64,000 bases of DNA from the NCBI RefSeq assembly GCF_009827335.1, contig NZ_WTYH01000001.1:2269501-2333500 (forward strand), in the 5' to 3' direction. A model generated the notes under the pieces. That model worked only from the letters and a program-made list of their open reading frames with translations, did not search any database and had not been told where the DNA came from. Of the stretch, positions 1 through 64,000 are shown in pieces (position 1 is the first letter of the stretch; each line of letters starts with the position of its first letter). Both the position numbers and the translations under genes were made by a program. Source of the DNA: Aurantiacibacter arachoides. Lineage in GTDB: Bacteria > Pseudomonadota > Alphaproteobacteria > Sphingomonadales > Sphingomonadaceae.

Positions 1-461
1 CCGTGGATGCTGACGGCAAGCGCGGCTTCGTGCTGACGCTGTCCACCCGCGAGCAGCATATCCGCCGCGAGAAGGCGACGAGCAACATCTGCACCAACTC
101 GGGCCTGTGCGCCCTCGCCTTCTCGATCCACATGACGCTGCTGGGTGAAAAGGGCCTGACGGGCCTCGCCGCCGAGAACCACCGCCTTGCCTGCCTCGCT
201 GCCGACAAGCTGGCCGCGGTGCCCGGCGTCGAGGTCGTCAACACGGTGTTCTTCAACGAATTCACCTTGCGCCTCCCCATCGAGAGCCGCCCGCTGGTGC
301 GGGATCTTGCCGCAAATGGCGTGCTTGCAGGCGTCGCGCTCGGCCGCCTCTTTCCCGATGCGGAGGGGCTGGCGCACGGCCTCGTCGTCGCCGTCACCGA
401 AACCACGAGCGAGGCGGATATCGATGCCCTCGCCTCCGCGCTGAAGGAGGCGCTCGCATGA
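1..461 (+). CDS. gcvPA: Glycine dehydrogenase (decarboxylating) subunit 1, C-terminal part
   Basis: This is the end of the alpha subunit of the P protein of the glycine cleavage system. The P protein is PLP-dependent; it decarboxylates glycine and passes the aminomethyl group to the lipoyl H protein. The 5' end lies outside the window, and the visible frame is open from the first base. The stretch [22 protein letters not shown] is the conserved C-terminal signature of this subunit. Its stop overlaps the start of the next gene by 4 bases (ATGA), so the two subunits are very likely translationally coupled. Split alpha/beta P proteins are usual in this group of bacteria. The family call is secure, but the start and N-terminal half cannot be judged. 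Confidence 0.93.
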
Positions 462-2068
462 ACAAGCCGATCAACCAGAGCGGGTGGAAGCCCGGCACGC
501 CGATGGCCTCGCAGGCTGCGGGCGCGCACCCCACCGTCACCGGCAACAAGGCGCTGATGCTGGAAGAGCCGCTGATTTTCGAGATTGGCACCAGTGAGAC
601 GACCGGCGTCGACCTGCCGGAATTTGGGACCGGTCCCAAATCGCGCCTCGGCAGCCACGCACGCAAAGGACCGATTGGCCTGCCGGGCCTTTCCGAGCCC
701 GAGACCGTGCGTCACTACACCCGCCTCAGCCGCCAGAACTATGCCATCGACCTTGGCCTGTTCCCGCTCGGCAGCTGCACCATGAAGCACAACCCGCGTC
801 TCAACGAGAAAGTGGCGCGCATGCCCGGCTTTGCCGACCTGCACCCGTTGCAGCCGGTCGATACCGTGCGCGGGGCGCTGGGCGTCATCAACGAACTGGC
901 GCACTGGCTGATCACGCTGACCGGCATGCACGGCGTTGCCATGACGCCCAAGGCCGGTGCGCACGGCGAACTGTGCGGCATCCTGTGCATCCGCGCCGCG
1001 CTGGAAGCCCGCGGTGACGCGCGCGAGGTGGTCCTGGTGCCCGAGAGCGCCCACGGCACCAACCCCGCCACCGCCGCCTTTGCCGGCTACAAGGTGGAGG
1101 ACATTCCCGCAGACAGCGAAGGCCGCGTGGATCTGGCGGCGCTCAAGGCCCGGCTGGGGCCGGACGTGGCGGGCGTTATGATCACCAACCCCAACACCTG
1201 CGGCCTGTTCGAGCGGGACATGAAGGCGATCTCCGACGCGGTCCACGCCGCGGGCGGCTTCGTCTACTGCGACGGGGCGAACTTCAACGCCATCATGGGC
1301 CGCGTGCGCCCGGGCGACCTCGGCATCGATGCGATGCACATCAACCTGCACAAGACCTTTTCCACGCCCCACGGCGGCGGCGGACCGGGTTCCGGCCCGG
1401 TGGTGCTGTCCGAGGCGCTGAGCCCGTTCGGCCCCCTGCCCTTCACCGCGAAAATGCCCGACGGCACGGTGCAGCTGGTCGAGGAGGAGAACGCCGACGA
1501 GCACGGTCACAAGCAGGCCTTTGGCCGCATGACCGCGTTCCACGGGCAGATGGGCATGTTCACCCGCGCGCTGACCTACATCCTCAGCCATGGCGCGGAC
1601 GGCCTGCGCCAGGCGTCGGGCGACGCGGTGCTCAACGCCAACTACATCCTGCGCAGCCTGGATGACGTGCTCCACGCCCCCTTCGGCAAGACCGGCCCCT
1701 GCATGCACGAGGCATTGTTCGGCGACGAAGGCTTCGCCGAGGGCATGTCCACGCTCGACCTCGCCAAGGGCCTGATCGACGAGGGCTTCCATCCGATGAC
1801 GATGTATTTCCCGCTGGTCGTCCACGGGGCCATGCTGATCGAGCCGACCGAGACCGAGAGCAAGGCCGGGATCGACCAGTTCGTGATGGCCATGCGCAGC
1901 CTTGCGGAACGGGCCCGCGCCGGTGACGAGGCGCTCAAGGCCGCGCCGCACCACGCCCCCCGTGCGCGGCTTGACGAGGCGCTGGCGGCACGCAAGCCGC
2001 GCCTCGCCTGGAGCGAGCCGGAAGCGGCGCCGGGCAGCGGCAATTACGAGGTGCCTGGCGGCGGGTGA
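458..2068 (+). CDS. gcvPB: Glycine dehydrogenase (decarboxylating) subunit 2
   Basis: This is the beta subunit of the glycine cleavage P protein, 536 residues, acting in the cytoplasm with GcvPA, GcvT, GcvH and Lpd. The fold-type I PLP lysine is Lys299 in [16 protein letters not shown], followed by the glycine-rich loop typical of Gcv[14 protein letters not shown] near residue 106 is another family signature. The start overlaps the gcvPA stop. The length fits split-subunit GcvPB proteins. The methylene-THF produced by glycine cleavage would feed the same folate pool as the metF-folD cluster near 52 kb, although the two loci are far apart. Confidence 0.95.
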
Positions 2069-2145
2069 TCCGGCGTTAGTGTTCGGTTCAGAGGTGCGGC
2101 TGCATGGATGAACCGTTCACCAGGCCAATCCGGGGGGATTTTTCG

Positions 2146-3714
2146 ATGATCAGGCGCGCTTCCTTCACCACTGCGGCGATGCTGGCGGCGGGTGCGGCCT
2201 TGCTGGCCTTCGTCCCGGCCAGCGCCAGTCAATCGGGCAAGCCGGCGACCAGCAACAGCGGCCGCATCGCCATCGGCGACGGGGTGGACGGGCGCATTTC
2301 CCGCAGTAACGCCACATACACCGTGCAGGGCCGCGCCGGGCAGCGCCTCCGCGCCGCGCTGAGCTCCGACGATTTCGACACGGTGTTGCGCCTGCGCGGA
2401 CCCGGAGGGTTCGAGGTCGAGAACGATGATGCGGGCGGCTCGCTCAACAGTCTGGTCGATGCGGTCCTGCCGGTGGACGGGGCCTACAGCCTGACCGTAT
2501 CGTCCTTCAACAACGAAGGCAGCGGCGCCTTTCGCTTGGGCACCATGGACCCTGCCCGCCCGGTCGGCGGCATCGCCCCGGCGATCGTGCTGGGGCAATC
2601 ACTGACCGGCGCGCTGACACGGTCGGACGCCACGGCGCTGAGCGGCGAATACGTTGATTACTACGCCTTTACCGGCAGGCGGGGGCAAGCGGTCACCTTC
2701 GATCTGGGATCGGACAGCATCGATACGCTGCTCTCGGTCTACCTGCCTGACGGGCGGGTGGAATCGAACGACGATCTTTCCGCCGGAGAGAACACCAATT
2801 CGCGGCTTTCCATCACCCTGCCCGCGGATGGCACTTACCATGTTGCCGCCAGCAGCTTTGGCCGCGGCATGACGGGGCCTTACGCGGTGCGCCTTTCGGA
2901 AACGGCGGCAGGGGTGCGCACGGTGCGGCCCGCGGGCGGACAGGCGCAGGTCTATGCGCTGACCATCGGGGTCGCCGATTACGAGCGGATGAGCACGCTG
3001 TCCCGCACCGATGAGGACGCCACCCGCATCGCTGCGGCGCTGCGCAACCAGGGCATACTGGCAGAAGGAAGCGCCAACCTCGTCAATGCCGACGCCACCC
3101 GCGCCAACGTGCGCCGCGCGCTTGACCGGATGGCAGCGGCCATGGGCCCGGACGACCTGCTGATGGTGTTCTACTCCGGCCATGGCGACAAGGTGGAGGG
3201 CATGACCACCGAACGCGACGGCAGTGCCGAGACCATGGAGCTGTTCGACGCTGCGCTCTACGATTACGAACTGGCCGACTGGATGGCGGACATCGAGGGT
3301 CGCGTGCTGCTGGTGATGGACAGCTGCTTTTCGGGCGGGTTCGACCAGATCGTGGATGCCCGCGATGAACGGATGGGCGTGTTCAGCTCGGATGCCGATA
3401 CCCTCAGCCTGGTCGCCACCGAGAACAAGGCCGGCGGCTATATCAGCGCCATCTTCCGGGCCGCGCTGGAGGGCGAGGCGGACCTTGATCGCGACGCCGC
3501 GCTGACCGCGGGCGAGCTGTCGGAATTCATGCGGATGCGCTTCTACCGCACCATTCTCGACAATCCGCTAGCGACCGATGCGCAGGATTTTCGTGACGCG
3601 ATGACGCCCGGGTGGCAGCACATCGTGATCGACCGCGGCGGCGACGGCATGGCGCACGGTCAGGTGCTGATGACCCTTGGCGGTGGACCGCGTCAGGTCG
3701 CCCGCGCCAACTGA
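2146..3714 (+). CDS. Secreted caspase-like (peptidase C14 family) protein with two PPC-type domains
   Basis: This 522-residue protein has a Sec signal peptide (about residues 1-28, ending VPASASQ). Two beta-rich repeats follow at about 40-140 and 150-265, resembling bacterial pre-peptidase C-terminal (PPC) domains, with repeated VENDDAGGSLNS and VESNDDLSAGENTNS segments. A caspase-fold domain starts at about 280 (YALTIGVADYERM). The catalytic pair is visible: His346 in FYSGHGDK and Cys394 in LLVMDSCFSGG. I chose the ATG at 2146 because a GGGGGGA ribosome-binding site lies 7 bases upstream; an in-frame ATG at 2104 would bury the signal peptide. It probably acts in the periplasm or outside the cell; the substrate is unknown. 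It follows gcvPB by 77 bases but looks functionally unrelated. Confidence 0.82.
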   Translation: MIRRASFTTAAMLAAGAALLAFVPASASQSGKPATSNSGRIAIGDGVDGRISRSNATYTVQGRAGQRLRAALSSDDFDTVLRLRGPGGFEVENDDAGGSLNSLVDAVLPVDGAYSLTVSSFNNEGSGAFRLGTMDPARPVGGIAPAIVLGQSLTGALTRSDATALSGEYVDYYAFTGRRGQAVTFDLGSDSIDTLLSVYLPDGRVESNDDLSAGENTNSRLSITLPADGTYHVAASSFGRGMTGPYAVRLSETAAGVRTVRPAGGQAQVYALTIGVADYERMSTLSRTDEDATRIAAALRNQGILAEGSANLVNADATRANVRRALDRMAAAMGPDDLLMVFYSGHGDKVEGMTTERDGSAETMELFDAALYDYELADWMADIEGRVLLVMDSCFSGGFDQIVDARDERMGVFSSDADTLSLVATENKAGGYISAIFRAALEGEADLDRDAALTAGELSEFMRMRFYRTILDNPLATDAQDFRDAMTPGWQHIVIDRGGDGMAHGQVLMTLGGGPRQVARAN

Positions 3715-3730
3715 GCCTCGCCAACGAAGA

Positions 3731-3766
3731 AAAGGGGCGGAGCGTCACACCGACGCCCCGCCCCTT
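3731..3766. terminator. Bidirectional rho-independent terminator
   Basis: A long GC-rich stem (AAAGGGGCGGAGCGTC pairing with GACGCCCCGCCCCTTT, one mismatch) has A- and T-rich flanks on both sides. It lies between the convergent caspase-like gene and the sugar permease gene and can serve both. Confidence 0.85.
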
Positions 3767-3786
3767 TCTCAACTCCCCTTCAGGTT

Positions 3787-5265
3787 TTAGAACGCGATCG
3801 GCGCTGGCCTGCGGGCAAAGACGCCGAAGCCCGCAATGATGGCGTAGCAGATCGCGGGTATCGCCAGCGCCAGAGCCAGGTTCCCGCCGGTTGCATCGGC
3901 CACCACGCCATAGAGCAACGGCACTACCGCGCCGCCAAAAATAGCGACATTGATAATGCCAGAGCCATCGGCTGCCCTTGGTCCCAGCCTCTCGCAAGCT
4001 AGGGAAAAGATCGTCGGAAACATGATCGAATTCATAAGACCGACAGCCAGCAGGGTGAACCCGGATACTTCTCCCGTCGTATTGGTTGAAATCAGGATTA
4101 GCGCAATCGCTCCAATCGCATTGAAGGCCAGGATCTTGCCCGGACTGAAAAGCCGTAAAGCGGCGGAGCCGATGAAGCGGCCGAACATCGCGCCGCCCCA
4201 GTAAAGCCCGATCATCCATTCCACGGCATTGGGTTCGGCGCCGAAGATACGGTTCAGGAAGGCTGTTGCCGGTCCACCGTTTGCCATCACGCTGTCCTGT
4301 AGCAGGTAATTGATGACGATCGAGCCGATCGAAACTTCCGCTCCGACATAGAGGAAAATGCACAACGCGCCGTAACCAAAGCGTGTACGGCGCAGCAAAG
4401 CGTTGTCATAGAGCCAGTAGGTCGGTGCCAAAAGAATCACGAATACACCAAGCCAACCGTTGACATTGATGGCGAGGAACACACCTGCCACGGCAAGTGC
4501 GAGACCCACCAAGTATCGCTTATTAGACACAAGCTCACCTTCGCCAATCACGGTCGCGTCATGCGGAAGGCGATTGCGAAACAGCCAGACCGCTGCGGCA
4601 ACGAGCAAGATCAGCACCGCAACACCCAAATAACCCTGCCAGATTGCCTGGCTTTCAGCAGCCCGGTAAGCCTGAAGCGCCGCGCCTTCCAACTGGTCGG
4701 CACTTACATTAGCCAGCGAACCGAGAATGATTGCAGCACCGACGAGTGGAAAGACTGTCGTTCCCAAAGAATTGAAAGCCTGAGCAAAAGTAAGGCGGCT
4801 GTGCGTTGTGGATGGTGGGCCAAGTAGGCTGATGAGAGGGTTCGCTACGACCTGCACGATCACCACCCCGCTCGCCAGAATGAACAGAGCGCCCAGAAAA
4901 AGTGCATACGTGGCGGTCTGGCTAGCAGGAATGAACAGCAGGCAGCCGAAGATCATCGTCACCAGACCGGCGACAGCACCTCGCATATAACCGATACGCT
5001 TGACCAGTTTCGCCCCAGGGATGCCGATCAAAAGGTATGCTCCGAAAAAGCAGAATTGAACCAGCATCGCCTCGGTATACGACAGGGTAAACAGCTCACG
5101 TAGCTTGGGAATGAGCACGTCGTTCAGTGAAGTGATGCCACCGAAGATAAAAAAGAGCCCGAATACAAAGTAATTGAGACCCGGCGCTTTTACAGGCGCG
5201 GCATCTTCTTCTGCGGCAACCGGACGCGGATCGGTGCTGCTGGAAACGTCGGGTACCAGGGCCAT
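3787..5265 (-). CDS. Sugar MFS transporter, FHS (fucose/glucose/galactose permease) family
   Basis: This 492-residue inner-membrane carrier has about 12 hydrophobic helices. The first (NYFVFGLFFIFGGITSLND) carries the FHS-family signature, and VVQVVANPLISLLGPP and SRLTFAQAFNSLGTTVFP match the FucP/GluP group. Sugar:proton symport is expected; the sugar is not readable from sequence, but the neighbouring GH3 enzyme suggests glucose or a related hexose. It lies 63 bases downstream of the GH3 gene on the same strand and may be the last gene of the locus. Its codon use is visibly more AT-rich than its neighbours (many att, aaa, gaa, aat codons), hinting at separate acquisition. Start ATG at 5265. 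Confidence 0.88.
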   Translation of the reverse strand: MALVPDVSSSTDPRPVAAEEDAAPVKAPGLNYFVFGLFFIFGGITSLNDVLIPKLRELFTLSYTEAMLVQFCFFGAYLLIGIPGAKLVKRIGYMRGAVAGLVTMIFGCLLFIPASQTATYALFLGALFILASGVVIVQVVANPLISLLGPPSTTHSRLTFAQAFNSLGTTVFPLVGAAIILGSLANVSADQLEGAALQAYRAAESQAIWQGYLGVAVLILLVAAAVWLFRNRLPHDATVIGEGELVSNKRYLVGLALAVAGVFLAINVNGWLGVFVILLAPTYWLYDNALLRRTRFGYGALCIFLYVGAEVSIGSIVINYLLQDSVMANGGPATAFLNRIFGAEPNAVEWMIGLYWGGAMFGRFIGSAALRLFSPGKILAFNAIGAIALILISTNTTGEVSGFTLLAVGLMNSIMFPTIFSLACERLGPRAADGSGIINVAIFGGAVVPLLYGVVADATGGNLALALAIPAICYAIIAGFGVFARRPAPIAF

Positions 5266-5328
5266 TCAGTCGTACTCCCCTAGAGGCCGCCTCTTGCGGG
5301 CGGGCCCATCATGTAATCAGGCGATTGC

Positions 5329-7740
5329 CTAGAAAGCGCAAGCCGTTCCTTCGGCGACCTCGACACGCTCCATCCCGGCGATGCGGATGGTGACGTTTGC
5401 CGCCGTGCGGAAGGCGAGCAGGTCGCCCAGCTGACCGGCGCACTGATCGGTAATCAGCATCTCGCGGAAACCCTTGCCCTCGGCGTGGGCGAACTGTTGC
5501 GTCACGTCGAACGTGGCGGTCGCACCGCCATCGGTGCCGGTGACCAGCGTCACGGGTGCGGTCGGCCGGGTCAGCACCTCATACGTCAGGCGCCAGGCGT
5601 CGGTGCTGCTCTCGGCGGCGAGGAAGGCGATCTGCGATCCTGCGCGCATGGCGATCTCGCGCGCGTCTTCCTGCGCGTTGCGATCGAAACCGCGCGCGGT
5701 GATCGATCCGTCCGCCGCCGCGCCGCGCAGCTGGCTGAGCATGGACCCATCGCCCGCGCGCACCCGCACGCCATCGGCTAGGCGGCCCGAACCGAACAGC
5801 GCCGCTCCAGTGCCCTCAACCAGGGCCGTGCAGCTTTCGCCCAGCGTGGGCATGGCGGAGGTCTGTCCGCTGGCGAGACCGTAGCCGACCGGGAACAGCG
5901 CGCGATTGCTGCGCGCGACCGGGCGGCCGGTGCAATCGTTGGGCCAGCCGAACGACAGGCGCCCCGTGGCGGGCACCGCGCCCGTCAGCACGTCGGCCAC
6001 ACCCGCGCCCTCGCTGCCCGGCAGCCAGCTGGCGACAAAGGCGTTGGCCAGGTTCATTTCGCGGTTCATCCACATCGGCCGGCCCGACAGGAACACGGCT
6101 ACGGTAGGGATGCCCTGTTCGCGGAAGCGGCGCAGCAGGGTTAGGCCTTCCTCGTCGCGCAGGGCCAGATCGCGGCGGTCGCCGGCGAATTCGGCATAGG
6201 GCTCCTCGCCGAAGACCACCACGGCCACATCGGGCCGCGTGGCGAAACTGCCGTCGGCGGACAGCGTCGCGCGCCCGCCGCGCTGGGTTACCGCCAGCTC
6301 CAGCCCCTGCCAGATCGAGGTCGCGCCGGGGAAGCGTTGCGCGGCGTCGTATTCCGTGCTGCCCTGCCATTCGAGCGTCCAGCCGCCAGCGGCCTGGCCG
6401 ATGTTGTTCGCAGCACTGCCGGCGACCAGCACGTTGGCGCCTGCGCGCAGCGGCAGGGTGCCATCGTTGCGCAGGATCACCTGCGATGCTGCCACCGCCT
6501 CGCGCGCCAGGGCGCGGTGCTCGGCGGAACCGAGAAGATCGAACCTCCCGCCCACGCCGCGCGTCGACGGGCGCTCCGCCTCGGGGCCGAGCAGTCCGGC
6601 GCGGTACTTGATCCGCAGCACGCGGGTCACCGCCTCGTCCAGCCGGGCCATGGGAATGGTGCCATCGTTGACCTGGCGCACCAGCGATTCCATCAGGCCG
6701 CGCCAGTCATCGGGCACCATGTAGATGTCGAGCCCGGCAAGCAGCGACTGCGGGCAATCGGTGTTGGTGCAGCCCTGCACCTGCGCATGGCCGTTCCAGT
6801 CGCCCACGACCAGCCCGTCGAAACCCATGCGACCGCGCAGCACGCCGGTCAGCAGCGGACCGTTGCCGTGCATCTTGGTGCCGTTGATCGAATTGAAGCT
6901 GGCCATCACCGACTGCACGCCTGCGTCGATCGCCGCGGGATAGGGGCGACCATGCAGCGCGACGAGATTGTCGATGTCGCCCGTAACCTCGCCCTGGTCG
7001 ACGCCGTCGGTGGTGCCGCCGTCGCCGAAGAAGTGCTTGGCCGTGGCGATCACGCGTCCGTCACCCAGGAAATCGGCATCGCCTGGCCGGCCCTGCAAAC
7101 CTTCCACCAATGCCGCGCCAAGCGTGGCGACGCGATCCGGATCCTCGGAATAGCTTTCGTAGGCGCGGCCCCAGCGCAAATCCTGCGCCACGGCGACGGT
7201 GGGCGAGAAATCCCAGTCGATGCCGGTCGCTTCCACCTCTACGGCTGTCGCCTGGCCGATGCGCCGGACGAGGTCTGCATCGTTTGTCGCGCCCAGCGCC
7301 ACGTTGTGCGGGAATATCGTGGCGCCGACCACGTTCGTGTGGCCGTGCACCGCGTCCGTGCCCCACATCGTCGGGATGACCGGCTCGCCATTCGGCAGCG
7401 GTCGCACCGACGCATCGTACATTTCGTCGGCCAGGCGCAGCCATTCGCTGGCGGGCGCGAACTCGTCTCCGTACGGACCGCCGTTGCCACCGTTGAGGTA
7501 GCTGCCGAAGCGGTAGCGGGCCATGTCTTCCGCAGTGAAGGAATTGATCTGCGGCTGGATCAGCTGGGCGACCTTGCGCTCCGTCGACATGCGGGCGACC
7601 AGCGCTGCGACATAGGCGTCCTCGCCAGCCCGCTCGGCGGACGCCACGGTGCCGGACTGCGGCATGGTGGCACAGCCTGCAAGGCTCGCCCCTGCCAGCA
7701 GTACGGCCGAAATTGCACGAATCGAAAAACCAGCCCGCAT
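5329..7740 (-). CDS. Glycoside hydrolase family 3 lipoprotein (exo-beta-glucosidase-like)
   Basis: This retaining GH3 enzyme of about 803 residues probably releases glucose from beta-glucans or cello-oligosaccharides in the periplasm or at the cell surface. It begins with a lipoprotein signal (lipobox LAGASLAGC). The GH3 N-terminal barrel carries TAKHFFGDGGT and the nucleophile motif DGLVVGDWNGH, with Asp314 as nucleophile. The C-terminal GH3 sandwich follows (AVVVFGEEPYAEFAGDRRDL), then an extra beta-rich domain to the end, as in ExoP-type glucanases. Two adjacent ATGs lie at 7743 and 7740; GAGG stands 2 and 5 bases before them, favouring 7740. A longer frame from 7776 would run through a LacI-type operator and is unlikely. 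It sits downstream of the LacI and MFS genes. Confidence 0.9.
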   Translation of the reverse strand: MRAGFSIRAISAVLLAGASLAGCATMPQSGTVASAERAGEDAYVAALVARMSTERKVAQLIQPQINSFTAEDMARYRFGSYLNGGNGGPYGDEFAPASEWLRLADEMYDASVRPLPNGEPVIPTMWGTDAVHGHTNVVGATIFPHNVALGATNDADLVRRIGQATAVEVEATGIDWDFSPTVAVAQDLRWGRAYESYSEDPDRVATLGAALVEGLQGRPGDADFLGDGRVIATAKHFFGDGGTTDGVDQGEVTGDIDNLVALHGRPYPAAIDAGVQSVMASFNSINGTKMHGNGPLLTGVLRGRMGFDGLVVGDWNGHAQVQGCTNTDCPQSLLAGLDIYMVPDDWRGLMESLVRQVNDGTIPMARLDEAVTRVLRIKYRAGLLGPEAERPSTRGVGGRFDLLGSAEHRALAREAVAASQVILRNDGTLPLRAGANVLVAGSAANNIGQAAGGWTLEWQGSTEYDAAQRFPGATSIWQGLELAVTQRGGRATLSADGSFATRPDVAVVVFGEEPYAEFAGDRRDLALRDEEGLTLLRRFREQGIPTVAVFLSGRPMWMNREMNLANAFVASWLPGSEGAGVADVLTGAVPATGRLSFGWPNDCTGRPVARSNRALFPVGYGLASGQTSAMPTLGESCTALVEGTGAALFGSGRLADGVRVRAGDGSMLSQLRGAAADGSITARGFDRNAQEDAREIAMRAGSQIAFLAAESSTDAWRLTYEVLTRPTAPVTLVTGTDGGATATFDVTQQFAHAEGKGFREMLITDQCAGQLGDLLAFRTAANVTIRIAGMERVEVAEGTACAF

Positions 7741-7761
7741 CATATCCTCGTGTTCTTTTTT

Positions 7762-7775
7762 TGAGAACGTTCCCA
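7762..7775. promoter_or_regulatory. LacI-type operator candidate before the GH3 gene
   Basis: TGAGAACGTTCCCA is a near-perfect 14-bp palindrome centred on CG. It fits the general LacI/GalR pattern TGWNANCGNTNWCA at all fixed positions but one. It lies about 22 bases upstream of the GH3 start, in the 74-bp gap after the MFS gene. The LacI-family gene of the same locus is the obvious candidate regulator. Confidence 0.6.
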
Positions 7776-7814
7776 ACCCAGGGTTCTACACGCCATCAGG
7801 CCATTGGCAAGAAG

Positions 7815-9005
7815 CTAATTGCGGGCAGTGAGCAGAAGCAGGGAGGCGAGACCGGCCAGACCGGCCAGCAGCACGAAAAGGCCGGCAAACCCGAACACCG
7901 GCACCAGCGCCAGCGTGAGCCCGGGCATGATGAGCGAGGGCACGGTGTTGGTGAGATTGAACAGGCCAAGGTCTCTTCCCCGGCTTTGCGGGCGGGGCAG
8001 CACGCGCAGGGTCTGGGCAGAGTGCAGCGACAGGAAGACCGAGGCGCCCAGTCCGAACAGCGCATATCCCGCCAACGCCATGGCCAGCCCCGGCGCCGCG
8101 GCCATGATGGCGAGTGCGATGGCCGCGAGGCCCGCGGCAAGACCCAGCGGCACGATAGGCCGGTCGTGACGGTCGGCCCAGCGCCCGGTCAAGAGCGCGG
8201 CAGGCACCGAGACCAGCAGCACCAGGCCGAAAATCCGCGCGGTCGTGGAATCGGTGATGCCGGGCGCGATCGATCGCAGCCAGAGGTAGAGGTAGGCGAA
8301 CAGCGCCGCCTCCGCCACCTGCACCAGCAGCCGCGCCAGCCACATCCGCGCGACCAGCATTCGCCGCGCGCTGCCGGTCACCGTGCGCGGGGCAGGCCGC
8401 ATGAGTTCGGGAAACCGTGCCGGATTGCCGAACAATAGCACCGGCGCAACGCAGGCCACCACCAGCCCCGCCACCAGCACCAGCCGGTTATCGGCAGAAG
8501 CGAGGCCGGGGATGGTCACCAGCGCACCCGACAGCCCGCCCAGCGCCGGGGCAAAGGCGAGGAGGCCGCCCAGCGTGCCCTTCTGCGCGTCCGGCACCGC
8601 GTCACCCGCCCAAGCGGACAGCGGCCCCAGCATCATGTTGAGCGCCACCTGCCACGCCAGCAGCAGTCCGACGAGCGCCGGCAGATCGCGCGGCACGGCC
8701 AGCATCACCAGCAGCACGCTGCTCAGCACAAGGCCGGCCACGATCCATCCGCGCCGGTTGCGGGTGCGATCGGACAGCCAGCCGAACAGGATGTTGGCCA
8801 GGCTGGCCACCGTCGCTCCGCCAAAGGCCAGAATGGCGAGCCAGCGCACGCTGTCCGCGCCCGCCAGCGTTTCCACGCGCACGGGCAACAGGATCGTCAG
8901 CAGCGGAACATAGGCGATGGCACCCCCCGCCACGGCCAGCGCGTAAAGCACCAGAAAGCGCCGGGACTGGCGTTGCGGGGTCGCCGCGCCGGCCGGATCA
9001 GCCAC
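7815..9005 (-). CDS. MFS transporter (sugar or oligosaccharide carrier, SLC45-like)
   Basis: This 396-residue inner-membrane protein has about 12 transmembrane helices. The loop after helix 2 carries an MFS motif-A variant (GWLSDRTRNRRG), and a second one (GRWADRHDRPIVP) starts the C-terminal half, as expected of the duplicated MFS fold. It resembles the disaccharide carriers found beside GH genes in sphingomonads and Caulobacter, but the substrate cannot be read. Only 8 bases separate it from the upstream LacI gene, so the two form an operon with the GH3 gene probably following. It is clearly distinct from the FHS permease at 3787-5265, so the locus has two carriers. Confidence 0.82.
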   Translation of the reverse strand: MADPAGAATPQRQSRRFLVLYALAVAGGAIAYVPLLTILLPVRVETLAGADSVRWLAILAFGGATVASLANILFGWLSDRTRNRRGWIVAGLVLSSVLLVMLAVPRDLPALVGLLLAWQVALNMMLGPLSAWAGDAVPDAQKGTLGGLLAFAPALGGLSGALVTIPGLASADNRLVLVAGLVVACVAPVLLFGNPARFPELMRPAPRTVTGSARRMLVARMWLARLLVQVAEAALFAYLYLWLRSIAPGITDSTTARIFGLVLLVSVPAALLTGRWADRHDRPIVPLGLAAGLAAIALAIMAAAPGLAMALAGYALFGLGASVFLSLHSAQTLRVLPRPQSRGRDLGLFNLTNTVPSLIMPGLTLALVPVFGFAGLFVLLAGLAGLASLLLLTARN

Positions 9006-9013
9006 GGCGCCGA

Positions 9014-10069
9014 TCAGCCACGGCGCGGGGCGGCAACGGAATCGCGCTCGATCAGGCTCCCCTCGATCACCACCGGCATGGGCGGCAGCGGCTCTCCGCG
9101 GTTGGCCATGATCAGAAGTTCCACCGCTTTAGCCACAGTGTCCGCCACCGGCTGCTCGATCGCGGTAAGCGGGGGCTGGACGAAGCGCACCACGGGAGTG
9201 TTGTCGAAACTGATGAGCGACAGATCGCCCGGCACGCGCATTCCCAGTTCGTGGGCGACGGCGTTGGTGGCCATGGCCATCTGGTCGTTGCTGGCGATGA
9301 TGGCGGTGGGCCGGACCTTGCCCGACAACAGGCGCCGCGCCGCTGCCTCGCCGCTGTCGTAGGAAAAGTCACCGCGCTCGCACAGGCCATCTGTGGCAAG
9401 CCCCGCTGCGGTCATCGCCTCCAGCCAGCCGCGCTTGCGCCAGCCGCTGAGCGCATATTCGCGCGAACCGGCGATGAAACCGATGCGTTCGTGCCCCTTG
9501 GCGATCAGGTGGCGCACCGCTAGCGCTGCCAGCCTGTCGTCACCCATGGTCAGCGCAATGGCCCCGTCACGCGTCTCTGCGCCGATCCGCGCAAAGGGGA
9601 TGCGATGCGCGGTCAGCAGGTCGGTGATGAGGGGGTTGTCGGCGTGCGGCGGGGTCAGGATCACGCCATCGGGCTGCAGCGCCGCGATTGCCGCTTTGAG
9701 CTCGCGCTGCACGTTGTCGTCATGGGTATCGACCAGTTCGAAAATCAGGCGATAGCCATGTTCGGCGCACATGAGCATCCCGCCCATCAGCATCTGGTCG
9801 ACCCAGTCGTTGCCCTCGCGCGCCTTCCACGCCTCTATCGTGCGTTCGCGGTCGTTGAGGGCGAGGATGAGGTAGCTTTTCGAACCGCTCATACGCTGCG
9901 CGGCGATCGAGGGGACGTAGCCCAGCTTGTCGATCGAGGCCTGCACCCTGGCCTTCATCTCGGGGCGGACGTTGGCCTCTGAGTTGATGACGCGGCTGAC
10001 CGTCTGCAACGAGACGCCGGCATCCGCCGCGACATGTTTGATGGTGACCGATTGCCGTCTGCGAACCAC
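9014..10069 (-). CDS. LacI/GalR-family transcriptional regulator
   Basis: This 351-residue regulator has an N-terminal helix-turn-helix (TIKHVAADAGVSLQTVSRVIN, residues about 9-29), a hinge helix, and a periplasmic-binding-protein-like sensor domain (RERTIEAW onward, with MLMCAEHGYRLIFELV and IIASNDQMAMATNAVAHELG). The start is a GTG preceded at 6 bases by AGGGA. It heads the LacI-MFS-(GH3) gene group. Palindromes of LacI type before the GH3 gene and before the receptor/halogenase pair make a local regulon likely. The inducer is probably a sugar released by the GH3 enzyme. The family call is secure; target and ligand are inferred. Confidence 0.93.
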   Translation of the reverse strand: MVRRRQSVTIKHVAADAGVSLQTVSRVINSEANVRPEMKARVQASIDKLGYVPSIAAQRMSGSKSYLILALNDRERTIEAWKAREGNDWVDQMLMGGMLMCAEHGYRLIFELVDTHDDNVQRELKAAIAALQPDGVILTPPHADNPLITDLLTAHRIPFARIGAETRDGAIALTMGDDRLAALAVRHLIAKGHERIGFIAGSREYALSGWRKRGWLEAMTAAGLATDGLCERGDFSYDSGEAAARRLLSGKVRPTAIIASNDQMAMATNAVAHELGMRVPGDLSLISFDNTPVVRFVQPPLTAIEQPVADTVAKAVELLIMANRGEPLPPMPVVIEGSLIERDSVAAPRRG

Positions 10070-10151
10070 GTTGCTTCCCTGTCGTTCCAGCCCGCCCGCT
10101 AGCGGGCGCCGGGCCTAAAAGCCAGTGCGGCAGACCGCGTCCACCGACGAA

Positions 10152-10187
10152 ATGGGCTCCGGTGCAATAAACAGCACCGGAGCCCAT
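10152..10187 (-). terminator. Rho-independent-type hairpin after the TonB-dependent receptor gene
   Basis: A perfect 14-bp stem (ATGGGCTCCGGTGC with its complement) encloses an 8-base loop. It lies 36 bases beyond the receptor stop and before the LacI gene, so the regulator is probably transcribed separately from the receptor. Confidence 0.75.
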
Positions 10188-10223
10188 CCATTTCTCCGCC
10201 CGTTTAGGAGCGCCGATCTCTTG

Positions 10224-13200
10224 CTAGAAATCGAACCGGACGAGGAAGGTGTAGCGGCGGTCATTGCGGAATGCCGAACGGGTGATCCGCGTGCCGTCGA
10301 AGTCGATGACCTGGCTGGTCTCGGTCACCTCGTCGAGCAGGTTCACGCCCTGAACGCCGATCTTGATGTTGTCCGTCAGGGCATAGAAGATCGACGCGTC
10401 GAGCTGCCCCGTCGCCTCGCCGTAGATCGGCGAGTAAGGGAAGATCACGTCACGCGGGGTGATCAGGAAGTCCGAGCGCCAGTTGTAGGCCGCACGCGCC
10501 TGGATGCCGTACATCTCGTAGAACAGCACGGCGTTGACGGTATGCTCCGACACGCCTTCGAGCGGCAGGCTGGGCGCGATCGGGCTGGCGCCCGCCAGGT
10601 TCACGTTGTTGAACGAGCCCGCATCGACGTAGGTGTAGGTTCCCTGGAAACCGAGCCCGGCGAGCGGCCCTGGCAGGAAGTCGTAGGTCTGCTGGTACGC
10701 GACCTCGAAGCCCTTCAGGTTTCCACCCTCGCGATTGAACGGACCCGAATAGAGCACCTCCGCCGTTGCCCCGCTGGGCGCGGTGTAGGTGCGCGTTTCG
10801 GCGCCGCCGCTGACGATGCCTTCGATGTCCTTGAGGAACGCCGCCGCCGTCAGCGAACCCACGTCGTCGAAGTACCACTCAGCCGAAAGGTCGTAATTCC
10901 ATGAGGTCGTCGGGCGCAGGAAGCGGTTGCCGCTCTGGATGGCGAACAGTTCACCCGTCTCCAGCGTGCCCGCCTGACGCAGGTTGCCGGTGTTGTTCCC
11001 CAGCGTGCCGCCGGTCTGGTAGGCCGCGAGGTCCGGACGGAACAGCCCGCGCGATGCGGCGCCGCGGAAGACGAAGCCGGTGCCGGTGTCGAACCGCAGG
11101 TTCAGACTGGGCAGCCAGTTGTCGTAGATCACGTCAGACCCGTCGGCGAGCGATTCTCCGGTAAAGGCCTGCGCGAATTCGGCCAGGCGGGCGTTGGACA
11201 GCAGGCAGTAGTCGAGGCCCGGCGTGCCGGCAGGGGCGTTGGCGCACAGGTCGCGCAGGCCAGCCACCGTCACCACCGTGCCACGCGGCAGGCCGAGAGC
11301 GTCGGCACCGGGGAACGCAATGTCGCCACGTACGCCCACGGTCGTTTCGACGTAGCGCACGCCAAGGTTGCCGGAGAACTCCGCCCCGCCATCGAAATCG
11401 ATACCGAAATCGACGCGGGCGTAGGCCGCCTTCGTCTCTTCCCCGATCGTCGAGATTTCGCTCGGCGTGAAGGGCGTGCCGGGCACGAGGTTGGATCGCG
11501 AGTAAATCGGGTTGAAGGCGTTGGGCGTCAGCGTGAAGCCGGTGATCGCATCTGTCTGCTGCTCGATGCTGCCATCCAGATACCGCTCCAGCAGGTCGTC
11601 GCCGCCGAAGAAGAAGCCGGTGCCGTCACCGAACGGGGTCGGCGCATTGCCGCGCTGGAAACCGTCGGCAAAGGGCGAATAGAGGCTTGCGCTTTCGGGG
11701 AAGTCGAACACGTAGGCGCCGCCGCAACCGAAGGCCTGGAAGTCCTGACAATTCCAGTTGCCGCCCCGGCCCGTCCACGGCGCGCCGAGGTTGCCCCAGT
11801 TGGAGAAGTTGGCGTTGCGGGTCGTGCGGCCGCGCTCCGACCAGCGGGCGCCGAAGCGCGCCGTGCGGAAGAAGCCATCGTCGGAGATGTCGTATTCGAC
11901 ATCGCCACGCAGCGAATACATGTCGCCTTCGTTCTCGAGCTGGTTGTCGAGCGCGAACCAGTAGAAGGTCTTGGTCGGATCGGTGAAGTAGCTGGCGTCC
12001 GAAGTCGCCTGGCCGGGGGTCAGGAACTGCACCTGCGGAACCTCGCCCGAGGTGTCGAGCGAGAGGTCGGTATAGGTCTGCATCGCGGCGATGAAGCCCT
12101 GCGCCTCGCGCCCGTTGTTGATGTACTGCCCTTCGAAGTTGAAGCGCAGGCGATCGGTCGGCTCCATGAAGATCTGCAGCGAGACGTCCTCGACAAGGTC
12201 TTCTTCCTGCTGGTCGAAGCGCAGCAGTTCGGTCGGGATGCCGGGAATGCCGCCGTAGGGATTGTTCTGCGTCAGAATGCCGCTCTGGAACACGCCGTCC
12301 TCGAAAACCGGGGTCGTGCCGGGGCGGAAGCCGGGGAACAGGGTGTCGTCGTTGACCAGCGCCAGCGCCGAGAATTCCTGCAACTGCCCCTCGTTCTCGG
12401 ACCGCAGGTATTCCGCGGTGATGAGGAAGCGGCGGTCTTCGGTTTCGAACTGGGCCACGGCCGAATAGGCGCGGCGGTCCCGCTCGAACGCGGTGGTGCG
12501 CACGCCCGCGCCCTTGGGAATGATGACCGATCCGGCGGGCGGGAAGTTGGTTTCGTCGAACTGCTGCCCGCCGATGCCGGCAGAAGTCGTGGGCGCGACG
12601 CGGATGCAGGTGCCGCTGAAATCGGGCGCGCGATAGCAGGGGTCGGTGATCTGCGAGGCGTCGGAGCGAGTGACCAGCTCCTGCTGAGCATAGCCAAGCT
12701 GCAGGCCGAAGGTGCCCACGCCGGTTTGGAAGGTGTTGGAAACGAGCGCGGAAAAACCGGGCGACCATTCCTCGGCCAGGTCGCCGTAGTTGTATTCGGC
12801 GGTGCCCGCGATGTGCAACCCAGGGTTGTCGAGCGGCTTGCGGGTGACGAGGTTGACGGTGCCCGAAATGCCGCCCTCGATCATGTCGGCGGTGGTGTTC
12901 TTCCAGATCTCGATACGGCCAAGCAGTTCGGGCGAGACGGTGTTGAAGTCGAGCCCGCGCCCGCCGTTGGCGGAGAACACGTCGCGGCCGTTCAGTTCGG
13001 CCATCACGAAGGGCAGGCCGCGGATGACCACACCCGAACCTTCCACGCTGAAGCGATCGGGATCGTTGTTGCCGATGAAGCGGTCGATGGTGACGCCGGG
13101 CACGCGCTGCAGCGCCTCGGCGACCGAGCGATCGGGCAGTGCGCCGATGTCCTCGGCGCTGAGGAAGTCACCGACGGTATCGGCGTTTTCCTTGAGGTTC

Positions 13201-13403
13201 TGCGCGTTTTCGAGCGCGGCACGGAAGCCGGACACGATGATCACATCTTCGGGTGTCGCGTCAGGGTCGCTCTGCTCTTCCATCTCGTCATCGACGGTCT
13301 GCTGCGCGAAAGCGACGTTCGGCATCATGGCCGCGAGCGTCAGGCTGGAAACGGTGACGAGCGCACGGGCCCGGCCAACGGGCGTAAAAGCGATCTTTCG
13401 CAC
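10224..13403 (-). CDS. TonB-dependent receptor (carbohydrate type)
   Basis: This outer-membrane receptor of 1059 residues has a signal peptide ending PNVAFAQ and a TonB-box-like segment (EDVIIVSGFRAALENA). The plug domain is recognisable by GALPDRSVAEALQRVPGVTI, VVIRGLPFVMAELNGRDVFS and GISGTVNLVTRKPLDNPG. A barrel of more than 700 residues ends with an aromatic residue (RFDF). The size and the RSVAEALQRVPGV motif match the large receptors paired with carbohydrate loci in Caulobacter, Xanthomonas and sphingomonads. I chose the GTG at 13403 because AGGGAG stands 6 bases upstream; the open frame reaches 13451 (TTG) without a good site. It is divergent from the halogenase-like gene and shares its regulatory region. 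Confidence 0.92.
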   Translation of the reverse strand: MRKIAFTPVGRARALVTVSSLTLAAMMPNVAFAQQTVDDEMEEQSDPDATPEDVIIVSGFRAALENAQNLKENADTVGDFLSAEDIGALPDRSVAEALQRVPGVTIDRFIGNNDPDRFSVEGSGVVIRGLPFVMAELNGRDVFSANGGRGLDFNTVSPELLGRIEIWKNTTADMIEGGISGTVNLVTRKPLDNPGLHIAGTAEYNYGDLAEEWSPGFSALVSNTFQTGVGTFGLQLGYAQQELVTRSDASQITDPCYRAPDFSGTCIRVAPTTSAGIGGQQFDETNFPPAGSVIIPKGAGVRTTAFERDRRAYSAVAQFETEDRRFLITAEYLRSENEGQLQEFSALALVNDDTLFPGFRPGTTPVFEDGVFQSGILTQNNPYGGIPGIPTELLRFDQQEEDLVEDVSLQIFMEPTDRLRFNFEGQYINNGREAQGFIAAMQTYTDLSLDTSGEVPQVQFLTPGQATSDASYFTDPTKTFYWFALDNQLENEGDMYSLRGDVEYDISDDGFFRTARFGARWSERGRTTRNANFSNWGNLGAPWTGRGGNWNCQDFQAFGCGGAYVFDFPESASLYSPFADGFQRGNAPTPFGDGTGFFFGGDDLLERYLDGSIEQQTDAITGFTLTPNAFNPIYSRSNLVPGTPFTPSEISTIGEETKAAYARVDFGIDFDGGAEFSGNLGVRYVETTVGVRGDIAFPGADALGLPRGTVVTVAGLRDLCANAPAGTPGLDYCLLSNARLAEFAQAFTGESLADGSDVIYDNWLPSLNLRFDTGTGFVFRGAASRGLFRPDLAAYQTGGTLGNNTGNLRQAGTLETGELFAIQSGNRFLRPTTSWNYDLSAEWYFDDVGSLTAAAFLKDIEGIVSGGAETRTYTAPSGATAEVLYSGPFNREGGNLKGFEVAYQQTYDFLPGPLAGLGFQGTYTYVDAGSFNNVNLAGASPIAPSLPLEGVSEHTVNAVLFYEMYGIQARAAYNWRSDFLITPRDVIFPYSPIYGEATGQLDASIFYALTDNIKIGVQGVNLLDEVTETSQVIDFDGTRITRSAFRNDRRYTFLVRFDF

Positions 13404-13497
13404 AATCTTCTCCCTATCGCATCGGAACTTGTTTTCGTTCCGAATGGTCAATGCGATCCATCCCGACCCCGGGACTCGGTGCTTGGCATAGCAGCGT

Positions 13498-13511
13498 TGT
13501 TAGCGTTCTCA
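13498..13511. promoter_or_regulatory. LacI-type operator candidate between receptor and halogenase genes
   Basis: TGTTAGCGTTCTCA matches the LacI/GalR pattern TGWNANCGNTNWCA at every fixed position. On the minus strand it overlaps TTGAGA, which with TATGCC 16 bases on could be the receptor promoter. Repressor binding there would block transcription. The promoter reading is an inference. Confidence 0.6.
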
Positions 13512-13520
13512 AGAGCAAAA

Positions 13521-13534
13521 AATGAACGTTCACA
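13521..13534. promoter_or_regulatory. Second palindrome (TGAACGTTCA) in the receptor/halogenase gap
   Basis: A perfect 10-bp palindrome at 13523-13532 sits within AATGAACGTTCACA, whose right half matches the LacI pattern. Its centre is 23 bp from that of the site at 13498, about two helical turns. It could be a second operator half of a looped or cooperative pair. Confidence 0.4.
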
Positions 13535-13647
13535 TCTGTCCGCCGGCAGTGTAGCATATTTGCCATATTCGACTAGGCAGGGGCAATGCGATACGCCCCT
13601 GCGGCAGCCTGCCTCCAAGGGGACGGCGAGACGGCGCAGGAGACGGC

Positions 13648-15162
13648 ATGAAGGTTCCAATCAAGCACATCGTGATCGTGGGCGGCGGCACCGCGGGGTG
13701 GATGGCCGCCGCGGCCCTTTCACGGCTCATCACCGAACGGCGCGACCTGCGCATTACCCTGGTGGAAAGCGAGGCCATCGGCACGGTCGGCGTGGGCGAG
13801 GCGACGATCCCCCCCTTCGTCGACTTCCAGCGCCTGCTGGATATCGACGAGGCGGAAATGCTGGCCGCCGTGCAGGGCAGCTTCAAGCTGGGGATCCAGT
13901 TCGTCAACTGGGGCAAGCTGGGCGACAGTTACATCCACCCCTTCGGCAATTACGGCTACGAGATCGGCGGCCTGAGCTTCCACCACGTCTGGCACCACCA
14001 GAAGACCCTGGGCGACAATCGTCCGATCCAGGTCTTCAACGCCGAGACGATGGCCGCATACTTCGGCAAGTTCGCCAAGACCGACGGCCAACAGCGCGAC
14101 GACCTGCCGCCGGTCAATTACGCCTACCACATCAACGCCACCGCCTACGCCGGCTTCCTGCGCCGCTATGCCGAAAGGCGCGGCGTTGTGCGCCAGGAAG
14201 GGCGCGTGGAGCACGTCGCGCTGGATGGGGAAACAGGCTTCGTCTCGTCCATCCGGCTGGACAGCGGGCAGGTCATCGCGGGCGAACTGTTCGTCGATTG
14301 CTCGGGCTTTCGCGGGCTGCTGATCGAACAGGCGCTGGAGACAGGGTACGAGGAGTGGACCCACTGGCTGCCGTGCAACCGCGCCGTGGCCCTGCCCTGC
14401 AACCGCGACGATGGCAGCCCGCCCGCCCCCTTCACACGGGCCACGGCCCATTCCGCCGGCTGGCAGTGGCAGGTGCCGTTGCAGCACCGCAACGGCAACG
14501 GCCATGTCTATTGCGATGCCTTCATGGATGCGGACGAGGCGACGGACATTCTCCTGCAGAACATCGCCGGCAAGCCCACCGCCGATCCCAACCACCTGCG
14601 TTTCGTTACCGGGCGGCGCAAGAAGTTCTGGAACCGCAACGTGGTGGCGCTCGGCCTCGCCTCGGGGTTCATGGAGCCGCTGGAATCGACCTCGATCCAC
14701 CTCATCAACACCGGCATCAACAAGCTGGTCGCGCTGCTCTCGCTCGATGGCGTCACACAGGCGCAGGAGGATGCCTTCAACCGCCTGACGGGCAAGGAAT
14801 ACGCGCGCATCCGCGATTTCCTGATCCTGCATTACAACACCACGACCCGCACCGACACCGAGTTCTGGAACTATTGCCGCACCATGAGCGTGCCCGACAG
14901 CCTCACCGAAAAGGTCGAGCTGTTCAAGCTGAACGGCCAGATCTTCCGCGAGGAGGACGAGCTGTTCACCGAGACCAGCTGGGCGGCGGTGATGATGGGC
15001 CAGGGTATCCAGATGCAGGGCCACAACGCGATGGCCGAAACGCTCGATCCGGCCGAAACCAGGCGCGAGCTCGACGAGATGGAAAAGTCCATCCGGTATG
15101 CCGTCCAGCACATGCCCGGCCACGCCGACTTCCTGCGCCAGTACTGCCCCGCGCCCGCTTGA
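13648..15162 (+). CDS. Flavin-dependent tryptophan-halogenase-family protein
   Basis: This 504-residue protein has the FAD-binding GGGTAGWMAA motif at the N-terminus. The catalytic lysine of flavin halogenases is Lys80 in FKLGIQF; the WxWxIP motif is present with a conservative change (W272-Q-W-Q-V-P277); and the active-site glutamate matches Glu346 in MEPLESTSIHL. All key PrnA-type residues are therefore in place. Members beside TonB-dependent receptors and glycoside hydrolases are common in sphingomonads, Caulobacter and Xanthomonas, yet their substrate is not established, so true halogenation should not be assumed. The start has a good site (GGAGA, 5 bases upstream). It is transcribed away from the receptor gene, across a gap holding two LacI-type sites. 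Confidence 0.9.
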   Translation: MKVPIKHIVIVGGGTAGWMAAAALSRLITERRDLRITLVESEAIGTVGVGEATIPPFVDFQRLLDIDEAEMLAAVQGSFKLGIQFVNWGKLGDSYIHPFGNYGYEIGGLSFHHVWHHQKTLGDNRPIQVFNAETMAAYFGKFAKTDGQQRDDLPPVNYAYHINATAYAGFLRRYAERRGVVRQEGRVEHVALDGETGFVSSIRLDSGQVIAGELFVDCSGFRGLLIEQALETGYEEWTHWLPCNRAVALPCNRDDGSPPAPFTRATAHSAGWQWQVPLQHRNGNGHVYCDAFMDADEATDILLQNIAGKPTADPNHLRFVTGRRKKFWNRNVVALGLASGFMEPLESTSIHLINTGINKLVALLSLDGVTQAQEDAFNRLTGKEYARIRDFLILHYNTTTRTDTEFWNYCRTMSVPDSLTEKVELFKLNGQIFREEDELFTETSWAAVMMGQGIQMQGHNAMAETLDPAETRRELDEMEKSIRYAVQHMPGHADFLRQYCPAPA

Positions 15163-15249
15163 AATTAAAGCACGGTTTCGCCGCGCGATTGTCACGCCTG
15201 AGTCAAATTTGCCCGTCACCTAGCCTGTCGAAACTTCAGGCATGGGGCG

Positions 15250-15924
15250 ATGCAGCGGATCACGATCCTTACGACGGACGAAGAGGCGGCAAGGTCCGCC
15301 AGCTTCACGCATGACGGCACGCAGTTCGCCTTTGCCCTGCTGACCTGTGAAGGTCCGCGTCAGCTGGTGGACGGCACGCCCTTTGCCTTTGTCGACTGGA
15401 TGATGCCCGAATGTTCGGGCCTGGAACTGGTGCGCCGTTTGCGCGCCGATCCGCGGCTGCTGTCGGCCCATGTCACCATGGTCATCGCCGATCCCACGGA
15501 TGACGAGAAGCGCCGCGCGCTAGCGGCAGGGGCGGACGACTATGCCACGCACCGGCTGGACCGGCAGGCCATGCTGGACCGGGTGCTGGCACGCCACGCC
15601 GATTACGCCGGCCACGCGGGTGACCGGCTGCTGGAACTCGGCGCGCTCAGCATCAATGTCGGCAGCGAGAGCGCACGCTGGCACGACCGCGCCATCCAGC
15701 TACGTCCCAACGAGTTTCGCGTCCTGCGCTTCCTTGCCGAGAACCCCGACCGCATCTTCTCCAGGGCGGACCTGATCGCCGCGCTCGGCAAGGCGGGCGA
15801 TCCGGAATACCTGCGCACCGTGGACGTCTGGATCAAACGCCTGCGCGGTGGCCTACGCTCCGCCGGTGCGGATCACCTGCTGCGGACCGTCCACGGCAAG
15901 GGCTACGTGCTCGACCGCCCCTGA
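15250..15924 (+). CDS. OmpR/PhoB-type response regulator with a degenerate receiver
   Basis: This 224-residue protein has a receiver domain (about 1-120) and a winged-helix OmpR-type output domain (about 130-224; LRPNEFRVLRFLAENPDRIFSR, RTVDVWIKRLRGGL, VHGKGYVL). The acidic pair (Asp10, Glu11) and the phospho-acceptor Asp49 (FVDWMMPE) are present. The switch Thr/Ser is replaced (VTMVIAD in place of the usual ML-T-A), and the conserved lysine of the TKP motif is His (DDYATHRLDR). No histidine kinase gene is next to it. Such receivers often work without normal phosphorylation. The winged helix resembles PhoB, and the next genes carry Pho-box-like sequences, but a direct link is inferred. Confidence 0.85.
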   Translation: MQRITILTTDEEAARSASFTHDGTQFAFALLTCEGPRQLVDGTPFAFVDWMMPECSGLELVRRLRADPRLLSAHVTMVIADPTDDEKRRALAAGADDYATHRLDRQAMLDRVLARHADYAGHAGDRLLELGALSINVGSESARWHDRAIQLRPNEFRVLRFLAENPDRIFSRADLIAALGKAGDPEYLRTVDVWIKRLRGGLRSAGADHLLRTVHGKGYVLDRP

Positions 15925-15943
15925 CAGCGATCGCGAAAGCAAG

Positions 15944-15979
15944 GGCGGCCCCCCGTCGCCGGAGCAACGGGAGGCCGCC
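15944..15979. terminator. Hairpin between convergent regulator and receptor genes
   Basis: GGCGGCCCCCCGT pairs with ACGGGAGGCCGCC (one mismatch) around a 10-base loop. It has no clear T run, so it may be a weak or factor-assisted terminator serving both convergent genes. Confidence 0.55.
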
Positions 15980-16000
15980 TGACTCTCGAGGTAGTATCGG

Positions 16001-18688
16001 TCAGAAAGTCAGCGAGAGCGATGCGCCAAGGGTCGTGCCCACGTCGTAGGTGTTGACCTCGACCCGCCGGGTGCCGTCGGTCTGGTATTCCTCGTTGCGC
16101 CGGCCCAGCACGTTGCGTGCCTCCACCTTCAACTCCGCCTCGCTGCCGAGCAGGTCGAAGCCTTGGCGAAACACCAGGTCGAGCCCGAAGCCCGGTTCCT
16201 CGATGATGTCGGGCAGCCCCGCCGTGCCGCGGCTGGTGACGCGCTCGCTGGCATAGGTCATCAGCACGGTGAACTGCTGCAGCTGCTCGGTGTCTTCCAG
16301 GCTCACTTGCAGGTTGGCGAGGTGATCGGACTGGCCGGTCAGCGGCACGCCATCGATGAACAGGTTGGTCGCGGGCGTTTCGCCGCCCGGGAACAGCCGC
16401 GTCACGTCATCGGCCTGCACCGAGATGTCCGACTGGGTCCAGGTGTAGTTGGCGAAGAGGGCCAGCTCCTTGGACTGGAAGAAGCCGCCCAGGTTCACCA
16501 GGTCGTAGGTATAGGCAAGGTCAGCCTCGACGCCATAAAGCGTGGCTGACGGGGCGTTGGCAAAGCTGGTCAGCTGGGCATTGTCAGAGAAGCTGGAGAA
16601 CGCCTCGATCGGGTTCTCGATGTCCTTGTAGAAGCCCGCGACGGACGCCCGGTCGCGCCCGCCGAAATAGTATTCGGCCCGCAGTTCGTAATTGGTCAGC
16701 TCGCTGTCGATCAGGAACGGGTTGCCGTTGAACTGGCGGTTGGTTTCGGGATCGTAATAGGTCTGGAAGATCAGTTCGCGGAACTGCGGGCGGGCGATAG
16801 TGCGCGACGCGGCGGCGCGAACCTGCAACGCATCGGTCACTTCCCAGGTGACCGTGGCACCGGGCAACCAGTAGCTGTTCTCCAGGAGGGTAAAGGCATC
16901 GGAGGGACCGGGCGTGGCGAACAGCTGCGCCGGGTTCACGGTCTGCACCGCGTCCTCGTAGCGCACGCCCGCGTCGATCTGGATTCCGGTCACCGGCTCC
17001 CAGTTGAGCTTGCCGTAACCGGCGTGAATTTCCAGCCCGGCTTCGAAGGCGGGATCGTTCTCGGTCGATTCGATCAGCGCGATGTCATAGAAATCGAGGA
17101 TCGCGTCGCCCAGCAGCAGGTCGGGCCGGAGCGCGCCGACGCCATCGGGAAAGCTGGTGGGGGCGTTGAACAAGAACTCGCGCCGCTCCGAAAAACGCTC
17201 TGTATCCGAATAGGCATAGCCGACCGTCGCCACCAGCGTGTCCACCACCGGATAGCTGAGGTCGACGCCGCCGGCCCACAGCTCTTCGGTGAGGTCGGAA
17301 AACACCACCGACGCATCGCCGGTCTGCCGGTCGAGTACGTTGATGAAGGTGTTGCCGAACTGCGCGTTGGAATTGTCGCGGACGTAGGTGAAGGTGTATT
17401 CGTAGGGCGCCTCGCGGTCGGTGCGGGCGTATCCGCCGCGCAGGTCCACGCCGAGGTCGCCGAATTCCATTTCGGCCACCAGCTGGCTGTCGATCAACTG
17501 GCGCTCGAACCAGCCGGTGCGCTGCTGCTGAATGTCGTCGCCGTCCTGGAAATCGGTGCCCTGCGAAAGCGATGCCTGCTTCACGGTGTCGCGGATGAAC
17601 AGGTTGGTGAAACGGAACCGGTGGTCGCCGGTCTCCAGCCCGATGCCGAGCATGGCGTTGGCCAGCATGCGGTTGTCGGTCACCACGTCGCGGAAATCGC
17701 TGTCGAGCGAAAAGTCGGCCAGGATCGACTGCGACACGATGTCGCGGGTGCGCCACTTGTTGCTGATCGAACCGGTGAAGATCACGCCCAGCTCGCCGTC
17801 CGAACCCACGTCGATGGCGGTGCCAGCGGAGAGGCTGGCCGACCAGTTGGGCTGCACATCGCCGATCAGCTGCATCAGCACCAGGTTGGGGTCGCCCAGC
17901 TGCTGCGCGATGTCGAGCTGGGTGACGGGCGCCTCGGTAAAGTTGCGCTCCGGGTCCAGCGGAATGTCGGAGAGCCGGATGCCGCTGTCGAAATAGGTCT
18001 GGAGCGCGGGCGGCGCATCGCGCGTGCCGTCGTCGAAGCCCAGCCAGTCGAGGTCCGACCCGTAGTAGGCAAGGCCGCGCTGGAAGGTGGTCTCGGTATC
18101 GCCGCTGATGCCGCCGCCTATGGTGAGGAAACTTTCATCCGGAACGGCGCGGGTGGTGAGGGCGATCACGCCGCCGCCGAATTCACCCGGGAAGTTGGCC
18201 GAGTAGGTTTTCTGCACCAGGCTGGAGGCGACGACGTTGGTGGGGAAGATGTCGAGCGGCACGACGCGGCTAAGCGGCTCGGGCGAAGGCAGCGGCAGGC
18301 CGTTCAGCAGCGCCAGCGAATAACGGTCGCCCAGGCCGCGGACGTAGACGAAGCCCTGCCCTTGCACGGACAGGCCGGTGACGCGGCCCAGCGCGCCGGC
18401 AATGTCGCCCTCGCCCGTGCGGGCGATTTCCTCGGTCGACAGCACGGTCAGCACCTGGGCCGAGTTGCGGGTGGGATCGCGGTTGACGCGGCCGGTGACG
18501 ATGATCGCTCCGCCGGGTATGGAGATATCGGGGTCCTCCACCTGCGGATCGGGTGCCACCTCCTGTTCGGCCTCGGTCTGGGGCACGGGACCGCCCGCGC
18601 CGCTATCCTGCGCCAGCGCCAGGCCCGGCACGGTGAGTGCGCTCGAAACCAGCAGCATGGCCGCCAGCGTGTTGCCGGTGGTGATCAT
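16001..18688 (-). CDS. TonB-dependent receptor (second)
   Basis: This outer-membrane receptor of 895 residues has a signal peptide ending PGLALAQ and a TonB-box region (GAIIVTGRVNRDPTRNS). In the plug, GALGRVTGLSVQGQG, FVYVRGLGDRYSLALLNGLP and NFPGEFGGGVIALTTRAVP are visible. The barrel ends LGASLSLTF with a terminal Phe. The ATG at 18688 has GAGGG about 10 bases upstream; the frame is open further up, but that extension overlaps the lipoprotein gene and encodes low-complexity sequence. It follows the lipoprotein gene on the same strand with a hairpin between them. The RGLGDRY plug type is typical of receptors paired with a secreted or lipid-anchored partner; the ligand is unknown. Confidence 0.9.
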   Translation of the reverse strand: MITTGNTLAAMLLVSSALTVPGLALAQDSGAGGPVPQTEAEQEVAPDPQVEDPDISIPGGAIIVTGRVNRDPTRNSAQVLTVLSTEEIARTGEGDIAGALGRVTGLSVQGQGFVYVRGLGDRYSLALLNGLPLPSPEPLSRVVPLDIFPTNVVASSLVQKTYSANFPGEFGGGVIALTTRAVPDESFLTIGGGISGDTETTFQRGLAYYGSDLDWLGFDDGTRDAPPALQTYFDSGIRLSDIPLDPERNFTEAPVTQLDIAQQLGDPNLVLMQLIGDVQPNWSASLSAGTAIDVGSDGELGVIFTGSISNKWRTRDIVSQSILADFSLDSDFRDVVTDNRMLANAMLGIGLETGDHRFRFTNLFIRDTVKQASLSQGTDFQDGDDIQQQRTGWFERQLIDSQLVAEMEFGDLGVDLRGGYARTDREAPYEYTFTYVRDNSNAQFGNTFINVLDRQTGDASVVFSDLTEELWAGGVDLSYPVVDTLVATVGYAYSDTERFSERREFLFNAPTSFPDGVGALRPDLLLGDAILDFYDIALIESTENDPAFEAGLEIHAGYGKLNWEPVTGIQIDAGVRYEDAVQTVNPAQLFATPGPSDAFTLLENSYWLPGATVTWEVTDALQVRAAASRTIARPQFRELIFQTYYDPETNRQFNGNPFLIDSELTNYELRAEYYFGGRDRASVAGFYKDIENPIEAFSSFSDNAQLTSFANAPSATLYGVEADLAYTYDLVNLGGFFQSKELALFANYTWTQSDISVQADDVTRLFPGGETPATNLFIDGVPLTGQSDHLANLQVSLEDTEQLQQFTVLMTYASERVTSRGTAGLPDIIEEPGFGLDLVFRQGFDLLGSEAELKVEARNVLGRRNEEYQTDGTRRVEVNTYDVGTTLGASLSLTF

Positions 18689-18745
18689 CGTGAAATATCC
18701 CTCGCGTTCGATCCGTGGGTGCAGGCACGCCCGACCCGTAAAAGT

Positions 18746-18786
18746 GCGCGGGGGGGGACGAAGCGCAGCGCCCCGCTCCCCCGCGC
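18746..18786 (-). terminator. Hairpin between lipoprotein and receptor genes
   Basis: GCGCGGGGG pairs with CCCCCGCGC, followed on the minus strand by ACTTTTA. It may end part of the lipoprotein transcripts, or stabilise them, ahead of the receptor gene. Confidence 0.5.
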
Positions 18787-18795
18787 CCGTCCGTG

Positions 18796-20373
18796 TCAGC
18801 TGAAGACCGGGATGCGGGTGCACGACCCGGTGTTGTTGCCGAAGGAGACGGCGGCCGAATCGCAGGTCCAGCCGCGCGTCCAGTCGTTGGCCGAGGATAC
18901 CGCGCCGATGTAGTTCGCCGCTTCGAAGAAGCTGCCCAGCGTGGTGACGTTGAAGATGGGCGCAAAGCCATTCTCGTTGGCCCCGTTCAGGTAACCGTTC
19001 ACCAGCGTGTTGGTGTAGCTCTTGTTGTTGCCCGTGCCGGCATCGAAGATGGCCTCTGCCTGGGCGACGGTCGCGCCGGAGTTGCTGCCGCTGCGGAAAT
19101 CGGTGCGGCAATCGAGCGCGACCGACTGGAACACCGGCGGGCCGACATCGTCCAGGCCCGCGTTGGCCGGGCGGATCGTCTGCGCATCGTCCATGCGGAT
19201 GCACGGCGTGCCGGTGGACGAGGCATCCCAGATCAGCGTGTTGTACAGGCCATAGTCGGTGCCGCCGCGCAGGCGCACGACCTGGTCGTTGTTGCGCCGG
19301 TGGATGAAGGTCGCGTTGGCGATGCGGGTGTTCTGGCGCGGGGTCTGGTCGTTGAGGCCGTTGGAGCTGTCCGCCTCGATGATGGCATCGCCCGCGGATG
19401 CTCGCTGGGCCGCCAGGACGAACTGCATGTTGGCCTTCACGCCGGTGTCGGTGTCGAGCGAATCGTCCTCCGCACCGGCCACGATCAGGCGCTTGACGTT
19501 GGCGTAGCCACCGAAGAACTCCACGCCATCGTCGGACGAGTTGACCGACTGGATGTTGGCGAAGACGGTGCCCGGCTGCGCGCCGCCGGTGGTCAGCGAC
19601 TGCAGCTCGTTATCGCCCGAAAGGACGAACCCCGAATAGCGGATCTGCACGAAAGTGAGCGAGCCGTTGGTGCCCGTGGTGGTCGCGCCGCCGAAGAAGG
19701 CCGGGTTGGCCGCGCCTTCGACCTGGCGTTCGCAGTTGACCGTGCCGGGGGTGGCGGCGGGTTCGAAGCAGTCGGTCACCGGCGCGCGGCCGCTGATCAC
19801 GATGCCGCCCCACTGGCCCGAGCTGTCGGCGCCGTTCAGGCCCAGCACGTTGTCGCGGCTGGTGAAGATGATCGGCCGCGTGGCGGTGCCGTTGGCCTGG
19901 ATGAAGTTGCCGCGGTTGACGTTCAGGAACGATGCGCCGGTGGCGAAGACGATCACCCCGGGTTCGATCGTCAGGGTCACGTTGGTGTCGGAAAAGCCGT
20001 CGCTGGCATCGGCCGCCGGGCCGCCGTCGGAACCGACGTTGACCTGGCCGGGCAGGCGATAGAGCAGGCCGGGAACCTGGCGCAGGGTGGTCGAGGCGGT
20101 GAAGCGCAGCGGCACGGCGCACACGCGCCAGGTGCCCTCGGGTCCGGTGATCGTGCCCTCGTCGGTCAGCCCGGCGGGATCGGCGATGGTCGGGCAGCCG
20201 TTGGCCGCTGTGACCGTGCCGGTGCTCGACGTGGGGCTGGGGGTGGGCGTCGGGGCCGGGTTGTTGATGATGACGTCGCCGCCGGTGCCGGGCGAGGCGA
20301 GATCGTCGGGTCCGCAACCCGCGATGGCGAGAACGGAAACACCAAGGATGAGCGAACGGGAAAGCTGTGTCAC
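18796..20373 (-). CDS. Exported lipoprotein of unknown function, partner of the receptor
   Basis: This 525-residue protein has a lipoprotein signal (lipobox AIAGC at about 17-21; GCGPDD follows). A Pro/Thr/Ser linker comes next (PTPTPSPTSS), then a long Asn/Gly-rich region with short beta-type repeats (NVTLTIEPGVIVFA, RPIIFTSRD, GIVISGRAPV, TFVQIRYSGF) that reads like a right-handed parallel beta-helix. Conserved cysteines (for example near NGCPTIADP and VCAVPL) suggest disulfides. The aspartates after the lipid cysteine would favour outer-membrane or surface placement. The pairing with a TBDR recalls the Caulobacter locus of the phosphate-starvation lipoprotein ElpS, which is also beside a receptor gene; homology is a guess from memory. 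Start ATG at 20373. Confidence 0.75.
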   Translation of the reverse strand: MTQLSRSLILGVSVLAIAGCGPDDLASPGTGGDVIINNPAPTPTPSPTSSTGTVTAANGCPTIADPAGLTDEGTITGPEGTWRVCAVPLRFTASTTLRQVPGLLYRLPGQVNVGSDGGPAADASDGFSDTNVTLTIEPGVIVFATGASFLNVNRGNFIQANGTATRPIIFTSRDNVLGLNGADSSGQWGGIVISGRAPVTDCFEPAATPGTVNCERQVEGAANPAFFGGATTTGTNGSLTFVQIRYSGFVLSGDNELQSLTTGGAQPGTVFANIQSVNSSDDGVEFFGGYANVKRLIVAGAEDDSLDTDTGVKANMQFVLAAQRASAGDAIIEADSSNGLNDQTPRQNTRIANATFIHRRNNDQVVRLRGGTDYGLYNTLIWDASSTGTPCIRMDDAQTIRPANAGLDDVGPPVFQSVALDCRTDFRSGSNSGATVAQAEAIFDAGTGNNKSYTNTLVNGYLNGANENGFAPIFNVTTLGSFFEAANYIGAVSSANDWTRGWTCDSAAVSFGNNTGSCTRIPVFS

Positions 20374-20556
20374 GATTGTGGCCCCTCAAGATTGTCCAAC
20401 AAGCGAAATGCGATGTCGCTTGCTGGCGCTCTAGGGACCGCGCGTGACAGTTTGTTTGCGTCTTCGTGACGCTATCGAGACTCTTCCCGATTTGACCGCA
20501 ACCCATTCAAAACGTTGCCGGGAATTTGTGCACAGATGGGCACCGCCCGGCCTTGT

Positions 20557-20582
20557 GTTACGGATTTGTGACAAGATGACAG
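20557..20582 (-). promoter_or_regulatory. Pho-box-like direct repeats (candidate PhoB site)
   Basis: Read on the minus strand, TTGTCACAAATCCGTAAC matches 14 of 18 positions of the Pho-box consensus CTGTCATAWAWCTGTCAY. A perfect CTGTCAT lies directly in front of it. A second cluster at 20444-20472 has heptamers in 11-bp phase (GCGTCAC, ACGCAAA, CTGTCAC on the minus strand). The orientation favours the lipoprotein gene starting at 20373. Match quality is moderate and the site is unproven. Confidence 0.35.
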
Positions 20583-20643
20583 TTTTGTTGCAGGGGCTGG
20601 CCCGCGGGCGCATATTCTTTCCCAGAACAAGGGAGAAACCACG

Positions 20644-21012
20644 ATGCTCGCTACCCTCGCCCTCGCCCCACTGTTGTTTGCACAGGCCGTCACCTCGGTG
20701 ATGGTGGAGCAGCAGTACGAACAACGCGACGTGGCCTTTGCGGAACTGGCAGCGGGCGATGCGCCGGCCGCCATCGCCGCACTCGAGGCAGAACTGGCCC
20801 AGCATCCGGACGATCCGGCGCTGTTGATCAATCTCGGCTCCGCCTGGTCGCGCGCCGGCAATGCCGAGCGTGCCGAGTTCTACTATCGCGCCGCGCGCGA
20901 CACCGACCAACGCTACAACCTGGAACTGGCCGATGGCCGCTGGATCGATTCGCGCGACGCCGCCCAATTGGCGCTGGCCTCTGTGGAATTGCGGGCGCTC
21001 GCCGCGCGCTGA
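20644..21012 (+). CDS. Small exported TPR-like protein
   Basis: This 122-residue protein has a hydrophobic N-terminus (MLATLALAPLLFAQA) likely to be a signal peptide. One to two tetratricopeptide-like helix pairs follow: AELAAGDAPAAIAALEAELAQHPDDPALLINLGSAWSR is a clear TPR unit, followed by AGNAERAEFYYRAARD. Its role is unknown; TPR units usually bind partner proteins. GGGAG lies 7-8 bases before the ATG. It is divergent from the lipoprotein gene and shares the 270-bp gap containing the Pho-box-like repeats, so it could be controlled from the same region. It lies 101 bp before the type IV secretion genes on the same strand. Confidence 0.65.
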   Translation: MLATLALAPLLFAQAVTSVMVEQQYEQRDVAFAELAAGDAPAAIAALEAELAQHPDDPALLINLGSAWSRAGNAERAEFYYRAARDTDQRYNLELADGRWIDSRDAAQLALASVELRALAAR

Positions 21013-21113
21013 CCGGCCGGTATGCGATAACCGCATCAAGGGTTTATTTGAACGACACTGTCACGTTCATGTCATTTGCTGTAAGCAAGGGGCCTTCTGA
21101 CTGGAGGGTCACG

Positions 21114-21764
21114 ATGATTCTGCGTTTTGGCACATCACTGGCAGCGATCGCGCTGACCGCGGCTGGCGCGGTTCCCGCGCAGGCCGATGTGCTGGAAATC
21201 TCCGCCGCCGGGGATGTCGCGTGGATCGCCGGGGGCCCTGTCGCGGCGACGGATCTCTTCGCCGAACCGGATGCCACGGCGGCCGCCCTTTCTGGAGCGT
21301 TGGCCGAGGTTCCCTCCGAGGCAATGGCCCTGGTCCCGGACAATGCCGTTGCCGATACCCAGCGCCACGCCGCGGGCATTCCGGCAAACTATGCCGCCGC
21401 CGTGCGCAATCTGGCTGCGCGCTTCGACCTGTCGCCCGCGCTGCTGGAAGCGGTGGTCTGGCAGGAAAGCCGCTGGCGCCACGATGCCGTATCGCCGGCA
21501 GGCGCGCGCGGGCTTGCCCAGCTCATGCCGGGTACCGCGCGCGACATGGGCGTCAATCCCGACGATCCCCTCGCGAACCTGGAGGGCGGCGCGCGCTACT
21601 TGCGTGCCCAGCTCGACCGTTTCGATGGTGATCTGGAACGGGCGCTTGCCGCCTACAACGCCGGACCTGGCCGCGTAATACGGGCAGGCGGTATTCCCAA
21701 CATCCGAGAGACCCGTTTGTACGTAGCTGCAATCATGGGCCGCCTTGCCAACCATGCCCGCTGA
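21114..21764 (+). CDS. Lytic transglycosylase (VirB1-like, SLT domain)
   Basis: This 216-residue periplasmic murein hydrolase has a signal peptide (ends VPAQA) and a soluble lytic transglycosylase domain from about residue 90. Catalytic Glu118 lies in VWQESRWRHDAVS, followed by AGARGLAQLMPGTARDMG and ALAAYNAGPGRV, the standard SLT motifs. I chose the ATG at 21114 because GGAGGG stands 5 bases upstream; a TTG at 21048 is open but has no support. It stands first in a run of type IV secretion genes, the position of VirB1, and would open the peptidoglycan for assembly of the apparatus. Confidence 0.88.
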   Translation: MILRFGTSLAAIALTAAGAVPAQADVLEISAAGDVAWIAGGPVAATDLFAEPDATAAALSGALAEVPSEAMALVPDNAVADTQRHAAGIPANYAAAVRNLAARFDLSPALLEAVVWQESRWRHDAVSPAGARGLAQLMPGTARDMGVNPDDPLANLEGGARYLRAQLDRFDGDLERALAAYNAGPGRVIRAGGIPNIRETRLYVAAIMGRLANHAR

Positions 21765-21802
21765 GAACGCCAACCAATTTCACTGAGAATGACAGCCTGT
21801 TT

Positions 21803-22093
21803 ATGAAACTGTTTGCCCGCTTCCTTGCCCTTGCCACCGTGCTCCTGCCGAGCGCCGCCTTCGCGCAGGATCCCGCCGGGTCCAGCCCGATCAACAACGC
21901 GTTCGGCTGGATGCGCGACACCATGCTTGGCACGGTGGCGACCACCGTGGCGGTAATGGCCGTGGCCGCGGTCGGTTTCATGATGCTGACGGGCCGGGTC
22001 AACTGGCGCTTCGGCGCGACCGTGATCATCGGCGTCTTCGTGATCTTCGGCGCGGCCAGCATCGTGGCCGGCATCCAGTCGGCGGCTGGCTGA
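21803..22093 (+). CDS. virB2: VirB2/TrbC-type pilin
   Basis: This 96-residue protein has a cleavable signal peptide (ends PSAAFAQ). Two hydrophobic helices flank a short basic turn (MMLTGRVNWRFGATVIIGVFVIF), the classical VirB2/TrbC pilin layout of two helices and a positively charged cytoplasmic loop. The mature subunit would be about 75 residues. It lies between the lytic transglycosylase and the virB3 gene, as expected from canonical order. Family members form the extracellular pilus or a membrane pool of subunits in type IV secretion. Confidence rests on topology plus position. Confidence 0.82.
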   Translation: MKLFARFLALATVLLPSAAFAQDPAGSSPINNAFGWMRDTMLGTVATTVAVMAVAAVGFMMLTGRVNWRFGATVIIGVFVIFGAASIVAGIQSAAG

Positions 22094-22103
22094 GGCGCGG
22101 CCC

Positions 22104-22385
22104 ATGCATCTCACCCGTCACCCCGTCCATCGCGCGCTGACCCGCCCGCAGATGTTCGCGGGCGTGACGTTCAACTATTTCGTGATCAACCTCATCGTCA
22201 CGACCGAGGCCTTCCTGATCTTTCAGAGCCTGTGGATCATCCCGATCCCGCTGATCATGCACGGCGTCGGCTACTTTGCCTGCCTGCGCGAACCGCGCTT
22301 CTTCGACCTATGGCTGACCCGCGTCAGCAAATGCCCGCGCGTGAAGAATTACAAACGCTGGGGTTGCAACTCATACGCCGCCTGA
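22104..22385 (+). CDS. virB3: VirB3-family inner-membrane protein
   Basis: This 93-residue protein has the VirB3 pattern: a polar start (LTRHPVHRALTRPQMFAGV), two closely spaced hydrophobic helices (about 25-65), and a C-terminal FFDLWLTRVSKCPRVKNYKRWGCNSY segment typical of the family. VirB3 sits in the inner membrane and works with the VirB4 ATPase, to which it is fused in some systems. It starts 10 bases after virB2 and ends 25 bases before virB4, so one transcript is likely. Confidence 0.85.
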   Translation: MHLTRHPVHRALTRPQMFAGVTFNYFVINLIVTTEAFLIFQSLWIIPIPLIMHGVGYFACLREPRFFDLWLTRVSKCPRVKNYKRWGCNSYAA

Positions 22386-22410
22386 TCTGCAGGCGGACGG
22401 GAGCGAGAGC

Positions 22411-24858
22411 ATGACGGCCAAGCGCCGCAACACAAAATGGCTGGGAGCCGCCGCGTGGAGCGCCAAGGAAGCGCACGCCGGCGATCGCCTGCCCTACGCC
22501 GCCCTGATCGACGAGAACGTGGTGCTGCTGCGCGACGGTTCGCTGATGGCGGCGATGCAGGTGCCCGGCCTGTTGTTCGAGACAGAGGATACCGACGCGC
22601 TCAACGCGCACGCCGTCACCCGCGAGGTGATGCTGCGGTCCAACCTCGATGCGCGGTTCGTGATGTATCACCACGTCATCCGCCGCCGCGTGGCGGTGGA
22701 GCTGGACGCCGATTTCACCGATCCGCTGGCCGCCCATATCGACCGGCGCTGGCGCGAGAAGCTGTCGGCGGGATCGCTGTTCGTCAACGATCAGTTCGTG
22801 TCGCTGGTGCGCCGCCCGGCGCGCGGCAAGGCGGGCCTGGCCGAACGCGCCAGCAAGGCCATGCGCCGGCGCGGGGTCGATGCGGAAGGTATCGACCCCA
22901 GGGACGTGCGCTCGCTGCGGGCCGCGATGCAGGCGCTGGCCGCCAGCCTGGGCGATTACGGCGCGCTGCCGCTCGGCGACTATGTCGGCCCCAGCGGCCA
23001 CAACAATAACGAGGTGCTGGAACTGGTCAGCGCGCTCTACAACGGCGAGATGCGGCCTGTCCGGCGGCCCGATGGCGACACCGATATCGGCCGCATGATC
23101 CCCTATCGCCGCGCCAGCTTCGGGCTGGACGCGATGGAGCTGCGGGGCAGCAGCGGCGCGGATTTCGCCTCGATGCTCAGCCTAAAGGACTATCCCGACG
23201 CGACCAGCCCCGGCCTGCTCGATTCCATGCTGCGCCTGCCGTATGAGATGGTGGTCACCGAAAGCTTCGCGCCGCAGGAACGCCAGACCGCGCGCGAACG
23301 GATCGATCTCGCCATCCGCCGCCTCAAGAGCGCGGACGAGGAAGCGCAGGCCGAACGTGCCGACATGATGGCCGCGCGCGACGAGCTTGGCGCAGGGTCC
23401 GTTGCCTTTGGCGACCATCACCTCACCGTGCTGGTGCGCGAGCGCAGCCTGGAACGGCTCGACGATGCCACCGCGGCCGTCGCCGCCAGCCTTGCCGATA
23501 CGGGCGCCATCGCCGTGCGCGAGGACACCAATCTCGAACCCAGCTTCTGGGGCCAGTTCCCCGGCAACGAGGGTTTCCTGGTGCGCCGGGCGATGATCTC
23601 CACCGCCAACATGGCGAGTTTCGGGTCGCTGCACGGCTTTGCCCTGGGGCAGGCGGAAGGCAACCACTGGGGCGAGGCGGTGACGCTGCTGCAAACCACC
23701 AGCTCGACTCCGTTCTTCTTCAATTTCCACCACGGCGACCTTGGCAATTTCTCGGTCATCGGCCCGTCGGGAAGCGGCAAGACCGTGGTGATGAATTTCC
23801 TCGCCGCGCAGGCGCAGAAGTTCAGCCCCCGCACCATCCTGTTCGACAAGGACCGCGGCGCGGAGCTGTTCATCCGCGGCATCGGCGGCACCTACGATCG
23901 CATCCGCTCGGGCGAGCCGACCGGGTTCAACCCCCTGGCCCTGCCCGATACCCCGGTGAACCGCGGCTTCCTGCGCGACTGGCTTTCGGTTCTGCTGCGG
24001 GCCGAGGGACCGGAAGAAAGCGCGACCATCGCCGCCGCGGTCGATGCCGCCTATTCCAACGATCCCAGTCTGCGCCGCCTGCGCCATTTCAAGGAACTGG
24101 TTTCGGGCAGCCGGCGCCCGCAGCCGGGCGACCTGGCTGACCGGCTTGCTGCCTGGATCGAGGATGGCGAGCACGGCTGGCTGTTCGACAACGCCGCCGA
24201 CAACCTCGACCTTTCCACCCGCGTCATGGGGTTCGACATGACCGCGCTGCTGGAAAATCCCCGCCTGCGCACGCCGACGATGATGTACCTGTTCCACCGC
24301 ATCGAGGAGCGGCTGGACGGCGAGCCGACCATGATCCTGATCGACGAGGGCTGGAAGGCGCTGGACGACGAGGTCTTCGCCGCGCGCATCCGCGACTGGC
24401 TCAAGACACTCCGGAAACGCAACGCCCTGGTGGGTTTTGCCACCCAGTCGGCGCGCGATGCGCTCGACAGCCGCATCGCTACCGCACTGGTCGAACAGAC
24501 CGCCACGATGGTGTTCATGCCCAACGCCCGCGCCCGTCCGGAGGATTACTGCGAGGGCTTCGGCCTGACCGAGCACGAGTTCGCGCTGATCCGCTCCTTG
24601 CCGGCGCACAGCCGCTGTTTCCTCGTCCGCCAGCCCGATGCGAGCGTCGTGGTGCGCCTCGACCTCTCCAACGCGCCAGAGGTGCTGACCGTGCTGTCGG
24701 GCCGCGAAAGCACCGTCCGCCGGCTCGACCTGCTGCGCGAATCGGTGGGCGATGCCCCGCGCGACTGGTATCCCGCGCTCACCGGGCGGCCCTGGCCCGG
24801 CCCCGGCGCCAACGGGGAGCCCGAGGCTCAAGACTTCGGTTGGGAGGCGGCCGAGTGA
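22411..24858 (+). CDS. virB4: VirB4 ATPase of type IV secretion
   Basis: This 815-residue energising ATPase belongs to the inner-membrane base of the secretion channel. The N-terminal half (about 1-400) is the CagE/VirB4 domain, including FFFNFHHGDLGNFSVIG just before the nucleotide site. Walker A is GPSGSGKT at 451-458, Walker B MILIDEG at 641-647, and SARDALDS with the following ATMVFMPNARA are the usual downstream motifs. All catalytic motifs look intact. The stop overlaps the GTG start of virB6. The length is normal for VirB4. Confidence 0.95.
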   Translation: MTAKRRNTKWLGAAAWSAKEAHAGDRLPYAALIDENVVLLRDGSLMAAMQVPGLLFETEDTDALNAHAVTREVMLRSNLDARFVMYHHVIRRRVAVELDADFTDPLAAHIDRRWREKLSAGSLFVNDQFVSLVRRPARGKAGLAERASKAMRRRGVDAEGIDPRDVRSLRAAMQALAASLGDYGALPLGDYVGPSGHNNNEVLELVSALYNGEMRPVRRPDGDTDIGRMIPYRRASFGLDAMELRGSSGADFASMLSLKDYPDATSPGLLDSMLRLPYEMVVTESFAPQERQTARERIDLAIRRLKSADEEAQAERADMMAARDELGAGSVAFGDHHLTVLVRERSLERLDDATAAVAASLADTGAIAVREDTNLEPSFWGQFPGNEGFLVRRAMISTANMASFGSLHGFALGQAEGNHWGEAVTLLQTTSSTPFFFNFHHGDLGNFSVIGPSGSGKTVVMNFLAAQAQKFSPRTILFDKDRGAELFIRGIGGTYDRIRSGEPTGFNPLALPDTPVNRGFLRDWLSVLLRAEGPEESATIAAAVDAAYSNDPSLRRLRHFKELVSGSRRPQPGDLADRLAAWIEDGEHGWLFDNAADNLDLSTRVMGFDMTALLENPRLRTPTMMYLFHRIEERLDGEPTMILIDEGWKALDDEVFAARIRDWLKTLRKRNALVGFATQSARDALDSRIATALVEQTATMVFMPNARARPEDYCEGFGLTEHEFALIRSLPAHSRCFLVRQPDASVVVRLDLSNAPEVLTVLSGRESTVRRLDLLRESVGDAPRDWYPALTGRPWPGPGANGEPEAQDFGWEAAE

Positions 24859-26063
24859 ATGGCTCGATGGAAGCCGTCGCGGCAGAATGCCAGCGGCAGA
24901 TGGAAGGCGTGGGCGCCGGCATCGGCGCGTCCTTGCGCGGCGTGGACTGCGCCGCCAATGCCATGGCGCAGGCAGCTTTCAGCAATCTGTTTTCCAACGG
25001 CGCGCTAGGCACAACGCTCACGCTGGCGCTGACGATCTTCGTCGCCTTCGTCGGCTTCGGCATGCTGACCGGGCGCACCGGGATCGGCCTGTCATCGCTG
25101 ACGCCCAAGATGATGACCGTGGCACTGGTCGTCACCTTTGCTACCAGCTGGGTGGCCTTCCAGGCGGTGTTCTGGAACTTCGCCGTTCTCACCCCGGACT
25201 TCATCGCCAGCGCCGTGATGGGCACCAGCGGGTCGGCGGCGACATTGTTCGCCGACAAGCTGGACGTGGTGATGCTCAGCCTGATGCAGGCATCGGGTGG
25301 AGACGCCATGGACGCCAACACCAGCGTGTTCTCGCCCCCGGGCCTGCTGTGGTCGGGCGGAACGATGCTGCTGCTCGGCACCGTCGGCGTGCTGGCGACC
25401 ACCAAGATCGCGCTCGCCATCCTGATGGGCCTGGGGCCGATCTTCATCCTCGCTGCCCTGTTCAAGCCCACCCGCGGCCTGTTCACCGGCTGGCTGAAGG
25501 GCGTGGTGCTGATGGCGCTCGCGCCGCTGTTCGCGGTGCTGGGCGGTTCGTTGATGCTGGAGCTGTCCATCCCCGTCCTCTCCAGCCTGGGATCGACGCC
25601 GGAAGAGATCGACGTGCGCGCGGCCATGGCCTTTTTCATGATCGGCGCGATCCACCTGGCCTTGATGTTCATGGTGATGAAAGTCACCTCCACCATGGTC
25701 GCGGGGTGGAACGTCTTTGGCCTGGCACCCGCCAAGCGCGGCGAGGCCTGGCCGGCCATGCCCGCCGCCGCTGCGGCGGCGTCCACGGTGGTGACGCCCG
25801 CGCTCGCCGGCAGCAGCGCCCGGGAACGCACCGCGCAGGCCGTGCCGCCAGCCGCTGCCCGTGACATGCGCGTCGTCCGGGGCGCCATGCCGGTGGCCGC
25901 CAACGATTCCGGTTCAGCTGCGACTAACCGCGAGACACGCATCGTCAGCACGCGGGAAACCGGTGGCGCTGCCGGCAGTGCCGGGGCCGCGCCATCGCGC
26001 GCGCGGGGCATCGGCAGCCGATTCAAGTCCGCGCCGATCCGGCAGAAGGAAACACTGAAATGA
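24855..26063 (+). CDS. virB6: VirB6/TrbL-type polytopic membrane protein
   Basis: This inner-membrane protein of 402 residues has about six hydrophobic segments between residues 40 and 290 (for example TLALTIFVAFVGFGMLTGR, IALAILMGLGPIFILAALF, AAMAFFMIGAIHLALMFMVM). A long, poorly conserved, basic and Ala-rich tail follows. The N-terminal amphipathic region and the GLGPIFILAALF segment fit VirB6/TrbL. The GTG at 24855 overlaps the virB4 stop and has GGGAGG 7 bases upstream; an ATG at 24867 is the alternative. It overlaps virB9 by 4 bases at its end. Confidence 0.85.
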   Translation: MNGSMEAVAAECQRQMEGVGAGIGASLRGVDCAANAMAQAAFSNLFSNGALGTTLTLALTIFVAFVGFGMLTGRTGIGLSSLTPKMMTVALVVTFATSWVAFQAVFWNFAVLTPDFIASAVMGTSGSAATLFADKLDVVMLSLMQASGGDAMDANTSVFSPPGLLWSGGTMLLLGTVGVLATTKIALAILMGLGPIFILAALFKPTRGLFTGWLKGVVLMALAPLFAVLGGSLMLELSIPVLSSLGSTPEEIDVRAAMAFFMIGAIHLALMFMVMKVTSTMVAGWNVFGLAPAKRGEAWPAMPAAAAAASTVVTPALAGSSARERTAQAVPPAAARDMRVVRGAMPVAANDSGSAATNRETRIVSTRETGGAAGSAGAAPSRARGIGSRFKSAPIRQKETLK

Positions 26064-26860
26064 TCCGCGTAACGATCGCCGCGGCGCTTGCCGCCGCCAC
26101 GCTGGGCTCCGCGCTCGCCAGCCCTGCCGCCGCGCAGGATGCCCGCCTGGTGGAACGGCTCTACGATCCGGCGGCAGTCGTGCGGATCAACGGGCAGGTG
26201 AACGTGCAGACCACGATCCAGTTCGGCGAGGGCGAGGCGATCGAGAACGTCGCCATCGGCGATTCGACAACCTGGCAGGTTACCCCCAACCGCCGCGCCA
26301 ACTTGTTGTTCGTAAAGCCGCTGGCGGCGCGTGCGTCGACGAACATGACAGTGGTGACCAATCGCCACACCTACCTGTTCGACCTCGTCGCCACGCCCAG
26401 CGCGCGCAACCCGCTCTACATCCTCACCTTCACCTACCCGCCCGAGCCGGAGCCGGTGGCAGAGGAACCCGTGCGCCGCGCGTCCGCCGATGCGCCCAAT
26501 GCCATCGAAATGGCGGCGGCGAGTGACGATTACGCGGTGATCGACCCTGCCGATCTCAGCTTCGCCTGGGCCAGCTCGGGCGATGGCAACCTGCTGCCCA
26601 GCGAGATCTACGACAACGGCTCGGCAACATTCCTCGTCTGGCCCGCCGACCGGGCGATGCCGGCAATCCTGGTCAAGGATCACCAGGGCAACGAGGGACC
26701 GGCCAATTTTGCCACCCGCGACGACGTGATCGTGCTCGACCTCGTCCCGGCAGAGATCATCCTGCGCTCGGGCGAGAGCATGGCGGTGCTGACCAACCAG
26801 GGCGAGGCGGGCGCCTTCCTCGCCGATGGCACCGCGCGCCGCGACACCACCCGGAATTGA
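26060..26860 (+). CDS. virB9: VirB9/TrbG outer-membrane core component
   Basis: This 266-residue protein has a signal peptide (ends SPAAAQ). The VirB9 N-terminal domain (VVRINGQVNVQTTIQFGEGE, NRRANLLFVKPLAARASTNMTVVT, TYLFDL) and the VirB9 C-terminal beta domain (DPADLSFAWA, PSEIYDNGSATFLVWP, LVPAEIILRSG) are both visible. VirB9 forms the periplasmic and outer-membrane core complex with VirB10 and usually the VirB7 lipoprotein, but no VirB7 candidate is seen next to it. The ATG overlaps the virB6 stop (ATGA). The C-terminal domain, which binds VirB7 and VirB10, looks complete. Confidence 0.9.
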   Translation: MIRVTIAAALAAATLGSALASPAAAQDARLVERLYDPAAVVRINGQVNVQTTIQFGEGEAIENVAIGDSTTWQVTPNRRANLLFVKPLAARASTNMTVVTNRHTYLFDLVATPSARNPLYILTFTYPPEPEPVAEEPVRRASADAPNAIEMAAASDDYAVIDPADLSFAWASSGDGNLLPSEIYDNGSATFLVWPADRAMPAILVKDHQGNEGPANFATRDDVIVLDLVPAEIILRSGESMAVLTNQGEAGAFLADGTARRDTTRN

Positions 26861-26873
26861 TGGAGCTGCCACG

Positions 26874-28040
26874 ATGAAACTAGCCATGCGCCTGCCGGAA
26901 AAGGCCTCCGCCCACGCCAACGACGTCGACCCGCGCGAGAACGAGACGACCGAGATCATCGATCTTGCCAGCCGCACATCCTATCCGGCGGTGGCGAATC
27001 GCAACCGCCGTTCCGACGCGGTGGGCCTGATGGCGGGAATCGCTTTCGTCGCGCTGCTCGGCACCGCCACCCTGTGGGGCCTCAGCGCCAGCAAGGTGGA
27101 TAACGAACAGGCGGCCGCACAGGCCGCTGCAACGCCTGCGCCGACCACCCCGGCGCAGGATGCCGCGCTGGCTGCCGCCGCCGAGCCGCAGCAGGTGATC
27201 GCGGTCGATGCCGGTCAGGGCTACGTCCCGCAGGCCGATCCCGCGCCCGCCGCCGTGTTCGCGGCCCAGCCGGTCACCTATGGCGAGACGGTGAGCAGCC
27301 CGGCGGCCAATCCTTACGCCTCCCCAACGCTGGTATTCGACGGCGGCACCGCGCCCGCCGCAGCCGCTGCGCTGGCGGCGGCGGCGGCAGGCGCAACCGA
27401 CGCGCCGGTCGCCCCCGTCCCGGGCGCAGGTTCAGCCGGCGATTTCGCCGCGCGCGTGGGCGGCATGGGAGGCGGCACCGCCGTCGCCCGGCAGGACATC
27501 AACCCCGCCACCACGGTGACGCAGGGGACAATGATCCCCGCGATCCTGGAAACCGCCATCAATACCGACGTGCCGGGCTTCGTTCGCGCGGTCGTGAGCC
27601 AGGACGTGCGCAGTTTTGACGGCAGCCGCGTGCTTGTGCCGCGCTCCAGCCGCCTCGTCGGCCAGTACCAGTCCGGCCTGCAGGCAGGTCAGCGCCGCGC
27701 CTACGTCATCTGGCAGCGGGTGATCCGCCCCGACGGGGTGACGGTGAACCTGCAGAGCCCGGCGACCGCGTTCGACGGGACGGCGGGCATCGAGGGGCAG
27801 GTCAACAGCCATTTCTTCAGCCGCTTCGGTTCGGCCATGCTGCTGTCGGTGATCGGCGGGCTGACCACGCTTGCCAGCGGCGGCGCGGGCATCATCATGG
27901 GCGGTGGGCAGAGCGCGGCCAATACCGCGCTGCAACAGGACGGCCAGCGCCCGCCCACCGTGCGCGTGCGCATGGGCGAGCCGATCCGCGTCTACACCGC
28001 GCGCGATCTCGATTTCGGGCAGGCCCCGGCAGTCCGCTGA
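26874..28040 (+). CDS. virB10: VirB10/TrbI core-complex protein
   Basis: This 388-residue protein spans from inner to outer membrane. It has a short cytoplasmic start, one transmembrane helix (about 50-70; AVGLMAGIAFVALLGTATLW), an Ala/Pro-rich periplasmic linker, and the C-terminal TrbI barrel domain: VTQGTMIPAILETAINTDVPG, SRVLVPRSSRLVGQYQSG and VRVRMGEPIRVYTARDLDF are diagnostic. The antenna region of the outer-membrane pore falls within the domain. ATG 26874 is favoured by GGAG 8 bases upstream; a start at 26826 would overlap virB9. It is followed 5 bases on by virB11. Confidence 0.92.
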   Translation: MKLAMRLPEKASAHANDVDPRENETTEIIDLASRTSYPAVANRNRRSDAVGLMAGIAFVALLGTATLWGLSASKVDNEQAAAQAAATPAPTTPAQDAALAAAAEPQQVIAVDAGQGYVPQADPAPAAVFAAQPVTYGETVSSPAANPYASPTLVFDGGTAPAAAAALAAAAAGATDAPVAPVPGAGSAGDFAARVGGMGGGTAVARQDINPATTVTQGTMIPAILETAINTDVPGFVRAVVSQDVRSFDGSRVLVPRSSRLVGQYQSGLQAGQRRAYVIWQRVIRPDGVTVNLQSPATAFDGTAGIEGQVNSHFFSRFGSAMLLSVIGGLTTLASGGAGIIMGGGQSAANTALQQDGQRPPTVRVRMGEPIRVYTARDLDFGQAPAVR

Positions 28041-28045
28041 TCGGC

Positions 28046-29062
28046 ATGAGCGCCGAGATCCACCAGCTGGGCGGCGCGCCCGATGCGGCCGTGCCGATCG
28101 TGGCCTCGGGCTCGGTCTATCTCGATGCCTATCTCGCGCCATTCCGCGAATGGCTCGACCGGGACACGGTGACCGAGATCCTGGTGAACAACCCGGGCGA
28201 GATGTGGGTGGAGGATGCCGCGCAGGCCGGGGGGATGCAGCGGATCGCGCTTCCCGCCATCGACGACAAGCTGGTTCAGCGCCTGGCCGAACAGGTCGCG
28301 CGGATCAGCCACCAGGGCATCAACCGCGAACACCCGCTGCTCGGCGCGACCCTGCCCGATGGCGCGCGCATCCAGTTCTGCGGCCCGCCTGCCACGCGCA
28401 AGCACTGGGCCATGGCGATCCGCCGCCACCGCCGGCTGGACCTGCCGCTGGACGCCTACGACGCCGGCCCGCTCGCCAGCGCGGAAGATGCACAGCTGCC
28501 CGATCCGCAGGCCCAGCCGATCGCATTCCTGCGCGCCGCGATCCGCGCGAGGAAGACGATCCTCATTTCCGGGGGCACCAGCACCGGCAAGACGACATTC
28601 CTCAACGCCATGCTGGGCGAGATTCCCGCGCACGAACGCGTGATCCTGGTGGAAGATACGCCCGAACTGAAGCTGCCGGGGGCCAATGGCCTTGGCCTAG
28701 TGGCGGTGAAGGGGGAACTCGGCGAGGCCAAGGTCGGCGCCAATGAACTGCTGCAATCGGCGCTGCGCCTCAGGCCCGATCGCATCGTGCTGGGCGAATT
28801 GCGCGGCGCGGAAAGCGTCAGCTTCCTGCGCGCCATCAACACCGGCCATCCGGGCAGCTTCTCCACCATCCATGCCAATTCCCTGCGCGGCGCGTTGGAA
28901 CAGCTGAGCCTGATGGTCATGCAGACCGGCATCGGCCTCACCCGGCCCGACACCATCGCCTATGCCGCGAACGTGATCGACGTCATCGTCCAGCTCAGCC
29001 GGACGGATGGCAAGCGTGGCATCAGCGCCATCGCCGAAGCCCGCGACCTCGCGGACCTCTAG
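28046..29062 (+). CDS. virB11: VirB11 hexameric traffic ATPase
   Basis: This 338-residue cytoplasmic ATPase powers substrate transfer and pilus formation. The N-terminal domain (VTEILVNNPGEMWVED) is followed by Walker A GGTSTGKTT at 176-184, the Asp box VILVEDTPELKLP, Walker B DRIVLGELRG and the His box TGHPGSFSTIHAN, all intact. It is the last gene of the secretion cluster; the next gene, ppk1, starts 65 bases on. No coupling ATPase (VirD4) is adjacent. Confidence 0.94.
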   Translation: MSAEIHQLGGAPDAAVPIVASGSVYLDAYLAPFREWLDRDTVTEILVNNPGEMWVEDAAQAGGMQRIALPAIDDKLVQRLAEQVARISHQGINREHPLLGATLPDGARIQFCGPPATRKHWAMAIRRHRRLDLPLDAYDAGPLASAEDAQLPDPQAQPIAFLRAAIRARKTILISGGTSTGKTTFLNAMLGEIPAHERVILVEDTPELKLPGANGLGLVAVKGELGEAKVGANELLQSALRLRPDRIVLGELRGAESVSFLRAINTGHPGSFSTIHANSLRGALEQLSLMVMQTGIGLTRPDTIAYAANVIDVIVQLSRTDGKRGISAIAEARDLADL

Positions 29063-29127
29063 CCGCCGGATCGGACGTGGCGCGGCCTGTCTTGCGCCGG
29101 TCACATGGTCTTGCCACTGACAGCCCC

Positions 29128-31329
29128 ATGGCGAGCGATCCCACCCTGTCGAACGCGGCCAACGACCCCGCCGATCCTGCGCCGGCCAGCCGCTATTTCA
29201 ACCGCGAGCTCTCGTGGCTGGCCTTCAACGACCGCGTGCTGGCAGAGGCGGCCAACCCCGCCTACCCGCTGCTCGAACGGCTCCGGTTCCTGTCGATCTC
29301 GGGCAGCAATCTCGATGAGTTCGTGATGATCCGGGTCGCCGGGCTCGCCGGGCAGGTGCGCAGCAAGATTGCAGAGACATCCATCGACGGGCGCACCCCG
29401 CGCCAGCAACTCGCCGCGATCGACGGAAAGGTGCGCGCGCTGCAGATCAAGCAGCAGCAAGCGCTCGATACCCTGCGCCTGCTGCTTGCGGCCGAGGGCA
29501 TCCATATCGAGGGTGAGCAGCAGATCGGCGTGCAGGCCGAGGCGTGGCTGCGCGACTGGTTCGAAAGCCACATCGTGCCCGTGGTCACGCCGCAGGCGCT
29601 CGATCCCGCAAACCCCTTCCCCTTCGTCGCGAACGGCGGCATCGGCGCCCTGTTCACCCTGCAACGCGAGAGCGACGGCAGCCGCCTCATAGAGATGGTG
29701 CTGATCCCGCAGGCGCTCGACCGGTTCGTCGCGCTGCCGGCGGAGCTGACGGACGGGGAAAGCGTGCTCATCGCCGTCGAGCGTCTGGTATGCCGCTACG
29801 CCGGCATCCTCTTCCCCGGGTTCAGGGTGCTGGGCGACGGCGTGTTTCGCGTGCTGCGCGACAGCGATCTGGAAATCGAGGAGGAGGCCGAGGACCTCGT
29901 CCGCCTGTTCCGCAGCGCCATCCAGCGCCGCCGCCGGGGGCAGGTCATCATGCTCGAACTGGCCGATGATTTCGATCCCGATGCCGAGGACCTGCTGCGC
30001 GAGAAGCTCGGGCTGGCGCAAGCCCTCGTGACCAGGACCGGCGGTATGCTCGGTATTTCGGGGCTTGCCCAGGTGGTCGAAACGGACCGTCCCGAGCTCA
30101 GGTTTCCTCCCTACACCCCGCGCTATCCCGAGCGGGTGCTGGAACACGACGGCGACGTTTTCGCCGCCATCGGCGCCAAGGACTTCATCGTCCACCACCC
30201 TTACGAGAGCTTCGAGGTCGTGGTCGATTTCCTGCGCCAGGCTGCAGCCGATCCCAGGGTCGTCTCGATCAAGCAGGCGCTTTACCGCGCGGGCAACCAG
30301 CCCACTGTCATCAACGCGCTGATCGCCGCGGCGGAGGCGGGCAAGTCCGTCACCGCCGTGGTCGAACTGAAGGCGCGGTTCGATGAAGAGCAGAACCTGA
30401 AATGGGCGGGCGAGCTGGAACGCGCCGGGGTCCAGGTGATCTACGGCTTCATCGACATGAAGACCCATGCCAAGGTCAGCATGGTGGTGCGCGAGGAGGA
30501 CGGCGCCTACCGCGTCTACTGCCATCTTGGCACCGGCAACTATCACCCGGTCACCGCGCGCATTTATACCGATCTGAGCTATTTCACCGCCGATCCGGCC
30601 TTCGGGCGCGACGCGGCAAAGCTGTTCAATTTCGTCACCGGCCATGTCGAGCCCGATACGATGGAACGCCTCTCCATCAGCCCGCTTACCTTGCGTGAGC
30701 GCCTGGTCGCCGACATCGACCACGAAATCGCGCTCGCCCGCGAGGGCCGGCCCGCCGCGATCTGGGGGAAGATGAACGCGATCACCGAACGTGGGCTGAT
30801 CGACAAGTTCTACGAGGCGAGCGCCGCGGGCGTCAAAGTCACGCTGGTGGTGCGCGGCATCTGCTGCCTGCGTCCGGGCGTGCCGGGGCTTTCCGAAAAC
30901 ATCACCGTGAAATCGATCATCGGCCGCTTCCTGGAACACAGCCGCATTTACGCCTTTGGCAACGGCCGTCCGCTGCCGTCGGAAGAGGCCATCGTCTATT
31001 TCTCCAGCGCCGACCTGATGGACCGCAACCTGTATCGCCGGGTGGAGGCGCTGGTGCCGATCTGCAACCCCACGGTGCACGAACAGGTGCTGGGGCAGGT
31101 GATGCTGGCGAACCTGCTCGATACCGAACAAAGCTGGCTGCTCGACGGGACGAGCGGCGTTTATCACCGGGTTGGCGACGGCAATGTTGTTGTCGGCGAG
31201 CAATTCAACTGCCACGGCTACTTCATGACCAACCCTTCGCTCAGCGGTCGTGGCGATGCGCTGGCGGACAGCCGGGTTCCCGACCTGGCCGAACGCCAGA
31301 CGCCGACGTTGCCCGCGCACCCGCGGTGA
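29128..31329 (+). CDS. ppk1: Polyphosphate kinase 1
   Basis: This 733-residue enzyme reversibly transfers the ATP gamma-phosphate to inorganic polyphosphate. The N-terminal domain begins with FNRELSWLAFNDRVLAEA. The autophosphorylated histidine is His447 in KTHAKVSM, and the second essential histidine is His604 in RFLEHSRIY; their spacing of 157 equals that in E. coli Ppk. HLGTGNYHPVTARIYTD and RGICCLRPGVPGLSENI are further signatures. I chose the ATG at 29128; a GTG at 29077 would add 17 residues unlike the family. The stop overlaps the GTG start of ppx, so synthesis and breakdown enzymes are coupled. Confidence 0.95.
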   Translation: MASDPTLSNAANDPADPAPASRYFNRELSWLAFNDRVLAEAANPAYPLLERLRFLSISGSNLDEFVMIRVAGLAGQVRSKIAETSIDGRTPRQQLAAIDGKVRALQIKQQQALDTLRLLLAAEGIHIEGEQQIGVQAEAWLRDWFESHIVPVVTPQALDPANPFPFVANGGIGALFTLQRESDGSRLIEMVLIPQALDRFVALPAELTDGESVLIAVERLVCRYAGILFPGFRVLGDGVFRVLRDSDLEIEEEAEDLVRLFRSAIQRRRRGQVIMLELADDFDPDAEDLLREKLGLAQALVTRTGGMLGISGLAQVVETDRPELRFPPYTPRYPERVLEHDGDVFAAIGAKDFIVHHPYESFEVVVDFLRQAAADPRVVSIKQALYRAGNQPTVINALIAAAEAGKSVTAVVELKARFDEEQNLKWAGELERAGVQVIYGFIDMKTHAKVSMVVREEDGAYRVYCHLGTGNYHPVTARIYTDLSYFTADPAFGRDAAKLFNFVTGHVEPDTMERLSISPLTLRERLVADIDHEIALAREGRPAAIWGKMNAITERGLIDKFYEASAAGVKVTLVVRGICCLRPGVPGLSENITVKSIIGRFLEHSRIYAFGNGRPLPSEEAIVYFSSADLMDRNLYRRVEALVPICNPTVHEQVLGQVMLANLLDTEQSWLLDGTSGVYHRVGDGNVVVGEQFNCHGYFMTNPSLSGRGDALADSRVPDLAERQTPTLPAHPR

Positions 31330-32831
31330 GCGCGCTGCCCGCACGGCGCGGGGCGCAAGCCATCGAAGCGCCGCATTCGGCGGTGATCGATATCGGTTCG
31401 AACACCGTGCGGCTGGTCGTCTATTCCGGCCCGCGCCGCGCGCCCAGTGTCTGGCTCAACGAAAAGGTCACCGCCCGGCTGGGACGCGATCTTGCCGTCA
31501 CCGGGGCGATCCCGCCGGCAGCCGAGCGACTGGCGTTCGAAGGGCTCGCCCGCTTCGCCGCGATCCTGCGCGATCTGGGCATAGAGGACGTCGTTACCGT
31601 CGCCACTGCTGCCGCGCGCGAGGCTGCCAACGGTCCGGCCTTCATCGACAAGGTCCGCGGCCTCGGCCTGCATCCGCGGGTGCTGTCGGGCACCGAGGAA
31701 GCGGCCAGCGCGGCCTATGGCGTGATCGGTGCCTTTCCGGGGGCCAGGGGCGTGGTAGCCGACATGGGTGGCGGCAGCCTGGAACTGATCGCTGTCGATA
31801 ACGGCGAATGTCATCACGGCGAAAGCCTGCCGCTCGGCACCCTGCGCCTGCCGGTCCTGCGCGAAAGGGGCGCGGCGGCCTTCCGCCAGGCGATCGAGCA
31901 GGAAATGGCCAAGGTCGGCTGGGCACAGGCCCACGGGGGGCCGCTCTACCTGGTCGGGGGCACCTGGCGGGCCATGGCGATCTACGCCATGCACGCGGCG
32001 AACTATCCGCTCGGCGATCCGCAGGCCTATGCCTTTACTCCGGAAGAGGCGGAGCGGCTGGCAAAGAGCCTTTCCAAGACCGACCCGGCGGCTCTTACCG
32101 CCATCCCCGGCATATCCACCAGCCGTGCGGCGGGCCTGCCCGATGCCGCGGCGATGCTGCGGGTGATGTTGCAGGAGCTGGCGCCGGAAGCGCTGGTGAT
32201 TTCCGCCTGGGGCCTGCGCGAGGGCCTGCTTTTCGAACGATTGGACAAGGCGGCGCGGGAGCAGGATCCGCTGCTTGCCGCCGTCACCCACTTCGCCACC
32301 CCGCGCGGCAGCAGCATCACCGACGCCGCCCTCAAGTGCGCGTGGACGGCAGAGGCCGTGGGCGGGACCGGGCGCGAGGCTGAACGGGTGCGGCTGGCCG
32401 CCACGCTGCTGACCCAGGCAGCCGCGCGGATCGAACCCAACATGCGCCTGTCGCATTCGGTCGACTGGGCGCTGGAGAAACGCTGGGTGGGCATAGACCA
32501 CCGGGGCCGCGTGATGATGGCGCAGGCGCTGCGCGCCAGCTGCGGACAACCGCGTCTGGTGCCGGCCTGGCGCGAGCTGGCCGGGGAGGAGCAGCTTCAC
32601 CGCGCAAGCGCCTGGGGCCTGGCCAACCGCCTGTGCCGCAAGATCGGCGCGGGCACGCGCACGTCCCTTACCACCAGCGCCCTCAGGCGCGACGGCGACA
32701 GGCTGGTCCTGCGCTTTGACGAAAGCCGCACGCACATGATGAGCGAGGCCGTGCGCGGCGAGCTTGCCCAGCTTGCCGGCTGGCTCGGGCTCGAATCCGC
32801 CATGGAAGCGGGATCGGTCAGCGAACCCTGA
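31326..32831 (+). CDS. ppx: Exopolyphosphatase / pppGpp phosphohydrolase family
   Basis: This 501-residue enzyme of the ASKHA fold would remove terminal phosphate from polyphosphate and possibly from pppGpp. The phosphate-binding loop IDIGSNTVRL is at 21-30; TAAAREAANG, LSGTEEAASAAYGV and VVADMGGGSLELI are the standard Ppx/GppA motifs. The C-terminal half carries an HD-like helical region (SHSVDWALEKRWVGIDHRGR). The GTG start overlaps the ppk1 stop by 4 bases. The order ppk-ppx is common in alphaproteobacteria. The balance between Ppx and GppA activity cannot be told from sequence. Confidence 0.92.
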   Translation: MSALPARRGAQAIEAPHSAVIDIGSNTVRLVVYSGPRRAPSVWLNEKVTARLGRDLAVTGAIPPAAERLAFEGLARFAAILRDLGIEDVVTVATAAAREAANGPAFIDKVRGLGLHPRVLSGTEEAASAAYGVIGAFPGARGVVADMGGGSLELIAVDNGECHHGESLPLGTLRLPVLRERGAAAFRQAIEQEMAKVGWAQAHGGPLYLVGGTWRAMAIYAMHAANYPLGDPQAYAFTPEEAERLAKSLSKTDPAALTAIPGISTSRAAGLPDAAAMLRVMLQELAPEALVISAWGLREGLLFERLDKAAREQDPLLAAVTHFATPRGSSITDAALKCAWTAEAVGGTGREAERVRLAATLLTQAAARIEPNMRLSHSVDWALEKRWVGIDHRGRVMMAQALRASCGQPRLVPAWRELAGEEQLHRASAWGLANRLCRKIGAGTRTSLTTSALRRDGDRLVLRFDESRTHMMSEAVRGELAQLAGWLGLESAMEAGSVSEP

Positions 32832-32994
32832 CGAGAGCTCGCAGCGCCGCAAAACGCCAACTGTGAAAACTTGGCGGCGCCTAAGGTGGCGTCGCCCAGC
32901 GCTGCACCGTTAATCAACATTTTGGCTCTTTGCAGCTATTCCCTCACCGGCACCCGCTGGCGCCATGCGCCGGCAACGAGAAGGACCGCCTGCC

Positions 32995-33690
32995 ATGCCC
33001 AGCCTGCCGCCATCGCTGATCGCCATGATCGCGGACCGCGTTGCCGACCCGCGCCGTCGTCAGTTCGGCGGGGACCGCACGCAACATGGCAGCACCAGCG
33101 ATCCGGCCGCCATCCAGGGCTTCATGAACGAGACCCGGCGCGACGACGGCGCTGGCGGACCCGATCCGTTTGACCTGATCCGCGAGCAGATGGCGTCTTG
33201 GGGCCAGGCGATGCCCGCCATGTTCCTTTCCAGCGATGCGCAGGGCAACCGCTCCGCGTCCTCATCCAATCCCGCGACCCCGCTCGCTGCGCCCGCCGGC
33301 GAGGCTGATCTTGCCGCGCTGGAAGCCCGCGTCGGGCGCCCGTTGCCGGATGACCTGCGGCAGATGTTCGGCATTGCCAACGGCGGCTGGGGGCCGGGCT
33401 ATTCGCACACCGAAGGCCACGGACCGGGCCTGATGTCCGCGCGCGGTATTATACGCGAACTCGACGACCTCGAACGGCGCGGTCCCGGCTACACGGGCGA
33501 GGTGGCCTGGCCGGGCAGCTTCGTGCCCCTGACCGACAACATGGGCCCCGCTGCCTACGATCTGGATACCGGGCAGGTTTGGCAATGGGACGAGTACTGG
33601 TACGACCACGACAAGACGATCGACCAGGCGTGGTCGGTCTCGCACGCCAGCCTCGCGGATTTCCTGCAGGACTGGCTGATGAACGAATGA
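32995..33690 (+). CDS. SMI1/KNR4-family protein
   Basis: This protein of 231 residues has a Pro/Asp-rich N-terminal third of low conservation. A C-terminal SMI1/KNR4 domain follows (LEARVGRPLPDDLRQMFGIANGG, SFVPLTDNMGPAAYDLDTGQVWQWDEYW, SLADFLQDWL). In bacteria this fold is widespread among immunity proteins of contact-dependent toxins, but many members have no toxin beside them, and none is seen here. GAGAAGGA stands 9 bases before the ATG at 32995; an in-frame ATG at 32965 is the alternative. It ends 4 bases from the convergent receptor gene. A function is not claimed. Confidence 0.78.
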   Translation: MPSLPPSLIAMIADRVADPRRRQFGGDRTQHGSTSDPAAIQGFMNETRRDDGAGGPDPFDLIREQMASWGQAMPAMFLSSDAQGNRSASSSNPATPLAAPAGEADLAALEARVGRPLPDDLRQMFGIANGGWGPGYSHTEGHGPGLMSARGIIRELDDLERRGPGYTGEVAWPGSFVPLTDNMGPAAYDLDTGQVWQWDEYWYDHDKTIDQAWSVSHASLADFLQDWLMNE

Positions 33691-33694
33691 GCCT

Positions 33695-35710
33695 TCAGTA
33701 ACCCCAGCGCAGCCCCAGCCACACGGTGCGCGGGGCGCCCAGATCGATCGAGCCGCCCTGGTTGCGGGTGACCACGTCCTCGTCCGTCAGGTTCTCCACC
33801 CGTCCTACCACCGACAGGTCGCGCCACAGCGGCACCTGGCCGAACAGGTCGATCGTGGTCGCGGCGGGGAGCGCATCGTCTTCCTGGTCCCCTTCGAACT
33901 GCTCGCCCACGTGGCGCAAGGTGGCAGAGAGGCGACCGCCCGCGACAAATTCATAAGCGGCGGTCAGGCTGGCGGCAAATTCCGGCACCTGCGCCGGGCG
34001 GTTTCCGTCAAGAGGCGCGGCAAAGCCGGTGCCGACGACCTCGGCATCGGTGATAGCCAGCGTGGTATTGAGCGAGAGCAGGCCGGAATCGAAGCTGGCG
34101 GCGAATTCCACCCCGTTCGCCTCGATCGCGTCGAGGTTGCGGCGTTCGCGCAGGTTGGGGGCGAGGGTGACGTTGGCGATGGCGTCCTCCACCGTGTTAT
34201 CGAAATAGGTCGCGGCAAGGCGCAGGCCGGGGGCGGGCGTCAGGTCGAGGCCGATCTCCCAGCCTTCCAGCCGTTCCGGATCCAACGCGGCGTTGGCCAG
34301 GGTCGTCACCGGGAACACAACGAAGGGGCGGTAGAGCTCGTTCAGCGTCGGCAGGCGAAAGCTGGTGTAGTATGCCCCGCGCACGGCCAGCGCATCGCTC
34401 GCGCGGTAGAGAGCGCCGGCGCGCCAGGTCACCTCCCAGTCGCTGCGGTCGGCATAGGCGTCGTCCTGGATCACAGTGCCCGCGCCGTTCAGCGCGCGGT
34501 AGTATCCCTCGCGGATGGTGTAGCGGTCGGCACGCACCCCGCCCGTCAGCGTCAGCGCGCCCAGTTCCCAGTCGTCTTCCACATACAGGCCGAGATCGGT
34601 GTTCACCCCGCCCGCGAACCGCTGTTCCGTGCGGGCGCCGGTAAAGGCGGAAAAGGCATCCTCGAACAGGTCGCCTTCGCTGCGGCGATAGTCCGCACCC
34701 AGCCGCAGCGTGTGCGCGTCGCCCAGCGGCGGGCGGACCTCCAGCTTGCCACCGATGCCGCTGGCAGGCGTGTCCTTCTGGTCGAGCACAGGCACGAACC
34801 GGGTGGAGGAAATAACGACATTGGTGAAATTGCGCCACTGCCCGTAGGCGATGGCATCCACCTGCCACGGCCCGCGGCTGACGACGCGCAGTGATACGTC
34901 CTGCCCCTCGATCGAACTGTCCGCCCCTTCGAAGCGCAGCACGCGATCGTCCGCAAAGGCGAGCGCGCGGGCCTGCACCTCCAGATCGCCCACCTGCTGC
35001 ACGATCCGCGCGCCGGCCGACCAGCCATCGTAACTGGCGCGGGCCGTGGCGGGCATTCGCTGATTGCGCGGCGTGGTGAAGAACCCGTCGCCGCGGTCCC
35101 AGCGCCCGTGGATGACGGCGTAACCATCGCCCAGTTCGGGCGCGACGCTGGCCGAGAGTTCGGTGTCGCCGCGATGATTGGCCAGGGCGCTTGCCTGCAC
35201 CAGCCCCAGCGTGGCGGCGTCGGCGCTTTCCAGCGCGATCGTGCCCGCCAATGCCCCGCCGCCAAACGGGCCGGAGCCGCCGCCGCGTGTCACGCGGATG
35301 GTGCCGAGCCGTTCGGGCGCGATGGCGCTGAACGGGATGTAGCCGAAAAACGGGTCGCCGACGGGCACCCCGTCGAGCAGCACCAGCGCGCGGCTGGAAG
35401 CGTTGCCGCCCAAGGCCCGCAACGTGGCGCCCTGCGCCGAGGGGTTGGCCGAGCGGCTATCCGACCGGCGAAACTGCTGGAACCCCGCGACATTTCCCAA
35501 CGCGTCCTCCAGCCGCCCGCTGGCGGTGGTGACGAGCTGTTCGCGATCGATCTCGACGGTGGAATAGGCCGGTGTTCCCGGGGTATCGGGCAATCCCTGG
35601 CCAAGGACCACGATCACGTTCGGATCGGTGTCGTCCTGCGCTGTATCCTGCGCCAGGGCAGGAGCCGCGAACAGGCAGGCAGCGGTGCTGGCGAGCAGCA
35701 GGATTTTCAT
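33695..35710 (-). CDS. TonB-dependent receptor (third; siderophore/cobalamin-size class)
   Basis: This 671-residue outer-membrane receptor has a signal peptide ending APALAQ and a plug domain with GRLEDALGNVAGFQQFRRSDSRS, TLRALGGNASSRALVLLDGVP and GGGSGPFGGGALAGTIALES. The barrel ends with GLRWGY. The size is that of BtuB/siderophore-type receptors, smaller than the two other receptors in this window; no substrate-specific motif is visible, nor a nearby periplasmic binding protein or ABC importer. It is divergent from the tannase-family gene. Their 175-bp gap holds the MarR-type repeat, so it might belong to the same regulon and import aromatic or iron-chelating compounds. That is an inference. 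Confidence 0.88.
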   Translation of the reverse strand: MKILLLASTAACLFAAPALAQDTAQDDTDPNVIVVLGQGLPDTPGTPAYSTVEIDREQLVTTASGRLEDALGNVAGFQQFRRSDSRSANPSAQGATLRALGGNASSRALVLLDGVPVGDPFFGYIPFSAIAPERLGTIRVTRGGGSGPFGGGALAGTIALESADAATLGLVQASALANHRGDTELSASVAPELGDGYAVIHGRWDRGDGFFTTPRNQRMPATARASYDGWSAGARIVQQVGDLEVQARALAFADDRVLRFEGADSSIEGQDVSLRVVSRGPWQVDAIAYGQWRNFTNVVISSTRFVPVLDQKDTPASGIGGKLEVRPPLGDAHTLRLGADYRRSEGDLFEDAFSAFTGARTEQRFAGGVNTDLGLYVEDDWELGALTLTGGVRADRYTIREGYYRALNGAGTVIQDDAYADRSDWEVTWRAGALYRASDALAVRGAYYTSFRLPTLNELYRPFVVFPVTTLANAALDPERLEGWEIGLDLTPAPGLRLAATYFDNTVEDAIANVTLAPNLRERRNLDAIEANGVEFAASFDSGLLSLNTTLAITDAEVVGTGFAAPLDGNRPAQVPEFAASLTAAYEFVAGGRLSATLRHVGEQFEGDQEDDALPAATTIDLFGQVPLWRDLSVVGRVENLTDEDVVTRNQGGSIDLGAPRTVWLGLRWGY

Positions 35711-35833
35711 GGGCGCAAACTTCCGACGTTGATTTTGTCCAGCGCCCTAGCCGATCGCCGGGTCAAGGTCACCCGCCGATCGCCATGTTTCCTGCGGTGG
35801 CGGCCTGTTCCCTCCCCCTGTTGGCGAAGATCA

Positions 35834-35846
35834 TAACGGGTGTTAC
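35834..35846. promoter_or_regulatory. Inverted repeat shared with the MarR promoter (tannase side)
   Basis: TAACGGGTGTTAC contains the inverted half-sites TAAC and GTTA. It differs at one base from the minus-strand sequence TAACGGATGTTAC at 38426-38438 before the MarR gene. It lies 39 bases upstream of the tannase-family start, a likely position for a repressor site. Confidence 0.55.
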
Positions 35847-35885
35847 TGTTATCGCGTCGCAGAGTCGCTTGGGGAGAGACGGCTT

Positions 35886-37454
35886 ATGAAGGTTCATCGC
35901 ATTCTCGCAGGCGCCGCCGGCCTGTTCGCGCTGACGGTGTCGGCGCCCGCGCTGGCGACCTGCGCCGATCTCGCCCGCACCGCGCTCAGCGATGGACGGG
36001 TCGTCTCGGCAGAAGTCGTGCCCGCCGGCACGTTCCAGCAGCCCGGCGCCATGGCCGCGCCCGGCGTCGCCCCGGCCGATTACGGTGCGCTGCCCGCGTT
36101 CTGCCGCGTGCGCCTGCACCTGACGCCGAGCGCCGACAGTGATATCAATTCCGAAGTGTGGCTGCCGCTGGACGACTGGAACGGCAAGTACGTCGGCATC
36201 GGCAACGGCATCTGGGCTGGCACGATCAGCTACGCCCAGATGGCCGAGCCGCTGGCCCGCGGATATGCGGCGGCCAGCACCGACACCGGCCACACCGGGA
36301 ACGGCCTCACGGCAACCTGGGCGGTCGGCCATCCGGAGCGGCTCGTCGATTTCGGCCATCGCGCCGTCCACGTTACCACCGTCGCCGCCAAGGCCCTGGT
36401 GCGCGCGATGTATGGCCGGGGGCCGGACCTCAGCCTGTGGAATTCGTGCTCCACCGGAGGGCGGCAGGGCCTGATGGCGGCGCATCGCTATCCGGAGGAT
36501 TTCGACGCCATCAGCGCCATGGCTCCCGCCAATCCGATGACCGACCTGATGGTGCAGTCCATGTGGGCAGGCTGGCAGCCGCAGCGCTACGCGGTGCAAC
36601 TCACCCCGCAGGTGCTGGGCATGGTGCACGGGGCGGCGGTGGCGCAATGCGATGCGCTCGACGGAGTGACGGACGGCCTCGTCTCGCGCCCGCTCGCCTG
36701 CACCTTCGATCCGGTGCAATTGCAATGCCGCCCGGGCCAGGGCGAGGGCTGCCTCTCGCCCGGCCAGGTCGGTGCGATGCAGAGCCTTTATCGCGGCACC
36801 CGCGCCGCCGATGGCGAGCAGCTGCTTCCCGGTTGGCCTGTGGGCAGCGAGATGCAGATGGCGCTGCTGGTGATGGGGCAGGAGCCTTTCCCCGTCGCCA
36901 CCAGCTATTTTCGTGACCTGGTGTTCGGCGACCAGCCGGGGTGGGACTGGCGCACCTTCGATTACCGCAGCGGGCTTGCCGCCTCGGGCGCTTACGGCGC
37001 CGCCATTCTCGACGTGCCGAGCGATGGCCTTGCCGCGTTTTTCGCGCGCGGGGGCAAGCTCCTGCTCAGCCACGGCTGGGCCGACGGCCTGATCCCGGCC
37101 ACCAACACGCTGGCCTTCCACCACGACCTGTTCAACGCACTGCCGCCGGCGCAGCGGGATGGCCAGCTGCGGCTGTTCATGGCCCCGGGCATGGATCACT
37201 GCGCCGGCGGCGAGGGGCCGAGCAGCTTCGATACGCTGGGCACGATCGACGCCTGGGCGCATACCGGCGTTGCGCCAGCCCGTATCGTCGCCACCCGGCC
37301 GACCGCTGCGCCCTCGATGCCGGGACAGCCGCCGGCACCCCCGCGCGCCGCGATGACCCGGCCGCTGTGCCCGTGGCCGCTGGTGGAGATCTACAATGGC
37401 ACCGGCGATGCGTCGGATGCCGCGAGCTTCACCTGCGCTGCGCCGCCGACCTAG
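35886..37454 (+). CDS. Tannase/feruloyl esterase family alpha/beta hydrolase
   Basis: This 522-residue secreted esterase has a signal peptide (ends SAPALA). The tannase-family arrangement is complete: Cys188-Ser189 in NSCSTGGRQG (nucleophile), Asp400 in HGWADGLIP, and His438-Cys439 in GMDHCAGGEG. The two cysteines beside Ser and His form the disulfide typical of this family (the CS-D-HC motif). It would hydrolyse esters of hydroxycinnamic or gallic acids; the exact ester is open. The ATG at 35886 has a GGGGAGAG site upstream. It is probably controlled by the MarR protein encoded at 37909-38397, given the shared repeat. It ends 29 bases from the convergent SnoaL-like gene. Confidence 0.9.
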   Translation: MKVHRILAGAAGLFALTVSAPALATCADLARTALSDGRVVSAEVVPAGTFQQPGAMAAPGVAPADYGALPAFCRVRLHLTPSADSDINSEVWLPLDDWNGKYVGIGNGIWAGTISYAQMAEPLARGYAAASTDTGHTGNGLTATWAVGHPERLVDFGHRAVHVTTVAAKALVRAMYGRGPDLSLWNSCSTGGRQGLMAAHRYPEDFDAISAMAPANPMTDLMVQSMWAGWQPQRYAVQLTPQVLGMVHGAAVAQCDALDGVTDGLVSRPLACTFDPVQLQCRPGQGEGCLSPGQVGAMQSLYRGTRAADGEQLLPGWPVGSEMQMALLVMGQEPFPVATSYFRDLVFGDQPGWDWRTFDYRSGLAASGAYGAAILDVPSDGLAAFFARGGKLLLSHGWADGLIPATNTLAFHHDLFNALPPAQRDGQLRLFMAPGMDHCAGGEGPSSFDTLGTIDAWAHTGVAPARIVATRPTAAPSMPGQPPAPPRAAMTRPLCPWPLVEIYNGTGDASDAASFTCAAPPT

Positions 37455-37483
37455 GGTCGTGATTGAGGAGCGGGATGAGGGGC

Positions 37484-37909
37484 TCAGGGCTTGAAATCGA
37501 GCCCGCCTCGCCGCTCGGCAAAGCGCCAGCCCTCGGCGCATCGCACGCAGCGATCCTCGTAGGTTCCGATCAGCGGCGATCGGGCGTCCTGCACTGGCAA
37601 ACCTTCTGCCGCCGCGTCTCCGACATAGAGGACGATCACCGAGCGCACCCGCGCCTCGCCTTCGCTCACCACGTCGACCAGCACGTTGGCCATCACATGG
37701 CGCTGCGCCCTCGCCGGCCGGGCCGTGAAGCTGGCCAGGATCGCCGCGCGGCCGACGATCGGGTCGCCCCCGCTAGGCCGAAGCAACACCGCATCGTCGG
37801 TGCAGAGCGCGGCGCAGCGCGCCCAGTCCTGCGCATCGTTCGCCCAGACGTATTCGTGCACCAGGCGCGTGACGTCCGTCTCGATCGCACGCCGTTCCTG
37901 TTCGGTCAT
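37484..37909 (-). CDS. SnoaL-like / NTF2-fold protein
   Basis: This small cytoplasmic protein of 141 residues has an NTF2-like alpha-plus-beta cone fold pattern (VTRLVHEYVWANDAQDWARCAALCTDDAVLL, then GGDPIVGRAAILASF and FAERRGGLDF at the end). Members of the SnoaL-like group act as small hydrolases, isomerases or dehydratases, or have no known activity; catalytic identity cannot be assigned. Its ATG overlaps the stop of the MarR gene by one base (TGATG), with a GTG one codon earlier as alternative. Both are therefore expressed together, suggesting that it acts on the compound that MarR senses or on products of the tannase-family esterase. Confidence 0.8.
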   Translation of the reverse strand: MTEQERRAIETDVTRLVHEYVWANDAQDWARCAALCTDDAVLLRPSGGDPIVGRAAILASFTARPARAQRHVMANVLVDVVSEGEARVRSVIVLYVGDAAAEGLPVQDARSPLIGTYEDRCVRCAEGWRFAERRGGLDFKP

Positions 37910-38397
37910 CACGCCAGCCTCGTGCGATTGAGAAAGCGCGAGGTGCCGTCCTCGTCCTCGGCATCAAGGCGCTCCAAAAGCTTGTCGACGATGCTTTCGA
38001 ACCCCGCCAACTCGTCCTGCTCCAGCTTGCCGAACAGGTAGTGTGCGACCTTTTCGCCCTGCGGCAGCATCAGCTGATAGAGGCGCTTGCCCTCCTTCGA
38101 CAGGCTGAGCCACTTGCGGCGGCGGTTGGTTGCGTCGGTTTCGACCACCAGCCGTCCGTGACGCTTTAGCGTGGCCACGGCGCGGCTGATGCTCATGGGG
38201 TTGACGCCGGTCAGCTCGGCGACTTCGTGGCTGGCAGTGCGGCCAAGCGAACCCACCATCATCAGCAGGCGAAACTCGTTGAGGCTGATCCGGTAGCGGT
38301 GGGCAAGATGGGTCGAGAACGGCGCCATCAGCCGGTTGTGCAGCTTCAGCAGCCGGTGCAGCAGCACTACCTCGCGGTTTTCGTCAGCGTGAACCAT
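37909..38397 (-). CDS. MarR-family transcriptional regulator
   Basis: This 162-residue winged-helix regulator has the DNA-binding core FRLLMMVGSLGRTASHEVAELTGVNPMSISRAVATLKRHGRLVVE and the wing DATNRRRKWLSLSKEGKRLY. MarR proteins bind palindromes as dimers and release DNA on binding phenolic ligands. The ATG at 38397 is preceded by AGAGGGGG about 9 bases upstream; a longer frame to 38451 would cover the candidate operator. That site (38426-38438) recurs almost exactly before the tannase-family gene, so autoregulation plus control of the esterase is the simplest reading. Ferulate- or gallate-type inducers would fit but are not shown. Confidence 0.9.
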   Translation of the reverse strand: MVHADENREVVLLHRLLKLHNRLMAPFSTHLAHRYRISLNEFRLLMMVGSLGRTASHEVAELTGVNPMSISRAVATLKRHGRLVVETDATNRRRKWLSLSKEGKRLYQLMLPQGEKVAHYLFGKLEQDELAGFESIVDKLLERLDAEDEDGTSRFLNRTRLA

Positions 38398-38425
38398 GCC
38401 CAGCCCCCTCTTTCCCGCGTGGATC

Positions 38426-38438
38426 GTAACATCCGTTA
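38426..38438. promoter_or_regulatory. Inverted repeat before the MarR gene
   Basis: On the minus strand this reads TAACGGATGTTAC, with TAAC and GTTA half-sites, 28 bases upstream of the MarR start. It matches the tannase-side site in 12 of 13 bases. A hairpin-capable repeat (AGCGGCG/CGCCGCT) at 38596-38614, in the same 227-bp gap, probably belongs to the end of the lipoprotein transcript. Confidence 0.55.
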
Positions 38439-38624
38439 GCGTCGGCGCCAAGGTTTGCCGAAGCTGTTTGCGCCGGGCCCAGATTCTCCATGCATCATTT
38501 ACTGGCCGGACTGCGCTGGACTCCTCCTTCGCAGCATCGCATTGCTGGCGCTGGCTTGGCTCGCCAGACGCACGGTCGCGGGGCGCTCAAGGCTGAGCGG
38601 CGTTATCCGCCGCTGTCATGCCCT

Positions 38625-40838
38625 TCAATCGGGCTGGCGGTCAGGCCGATTGCCGCGCCCGTTGCCACCGCCCCGGCCCTGACCACGCTCCGCCTGCTGC
38701 TGCGGCGCGGCCTCTGCCTGTTGCTGCGCCTGCGGCTGCTGCTGGCGCTCCTGTCGCGGCTGACGCTGGGCGCGTTCGGCCTGGCGCTGCTGCGCTTGTT
38801 GCGACTGCTGCTGGCGAGTCTGCTCCGCCGCGGCGAGCTGCACCTGCCGCTGCTGGGCCTGTTCGGCCTGCCGTTGCGCGCGCTCCTGCCGAGCCTGCGC
38901 CTGCCGCTCCTGCTGACCCTGCCGCTCCTGCTGCGCCTGACGTTCCTGCTGCGCCTGACGTTCCTGCTGCACCTGACGATCCTGGCGTGACCGCTCCTGC
39001 TGCTGGCGCTGGCCGCGTTCCTGCCGGGCCTGGGTCTGCTGCTCCTGCTGCTGGCGCTGCGCACGCTCCTGCCGGGCCTGGGCCTGCTGCTCCTGCTGCT
39101 GGCGCTGGCCGCGTTCCTGCCGGGCCTGGGCTTGCTGCGATTGAGCCTGCCGCGATTGGGTCGCTCGTTCCTGCCGGACTTCGGTCTGTCGCTCCCGGGT
39201 CTGTCGCTCTCGGCTCTGTCGCTCCCGGGCCTGACGCTCCCGGGCCTGTCGCTCTTGAGCCTGCCGCTCTTGCTGCTCACCGCGACTGCGCTCCTGCCGG
39301 GCCTGAGCCTGCTGTTCACGCTGCCGGCTTGCGGCTTGTTCGGCCTGCCGCTGCTGCGATACCGCCCGCCTGTCCTGCCGAGCCCGGTCCTGCTGAGCCC
39401 TGTCCTGCTGAGCCCGGTCCTGCTGAGCCCTGTCCTGCTGAGCCCGGTCCCGCTGACCACGATCGCGATCGGCCTGTTCGGGGCGCGGACGTTCGCGCTG
39501 GCTGGCGGTTTCCTGCTGGCGAAGCTCCGCGCGCTGCCTCGTGGCACTCTGCTGGGCCATGCGCGGGCGAGCATCCTGCCGGCGAACATCTTGCCCGCGG
39601 TCACCCTCTTCGCGGCGAGCGGCGAACCGCTCGGCAGCCACACGTCGCTCTGCCAGCGCTCCACGGGGCGCGCGATCAACGGCGCGAATCCGCTCCACCT
39701 CGGCAGCGCGGACGGCGCGCGGCTCGTCACGGCGCTCGCTCCATGCCCGGCGCGGGGTCGCCTCGGCCCGGCGGTCGTCACGCACGAACAGCGGGCGACG
39801 ATCGATCAGGCGGTCGCTGGCGCGTTCGATACGCGGTGCCGCACCCTGGAAATCGTTGCGTTGCCAGCGCGTGAACCGGGTGCTGGCCTCCTGCCGCGCC
39901 AGCCGTTCGCCATCCCACCGGCGCGTGGCGGTTTCGGCATGGTCGCGCTGCCAGTTGGTCCATTGCCGGTTGTCGCGGCGAGCTCTGTCCCACCGCCGCT
40001 GTTCGGCAGCGATCTCGCGGCGTCGCTCGGCCCAGCGGCGGGCATCGACGCCGCGATGATCGGCCCGGCGGGCAACCTGGTAAAGCTCGCCGCCGCGGTC
40101 GTAATGCGCGTGCGCCGCGCGCCGCTGCCGGGCGGCATGATCGCGCCGCAGCACGCGGCCATCGCGGTCGTAGACCACCACCAGCCGGTCATCACGATAG
40201 CCGTAGGAATAGAGCGGATCGCGCACCAGGAACGGGCGCGTGGCGCGCGGCTCGTAATAGTAATGGCGATACCCGCCGCGCACCGGCTCGGCGTAGCGGT
40301 AGTAGCCGTCGTTCGTCTGCCATGCCCACGGCTGCGCGCCATCGTAGGAGAATCCGTAATCCGGCTGCGAGGTGCCCAGCACGCCGCCGATCAGCGCGGC
40401 AAGGGCGAGCCAGGTGTACTGGTCGCTGCCGGCGTTATCGTCGTAATAGGCCGGATCGTCACCGTAGGCGTCGTCGTAGTAGGCGTCGGCAAACCCCTCG
40501 TCATACCGGCCCCAATCGCCATAGGGGACATCCTGCGCGTATCCGCCGGACGCATAATCCCAGGCAGGCGCAGCGCCATAACTGTCGTAGTCGCCGTACC
40601 CGTTGGCCAGCAGCGGCAGGGCATCGCCGAAGCCGCCGCCAAAGCCGTCGCCGCCCGCGTAATCGTCATAGCCGCCGAAGCCTTCGTCCAGGGCGAAATC
40701 GTAGGCGCCGTCGCTGTCGCCCAGCCCAAAGAGCGGCGGGGTCTGCGCCATATCGTCGGGTCCGCAAGCGGACAGCGAAAGCGCGAGTACCGAGGCGCCA
40801 AGGAGAGCGAGGGGCTTGCGAAAGATGGACTGCGGCAT
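38625..40838 (-). CDS. Large Gln/Arg/Ala-rich lipoprotein of unknown function
   Basis: This 737-residue protein has a lipoprotein signal (lipobox LSLSAC, then GPDDMAQ). Residues about 30-160 are rich in Asp, Tyr and Gly and include one short hydrophobic helix (WLALAALIGGVLG). The next segment, with conserved-looking aromatic motifs, has YGFSYDGAQPWAWQTNDGYY, GYRHYYYEPRATRPFLVRDP and DRLVVVYDRDGRVLRRDH. From about residue 230 to the end the protein is Arg/Gln/Ala/Glu-rich, almost free of hydrophobics, and should form long charged helices or coiled coil. The lipid anchor implies the outer membrane. ATG 40838 is chosen because the signal follows directly and GAGGAT lies 8 bases upstream. I recognise no family; function is unknown. 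Confidence 0.7.
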   Translation of the reverse strand: MPQSIFRKPLALLGASVLALSLSACGPDDMAQTPPLFGLGDSDGAYDFALDEGFGGYDDYAGGDGFGGGFGDALPLLANGYGDYDSYGAAPAWDYASGGYAQDVPYGDWGRYDEGFADAYYDDAYGDDPAYYDDNAGSDQYTWLALAALIGGVLGTSQPDYGFSYDGAQPWAWQTNDGYYRYAEPVRGGYRHYYYEPRATRPFLVRDPLYSYGYRDDRLVVVYDRDGRVLRRDHAARQRRAAHAHYDRGGELYQVARRADHRGVDARRWAERRREIAAEQRRWDRARRDNRQWTNWQRDHAETATRRWDGERLARQEASTRFTRWQRNDFQGAAPRIERASDRLIDRRPLFVRDDRRAEATPRRAWSERRDEPRAVRAAEVERIRAVDRAPRGALAERRVAAERFAARREEGDRGQDVRRQDARPRMAQQSATRQRAELRQQETASQRERPRPEQADRDRGQRDRAQQDRAQQDRAQQDRAQQDRARQDRRAVSQQRQAEQAASRQREQQAQARQERSRGEQQERQAQERQARERQARERQSRERQTRERQTEVRQERATQSRQAQSQQAQARQERGQRQQQEQQAQARQERAQRQQQEQQTQARQERGQRQQQERSRQDRQVQQERQAQQERQAQQERQGQQERQAQARQERAQRQAEQAQQRQVQLAAAEQTRQQQSQQAQQRQAERAQRQPRQERQQQPQAQQQAEAAPQQQAERGQGRGGGNGRGNRPDRQPD
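39384..39455 (-). repeat. Tandem 15-bp coding repeats within the lipoprotein gene
   Basis: CGGTCCTGCTGAGCC and CTGTCCTGCTGAGCC alternate in tandem and encode repeated RAQQD units on the minus strand. Near-identity at the DNA level suggests recent slippage and probable length variation between strains. Confidence 0.8.
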
Positions 40839-40999
40839 GGCTCGGATCCTCGAAACTGATCCGTGCCGGACGTGGGCGTAGGGGAAACCAGCCAGGCACG
40901 AATCGCAAAAACGTTGCATTCAGCTTTCGACCAGCCTGGCTGAACACATTGTGCCCAGGCCGTTCATGCAACGTGAAGCAAAGGATGCCTGCCGGCCCT

Positions 41000-41071
41000 T
41001 CCAGATTCGCATCTCTGGAGGATGGTCGAGCCGTATTCGACCACCGCCCTCTCCATCGTTGGAAAGGGCGG
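41000..41071. other. Three consecutive short hairpins in an intergenic gap
   Basis: Three inverted repeats follow each other without overlap: TCCAGA/TCTGGA (41000-41019), TGGTCGA/TCGACCA (41023-41043) and CCGCCCT/AGGGCGG (41044-41071). They lie in the 242-bp gap between the Q-rich lipoprotein start and the DUF1097 stop. The last may be a terminator for the DUF1097 gene, though no T run follows. No gene is seen in the rest of this gap. Confidence 0.45.
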
Positions 41072-41080
41072 CGGCATGGA

Positions 41081-41599
41081 TCAGACGGCGGCTTCTTCCG
41101 CGCTCACCGCGCCCTTGGCCGTCATGGCGTTTGCGAGATATTCGGACGCGATGCCGAACAGCGCGCCGATGATGATCGAACCGATCACCGGGCCGATCGC
41201 CTGACCCGGCGTCAGCTCCGCCAGCAGGACCGGACCGGCCACCGAGGCAAAGCCGTAAACGCTCGCCGGGATGGTGGCGAGCAAGGGCAGCCTGCTGGCG
41301 AGGCAGATGACAAAGGCACCGAGGCCCACCGCCACCGGCGCGGCCATCTGACCCAGCCCGGCAAAGGCGCCTCCGGCCAGCAGCACTGCAACCATCCCCA
41401 CCAGCGCACCAAAGCTCATGCCGACGATCGCAGTGGTCATGCCCTTGACCCCGCCACCCGAGTGGAAATGGCAGCCCCAGGCGATGAAGCTGATCCATAC
41501 GAGCCCGGGCAACACGGCGGCCAGCGGGCCGACGTAAAGCCATGTATCGAGAACGGCGAGAAGGCCCACCGACAGGGCCAACGCGATATATGCGGACAT
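41081..41599 (-). CDS. DUF1097 family membrane protein
   Basis: This inner-membrane protein of 172 residues has about five hydrophobic helices. The segment LPGLVWISFIAWGCHFHSGGGVKG is characteristic of DUF1097 (YcdZ-like) proteins; the His/Gly-rich turn is conserved in the family as I remember it. The role is unknown; helix content suggests a channel or small carrier. GGGAGAGG stands 3 bases before the ATG. It is divergent from the IclR gene across 182 bp, so IclR control is possible. Confidence 0.72.
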   Translation of the reverse strand: MSAYIALALSVGLLAVLDTWLYVGPLAAVLPGLVWISFIAWGCHFHSGGGVKGMTTAIVGMSFGALVGMVAVLLAGGAFAGLGQMAAPVAVGLGAFVICLASRLPLLATIPASVYGFASVAGPVLLAELTPGQAIGPVIGSIIIGALFGIASEYLANAMTAKGAVSAEEAAV

Positions 41600-41781
41600 T
41601 ATCCTCTCCCTAGATGCGGCCTCTGCGGGTCGCCGGGAAACAGACTAAGTCAATTTGCGCGGAAGTCCATACGGCGACTACGCTGCCTGCGGCCTATGGA
41701 CATTAACAATTACGATACGTGTGGCAGAGGCATGCACCGTTCGGCCTTGCGGAATTTTCGTATATGTGAAATACCGTCGCT

Positions 41782-42549
41782 ATGGCCAGCAATATCACTC
41801 CTGCCCTCGTGCAATCGAGTTCGGTCAAATCGGCCACGCGCACGCTCGACATCATCGAATATATCGTTGCCGCCGGACGCCCGCTGGTAGCGCAGGAAGT
41901 GGCAACGGCGCTGGGCATCCCGGTGTCGAGCCTCAGCTATCTCCTCGCCACTCTGGTGGACCGGCAGTATCTGCAACGCGACGGGCGGCGCTACTCGGCT
42001 GGGCCGGGTTTGTCGCGCCTGCAGGCGGCGGGCGGCGGCGGGTACACCCTGGCGGAACGCGCCGCGCCGCTGGTGCGCACCTTGCGAATGCAGTTGAACG
42101 AGACGACCAGCTTCTTCGTTCGCGACGGCTGGCAGATCGAGGCGCTGGTGACCGAGAGCAGTGAACAGGCGCTGCGTTACACCGTGCCGCAGGGCCGTTC
42201 GCTGCCGATGCACGCGCTGGCGGGCGGCAAGGCGCTGCTCGCCGCGCTGCCGGATGATGAGCTGGTCGGCTATTTTGCGCAGAGCGAGCGCGAGACCTTT
42301 ACCGACAGCACCATCACCGACGAGGACCAGCTGCGCGCGCAACTGGCGCAGATCCGCGACCGCGGGTTCGCCAGCACCGAGGACGAATACTCGCGCGGCA
42401 TCGTGGGCACGGCGCGCGTCGTCCGCGTGGGCGGCGAGCCGGTGGGATCGCTATCCGTCGCCGTGCCACGCGCACGCTTCGACGCCGCACTCGAGGCGCG
42501 CATCTGCGACCTTCTCGACAAGACCGCCGCGCTGCTCGAGCAGGCCTAG
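41782..42549 (+). CDS. IclR-family transcriptional regulator
   Basis: This 255-residue regulator has an N-terminal winged helix (RTLDIIEYIVAAGRPLVAQEVATALGIPVSSLSYLLATLVDRQYL) and a C-terminal IclR effector-binding domain (LPMHALAGGKALLAALPDDEL, STEDEYSRGIVGTARVV, GSLSVAVPRARF). The target is not known. A gapped inverted repeat near 41751-41774 (AATTTTC with GTGAAAT) just before the start could be an operator for itself and the divergent DUF1097 gene. Its 3' end overlaps the convergent AGCS symporter gene by 4 bases. No strong ribosome-binding site precedes the ATG. Confidence 0.9.
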   Translation: MASNITPALVQSSSVKSATRTLDIIEYIVAAGRPLVAQEVATALGIPVSSLSYLLATLVDRQYLQRDGRRYSAGPGLSRLQAAGGGGYTLAERAAPLVRTLRMQLNETTSFFVRDGWQIEALVTESSEQALRYTVPQGRSLPMHALAGGKALLAALPDDELVGYFAQSERETFTDSTITDEDQLRAQLAQIRDRGFASTEDEYSRGIVGTARVVRVGGEPVGSLSVAVPRARFDAALEARICDLLDKTAALLEQA

Positions 42550-44072
42550 TACTCTTCGGGCTCCTCCGGCGTGTCGGCGGTGTGCGTCGGCCCGGCCGTG
42601 CGATCCCCGCGGGCCAGCGCGAACACCACGCCCGACAATAGCAACAGCGCGATGAGGTTGGGCAGCACCATCAGGCCGTTGGCGATATCGCCCATGCGCC
42701 AGATAAGGTCGGATTCGCGTGTCGCGCCCACGAAGATCGCCACGCACCACAGCACCCGCCAGCCCATGAGCAGCATCTTTTCACCGCCCAGCGTGGAGCC
42801 GGGGAAGCGGTCGTAGATGAAGGTGATGGCTCGCTCGCCGTAATAGCTCCAGGTCAGCAGCGTGGTGAACACGAACAATAGCAGCGCGATGCTGGCCACC
42901 AGCGTGCCGAGCGGGACCGACCCCACGGTAAAGGGGAACGCCGCGGCAAAGGCGCCACTGGTCACCGCGAAGCCTTGCAGCTGACCGTCCTGCCAGGCGT
43001 GTTGCACCGGCTGGCCATTGGCGCTGAAGTTGCCTTCCACCGTCAGGATGACGAGCGCGGTCATGGTGCAGATCACGATGGTGTCGATGAATGTGCCGAG
43101 CATGGCCATGCGGCCCTGGAACTGCGGATCGTCGGTCTGCGCCACGGCGTGGGCGATGGGGGTGGAGCCCTGCCCCGCCTCGTTCGAGAACAGCCCGCGC
43201 GCCACGCCCGCGCGGATCGCCAGGATCACCGCCGCGCCCACGAAGCCGCCGCTGGCGCTCTGCGCGTTGAAGGCGCCGCCAAAGATGCGGCCGAAGGTTT
43301 CCGGAATGTCTCCGATGTTCAGCGCGATGGCGATCAGCGCCATGACGATATAGGCCGCTGCCATGAACGGCACGACCGTTTCGGCGACGTTGCCGATCGA
43401 CTTGATGCCGCCGATGATCACCACGAACACCAACACCGCCACGATCAGCCCGCCCAGCCATTCCTCGATGCCGAACAGTTCGTTGAGCCCGTCCGCCACC
43501 GCGTTCGCCTGGATACCGTTGCCGGTCACCAGCGCGCTGATGAGCGTGCCCACGCAGAAGAAGATCGCCAGCCATGTCCACTTCGGGCCAAGGCCCATCA
43601 TGATGTAGCTCATCGGACCGCCGCGATAGGTGCCGTTGCTGGTCGTCTCGCGGTAACGGATGGCAAGGCTGCCTTCCGCAAAGGCCAGCGCCATGCCGAA
43701 CAGGGCGGTGATCCACATCCAGAAGATCGCGCCGGGGCCACCCAGCGCGATGGCCGTGGCGACGCCCGCCAGATTGCCCGTGCCGACCTGCCCGGACAGC
43801 GCGGTGGACAGCGCGGCAAACGGCGAGATCTCGCCCGCGCCCGATTTCTTGCGGCCGGCGAACAGGTTCGTCAGCGCCGGCCAGAAATTGGTGATCGGAT
43901 AGCCGCGCAGGCCGATCATGAACCACAGGCCGGCCCCCAGCAAGACGATGGCAAGGGGCGGGAACGGCAGCACCTGCGCGCCGTCCCAGGTGCCGCCCCA
44001 GATGAAATCGGCGACGTTGGTCACCGGCCCCAGCAGGCGTTCGTCGAATGTCATCTCGCTGCGCGTGGCCAT
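42546..44072 (-). CDS. Alanine or glycine:cation symporter (AGCS family)
   Basis: This 508-residue inner-membrane carrier has about 11 hydrophobic helices. VGTGNLAGVATAIALGGPGAIFWMW, RYRETTSNGTYRGGPMSYIMMGLG and FSNEAGQGSTPIAHAVAQTDDPQ are AGCS (sodium:alanine symporter) hallmarks. It imports alanine or glycine with sodium; glycine would supply the cleavage system encoded at the start of the window, though the two loci are not linked. GAGGGG lies 5 bases before the ATG. It is divergent from secE across a 251-bp gap. Confidence 0.93.
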   Translation of the reverse strand: MATRSEMTFDERLLGPVTNVADFIWGGTWDGAQVLPFPPLAIVLLGAGLWFMIGLRGYPITNFWPALTNLFAGRKKSGAGEISPFAALSTALSGQVGTGNLAGVATAIALGGPGAIFWMWITALFGMALAFAEGSLAIRYRETTSNGTYRGGPMSYIMMGLGPKWTWLAIFFCVGTLISALVTGNGIQANAVADGLNELFGIEEWLGGLIVAVLVFVVIIGGIKSIGNVAETVVPFMAAAYIVMALIAIALNIGDIPETFGRIFGGAFNAQSASGGFVGAAVILAIRAGVARGLFSNEAGQGSTPIAHAVAQTDDPQFQGRMAMLGTFIDTIVICTMTALVILTVEGNFSANGQPVQHAWQDGQLQGFAVTSGAFAAAFPFTVGSVPLGTLVASIALLLFVFTTLLTWSYYGERAITFIYDRFPGSTLGGEKMLLMGWRVLWCVAIFVGATRESDLIWRMGDIANGLMVLPNLIALLLLSGVVFALARGDRTAGPTHTADTPEEPEEY

Positions 44073-44180
44073 GTTGTCCCCTCGTCCATCCGTTTCGCGA
44101 TCGGGGCCTTGCTATCGGTGCGGGGCGCATATGCAAACCCTTCGCCGCCATTTTATCGGTAAGCGCCATCTGCAAGCGGC

Positions 44181-44210
44181 CTTGCCAACGACGCGCTCCG
44201 CGCCTAGATA
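44181..44210 (+). promoter_or_regulatory. Candidate sigma-70-type promoter for secE-nusG
   Basis: TTGCCA and TAGATA are separated by 17 bases, about 115 bases upstream of the secE start. A leader of roughly 105 bases would follow. This lies in the gap between the AGCS symporter and secE genes, in which no other gene is seen. Confidence 0.5.
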
Positions 44211-44323
44211 GCCAGCCGTCTTCCGACATCGCGGAACCTCGAAAGCCCCTCCCGGACACTGCCCGGGGCGGCGAGGAGCCCTACCCGGAAGGCCCTGTGA
44301 TCTTGAACAGCGAGCGACACGAC

Positions 44324-44566
44324 ATGGCCCAGCCGACCCCCGCCCAGACGCCCTCGCCCACCCCGGCGAAGAAGAAGACCAGCCCGTCGGAATTCATGCG
44401 CCAGGTGCGTGCCGAGGGGAACAAGATCGTCTGGCCGAGCTGGCCCGAAACCGCACGCACCGCGGTGTTCGTCGGTATTCTGGTGCTGATCCTGTCGCTG
44501 TTCTTCCTTGCCGTCGATTCGTTCTTCGGCTTCACCGTGCGCGAACTGCTCGGCTTCATCGGCTGA
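44324..44566 (+). CDS. secE: Preprotein translocase subunit SecE
   Basis: This 80-residue single-span SecE belongs to the short form usual in alphaproteobacteria. A Pro/Thr-rich start is followed by the amphipathic helix SPSEFMRQVRAEGNKIVWPSWPETART and one transmembrane helix (AVFVGILVLILSLFFLAVDSFFG). It joins SecY and SecG in the inner-membrane export channel. Earlier in-frame starts exist (GTG at 44297), but the ATG at 44324 gives the usual N-terminus. nusG follows 43 bases on, the almost universal secE-nusG order. Confidence 0.93.
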   Translation: MAQPTPAQTPSPTPAKKKTSPSEFMRQVRAEGNKIVWPSWPETARTAVFVGILVLILSLFFLAVDSFFGFTVRELLGFIG

Positions 44567-44609
44567 CCCGCGCGCGACAACTGACATTCTTGAGGGAAAC
44601 GACACACCC

Positions 44610-45149
44610 ATGGCTGCCCGCTGGTATATCATCCACGCCTACTCCGGTTTCGAGAACAAGGTGCGTGACGCGATCCTCTCCGAGGCTGAGCGTCTCGGCC
44701 TGTCCGAAGGCGTGGCGGAGGTCGAAGTTCCGACCGAGACCGTGACCGAGATCAAGCGCGGCAAGAAGGTGCAGACCGAACGCAAGTTCATGCCCGGCTA
44801 CGTGCTGGCCAAGCTGAACCTGACGGACGATGTCTATCACCTCGTCAAGAACACCCCCAAGGTCACCGGCTTCCTGGGCAGCGGCAACAAGCCGCAGCCG
44901 ATCAGCGAAAAGGAAGCCGCGCGCTATTTCGGCGGGGTCGAGGAAGCCAAGTCCGCACCCAAGAAGGACATCAGCGTCGATTACGAGATCGGCGATGCGG
45001 TCAAGGTGCTGGAAGGCCCCTTCGCCAGCTTCAACGGCGAGGTCGAGGAGCTCGATTTCGACAAGGCCAAGGTCAAGGTCAGCGTTTCGATCTTCGGTCG
45101 CGGCACGCCGGTGGAACTGGACTTCGACCAGGTCGAACTGGTCAAGTAA
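44610..45149 (+). CDS. nusG: Transcription termination/antitermination factor NusG
   Basis: This 179-residue protein has an N-terminal NGN domain (ARWYIIHAYSGFENKVRDAI, RKFMPGYVLAKLNLTDDVYHLV, KVTGFLGSGNKPQPIS) that binds RNA polymerase. The C-terminal KOW domain (YEIGDAVKVLEGPFASFNGEVEELD, ending ELDFDQVELV) binds Rho or ribosomal S10. The start at 44610 gives the conserved MAARWYIIHAYSG start; GAGGG is about 13 bases upstream. It is transcribed with secE. rplK, normally next, is displaced by two opposite-strand genes. Confidence 0.97.
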   Translation: MAARWYIIHAYSGFENKVRDAILSEAERLGLSEGVAEVEVPTETVTEIKRGKKVQTERKFMPGYVLAKLNLTDDVYHLVKNTPKVTGFLGSGNKPQPISEKEAARYFGGVEEAKSAPKKDISVDYEIGDAVKVLEGPFASFNGEVEELDFDKAKVKVSVSIFGRGTPVELDFDQVELVK

Positions 45150-45167
45150 GCCCTTGGGGCCGGCCGG

Positions 45168-45971
45168 TCAGATCCGGTTGGCCACCCAGGCGATCGCCAG
45201 CGCGGCGGGCACGAACATGGCCTGGGCCAGCAGCGTGCCGACGAGGCGGCTGCCCGAAATCCACACGATGGCCTGCCGATAGGCGGGCTCCCCCAGCTGG
45301 CCGTCGACCACGTCGTCGGTCAGCATGGACAGCTGCGGGTCGATTACCAGGAACAGCAGGATCGTAGCGAACCCGTTGATGAGCGCCGAAAGCTGCGATG
45401 CCGTCACCCGGTACTCCGGGTTCAGATAGCCCGCATAGATCGAGGCGAGCACGCCTGTCACCAGGATCGCCTGCGCCACGCAATTCGCGCCAAGTATGCC
45501 CCAGCCAACCGACTGCGGGCGGCGCAGGTTCTTCAGATGCAATGGGCGCGGCAGCGTTGCCGCGTCGCGCAGGGTGCGAAGCCCGGCGGGCGTCGCCGTG
45601 CGCAGCGCCAGGCGGGCGAGCGACTTCTTCTCCCGCATCCCCTCGATCACCCTGGCGAACAGGCGCTGGGTGCTTGGCACCAGCAGCACGCCCACCACCA
45701 CGCCGACCGTGGACGCGGCGATCATCAGCCTGAAATCGAGCAGCAGGTTGGTCGAGACATCGCTGGTCAGCGCGTTCTCCACCCGCTTGGCAATCAGCGG
45801 CGCGAGAAAGCCGTTGGACAGGCGCGAGACAAGCACCAGCGCGTTGAACAGCGCAAAGCTCATGGCGATGCGGCGCGTGCGCACCCCGGCGATGCGGGCG
45901 GCATAGGCGAGCGTGCCGATGAGGTGGATGACCACCGTCAGCAGGCAGATAACGACGAGCGGACTATCCAA
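45168..45971 (-). CDS. Amj-like lipid II flippase family protein (DUF2837)
   Basis: This inner-membrane protein of 267 residues has about six hydrophobic helices. VVICLLTVVIHLIGTLAYAARIAGVRTRRIAMSFALFNALVLVSRLSN matches the pattern of Amj (alternate to MurJ) proteins, which flip lipid II across the membrane in peptidoglycan synthesis. The length equals that of Bacillus Amj. The start appears to be TTG at 45971, since the conserved helix begins just after it. It lies on the opposite strand between nusG and rplK. The family call is from memory of the motif and should be checked. Confidence 0.72.
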   Translation of the reverse strand: MDSPLVVICLLTVVIHLIGTLAYAARIAGVRTRRIAMSFALFNALVLVSRLSNGFLAPLIAKRVENALTSDVSTNLLLDFRLMIAASTVGVVVGVLLVPSTQRLFARVIEGMREKKSLARLALRTATPAGLRTLRDAATLPRPLHLKNLRRPQSVGWGILGANCVAQAILVTGVLASIYAGYLNPEYRVTASQLSALINGFATILLFLVIDPQLSMLTDDVVDGQLGEPAYRQAIVWISGSRLVGTLLAQAMFVPAALAIAWVANRI

Positions 45972-46054
45972 GATGACGGCGACCTTCAGGGGATTGGCAC
46001 GCCGCTATAGGCCCGGCGCACCGGATTGACGACGCGGAAAACCGCGCTGTCTCG

Positions 46055-46885
46055 CTAGAAGGTGACCCAGCCCAGCTTCTCGCCGTAGGCCAGGGCCATC
46101 ATGATCGTGTCGACGGCGGCATGGGCCAGCACGCAGGCCCACAGGTTGCCGCCGAACCGCAACCGCACCCAGCCGAGCAACAGGCCGATGCTGCCCGTCA
46201 GGATCGTGCCGCCCCAGCCCTGGTAGAGGTGCGGAAGGCCGAACAGCACGGCCTGGATGATCAGCACGGCTGCAGTGCTGCCGCCAATGCCGGACAGCCG
46301 CTGCAGCCGGTCCATCAGGAAACCGCGGTAGAGCAGTTCCTCGCCCAGCCCCGCCGCCAGCCATGCGACGCCGACGATCCACAGGGCGAACATGGCGGGG
46401 CTTTCGGTCACCAGATCAAGCACGAAGCTGGCGTCGGGCGTCGGCAACCCTATCGCCTCCACCAGCGGCGCACCGACGGTGAAGATGGCGATGATGGCAA
46501 CGGTGGCCCCTGCCGCCCAGACCAGCGTCCTGCGCCAGCCGCCCGGCGGAGGCGTGCCGAGACCAAACACCTGGCCCACGCGCCCCTCCCCGCGCAGCCA
46601 AAGCCAGCACACCAGCAAAGCGGCCGCCATGCCGGCCATCGTCGACAATGCCGCCGCCGCAGAGGTCAGCGCGTCTTCGGGACTGGTGCCGTTCTGCATC
46701 GCATCGATGATGGCCGGTATGGTCGGCAGCGTGCTTCCGACGAGGTAGGCGAGCACGACGGTGATAACCTGCGCCAGGAACCAGAACCAACCGAGCGTGC
46801 CGGGTCTTGCAGGGGCCTTGCCAGGCGCGGGTGCATCCTCATCGAATACTGCCGCCGGGTGCCGGGGATCGTGTCTGTCGTCCAT
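46055..46885 (-). CDS. CPBP-family intramembrane metalloprotease
   Basis: This polytopic protein of 276 residues has about eight hydrophobic segments. The three CPBP (Abi) motifs are present: GLGEELLYRGFLMDRLQRL (EExxxR), FGLPHLYQGW (histidine) and LAHAAVDT (HxxxD). Together they form the zinc site of Rce1/CPBP proteases. Bacterial members process membrane proteins or serve in bacteriocin immunity; the target is unknown. ATG 46885 is preferred over a GTG one codon earlier. It lies 83 bases upstream of the Amj-like gene on the same strand, and both interrupt the nusG-rplK order. Confidence 0.88.
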   Translation of the reverse strand: MDDRHDPRHPAAVFDEDAPAPGKAPARPGTLGWFWFLAQVITVVLAYLVGSTLPTIPAIIDAMQNGTSPEDALTSAAAALSTMAGMAAALLVCWLWLRGEGRVGQVFGLGTPPPGGWRRTLVWAAGATVAIIAIFTVGAPLVEAIGLPTPDASFVLDLVTESPAMFALWIVGVAWLAAGLGEELLYRGFLMDRLQRLSGIGGSTAAVLIIQAVLFGLPHLYQGWGGTILTGSIGLLLGWVRLRFGGNLWACVLAHAAVDTIMMALAYGEKLGWVTF

Positions 46886-46940
46886 CACCGACGGCTATAG
46901 CCCGCCGCCGCCCTGCGCAAGCCGCGTGCCCCTGCCCATG

Positions 46941-46969
46941 CTTGCCTTTTGCCCCGCAATCGCTATAGG
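46941..46969 (+). promoter_or_regulatory. Candidate promoter for rplK-rplA
   Basis: CTTGCC and TATAGG are separated by 17 bases, about 123 bases before rplK. The need for a separate promoter is consistent with the two genes inserted between nusG and rplK. Confidence 0.5.
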
Positions 46970-47047
46970 CGCGCCTTCCCAGGCACATCACCGGGAAATC
47001 GCCGCGGAAGGCTGGCCATCGGCCAGCCGTTCGACCGCTTACCATGA

Positions 47048-47069
47048 CCCCTGCGCCCGTGGCGCGGGG
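47048..47069 (+). promoter_or_regulatory. Hairpin in the rplK leader
   Basis: CCCCTGCGCC pairs with GGCGCGGGG (one bulged T, 3-base loop) a few bases upstream of the AAGGAGG ribosome-binding site of rplK. In other bacteria ribosomal protein L1 represses this operon by binding its leader; whether this stem is involved is not known. Confidence 0.35.
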
Positions 47070-47092
47070 AACAGTGAGAAAAGGAGGCCACC

Positions 47093-47524
47093 ATGGCCAA
47101 GAAGATCGAAGGTTACATCAACCTTCAGGTGCCCGCCGGCGCCGCCAACCCGAGCCCGCCGATCGGCCCGGCGCTGGGTCAGCGCGGTGTCAACATCATG
47201 GAATTCTGCAAGGCGTTCAACGCCGCGACCGACAGCCTTGAAAAGGGCATGCCGATCCCGACGAAGATCACCGTGTACGGCGACCGTTCGTTCACCTTCA
47301 TCACCAAGACCCCGCCCGCCAGCTATCTGCTGAAGAAGGCGGCCAATCTCAAGAGCGGTTCCAAGGAACCGGGCAAGAGCAGCGCCGGCAAGGTGACGAA
47401 GAACCAGGTGCGCGAGATCGCGGAAACCAAGATGGCGGACCTGAACGCCAATGACATCGACCAGGCCATGAAGATCATCGAGGGCTCCGCGCGCTCGATG
47501 GGCCTCGAAGTGGTGGAGGGCTGA
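47093..47524 (+). CDS. rplK: 50S ribosomal protein L11
   Basis: This 143-residue protein of the GTPase-associated centre binds 23S rRNA. The start [20 protein letters not shown] and [24 protein letters not shown] are invariant-type L11 sequences; [21 protein letters not shown] continues the N-terminal domain. An AAGGAGG site stands 6 bases before the ATG. rplA follows after 4 bases. Confidence 0.98.
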
Positions 47525-47528
47525 TAGC

Positions 47529-48221
47529 ATGGCCAAGCAGACCAAGAAGCAGCAGGTCGTCGGCAAGATCGACCGCGAGAAGCTCTACAGCTGGGATGAA
47601 GCCATCGCCATGCTGCGCGAGCACAAGGCCAAGTTCGACGAGACCGTCGAAGTCGCCATGAACCTGGGCGTCGATCCGCGCCACGCCGACCAGATGGTGC
47701 GTGGCATGGTGTCGCTGCCGGGCGGCACGGGCAAGGACGTGCGCGTCGCCGTGTTCGCGCGTGGCGACAACGCCGAGAAGGCCACCGCCGCCGGTGCCGA
47801 CAAGGTGGGTGCCGAGGATCTCATGGAAGACATGCAGAACGGCAATCTCGATTACGACCGCGTGATCGCCACGCCCGACATGATGGGCGTCGTGGGTCGC
47901 CTGGGCAAGGTGCTCGGCCCCAAGGGCCTGATGCCGAACCCCAAGCTCGGCACGGTGACGCCCGACGTCGCCAAGGCCGTGAAGGACGCCAAGGGCGGCC
48001 AGGTCGAATTCCGCGTGGAGAAGCAGGGCATCATCCACTCCGGCATCGGCAAGCTGTCGTTCTCCGACGAGAAGCTGAAGGAGAACTTCGAGGCGCTGAC
48101 GCAGGCCATCGTGCGGGCCAAGCCCGCCGGCGCCAAGGGCAAGTATGTCCGCAAGGTCTCGCTGACCTCGTCGATGGGCCCCGGCCTGAAGGTCGACCTG
48201 GCGGAGATCGAGGGCGCCTGA
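47529..48221 (+). CDS. rplA: 50S ribosomal protein L1
   Basis: This 230-residue protein of the L1 stalk is also the usual autogenous repressor of its own operon. [43 protein letters not shown] and [19 protein letters not shown] are standard L1 motifs. It starts 4 bases after rplK. A strong terminator follows; the rplJL-rpoBC genes that come next in many genomes are not in this window. Confidence 0.98.
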
Positions 48222-48248
48222 GCTCTTCTCCGACTGACGTGAATTGCG

Positions 48249-48284
48249 AAAGGGGCCGGGGGAGCGATCTTCCGCCCCCTTTTT
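48249..48284 (+). terminator. Rho-independent terminator after rplA
   Basis: AAAGGGGCCGG pairs imperfectly with CCGCCCCCTTT, followed by a run of T, 28 bases after the rplA stop. Confidence 0.85.
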
Positions 48285-48341
48285 CATGCGCCGGATAATT
48301 GGCGGCGCTCAATCGTTGGCAGGGGGAAAGGACTTTCCCTC

Positions 48342-48581
48342 ATGACCAAGACACCCTTCCTGATCCTCTTCGCCCTCGTCGTGGCACTATTCGTGTTTGC
48401 CATTGCGACTGGCAACCAGATGGCGGCGGGCGGCGGTGCCTTGTTACTGCTGGCGGCGATCGGCTATGGCACCTGGCAGAGCAAGCGCGCGACCCCTGCC
48501 GAAACCGCTCGCGGAGAGCGCGGCGCGCGCGAATTGCGCGAGGAACTGGCCGAGGACGAGGCGCGCCGCGGCACCCGCTGA
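48342..48581 (+). CDS. Small two-helix membrane protein, unknown
   Basis: This 79-residue protein has two hydrophobic helices (about 5-22 and 28-45) and a charged cytoplasmic-type tail (ERGARELREELAEDEARRG). GGGGGAAAGGA precedes the ATG, and codon use is like its neighbours. No family is recognised. It stands alone between the rplA terminator and the convergent CinA-N-like gene. Confidence 0.65.
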   Translation: MTKTPFLILFALVVALFVFAIATGNQMAAGGGALLLLAAIGYGTWQSKRATPAETARGERGARELREELAEDEARRGTR

Positions 48582-48613
48582 CGGGTTACCTTTTCGGCGC
48601 GGCAGGTTCGCGC

Positions 48614-49378
48614 TCAGATCCCGCCCGGGGTGAACGCATGACCCTCTGCGGCCAGCGCTTCGCACAGGCTGGCCACTGCGGCTGACAGCAGTTCGCCATC
48701 GATCGAGCGGATGACGAAGTTCGCGCCTGTCCGTCCCTCGCGAAAGAACGGATAACTGCCCACCTGGCACCCCGGGTGCGTCTTTTCGATCGTCCGCAGC
48801 AGGTCTGCCACCTCGCTCTCTGCGACCCAGCAGCCGACGGTCTCGGCGATCAGCGGCGCCCCGCCCTCCAGCGTACCGGTCAAAGCGTCGAGCATCCCGG
48901 CGGTGATGTGCGGCACGCCGGCCATGATGAACACGTTGCCCCACCGGATGCCCGGCGCGCCCGACATACGGTTGGGAATGAGGTCGGCGCCCTCGGGCAC
49001 ACGGGCCATGCGCAGCCGGGCGTCGGTCGGCCCGCCCGTCCTGTCGGCGTAGTAGCGCTCCAGGATCGCCCGCGCTTCGGGGTGCACCACCACCGGCACA
49101 CCCAGAGCGCTCGCCACGGCATCCACGGTGATGTCGTCGTGCGTCGGCCCGATGCCGCCGGTGGTAAACAGGTAGTCGTATGTCTGCCTGAGTGCGTTCA
49201 CCGCGGCGACGATTGCTGCCATGTCGTCCGACACCACGCGCGCCTCGGTCAGGCGGATGCCCTGCACCTGCAGCCAGCTGGCGATCTGGGCGATGTTCTT
49301 GTCGTGCGTGCGGCCCGAGAGGATCTCGTCACCGATGACCAGCACCGCCGCGGTCCAGACCTTGTCCGATGCGTTCAT
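48614..49378 (-). CDS. CinA N-terminal-type molybdopterin-binding-domain protein
   Basis: This protein of 254 residues has a MoaB/Mog-like domain at the N-terminus (VLVIGDEILSGRTHDKNIAQIASWL, YDYLFTTGGIGPTHDDITVDAVA). The C-terminal part follows the COG1058 type (KTHPGCQVGSYPFFREGRTGANFVIRS). It lacks the CinA nicotinamide-nucleotide deamidase domain. Stand-alone members include ADP-ribose or FAD pyrophosphatase-like enzymes, so nucleotide clean-up is possible. The ATG overlaps the stop of the monooxygenase gene by 4 bases. An upstream extension to 49489 is open but lies inside that gene. Confidence 0.82.
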   Translation of the reverse strand: MNASDKVWTAAVLVIGDEILSGRTHDKNIAQIASWLQVQGIRLTEARVVSDDMAAIVAAVNALRQTYDYLFTTGGIGPTHDDITVDAVASALGVPVVVHPEARAILERYYADRTGGPTDARLRMARVPEGADLIPNRMSGAPGIRWGNVFIMAGVPHITAGMLDALTGTLEGGAPLIAETVGCWVAESEVADLLRTIEKTHPGCQVGSYPFFREGRTGANFVIRSIDGELLSAAVASLCEALAAEGHAFTPGGI

Positions 49379-50853
49379 GCGGCGGCATCCGCATGGGGCG
49401 CTACGCGGTGAAAGCGCAGCACGCTGTCGGCGACCGGGCGATGGCGAAAGTCGCGGCGATCGGCAAGATAGTCGTGCGCCAGCGTCCACGGCCGCTCAGC
49501 CCCGACCTTGGGCATCAGCGGCCGCGCCCGTTCCAGATAGCCGGACGTGTAGTCCCACGGCTCGACCGCGTCCGGTTCGTCCTGCGCGGCAAGCTCGGGC
49601 ACGGCAACGTCCGCGCCCACCCTTGCCATGTGGTTCAGCACCTCGCAGGCGTAACGCGCGTTGCTGTCGGCCCGCAGCGTCCAGCTGGCGTTGAGGTAGC
49701 CGAACACGAACGACAGGTTGGGCACGTCGGAAAACATCGTGCCACGATAGAAGTAGTGCTGCGTCCAGTCGAGCGGCTTGCCGTCCAGCGAAACCTCCAC
49801 CTTGCCTGCCAGCGCCAGCCTGAGGCCGGTGGCGGTGACGACAATGTCGGCGGGCAACCGCTCCCCCGATTGCAGACGCACGCCGCCCGCATCGAAGCCC
49901 TCGATCCGGTCGGTCACGATCCGTGCCTTGCCGGCATTGATCGCCGCGAACAGGTCGCCGTCAGGCACCAGGCAGAGGCGCTGCTCCCACGGATTGTAGG
50001 GCGGCTCGAAATGGACGGGATCGTAATTGTCGCCCAGCGCCTCGCGCGTCATGGTCCGCAGGCGGTCGGCGATTCGGCCCGGATTGCGGCGTGACAGGCG
50101 AAAGATGTAGTCGCGCAACGCGATGTTCTTCCACCGGGTGACGCGATAGGCCAGGCGTTCGGGCAGCCATTTCTGCATAATCATGCCGAACGCATCGCGC
50201 CTGGGCATCGCCCCCATCCAGCTCGGCGTGCGCTGGAGCATGGTGACGCTGTTCGCCTGGTCGGCCATGGCCGGCACCAGCGTAACCGCCGTCGCGCCCG
50301 ATCCGATCACCACCACGTCTTTCCCTGTGTAGTCCAGGTCCTGCGGCCAGAATTGCGGGTGGACGACGGTGCCGGCAAAGTCCGCGATACCGGGGATCGC
50401 CGCGTCGTGCGGGTTGTCGTAGTCGTAATAGCCGCTGGCGAAATAGAGCCAGCGCGCGGTGTAGATGGTGGTTTCCCCATCGCTCCCGCGCGCGGTTATG
50501 GTCCAGCGGGCGCTGGCGCCATCCCACGCGGCGTTGGTCACTTCCTGCCCGAAGCGCATCCGTTCCCGGATGCCGCGTTCATCGGCCACGCGGTTCAGGT
50601 AATCGAGAATTGCCGGCGCATCGGCGATGGTATCCTCGTGCCGCCACGGTTCGAACCCGAAGCCGAGCGTGTGCATGTCGCTGTCGGACCGGATGCCGGG
50701 ATAGCGAAACAGGTCCCAGGTCCCGCCGATCTGCTCGCGCCGGTCGAGTATCAGGTAGTCGAGGTCGGGTGACAGCATCCCCATATGCGCCGCCATGGAT
50801 ATGCCGGAGATCCCGGCGCCGATGATGACGACGTCGGTATCGGGTGGGGTCAT
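49375..50853 (-). CDS. Flavin monooxygenase, Baeyer-Villiger type
   Basis: This enzyme of 492 residues binds FAD (VVIIGAGISGISMAAHMG) and NADPH (VVVIGSGATAVT). The Baeyer-Villiger fingerprint FxGxxxHxxxWP is present exactly as FAGTVVHPQFWP. GGTWDLFRYPGIRSDSDMHTLGF is the classical substrate-side motif of this group. It would insert oxygen into a ketone or oxidise a related substrate. The ATG at 50853 is preferred over a GTG at 50862. It follows folD by 29 bases on the same strand, so it is probably co-transcribed with metF-folD-folD; how it fits folate chemistry is unclear. Confidence 0.88.
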   Translation of the reverse strand: MTPPDTDVVIIGAGISGISMAAHMGMLSPDLDYLILDRREQIGGTWDLFRYPGIRSDSDMHTLGFGFEPWRHEDTIADAPAILDYLNRVADERGIRERMRFGQEVTNAAWDGASARWTITARGSDGETTIYTARWLYFASGYYDYDNPHDAAIPGIADFAGTVVHPQFWPQDLDYTGKDVVVIGSGATAVTLVPAMADQANSVTMLQRTPSWMGAMPRRDAFGMIMQKWLPERLAYRVTRWKNIALRDYIFRLSRRNPGRIADRLRTMTREALGDNYDPVHFEPPYNPWEQRLCLVPDGDLFAAINAGKARIVTDRIEGFDAGGVRLQSGERLPADIVVTATGLRLALAGKVEVSLDGKPLDWTQHYFYRGTMFSDVPNLSFVFGYLNASWTLRADSNARYACEVLNHMARVGADVAVPELAAQDEPDAVEPWDYTSGYLERARPLMPKVGAERPWTLAHDYLADRRDFRHRPVADSVLRFHRVAPHADAAA

Positions 50854-50882
50854 CGGTGGCACGCCTGTATGGTTGCGGTTTG

Positions 50883-51773
50883 CTACTGGCCTTGTTCCAT
50901 ACCGGCGGATTTACCCCCGGCAAACGCCTTTGCCGCCTCGACCGTGTTGTGAAGCAGCACGGCGATGGTCATCGGACCCACGCCGCCGGGCACCGGGGTG
51001 ACCGCGCGGGCGTGCTGCATTTCGGCAAAGGCGACGTCGCCCACCAGCTGGCCCTTGCCGTCCGCGTTTTCGGACCGGCTGATGCCCACGTCGATCACGA
51101 TGGCACCGTCCCTTACCCAGTCGCCGCGCACCAGTTCCGGCCTGCCCACGGCGGCCACCACGATGTCCGCACGGCGGCATTTTTCCGGCAGGTCGCGGGT
51201 CTGCGAATGGGCCAGCGTAACCGTGCAGCCCTCCTGCGTCAGCAAGGTGGCGACCGGCTTGCCGACGATGTTGGAGCGGCCGATGACCAGCGCGTCGAAC
51301 CCGGCCAGTTCCGGCTCGACCGCCTTAATCAGCATGACCACGCCCGCAGCCGTGCAGGGCCGGATACCGCCGGTGCCGGCACTGATGCGGCCGACGTTGA
51401 CCGGGTGAAAGCCATCGACGTCCTTTGCCGGGTCGATCGCCTCCAGCACGCGGGCCTCGTCGATGTGATCGGGCAACGGCACCTGGACGAGCACGCCGTG
51501 AACGTCGACCCGCGCGTTGAGATCGGCGATCAGCACGAGCAGGTCTGCTTCGGACGTTTCGGCGGGCAGGCGATGTTCGAAGGAGGCAAGCCCCAGGCGT
51601 TCGCAAGCCTTGGTCTTGTGGCTGACGTAGACCTCGCTGGCCGGGTCGTTGCCCACCAGCACCACCGCGAGGCCGGGCCGGGCATTGCCCTCGGCGACCA
51701 GCGAGTCCACCATCGCCCTGGTGCGTTCATCCAGCGCCCGCGCCACGGCGCGCCCATCGATCGTTTCTGCCAT
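50883..51773 (-). CDS. folD: Methylenetetrahydrofolate dehydrogenase/cyclohydrolase (copy 1)
   Basis: This 296-residue bifunctional enzyme converts methylene-THF to methenyl-THF and formyl-THF with NADP. Active-site residues are present: Tyr49 and Lys53 (VYVSHKTKACE), the Gln in VLVQVPLP and the Asp in KDVDGFHPVN. The NADP site reads IGRSNIVGKPVATLL and the C-terminal signature is VTPVPGGVGPMTIAVLL. The ATG at 51773 gives the usual start. It is 42 bases downstream of a second folD gene of the same orientation, with which it shares well over half of its residues by eye. Confidence 0.95.
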   Translation of the reverse strand: MAETIDGRAVARALDERTRAMVDSLVAEGNARPGLAVVLVGNDPASEVYVSHKTKACERLGLASFEHRLPAETSEADLLVLIADLNARVDVHGVLVQVPLPDHIDEARVLEAIDPAKDVDGFHPVNVGRISAGTGGIRPCTAAGVVMLIKAVEPELAGFDALVIGRSNIVGKPVATLLTQEGCTVTLAHSQTRDLPEKCRRADIVVAAVGRPELVRGDWVRDGAIVIDVGISRSENADGKGQLVGDVAFAEMQHARAVTPVPGGVGPMTIAVLLHNTVEAAKAFAGGKSAGMEQGQ

Positions 51774-51815
51774 GCCGTGCCTGATCCCCGATCCCCGCGC
51801 GCGTTGCAAGGCGTG

Positions 51816-52754
51816 TCAGGCTTCGGCCGGCTGGCCCTTGGCATACATGCTGCGGTCGGGCGCGTCGGCGTAGTCGTCTCCGGGATCGTCCGCGCCTTCC
51901 AGCAGATTGCGCGCGGCCTTGACGGTGTTCGACAGCAGGCAGGCGATGGTCATCGGACCGACGCCGCCGGGGACGGGGGTCACGGCAGCGGCGTGCTGCA
52001 CCTCGTTGAAGGCGATGTCGCCCACCAGCGTTTCCTTGCCGTCCTCGCCCAACTTGCGGGTGATGCCGACATCGATGAGCACCGCGCCCGGCTTCACCCA
52101 CCAGCCGCGCACCAGTTCGGGCGCGCCGGCGGCGGCGACGATCACGTCGGCCTTGCGGCAGATGTCGGACAGGTTCTCTGTATAGATGTGCGCGACAGTG
52201 ACGGTCGCTTCCTCGTCCAGCAGCAGGTTCGCCACCGGCTTCCCGACGATGTTGGACTTGCCGATGACCACCGCGTCCTTGCCCTTGAGATCGGGCAGCA
52301 CGCTTTCGATCAGCAACATGATGCCCAGCGGGGTGCAGGGCACGATGCCGCCGACGCCGGTCGTCAGGCGGCCGACGTTCACGGGGTGGAAGCCATCCAC
52401 GTCCTTGTCGGGCGAGATGGAGCGCAGCACCGCGCGCGTGTCGATCTGTTCGGGCAGCGGCACCTGCACCAGGATGCCGTGGACGCTGTCGTCGTTGTTG
52501 AGGCGCTTTATCAGCGCGCACAGGTCTGCCTGCGGGGTGCCGGCGGGAAGGCGGTGCTCCATCGAGCGGATGCCGACCTTTTCGCAGGCCTTGATCTTGC
52601 GGCGGACATAGACCTGGCTGGCCCCGTCCTCGCCCACCAGCACCACTGCCAGCCCCGGCGCGGGGTGCCCCGCGGCGAGCATGGCGTCTACCTCGGCCGT
52701 GGTGCGTTCGTCCAGCTGGCGCGCGATCGCGCGGCCGTCGATGATCTGAGCCAT
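51816..52754 (-). CDS. folD: Methylenetetrahydrofolate dehydrogenase/cyclohydrolase (copy 2)
   Basis: This 312-residue second FolD has the same layout: Tyr49 and Lys53 (VYVRRKIKACE), ILVQVPLP, KDVDGFHPVN, VIGKSNIVGKPVANLL and VTPVPGGVGPMTIACLL. All catalytic residues are intact, so both copies should be active. It carries a short extra tail (DDPGDDYADAPDRSMYAKG). It starts 10 bases after metF, marking it as part of that operon. A difference in cofactor or direction between copies is possible but not visible. Confidence 0.95.
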   Translation of the reverse strand: MAQIIDGRAIARQLDERTTAEVDAMLAAGHPAPGLAVVLVGEDGASQVYVRRKIKACEKVGIRSMEHRLPAGTPQADLCALIKRLNNDDSVHGILVQVPLPEQIDTRAVLRSISPDKDVDGFHPVNVGRLTTGVGGIVPCTPLGIMLLIESVLPDLKGKDAVVIGKSNIVGKPVANLLLDEEATVTVAHIYTENLSDICRKADVIVAAAGAPELVRGWWVKPGAVLIDVGITRKLGEDGKETLVGDIAFNEVQHAAAVTPVPGGVGPMTIACLLSNTVKAARNLLEGADDPGDDYADAPDRSMYAKGQPAEA

Positions 52755-52764
52755 GGTCCTCGTC

Positions 52765-53637
52765 TCAGCTGTGGCGCGCGTCGTAGTCGTTGATCCACTG
52801 GGCGGAAGCGGTCAGCGCGCCGAAGGGATAGAAGTGCAGTCGCACGCGGCCATGCTCCTGCCCGAGCTTCTTGTCGAGGCCATCGACCAGCTTGTCCGGG
52901 CCGGCGTTGCCGATCAGGTTGGTGATGGAAATGCCGTATTTCTTCATCACGCTGGCAGAGGCGCCCACACCGCACCGCTTGGCAAAGCCGAGCAGGCGCT
53001 TGATACCGGCAGGGCCGGGCACGCCCAAGCGCACGGGCACGTCGATCCCGCGGCGGCGCATTTCGCCCAGCCATTCGACGATGGCGTCGTCGTCAAAGGC
53101 GAACTGGGTGACGATCAGCGGCGTCATGCCATGGGCGCGCACGGCATCCAGCTTGCGCTCCATCCACGTCCACAGCGCGTCCTTGTCCACATTGGGATGG
53201 CCTTCGGGATGGCCGCCCACCCCGATCACCTCGTAACCGTATTTCTCCAGCAGGCCGGTCTCGATGATCTGCAAGCTGTCCTCGAACGGACCTTCCGGTT
53301 CCGGCGGGTCGCCGGCGATCACGAACACCCGCTTCGCCTGCGCCCGCTCAGCGGTCTCCTTGAGGTAGTGCTCGAGTTCCTCGTGGCTCTTGATCCGCCG
53401 CGCGGAAACGTGGGCGATGGGTTCGAACCCCAGGCGGCGCACTTCGCAGCTTGCCTCGATCCGCTGCTCGATCTCCTCGCCCGGCAGGAAGGTGACGGCG
53501 ATCTGCGTGTCCGGACGGATGAGCGGCGCGGCCTCGCGCAGGCCCTCGATCTCCTTCGCGGTCATTTCCAGCGAATAACCGTCGACCATGTTGCCGGCGG
53601 GCTTTTCCCAGTTGGGATGAATTGCCTCGTAAGACAT
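52765..53637 (-). CDS. metF: Methylenetetrahydrofolate reductase family protein (MetF)
   Basis: This flavoprotein of 290 residues has a TIM-barrel fold. Recognisable segments are IAVTFLPGEEIEQRIEAS, FEPIAHVSARRIKS, VFVIAGDPPEPEG, GVGGHPEGHP, PLIVTQFAFDDDAIVEWL and RLGVPGPAGIKRLLGFA. It interconverts methylene-THF and methyl-THF. GAGGAGAG lies 6 bases before the ATG at 53637. It is divergent from the hydrolase and LigM-like genes and co-directional with two folD genes. In sphingomonads the metF linked to ligM is thought to run in the oxidative direction, recovering methylene-THF from the methyl-THF made by O-demethylation. That reading fits here. Confidence 0.9.
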   Translation of the reverse strand: MSYEAIHPNWEKPAGNMVDGYSLEMTAKEIEGLREAAPLIRPDTQIAVTFLPGEEIEQRIEASCEVRRLGFEPIAHVSARRIKSHEELEHYLKETAERAQAKRVFVIAGDPPEPEGPFEDSLQIIETGLLEKYGYEVIGVGGHPEGHPNVDKDALWTWMERKLDAVRAHGMTPLIVTQFAFDDDAIVEWLGEMRRRGIDVPVRLGVPGPAGIKRLLGFAKRCGVGASASVMKKYGISITNLIGNAGPDKLVDGLDKKLGQEHGRVRLHFYPFGALTASAQWINDYDARHS

Positions 53638-53767
53638 CGCGCTCTCTCCTCGTTCTCGCTTGCCCCCGGGGGACAGGCCGTCGCTCAAAAAGCCCTAGCG
53701 CAGCGCGGTTTGTTCGTATAGATGAAATTTTCAAGAGCGCGAAGAACTCGGAGTGGATTCCGCCGGA

Positions 53768-54466
53768 ATGCTTACCTTTCTGCCTGGCCTTGCCTGCGAT
53801 TCGCGCATGTATGCGCCGCAAGTCGCGGCGTTTCCCCATGCACTGGTGATCGATGGATACGGCATGGCGGATTCGCTGGTGAAGATGGCGCGCGCCGTGC
53901 TTGCCGCCGCCGACGAGAATGGCGCTGCACGGCTCGACCTGTTCGGTCATTCGATGGGCGGGCGCGTGGCGATGGAGGTGGTGCGCATGGCGCCGGACCG
54001 GGTGCGGCGCCTCGCGCTGGTCTCGACCGGCGTGCATCCCGTGGGCGAAGGCGAACCGGCCAAACGCGCGGCCTTGCAACAGATCGGCTACGATCACGGG
54101 TTCGCGGCGCTGGTGGACCAGTGGCTGCCGCCGATGGTGGCCGAGGCCAATCGCGACACCCCCGCCTATGCCGAGATGCGGGCGATGAGCCTTGGCAAGG
54201 GGCAAGCCCTGTTCGACGCGCATATCAAGGCCCTGCTCGGCCGCCCGCCGATCGCCGGCATGCTGCCTGACCTTGCGTGCCCGGTGCTGGTGATGACGGG
54301 CGAAAACGATGACTGGGCGCCGCCCGAACAGCACCGCGCCATCGCCGATGCCGTGCCCGATGCCGAGCTCGTGATCGTGCCCGGCGCCGGCCACATGGTC
54401 ATGCGCGAAGCACCCGAGGCGGTGAACGCGGCGATTGCCAGCTGGCTGGCCCGCCCCGCCGATTGA
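53768..54466 (+). CDS. Alpha/beta hydrolase
   Basis: This enzyme of 232 residues has the alpha/beta hydrolase fold. TFLPGLACDSRM contributes the oxyanion region, LFGHSMGGRVAMEV the nucleophile elbow (GxSxG, Ser), LVMTGENDDWAPPEQH the acid, and VPGAGHMVMREAPEAV the catalytic His. The substrate is unknown; an ester or lactone of an aromatic compound would suit its neighbour. The start may be ATG 53768 or GTG 53753; neither has a strong ribosome-binding site. It lies 37 bases before the LigM-like gene on the same strand. Confidence 0.85.
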   Translation: MLTFLPGLACDSRMYAPQVAAFPHALVIDGYGMADSLVKMARAVLAAADENGAARLDLFGHSMGGRVAMEVVRMAPDRVRRLALVSTGVHPVGEGEPAKRAALQQIGYDHGFAALVDQWLPPMVAEANRDTPAYAEMRAMSLGKGQALFDAHIKALLGRPPIAGMLPDLACPVLVMTGENDDWAPPEQHRAIADAVPDAELVIVPGAGHMVMREAPEAVNAAIASWLARPAD

Positions 54467-54503
54467 TCGATTGACTTTGAAACACCCGAGAGAGGACCAA
54501 CGA

Positions 54504-55931
54504 ATGAGCGACCAGACTTTGCAATCCAGGCTCGACGCGCAGGGCGACGTCGTGGAATTCCTGCGCAACCAGCAGACCGGCCCCAACGTCTATCCCGGCG
54601 TTCCGGCGGAATATTCCAACTGGCGCAAGGAACAGAAGGCCTGGGGCGACGCCGCCGTACTGTTCAACCAGAGCTACCACATGGTCGAGCTTTACGTGCG
54701 CGGGCCTGACGCCATGGCGCTGCTGGAATACACCGCGATCAACAGCTTCAAGAACTTTGCCGTCAACAAGGCAAAGCAGTATGTCCCCGTCACGCCCGAC
54801 GGGTACGTGATCGGTGACGTCATCCTGTTTTACCTGGCAGAGAACGAATTCAGCCTCGTCGGCCGCGCTCCGGCGATCGAGTGGGTCGAATTCCACGCCC
54901 AGTATCCCAAGCCCGACGGCAGCAAGTGGGACGTGACCGTGGAGCGCGACGAGCGCACCGCCATGCGCGACGACGGTGTGCGCAAGAACTACCGCTTCCA
55001 GTTGCAGGGCCCCAACGCCATGAAGGTGCTGGAAAAGGCGATGGGCGAGACCCCGCCCGACCTCAAGTTCTTCAACATGGCCCACGTCGCCATCGCCGGG
55101 AAGGACGTGATCGCGCTGCGTCACGGCATGGCCGGCCAGCCGGGCTACGAATTGTTCGGCCCCTGGGCGGATTACGAGGCGGTCCACTCCGCGCTGGTCG
55201 AAGCCGGCAAGGACCACGGGCTGGAGCTGGTGGGCGGACGTGCCTATTCGTCGAACACGCTGGAATCGGGCTGGCTGCCTTCCCCGCTCCCCGCCTTTTA
55301 CACCGGCGACAGCCAGATGATGAAGGATTTCCGCACCTGGGCCGGCGCCAACAGCTATGCCGGCAAGGCCTCCATCGGCGGCAGCTATGTGCCGGAGAGC
55401 GTCGAGGGCTATTACCTGACGCCGTGGGACATCGGTTACGGCCACATCGTCAAGTTCGACCACGATTTCATCGGCCGCGAGGCGCTGGAGCGCATGAAGG
55501 ACGAAAAGCACAAGCAGAAGGTCACCCTCGCGCTGGACGACGAGAACGTGGCCCGCGTGATGAGCTCGATGTTCGCCCAGGGCGGGCGGGCCAAGTATTT
55601 CGAATTCCCCAGCGCGGTCTATGCGATGCATCCGTTCGATACGGTGAAGAATGCCGACGGCAAGGAGATCGGCGTCTCCACCTGGATCGGCTACAGCTCG
55701 AACGAGGGCAAGATGCTCAGCCTCGCCATGCTCGACCCCGACGAGGTGGAGATGGGCAAGGAAGTGACGCTGGTCTGGGGCGAACCCGATGGCGGCACCA
55801 GCAAGCCCACTGTCGAACCGCACGAGCAGATCGAGATCAAGGCCGTCATCAGCCCGGTGCCCTATTCCAACGTCGCGCGCTCGGCCTATGCCGACAGCTG
55901 GCGCCAGTCAGGCGTTGGCGCGAACACCTGA
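54504..55931 (+). CDS. Tetrahydrofolate-dependent aromatic O-demethylase (LigM/DesA-like, GcvT fold)
   Basis: This 475-residue aminomethyltransferase-fold enzyme is close in length to LigM of Sphingobium SYK-6. GPNVYPGVPAEYSNWRKEQ, LFNQSYHMVELYVRGPDAM, MAGQPGYELFGPWADYEAV and ETPPDLKFFNMAHV are LigM/DesA-type segments that ordinary GcvT lacks. It would move the methyl group of vanillate, syringate or a similar methoxy-aromatic to THF. GAGAGAGGA stands before the ATG at 54504. It is followed by a strong terminator and is divergent from metF and two folD genes, which can process the methyl-THF formed. The exact substrate is inferred. Confidence 0.85.
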   Translation: MSDQTLQSRLDAQGDVVEFLRNQQTGPNVYPGVPAEYSNWRKEQKAWGDAAVLFNQSYHMVELYVRGPDAMALLEYTAINSFKNFAVNKAKQYVPVTPDGYVIGDVILFYLAENEFSLVGRAPAIEWVEFHAQYPKPDGSKWDVTVERDERTAMRDDGVRKNYRFQLQGPNAMKVLEKAMGETPPDLKFFNMAHVAIAGKDVIALRHGMAGQPGYELFGPWADYEAVHSALVEAGKDHGLELVGGRAYSSNTLESGWLPSPLPAFYTGDSQMMKDFRTWAGANSYAGKASIGGSYVPESVEGYYLTPWDIGYGHIVKFDHDFIGREALERMKDEKHKQKVTLALDDENVARVMSSMFAQGGRAKYFEFPSAVYAMHPFDTVKNADGKEIGVSTWIGYSSNEGKMLSLAMLDPDEVEMGKEVTLVWGEPDGGTSKPTVEPHEQIEIKAVISPVPYSNVARSAYADSWRQSGVGANT

Positions 55932-55952
55932 TTTCGCCTGTACGGACAAACG

Positions 55953-55987
55953 AAAAGGGCGGCCCGTCGAACGGCCGCCCTTTTTTT
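55953..55987 (+). terminator. Rho-independent terminator after the O-demethylase gene
   Basis: A perfect stem AAAAGGGCGGCC/GGCCGCCCTTTT with an 8-base loop is followed by further T residues, 22 bases after the stop. Confidence 0.92.
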
Positions 55988-56040
55988 CATGTGCCACTCC
56001 GATGGCAGGAAGAGGGTTGATGCGCTGCCTTGCCGCCGCC

Positions 56041-56196
56041 TCAGCGGCGACCGAACAGACGCTCGAGGAAACCCGGCTGCTCCATCGGCAGGATCTTGCC
56101 GTGGGACATCGAACGATAGCTGGGATCGCTGTAGGGCCGCGGGCTGCTCCAACCATCGGGGCGGCTGCTGCGGAAGATATTGGACACCGTTGTCAT
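56041..56196 (-). CDS. Small 51-residue hypothetical protein
   Basis: A short frame starts at ATG 56196 directly after AAAGGAG and runs 51 codons to TGA at 56041. A GTG three codons later would have the ideal 9-base spacing and may be the true start. The product is Ser/Arg/Pro-rich and ends with GKILPMEQPGFLERLFGRR, a basic amphipathic tail. No family is recognised. It fills the otherwise empty 292-bp stretch between the O-demethylase terminator and the GT87-like gene. The good ribosome-binding site and sphingomonad-like codon use support it. Confidence 0.5.
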   Translation of the reverse strand: MTTVSNIFRSSRPDGWSSPRPYSDPSYRSMSHGKILPMEQPGFLERLFGRR

Positions 56197-56223
56197 CTCC
56201 TTTGATGAACCCGTCTGATAGCC

Positions 56224-57486
56224 CTAAATGCTTTGCGTTGTGACGCGGTTCCCCTCGCTTCGCCGCATGGCCGGTGGTGATGACAAATTGGTCACAATGG
56301 CCTTTGGTCCCGGCGCAGCCCCCGTTTCACTGCCCGCCTGTCCCCCACGCGACCAGACAAGCCATACCAGCAGGATCGACGCCAGCGGCATCAGGTTTAC
56401 CCCAAGCGGCAGAGCCGCAGCGCGGGTGGCGTAAGGGGCGAAGAACAGCGCGACGAGCAGTAGCTTCTCGAAGGGCCGGAAACCCTGCCGCTGAGCCGTC
56501 CATGCCAGCCATAAAATCGGCAGGATGAGGAACGGCAGGTCGTAATTGAACAGGTAGGGCGAGGCGAGCGCGGTAGCGGCGAGCACCAGCGCCCCACTCG
56601 CCAGCGCATCTTCCCCCATGCGCCTCCAGGCCATGAACGCGATGGAAATGGCGAATATGCTGACCACCGCGTTGGCCGCGAGCGCCAGGCCCGGATCGAT
56701 GACGAGCCGCAACTGGCTGTAGGGCGATGCCATGCGCAGGTAGAATTCTGGATCGTCGCTTGCGAGGATTGCCGCGCTGGCGTCCCAGCTCCGGGTATAG
56801 GCAATCATCGTATCCAGGCCGAACGCCCGCCAGGCGGCGAGCAAAAGGCCAACCGCGGTTGCCCCGGCGGCAAGAAAGCCGCGCCAGTTGCCCGCTCCCG
56901 CCAGCCAGAACGGGACCAGCAGCGCCAAGTGCGGCTTGATGACGAGTGCGCCAAGCACCACGCCGGCCAGCACCGGTTGCCGGCCCAGCAGCGCCGCACC
57001 GCCGACCAGCAGGGCCGCAGTCAGCAGCCCCGTCTGCGCATGGCCGGCGGCCAGCAGCGCACCGGGAAAGACCAGCGCGGGCAGCCAGTACCGCGCAAAG
57101 GCACGCATGGTGGCGAATACATAGGCGGCATAGGTCGCCGCGACCCAGGTGATCCACGCCAGCGGGAATGGCAGCGCACCCAGCGGCGCGGCGACGAACA
57201 GGAAGGGCGGGGGATTGACGAAAGCGAACCAGCCACGGCTGCCGGTGGCGGTCTGCACCCGTTCCTGCGTGGCAAGATCGTAGGCGGCAGCGGGGTCGCC
57301 GGCAAAGGTGACCTGGCCCGCGCCCCAGAAGGCGAGGAAATCACTGCCGTCCGGGCCCAGCGCCTTCATGTAGGAATTGGCTAGCAAGGCCAGGCTGGCG
57401 ATCCCCAGGATCACCGCGTAACCGCGCACCCGCTCAGGCGTCAGCCAGTCCGCCTCGCGCAGGAATGCCAGCATCTTGCCTGTCAC
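56224..57486 (-). CDS. GT87/DUF2029-type membrane glycosyltransferase
   Basis: This protein of 420 residues has about ten hydrophobic helices. The GT-C-type signature GPDGSDFLAFWGAGQVTFAGD (acidic residue in the first periplasmic loop) is followed by PPPFLFVAAPLGALPFPLAW and LVIKPHLALLVPFWL, all seen in the DUF2029/GT87 family of polyprenyl-phosphate-sugar-dependent transferases. It probably adds a sugar to an envelope glycolipid; sugar and acceptor are unknown. The GTG at 57486 has AGGGAG about 6 bases upstream; ATGs at 57513 and 57474 are alternatives. Confidence 0.8.
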   Translation of the reverse strand: MTGKMLAFLREADWLTPERVRGYAVILGIASLALLANSYMKALGPDGSDFLAFWGAGQVTFAGDPAAAYDLATQERVQTATGSRGWFAFVNPPPFLFVAAPLGALPFPLAWITWVAATYAAYVFATMRAFARYWLPALVFPGALLAAGHAQTGLLTAALLVGGAALLGRQPVLAGVVLGALVIKPHLALLVPFWLAGAGNWRGFLAAGATAVGLLLAAWRAFGLDTMIAYTRSWDASAAILASDDPEFYLRMASPYSQLRLVIDPGLALAANAVVSIFAISIAFMAWRRMGEDALASGALVLAATALASPYLFNYDLPFLILPILWLAWTAQRQGFRPFEKLLLVALFFAPYATRAAALPLGVNLMPLASILLVWLVWSRGGQAGSETGAAPGPKAIVTNLSSPPAMRRSEGNRVTTQSI

Positions 57487-57606
57487 GCGTCTCTCCCTCG
57501 CCACCATCAGCATGGCGCGGCAGACCGCACTAAGCCAACCGCGAATCCACGCTTACCTGAGAAAATTATAAGAAGAGGCGCATCCGGCAGGAAGTCGCCG
57601 GGAAAA

Positions 57607-57682
57607 TGGCAGGGGTGCGCGGACTCGAACCGCGGGCCCTCGGTTTTGGAGACCGATGCTCTACCAGCTGAGCTACACCCCT
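57607..57682 (-). tRNA. tRNA-Trp (anticodon CCA)
   Basis: The minus strand folds as a full cloverleaf of 76 bases. It has acceptor AGGGGTG/CACCCCT, a D arm with AGCTGGTA, anticodon loop CTCCAAA, T loop TTCGAGT and an encoded 3' GCCA end. The CCA anticodon reads UGG (Trp). It lies between the GT87-like gene and aat, not before secE as in many alphaproteobacteria. Confidence 0.97.
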
Positions 57683-57765
57683 GCACTGGAAGGATTGCGC
57701 CTGTAATCGGGCGGGCGTTCAAAGGCAAGCGACCTCGTGGCTGCGGCGTGCTAGGAACTGGCGTG

Positions 57766-58521
57766 ATGCATGCCCCCGCCGCCCCCGACCAGCCCGGGTC
57801 GATCCCGCCCGAAATCCTGCTGCTCGCCTACCGCAGCGGCGTTTTCCCGATGGCCGATGCGCGCGACGACGACGAAGTGTTCTGGGTGGAGCCGCGCAAG
57901 CGGGCCATCCTGCCGCTCGATGGCTTTCGCTGTTCCCGTTCACTCGCCAGGGTGCTGAAGCAGGACCGGTATCGCGTCACCCTGGACGCCGATTTTCCCG
58001 CGGTGATCGCCGCCTGTGCCGCGCCGCGGCCGGACCATCCCGACACCTGGATTAGCACCACCATCGAGGCGAGCTTCCTGCGCCTTTACGAGCAGGGCGT
58101 GGCGCATTCGGTGGAATGCTGGGCCGCGGGCGAAAACGGCGAGGAACTCGTCGGCGGGCTTTACGGCGTGGCGGTGGACCGGTTGTTCTGCGGCGAAAGC
58201 ATGTTCAGCCGCGCGGATAACGCCAGCAAGGTGGCGCTCGCGTGGCTCGTCGCCATGATGCGGCGGGCGGGTTTCATGGTGCTCGACTGCCAGTTCATGA
58301 CGGAACATCTCGCCTCGCTGGGCGCGGTGGAAATCCACCGCGATCGCTATCAAGCGATGATTGCCGATGCCTGTGCCAGCCCGCCCGAGCGGTCGCTGGC
58401 CGAGGCCTACGCCTCGCTGTCGGCCTCGTCCCCAGCCGGCTCCCCTTCAGAAGCTGCGGGCTCGTCTCCGCCTTCCTCGCCAGGGAAGCTCATCGCGCAG
58501 TCCTTCAGCCAGACGTCGTAG
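57766..58521 (+). CDS. aat: Leucyl/phenylalanyl-tRNA--protein transferase
   Basis: This 251-residue enzyme adds Leu or Phe to N-terminal Arg or Lys of proteins, marking them for ClpS/ClpAP degradation. LLAYRSGVFPMADARDDDEVFWVEPRKRAILPLDGF, LYEQGVAHSVECWA and GGLYGVAVDRLFCGESMFSRADNASKVAL are Aat signatures. The conserved part ends near residue 215. A Ser/Pro-rich tail of about 35 residues follows and overlaps the convergent DUF2155 gene by 115 bases; the tail is probably a by-product of the shared reading. The ATG at 57766 is preferred, with a GTG one codon earlier. Confidence 0.94.
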   Translation: MHAPAAPDQPGSIPPEILLLAYRSGVFPMADARDDDEVFWVEPRKRAILPLDGFRCSRSLARVLKQDRYRVTLDADFPAVIAACAAPRPDHPDTWISTTIEASFLRLYEQGVAHSVECWAAGENGEELVGGLYGVAVDRLFCGESMFSRADNASKVALAWLVAMMRRAGFMVLDCQFMTEHLASLGAVEIHRDRYQAMIADACASPPERSLAEAYASLSASSPAGSPSEAAGSSPPSSPGKLIAQSFSQTS

Positions 58522-58985
58522 ACCGGATGCTCGACCACGTTGAGGCTGGGCGATTCCTTGAACATCCAGCCAGAGAACACGCGGTTCCACTGCCGCTGCG
58601 AATCGACGTCGGCGCGCTGGTTGACGAACACCTGCACGAAGGCCCCGGTCAGCACGCTGTCCTCCCACGGCGCAGGTCGTTCGCAACTGGCGAGGCGAAT
58701 GATGACGTCTCCGCTGCGCACCGATTCGCCCGGGCGCATCTCGAACTCGCGGGTAATGTTGTTGCGCTTGTTGACGAGGCCGATCGTCGCCAGCCGTTCT
58801 TCCAGCGGCGTGCCGATGGCGTCTTCGCCGCCAGCCACCTGCGGCGCCGACGGGCTCTGGAATTCCTCCGGAACCTGGGTCTGCTCGGCCTCGGGCACCG
58901 GCGCTTCGCCCTGGCAGGCGGCCAGCGCCGACACGCACGCGGCGACGAAAGCGGCGCGCAGGGTCTTCACGCGTCGGGCGACCAT
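58407..58985 (-). CDS. DUF2155-domain lipoprotein
   Basis: This 192-residue protein has a lipobox (VSALAAC) and a DUF2155 core: IGLVNKRNNITREFEMRPGES, VIIRLASCERPAPWEDS, AFVQVFVNQRAD, VFSGWMFKESPSLNVVEHPVYDVWLKDC. The two cysteines (in LASCE and LKDC) probably pair. An acidic tail follows. Its function is unknown; the gene accompanies NDUFA12 and aat in many alphaproteobacteria. The start may be ATG 58985 or GTG 58970; the latter overlaps the NDUFA12 stop as GTGA and still leaves a complete signal. Confidence 0.88.
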   Translation of the reverse strand: MVARRVKTLRAAFVAACVSALAACQGEAPVPEAEQTQVPEEFQSPSAPQVAGGEDAIGTPLEERLATIGLVNKRNNITREFEMRPGESVRSGDVIIRLASCERPAPWEDSVLTGAFVQVFVNQRADVDSQRQWNRVFSGWMFKESPSLNVVEHPVYDVWLKDCAMSFPGEEGGDEPAASEGEPAGDEADSEA

Positions 58986-59365
58986 GCTTCGTAATCGCCG
59001 GTTGCTGCTGCGCGGCGGCCGCCGCGGTCCAGCGCGCCGGCGGGCAGGTAACGGGTATCGGTGCCCGTGGCGTTGGGGGTGTGGTCGACTTCCCAGATCT
59101 TTGCCGGCGCCAGATGGCTTTCGGGCAGCGCATCGTAGGAACCGTGCAGCCAGCCGTGCCATTCGCTGGGCACGCGGCTGGCATCGTTGGCGCCTTCGTA
59201 GATGACCCAGCGCCGTTCGCGCTGGCCATCCTTCACGGATTTCGACCGGAAGTAGCGATTGCCCTGCGCATCGGTGCCGACGTGTTCGCCGTTGCGGCCC
59301 GACCACAGCAGTGTGCCGATGGTGGCGCCGTCCCACCAGGTGAAGATCTTGCCCAGAAAGCTCAT
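58967..59365 (-). CDS. NADH:ubiquinone oxidoreductase accessory subunit NDUFA12
   Basis: This 132-residue homologue of the mitochondrial complex I subunit NDUFA12 (B17.2) stands outside the nuo operon, as is normal. FLGKIFTWWDGATIGTLLWS, GTDAQGNRYFRS, RRWVIYEGANDASRVPSEWHGWLH and WEVDHTPNATGT are diagnostic. It attaches to the peripheral arm of complex I. The ATG at 59365 is chosen from the family N-terminus. It overlaps the DUF2155 gene. Confidence 0.95.
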   Translation of the reverse strand: MSFLGKIFTWWDGATIGTLLWSGRNGEHVGTDAQGNRYFRSKSVKDGQRERRWVIYEGANDASRVPSEWHGWLHGSYDALPESHLAPAKIWEVDHTPNATGTDTRYLPAGALDRGGRRAAATGDYEAWSPDA

Positions 59366-59419
59366 GCCAGCGCCCTTAGCGGTCCCGCGCGCCGCCGCCA
59401 AGGGGACAGCAAGGCTGCA

Positions 59420-59941
59420 TTACCATTCGACCAGATCGCCCGGCCCGATGCCGAGTTCGGCCGCGCGCCCGCCGTTTAGTTCCAGCACGGCCACGCCGGG
59501 CCGGTCGGAGGCGATGCTGGTCTCGTCGTAGGGCTGGCCCCGGCCCACGTTGATGATGCGGTTGTCGGCATCGATGAAGACCAGGTCGAGCGGAAGCACC
59601 GTGTTGTGCATCCAGAAGCTCAACGGCTGGGGCGCCTGGTAGGGGAAGATCATGCCTTCGTCCGGACCCATCGCGGTGCGGAACATCAGGCCGCGGCGCT
59701 GTTCCTCGGCACTGGCGGCGACCTCGGCGGCAAAGGTGTGGGTGGCGGTATCGGTGGTGATGGTGACGGGCACCACCTGGAGGCCCGAGATCGGATGGAC
59801 GTTCGCCGGGGCGGCGGCGGCGGCGGCGGCGGAAGGCGCCTCCGATGCCGGGGCGGTGGCCTGCTGCGAACACGCGGCAAGCGCCAGACTCGCCACCAGC
59901 GGCAGCAACCACTTGCCCGATGCGTTACGCAAACCCGTCAT
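59420..59941 (-). CDS. DUF192-domain lipoprotein
   Basis: This 173-residue protein has a lipoprotein signal (lipobox LALAAC), an Ala-rich linker, then a DUF192 domain: FAAEVAASAEEQRRGLMFRT, DEGMIFPYQAPQPLSFWMHNTVLPLDLVFIDAD, and GGRAAELGIGPGDLVEW. The biochemical role of DUF192 is not known. AAGGGA lies before the ATG. Its first 17 bases overlap the end of recX, so the two are co-transcribed. Confidence 0.92.
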   Translation of the reverse strand: MTGLRNASGKWLLPLVASLALAACSQQATAPASEAPSAAAAAAAPANVHPISGLQVVPVTITTDTATHTFAAEVAASAEEQRRGLMFRTAMGPDEGMIFPYQAPQPLSFWMHNTVLPLDLVFIDADNRIINVGRGQPYDETSIASDRPGVAVLELNGGRAAELGIGPGDLVEW

Positions 59942-60503
59942 CCTGAGTGTCCCTTGCCTCGAGAAGCCATTCCGCGGCCGCGTCCTCGTTCCTGCAATCG
60001 AGCACCGCGCGCACGTGATCGAACCTGTGGCCCGCGCGCAGCATGGCCGCAATCTGTTTCTCGCGCTTTTCGGGCGCGACCGGCTCGGGCGCGAACGGGC
60101 CGATACGCCGCTTGCGCGCCATCTGCAGGGCTGCCTCGCGCGCGGCGTGTTCGCCGGGGGCCATGCGCGCGGTGATCTTTTCTGCGATGCCCGCCTGCCC
60201 CAGCGACTGGCGCACGCGGCGCCCGCCGTATCCGCGCCGCAGCAGGTCCGACGACCGGGCGCGGGCAAAGGCCTCGTCGTCGACATAGCGCTTTTCCACG
60301 AACCGGGCGACCAGAGCGGGCAGGTCCGGCTCATCCTCCGCCGCCCATCCCCGTTCGAACAGCTTGCGCTCCAGGTAGCGGGCCAGCTTGGCGGAACTGG
60401 TGGCGTAGCGCGCCGCATACGACAGCGCGAGGTCTTCCAGCGATTGCCGGTCCAGCGGTTTCCTTGGCCTGGGGCCTGCGCGTTTACCATTGGAATAGGC
60501 CAT
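59925..60503 (-). CDS. recX: Regulatory protein RecX
   Basis: This 192-residue helical-repeat protein limits RecA filament growth. Repeat motifs visible are LEDLALSYAARYATSSAKLARYLERKLFERGW, VARFVEKRYVDDEAFARARSSDLLRRGYGGRRVRQSLGQAGI and the C-terminal AMLRAGHRFDHVRAVLDC. recA is not adjacent. The start is ATG 60503 with AAGG a few bases upstream; the frame is open further but enters the FAAL gene region on the other strand. It forms a unit with the DUF192 gene. Confidence 0.9.
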   Translation of the reverse strand: MAYSNGKRAGPRPRKPLDRQSLEDLALSYAARYATSSAKLARYLERKLFERGWAAEDEPDLPALVARFVEKRYVDDEAFARARSSDLLRRGYGGRRVRQSLGQAGIAEKITARMAPGEHAAREAALQMARKRRIGPFAPEPVAPEKREKQIAAMLRAGHRFDHVRAVLDCRNEDAAAEWLLEARDTQDDGFA

Positions 60504-60551
60504 GCTTGGCCTTATTCGTGCCACACTTCCCTTCAAATGGGGAGGATTGAT

Positions 60552-60584
60552 GCGGTGTCGGACATTTTTCGGCACCGCTTTTTT
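60552..60584 (+). terminator. Plus-strand rho-independent terminator in the recX-FAAL gap
   Basis: GCGGTGTCG pairs with CGGCACCGC around ACATTTTT and is followed by six T on the plus strand, 117 bases before the FAAL start. No plus-strand gene precedes it, so it may be a leader attenuator or the end of a small RNA. Confidence 0.65.
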
Positions 60585-60700
60585 GAAATTCCCCAGCCCG
60601 CTCATTGCGGGCCGATCGGGCCAAGAGGCGTAGCGGACCAAAAGATCATCGGACCGGGGCGTCGTCGGAACGCCGCAAGGACAAGGTACCTCAGCCACCC

Positions 60701-62443
60701 ATGAGCGAACTCGTATATACGCCCAACGATTGCCCGCTGCCACGTCGGCGATCGGACTTTGCGACTTTCGACGAGGCGATCGATTACGCCGCGCAAAGCG
60801 AAAAGGGACTGAACTTCCACGACGCTCGCGGCCAGCTGGAACGCGTCTATAGCTACCGCCAGCTGCGCGAGGATGCGCAGCAGCACGCGCGCCGGCTGAT
60901 CGGCATGGGGGTGGGGCGCGGCGATCGCATCGCGCTGATCGCCGAAACCGCGCCCGAATTCTGCGCTGCCTTTGCCGCCTGCGTCTATGCCGGGGCATGG
61001 CCGGTGCCGTTGCCGCTGCCGACCACTTTCGGCGGCAAGGACAGCTACATCGAGCAACTCGGCGTGCAGCTTTCCAGCAGCGACCCGGTATTGTTGCTCT
61101 ACCCGGCCGAGATCGGTGACATGGCCGCCGCTGCCGCTGCGAACCAGGGCTGCCGCGGCATGGACTGGGGCGAATTTGCAACTCTCGATGCGCCGGAAAC
61201 GCAGCTGCCCACGCTAGACCCGGACGATATCTGCTACCTGCAGTATTCGTCGGGCTCCACGCGCTTTCCCACAGGGGTCGCGGTGACCCATCGGGCGCTG
61301 CTGCACAACCTTTCCGGCCATGCGCGCAGCATGAACATCGGTGAAGGCGATCGCGGCGTCAGCTGGCTGCCGTTCTATCACGACATGGGCCTTGTCGGCT
61401 GCTTCCTGTCGATGATCGGCAACCAGGTCAGCGCGGATTACCTGCGGACCGAACATTTCGCCCGCCGCCCGCTCGCCTGGCTCGACCTCATCACCCGCAA
61501 TCCGGGCAACTCGCTCAGCTATTCGCCGACCTTCGGTTATGACATCTGCGCCCGGCGGATCTCCAGCCAGAGCCACGTCGCCGACCGCTTCGACCTGTCG
61601 CGCTGGCGGCTGGCGGGCAACGGCGCGGACATGATCCGCCCCGACGTGATGCAGCAGTTCGTCAACTGCTTTGCCGACGCCGGGTTCAGGGCCAGCGCCT
61701 TTACCCCCAGCTATGGCCTTGCCGAGGCGACGCTGGCCGTCACCGTCATGCCGCCGGGCGAGGGCATCCGCGTGGAACTGGTGGAGGAGGAGCGGCTGAG
61801 CGGCAGCCCCCGCGATCTCAGCCGTCCGGCCCGCTACCGCGCCATCGTCAACTGCGGCAAGCCGCTGCCGGAGATGGAGCTGGAAATCCGCGGCGAGAAC
61901 GGCGCTGCCAAGGGCGATCATCAGATCGGCAAGGTCTGGTGCCGCGGCCCCAGCGTGATGCACAGCTACTTCCGCAACGAGGAAGCGACGCGGGACTGCC
62001 TGATCCCCAGCGTTGACGGCGGCGCGTGGCTGGACACCGGCGACATGGGCTACATGTCCAAGGGCTATCTCTATATCGTCGGCCGCGCCAAGGACATGAT
62101 CATAATCAACGGCAAGAACCACTGGCCGCAGGATATCGAGTGGGCGGTGGAACAGTTGCCCGGCTTCAACCACGGTGACATTGCCGCCTTTTCTGTCGAG
62201 ACCGAGAGCGGCGAGGAAGCGCCCGCCGTGCTCGTCCACTGCCGCGTGTCGGACCCGGAGGAACGCATCCGCCTGCGCGACCAGATCGCCGACAAGGTGC
62301 GTTCGGTCACCGGCATGAACTGCGTGGTCGAACTGGTGCCCCCGCGCACCCTGCCGCGCACCAGTTCGGGCAAGCTCAGCCGTGCCAAGGCGAAGAAGCT
62401 GTATCTGTCGGGTGAAATCGCTCCGCTGGAGCTGGCGGCCTAG
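60701..62443 (+). CDS. Fatty acyl-AMP ligase (FAAL, FadD32-like)
   Basis: This 580-residue adenylate-forming enzyme activates a fatty acid as acyl-AMP for transfer to a carrier protein or other acceptor. The core motifs are LQYSSGSTRFPTGVAVTH (P-loop, FAAL-type without the usual Lys), FTPSYGLAEATLAVTV, GAWLDTGDMGYMSKGYLYIVGRAKDMII and the final LPRTSSGKLSRAKAKKLY with the catalytic Lys. WLPFYHDMGLVG and the region about 340-380 fit the FAAL subgroup. The ATG at 60701 gives the usual N-terminus. No polyketide synthase or carrier protein is adjacent; a role in lipid synthesis is likely but not defined. Confidence 0.88.
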   Translation: MSELVYTPNDCPLPRRRSDFATFDEAIDYAAQSEKGLNFHDARGQLERVYSYRQLREDAQQHARRLIGMGVGRGDRIALIAETAPEFCAAFAACVYAGAWPVPLPLPTTFGGKDSYIEQLGVQLSSSDPVLLLYPAEIGDMAAAAAANQGCRGMDWGEFATLDAPETQLPTLDPDDICYLQYSSGSTRFPTGVAVTHRALLHNLSGHARSMNIGEGDRGVSWLPFYHDMGLVGCFLSMIGNQVSADYLRTEHFARRPLAWLDLITRNPGNSLSYSPTFGYDICARRISSQSHVADRFDLSRWRLAGNGADMIRPDVMQQFVNCFADAGFRASAFTPSYGLAEATLAVTVMPPGEGIRVELVEEERLSGSPRDLSRPARYRAIVNCGKPLPEMELEIRGENGAAKGDHQIGKVWCRGPSVMHSYFRNEEATRDCLIPSVDGGAWLDTGDMGYMSKGYLYIVGRAKDMIIINGKNHWPQDIEWAVEQLPGFNHGDIAAFSVETESGEEAPAVLVHCRVSDPEERIRLRDQIADKVRSVTGMNCVVELVPPRTLPRTSSGKLSRAKAKKLYLSGEIAPLELAA

Positions 62444-62446
62444 GCT

Positions 62447-62866
62447 TCAGCCGAACAACAGAACGCCAACCAGCACGATCAGCGCCAGTGCCGACACGCC
62501 GAACACCACGGTGCGCCACAGCTTCACGCCGGTCCAGTAAAGCGGCAGGTAAACCACGCGCGCGCCCAGCCAGACCCAGCCGGCAACGGCGGTGATCTCG
62601 CTCGTCTTGCCTGCCACCACCAGGCCCAGCAGCGCGATGATGGCGATGGGCAAGGTCTCCTGGAAATTGTCGCGCGCGCGTTCCAGCCGGGCGGGTATCT
62701 CGCCGAGCGGCGGCAGCGCCTCGTCACGCGCGCCGGTGTTCCATGTCACCCCGTATTGCCTGGTCTTGGCGCGGATCGCGACCTGGATGTGCACCAGCAG
62801 CAGCACCGCGCCGAGCGCCAGAATTTTAAGCTCAACGGGCATAGTCAGTTCGATGGGCATCGTCAT
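62447..62866 (-). CDS. MAPEG-family membrane protein
   Basis: This 139-residue protein has four hydrophobic helices. VELKILALGAVLLLVHIQVAIRAKTRQYGV and RLERARDNFQETLPIAIIALLG are MAPEG (membrane-associated eicosanoid/glutathione metabolism) signatures; the segment around RARDNFQETLP is the conserved glutathione-side region. The bacterial role is undefined. Its ATG overlaps the stop of the DUF389 gene by 4 bases, so both are co-expressed. It converges with the FAAL gene 3 bases away. Confidence 0.9.
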   Translation of the reverse strand: MTMPIELTMPVELKILALGAVLLLVHIQVAIRAKTRQYGVTWNTGARDEALPPLGEIPARLERARDNFQETLPIAIIALLGLVVAGKTSEITAVAGWVWLGARVVYLPLYWTGVKLWRTVVFGVSALALIVLVGVLLFG

Positions 62867-64000
62867 TCTCCCGTGGTCCAGGCGACCGTGACCGTGCCGT
62901 AGCCGCTTGCCTGCGGCCGGGCCACCACTTCGGCCCCCTGTTCGACCAGCGCGGCGCGGGCCGCGGCGACGGCGTCGGCAGGGCCGGAAAGGCGGACCGG
63001 CACCCCGGTGCGGCTCTGCGCCCAGGCGACAAGCGCCAGCGCCTGGCGCCCGCGCGCGGTGGGGGCGAAGCTTGCATCCGTGCCGTCCTCCTCCTCGACC
63101 TGTTCGAAGGGGACGGAAGGCAGCGGGCGCAGCGGCGGGATGAAGCGGATATCCCATTCCGGCTCGGTGGAATCGATGCGACGCTCGATCTCGGCATAAG
63201 CCGCGAGCGAGGCACCGTCGAGCGGACGGGCGCGGACCAGCGCCCGGCGGCGGGAGCGATCGACCGTCACGTCCTCGACAGGAACGCCCCCCAGCAGCGC
63301 CAGCCGCTCGGCGATGTCCTCTGCCTGCGCGGCGGCCTCGGCCTCCTCTTCGCGGGCGGCGGCCAGTTGCGCCTCCTCCTGCGCCTCCGCGCTCGATCCG
63401 ACGCGGATCTGCGTGAGCGACATGGTGATCTCCACCCCCAGGCTGCGCCGCAGCAGGCGCTCCGCCCGCTCCTCGGCATCGCCGACGATCTCCGGGGTGA
63501 ATACGGTGGCCGAAACCCGCAGCGGCGTCCGCTCGAAGTTCGGCGCGAGCTGGGAGACGGTGGCACGGCCTTCGAACACGCTTTCCACCACGCCCGTTGC
63601 CTGCCGCGTCGCCTGCGCCTCCCACACGATCTGCCGCAGCGACAGGAACAGCGGGATAGACAGCGCGACGAACACCGCCACGATCAGCAGGGTCTGGAAC
63701 CGCGTCTGCTTTTCCGACAGGTTGGAGGAAAAGCCATAAGCGCGCGCCATGGCGGTCGCGGTCAGGGCAATGGCGGTAAGGTTGGTGACGAACAGGAACA
63801 GCGCGCCCCAGAACACCGTCGCGTTCTGCGTGGCGAGGCCGTAGCCGACCACCGCCAACGGCGGCATCAGCGCGGTGGCGATGGCAACACCCACGATCGT
63901 GCCCAGCCGCCCGCGGATCATCGCATAGGCACCGGCGATGGAGGAAAAGATGGCAACGCCGAGGTCGAGCAGGCTGGGCCGGGTGCGCGAGGCGATCTCG
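62863..64000 (-). CDS. DUF389-domain membrane protein, 5' end outside the window
   Basis: The visible 379 codons start inside the protein. Several hydrophobic helices occur in the first 150 residues (LDLGVAIFSSIAGAYAMIRGRLGTIVGVAIATALMPPLAVVGYGLA, FWGALFLFVTNLTAIALTA), typical of DUF389 (YhfA/TIGR00341-like) proteins. A long soluble C-terminal part follows with alternating charged segments (AREEEAEAAAQAEDIAERLALLGG). That tail, about 220 residues, is longer than the DUF389 core and its role is unknown. The frame remains open to the window end. The reading of the missing start is not possible. Confidence 0.85.
   Translation of the reverse strand, partial: EIASRTRPSLLDLGVAIFSSIAGAYAMIRGRLGTIVGVAIATALMPPLAVVGYGLATQNATVFWGALFLFVTNLTAIALTATAMARAYGFSSNLSEKQTRFQTLLIVAVFVALSIPLFLSLRQIVWEAQATRQATGVVESVFEGRATVSQLAPNFERTPLRVSATVFTPEIVGDAEERAERLLRRSLGVEITMSLTQIRVGSSAEAQEEAQLAAAREEEAEAAAQAEDIAERLALLGGVPVEDVTVDRSRRRALVRARPLDGASLAAYAEIERRIDSTEPEWDIRFIPPLRPLPSVPFEQVEEEDGTDASFAPTARGRQALALVAWAQSRTGVPVRLSGPADAVAAARAALVEQGAEVVARPQASGYGTVTVAWTTGE

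What the first reader, a model, noticed from the sequence alone, without database searches (positions are those of the whole stretch)
21114..29062. Reduced type IV secretion cluster without VirB5, VirB7, VirB8 or VirD4
Eight tightly packed genes give a lytic transglycosylase, VirB2, B3, B4, B6, B9, B10 and B11 with intact ATPase motifs. VirB8 is a structural component in known VirB systems, and VirB7 usually anchors VirB9; neither is found here, nor is a coupling ATPase or relaxase. The cluster is flanked by chromosomal genes (TPR protein, ppk1) with no tRNA, integrase or transposase, so it looks like a resident machine rather than a mobile element. It may be a variant secretion or pilus system with its own replacement parts.
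Basis: partly seen in the sequence, partly recalled or inferred. Interest (0 to 1): 0.72.

Follow-up and report, generated by a model that had tools for sequence, protein, structure and literature searches.

The report
VirB8-less resident type IV secretion cluster
A bacterium of the genus Aurantiacibacter, or one very near it, carries on its chromosome a slimmed-down version of a well-known bacterial secretion machine that lacks parts usually thought essential, and many relatives keep the same stripped set with signs of selection to keep it, so it probably works without them.

Summary
Window 21114-29062 encodes virB1-2-3-4-6-9-10-11 in one tight run, with no VirB8 and no VirB5, VirB7 or VirD4 found. 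This is not a defect of one genome. In 80 of 80 named relatives VirB6 abuts VirB9 (-4 to 23 bp). Of 196 genomes of the order, 54 carry a VirB9 locus with no VirB8 within 5 kb, and 37 of those 54 have no VirB8 match anywhere. Of 41 such loci examined, 40 have the same gene order; one is a decayed conjugative cluster. The clusters group together beside VirB8-bearing chromosomal clusters and largely follow genus lines. dN/dS against the nearest relative is 0.06-0.14. The genome also holds a second T4SS that has VirB8, but VirB8 does not track the window cluster. So this is a resident, probably working T4SS that lost its VirB8 "arches"; best guess, a VirB2 filament machine for periplasmic cargo or surface contact. 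Print half-noticed it: "Lacks VirB8" (PMC2702493), "incomplete virB operons" (PMC3338782), a copy that coevolved with its genomes (PMC4919336). Function is untested.

The parts
21114..21764 (+). virB1-like lytic transglycosylase (SLT), 216 aa; signal peptide by eye
   Evidence: PF01464 2.2e-24; SLT glutamate context
21803..22093 (+). virB2 pilin, 96 aa
   Evidence: PF04956 8.2e-19
22104..22385 (+). virB3, 93 aa
   Evidence: PF05101 5e-28; NF010474 over its cut-off
22411..24858 (+). virB4 ATPase, 815 aa
   Evidence: TIGR00929 2.2e-216 over its cut-off; R388 TrwK 1.3e-134; Walker motifs
24867..26063 (+). virB6, 398 aa; residues 283-398 predicted with pLDDT under 50
   Evidence: PF04610 6.1e-31; R388 TrwI 1.6e-9; model; best Foldseek hits R388 VirB6
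26060..26860 (+). virB9, 266 aa; signal peptide by eye, no lipobox
   Evidence: PF03524 1.5e-47; TIGR02781 below its cut-off; R388 TrwF 6.1e-20
26874..28040 (+). virB10, 388 aa
   Evidence: PF03743 2.1e-49; NF038091 below its cut-off
28046..29062 (+). virB11 ATPase, 338 aa
   Evidence: TIGR02788 7.6e-88 over its cut-off; Walker A
20644..21012 (+). small TPR protein upstream, signal peptide by eye; probable bystander
   Evidence: TPR matches; found in 28 of 40 loci; a 35-43% homologue lies beside the lipoprotein in L070-L072, where no T4SS gene was found
29077..32831 (+). ppk and ppx/gppA, frequent chromosomal neighbours
   Evidence: Pfam; in the fetched stretch of 25 of 40 loci

Best explanation
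The cluster is a resident VirB-type T4SS from which VirB8 was lost once, or at most a few times, in a lineage that already lacked VirB5 and VirD4. Shown: gene content, absence of VirB8 from the cluster and often from the whole genome, common ancestry of most such clusters, purifying selection in the pairs measured. Inferred: it still builds an outer-membrane core (VirB9-VirB10), an inner-membrane engine (VirB3, VirB4, VirB6 with VirB11) and a VirB2 filament, with VirB1 opening the wall, but without the periplasmic ring ('arches') that VirB8 forms in R388 and without the VirB5 stalk tip. With no coupling protein to feed cytoplasmic cargo, the likeliest work is a short pilus or piston that pushes Sec- or Tat-exported cargo out of the periplasm, or makes surface contacts, as proposed for other VirD4-less systems such as Ptl and Bartonella Trw.
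For:: eight genes, intact ATPase motifs. VirB6-VirB9 gap -4 to 23 bp in 80 of 80 named loci; 37 of 54 genomes with a VirB8-less VirB9 locus have no PF04335 match; of 12 of those 37 genomes in the sample, 11 gave nothing with a sister-clade VirB8 profile at E up to 1, and G182 gave a 34-residue match at 0.04; grouping and mostly genus-congruent rows; dN/dS 0.064-0.138 for the eight genes against L008, versus 0.154 (ppk) and 0.228 (ppx); in the 11 genomes with a sister-type cluster fetched here, no PF07996 match, and a strong PF02534 match only in G044, 1.8 Mb from that cluster; the own-genome sister cluster carries three Collar proteins with Sec-type signals (by eye); an exported-looking dioxygenase-like protein lies beside 4 of 6 VirB8-less clusters outside the main group; review section on VirD4-less two-step systems.
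Against: No substrate, pilus or phenotype is known, and the window operon has no conserved exported partner of its own. Support for one VirB8-less branch is only 69 with the long-branched L029 and L030 included. L029 comes from family f1 but branches outside rows of other families, so the deep history is not strictly vertical. The profile is narrow: it missed VirB8s that PF04335 finds in G065, G121 and G189 and matched G030's only at 0.0015. A VirB8 analogue too divergent for both profiles could lie elsewhere. The VirB10 model was too poor to use.
Confidence: 0.5

Rival explanations
1. DNA uptake or recipient-side machine: the reduced VirB set binds and pulls in DNA, as in ComB, or helps the cell act as a conjugation recipient.
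For: [quoted passage not shown] ComB of H. pylori also lacks VirD4 and VirB5 (PMC12857230).
Against: ComB keeps VirB8 and lacks VirB11, the reverse of here. No competence family appears among the 15 flanking genes scanned; the genome was not searched for competence genes.
Confidence: 0.2
2. The VirB8 job is done by a non-homologous protein encoded elsewhere, so the machine has arches of another make.
For: VirB8 is described as part of the T4SS inner-membrane complex (PMC12857230, passages), and unlinked parts cannot be excluded.
Against: Nothing extra is conserved inside the operon; VirB6's extra tail is probably disordered.
Confidence: 0.2
3. The window cluster borrows VirB8 from the second T4SS in the same genome.
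For: VirB8 is present at G000:C1:916204.
Against: 37 of 54 genomes with a VirB8-less VirB9 locus have no VirB8 match at all, and VirB8 is about as frequent with such a locus as without (17 of 54 versus 38 of 142).
Confidence: 0.05
4. A decaying remnant of a conjugative element.
For: Missing coupling protein, VirB5, VirB7 and VirB8. One of the 41 VirB8-less loci examined (L022) does look like a decayed conjugative cluster.
Against: Purifying selection, the same order in 40 of 41 loci, intact motifs.
Confidence: 0.04

Closest known systems
T4SS noted in Erythrobacter and Citromicrobium genomes (PMC4919336, PMC2702493, PMC3338782)
   Same: Same bacterial family; gene content virB2-3-4-6-9-10-11 (PMC3338782) or 'Lacks VirB8' (PMC2702493); first copy reported to have coevolved with the genomes (PMC4919336). 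Strain KA37 of that paper is Aurantiacibacter luteus, the nearest named relative here (L082)
   Different: In the passages read it is called incomplete or appears in a table footnote; none describes a conserved VirB8-less lineage. Their own sequences were not compared here, except that L082 is from KA37; L154 is from the genus Citromicrobium
R388 Trw conjugation machine
   Same: VirB4, VirB6 and VirB9 match TrwK, TrwI and TrwF by sequence, VirB6 also by fold
   Different: R388 has the VirB5 stalk, VirB7 and VirB8 arches (PMC9259494) and the coupling protein TrwB (PMC12857230); its relaxase is recalled
VirD4-less systems: Ptl, Brucella VirB, Bartonella Trw, H. pylori ComB (PMC12857230, section 20)
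   Same: No coupling protein; Ptl and ComB also lack VirB5
   Different: ComB has a VirB8 homologue and lacks VirB11; VirB8 in Ptl, Brucella VirB and Bartonella Trw is recalled, not looked up
Second T4SS of the same genome (L002)
   Same: Belongs to the nearest sister group; no VirB5 match in the genome
   Different: Has VirB8 and three Collar-domain proteins

Membership tests
T4SS superfamily | VirB4 ATPase, the signature subunit | tested here: met
   TIGR00929 over its cut-off; definition from PMC12857230 passage
Canonical VirB/D4 system | VirB2, B3, B4, B6, B9, B10, B11 present | tested here: met
   Pfam matches over cut-off; NCBIfam VirB9 and VirB10 models below theirs
Canonical VirB/D4 system | VirB8 in the cluster | tested here: not met
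   no slot; 37 of 54 genomes with no PF04335 match anywhere; G000 itself has one in another T4SS
Canonical VirB/D4 system | VirB5 | tested here: not met
   PF07996: none in G000 nor in any of the 54 genomes; only 6 of 196 match at all, so the profile may miss many VirB5s
Canonical VirB/D4 system | VirB7 lipoprotein | tested here: inconclusive
   no lipobox ORF in the cluster; rest of the genome not searched
Canonical VirB/D4 system | VirD4 coupling protein | tested here: not met
   PF02534 none in G000; partial PF10412 matches are HerA-type
Integrative conjugative element | integrase and relaxase near the T4SS | tested here: inconclusive
   none among 15 flanking genes scanned; no genome-wide relaxase or integrase search was run
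ComB-type DNA uptake system | VirB8 present and VirB11 absent | tested here: not met
   VirB11 present, VirB8 absent; ComB content
Ptl-like two-step exporter | substrate exported to the periplasm and then through the T4SS | tested here: inconclusive
   no candidate in the window operon; exported-looking proteins beside the second cluster and beside 4 of 6 other-group clusters; secretion not testable here
Bartonella Trw-like pilus system | multiple VirB2 and VirB5 copies | tested here: not met
   one VirB2 in the cluster, no VirB5; feature

The most novel reading that the evidence does not exclude
A whole lineage of T4SS, common in Erythrobacteraceae and present in other alphaproteobacterial families, works without VirB8 and VirB5. 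The periplasmic arches and stalk tip would then be dispensable for a VirB2/VirB4/VirB11-driven filament or export machine: a natural minimal T4SS.
Probability: 0.5. Interest if true: 0.7.

Novelty: new variant of a known kind. Interest (0 to 1): 0.5.

Why it matters
VirB8 makes the arches and contacts VirB4 in the solved R388 machine (PMC9259494, PMC12857230, passages). A resident, selected T4SS without it would show which parts are truly needed for pilus assembly or export, and gives a simple natural system to test that. It also warns that surveys which require VirB8 can call a working system incomplete.

Tried and rejected
The TPR gene and the lipoprotein/TonB-receptor pair as VirB8 replacements: the lipoprotein matches 117 of 196 genomes, many without VirB9, and a TPR homologue (35-43% identity) sits beside it in L070-L072, where no T4SS gene was found in the stretch. 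A clean empty site: none found; the lipoprotein stretches L069-L076 show no ppk. A VirB8-like domain fused to VirB6: tail 283-398 has pLDDT under 50. Fused to VirB10: model too poor to judge (mean pLDDT 42.5). Family code f48 (L045, L046) was first taken for Caulobacteraceae; among the nearest VirB9 relatives that carry names are Niveispirillum and Asticcacaulis, so it is left unnamed. L022 (G027) is among the 54 but looks like a decayed conjugative cluster and was left out of the trees. A search for tail-collar plus T4SS papers gave nothing.
Full report
WHAT IS THERE. The window lies at 2,269,501-2,333,500 of a one-contig genome of 2,941,591 bp. The nearest named VirB9 found is from Aurantiacibacter luteus KA37 (87% identity). 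Its contig has the same length (1,064,700) as G164:C11, a genome of the window's own genus by the genome search, so the window is from Aurantiacibacter or very near it (Erythrobacteraceae). Pfam confirms virB1, B2, B3, B4, B6, B9, B10 and B11 in that order from 21114 to 29062. NCBIfam models for VirB3, VirB4 and VirB11 pass their cut-offs; those for VirB9 and VirB10 fall below theirs. Walker A motifs are intact. VirB4, VirB6 and VirB9 match R388 TrwK, TrwI and TrwF. VirB6 and VirB9 overlap, so there is no space for VirB8, and no lipobox ORF of VirB7 type was found.

IS VIRB8 ELSEWHERE IN THIS GENOME? Yes, once, at 916,204, in a second T4SS (L002): three Collar-domain proteins, a VirB2, VirB3, B4, B6, B8, B9, B10 and B11, beside a tRNA-Pro and yajC-secD-secF. 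No VirB5 and no PF02534 coupling protein were found in the genome; two partial PF10412 matches belong to HerA-type ATPases.

IS THE ABSENCE REAL AND CONSERVED? Of 196 genomes of the order, 92 have a VirB9-family match and 55 a VirB8 match. Pairing by position gives 140 VirB9 matches, 86 with a VirB8 match within 5 kb and 54 without, in 54 genomes. Of these 54 genomes, 17 have a VirB8 match elsewhere and 37 have none. VirB8 is thus in 17 of 54 genomes with such a locus and in 38 of 142 without: no association. I fetched 41 of the 54 loci (the window and L005-L044). In 40 of 41 all of B2, B3, B4, B6, B9, B10 and B11 are found in that order, with B1 in 35 of the 40; the exception, L022, has a truncated VirB4 and looks like a decayed conjugative cluster. 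The other 13 were not examined beyond the pairing. In the named collection 363 stretches encode relatives, of which the best 80 were kept. In 80 of 80 the VirB6 stop and the VirB9 start (chosen by homology) are -4 to 23 bp apart; 69 of 80 hold all seven genes, the others including short contigs. A profile of 13 VirB8s, mostly of the sister group, was run over 99 genomes of the family at E up to 1. Twelve of the 37 genomes without PF04335 were in that sample: 11 gave nothing and G182 a 34-residue match at 0.04. That profile is narrow: it missed VirB8s that PF04335 finds in G065, G121 and G189, and matched G030's only at 0.0015. The six genomes of the window's genus each have a VirB8-less VirB9 locus.

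COUPLING PROTEIN AND VIRB5. Of the 37 genomes without VirB8, 25 have no PF02534 match, 11 have weak ones (E from 4.7e-19 to 3.3e-9, perhaps FtsK, not tested) and one (G002) has strong ones; of all 54, 11 have strong ones. PF07996 (VirB5) matched 6 of 196 genomes, none among the 54, but that profile may miss many VirB5s.

RESIDENT OR MOBILE? Of the 40 loci, 29 have the lipoprotein gene, 28 the TPR gene and 25 ppk in the fetched stretch; 34 have the lipoprotein or ppk, and 6 (L013, L020, L021, L029, L030, L036) neither. Orientation and side vary in a few, such as L016, L024, L027 and L031. The VirB4 tree (67 rows) puts 41 of 42 VirB8-less rows on one side of a branch (SH-aLRT 92), next to ten VirB8-bearing chromosomal clusters; L030 stands outside. 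Inside it, rows of genera g1, g3, g6 and g15 each group together. A five-protein tree (38 rows) has all 21 VirB8-less rows on one side with support 69, or 99 for the 19 without the long-branched L029 and L030. L029 is from family f1, like the window, yet branches outside rows of other families, so the deep history is not strictly vertical. VirB8-bearing outgroups make loss of VirB8 the simpler reading; the root was placed, not inferred. dN/dS against L008 is 0.064-0.138 for the eight genes (ppk 0.154, ppx 0.228); against L009 0.138-0.248 (ppk 0.186, ppx 0.294). I read this as a resident, selected machine.

REPLACEMENT PARTS? Nothing extra is conserved inside the operon. VirB6 is predicted as a helical protein whose best Foldseek hits are R388 VirB6, with a tail 283-398 of pLDDT under 50; VirB10 was not modelled well enough. 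The lipoprotein neighbour matches 117 of 196 genomes, many without VirB9. Beside 4 of 6 VirB8-less clusters outside the main group (L020, L021, L045, L046; not seen at L029 or in the short L030 stretch) lie a response regulator, a histidine kinase and an exported-looking dioxygenase-like protein. Some of these rest on BLAST alone: the L045 regulator, the L021 and L046 kinases and the L021 dioxygenase-like protein. Export signals were judged by eye.

HOW IT PROBABLY WORKS. In R388 the VirB8 periplasmic domains form arches around a VirB5-VirB6 stalk (PMC9259494, passages). The sister group also appears to lack VirB5 and VirD4: in the 11 genomes with a sister-type cluster fetched here there is no PF07996 match, and a strong PF02534 match only in G044, 1.8 Mb from that cluster. 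So VirB8 was probably lost from a machine already without stalk tip and coupling protein. What remains can in principle build an outer-membrane core, an ATPase-driven inner-membrane engine and a VirB2 filament. Without VirD4 the cargo, if any, is likely periplasmic, as in Ptl, or the filament itself is the product, as proposed for Bartonella Trw (PMC12857230, section 20 read). This paragraph is inference beyond the counts.

PRIOR PRINT. PMC2702493 (passages and one section) marks vir operons of Erythrobacter litoralis HTCC2594 and Erythrobacter NAP1 'Lacks VirB8' in a table footnote. PMC3338782 (passages) reports virB2B3B4-virB6-virB9B10B11 in two Citromicrobium genomes as incomplete and suggests DNA import. 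PMC4919336 (passages) reports a first T4SS copy in all 14 Erythrobacter strains that coevolved with the genomes, and a second copy in four strains, KA37 among them, that appeared to come by transfer; G164, apparently KA37, has two VirB9 loci here. PMC3158045 (passages) names Caulobacter among bacteria with relaxase-less T4SS; the Caulobacter vibrioides control has a VirB9-family match and no VirB8 match, but its place in the tree was not tested. In eight searches and the passages read I saw no paper that describes a conserved VirB8-less T4SS lineage; many papers are not held.

VERDICT. Observation confirmed; 'resident variant' supported; 'own replacement parts' not supported. Function unproven.

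Noticed in passing
L002 (G000:C1:906000-925999), 2912-13656: Second chromosomal T4SS with VirB8, a VirB2 and three tandem Collar-domain proteins with apparent signal peptides directly upstream of virB3, beside tRNA-Pro and yajC-secDF; the Collar proteins may be its cargo or adhesins.
   Followed up: partly
L020, L021, L045, L046: These VirB8-less clusters are flanked by an OmpR-type regulator, a histidine kinase and an exported-looking dioxygenase-like protein, about 37-94% identical between loci.
   Followed up: partly
L022 (G027:C1:2797000-2816000): Apparently decayed conjugative T4SS: truncated VirB4, no VirB8 match, a coupling-protein match at G027:C1:2811023, and a transposase-like ORF at 5711-6646 (by eye).
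   Followed up: partly
window 33695-35710, 16001-18700, 10224-13451: Three TonB-dependent receptors near the cluster, with a tryptophan-halogenase-family gene at 13648-15162 between two of them.
   Followed up: no
window 18796-20373: Lipoprotein (lipobox by eye) with no Pfam match beside a TonB receptor; it matches 117 of 196 genomes of the order, and in families f5 and f8 often twice within a frame of about 850-1040 aa.
   Followed up: no
L029 (G181), 1254-4892: This divergent cluster from the window's own family has quite different neighbours (two large ORFs on the opposite strand) and branches apart from the rest of the family.
   Followed up: no
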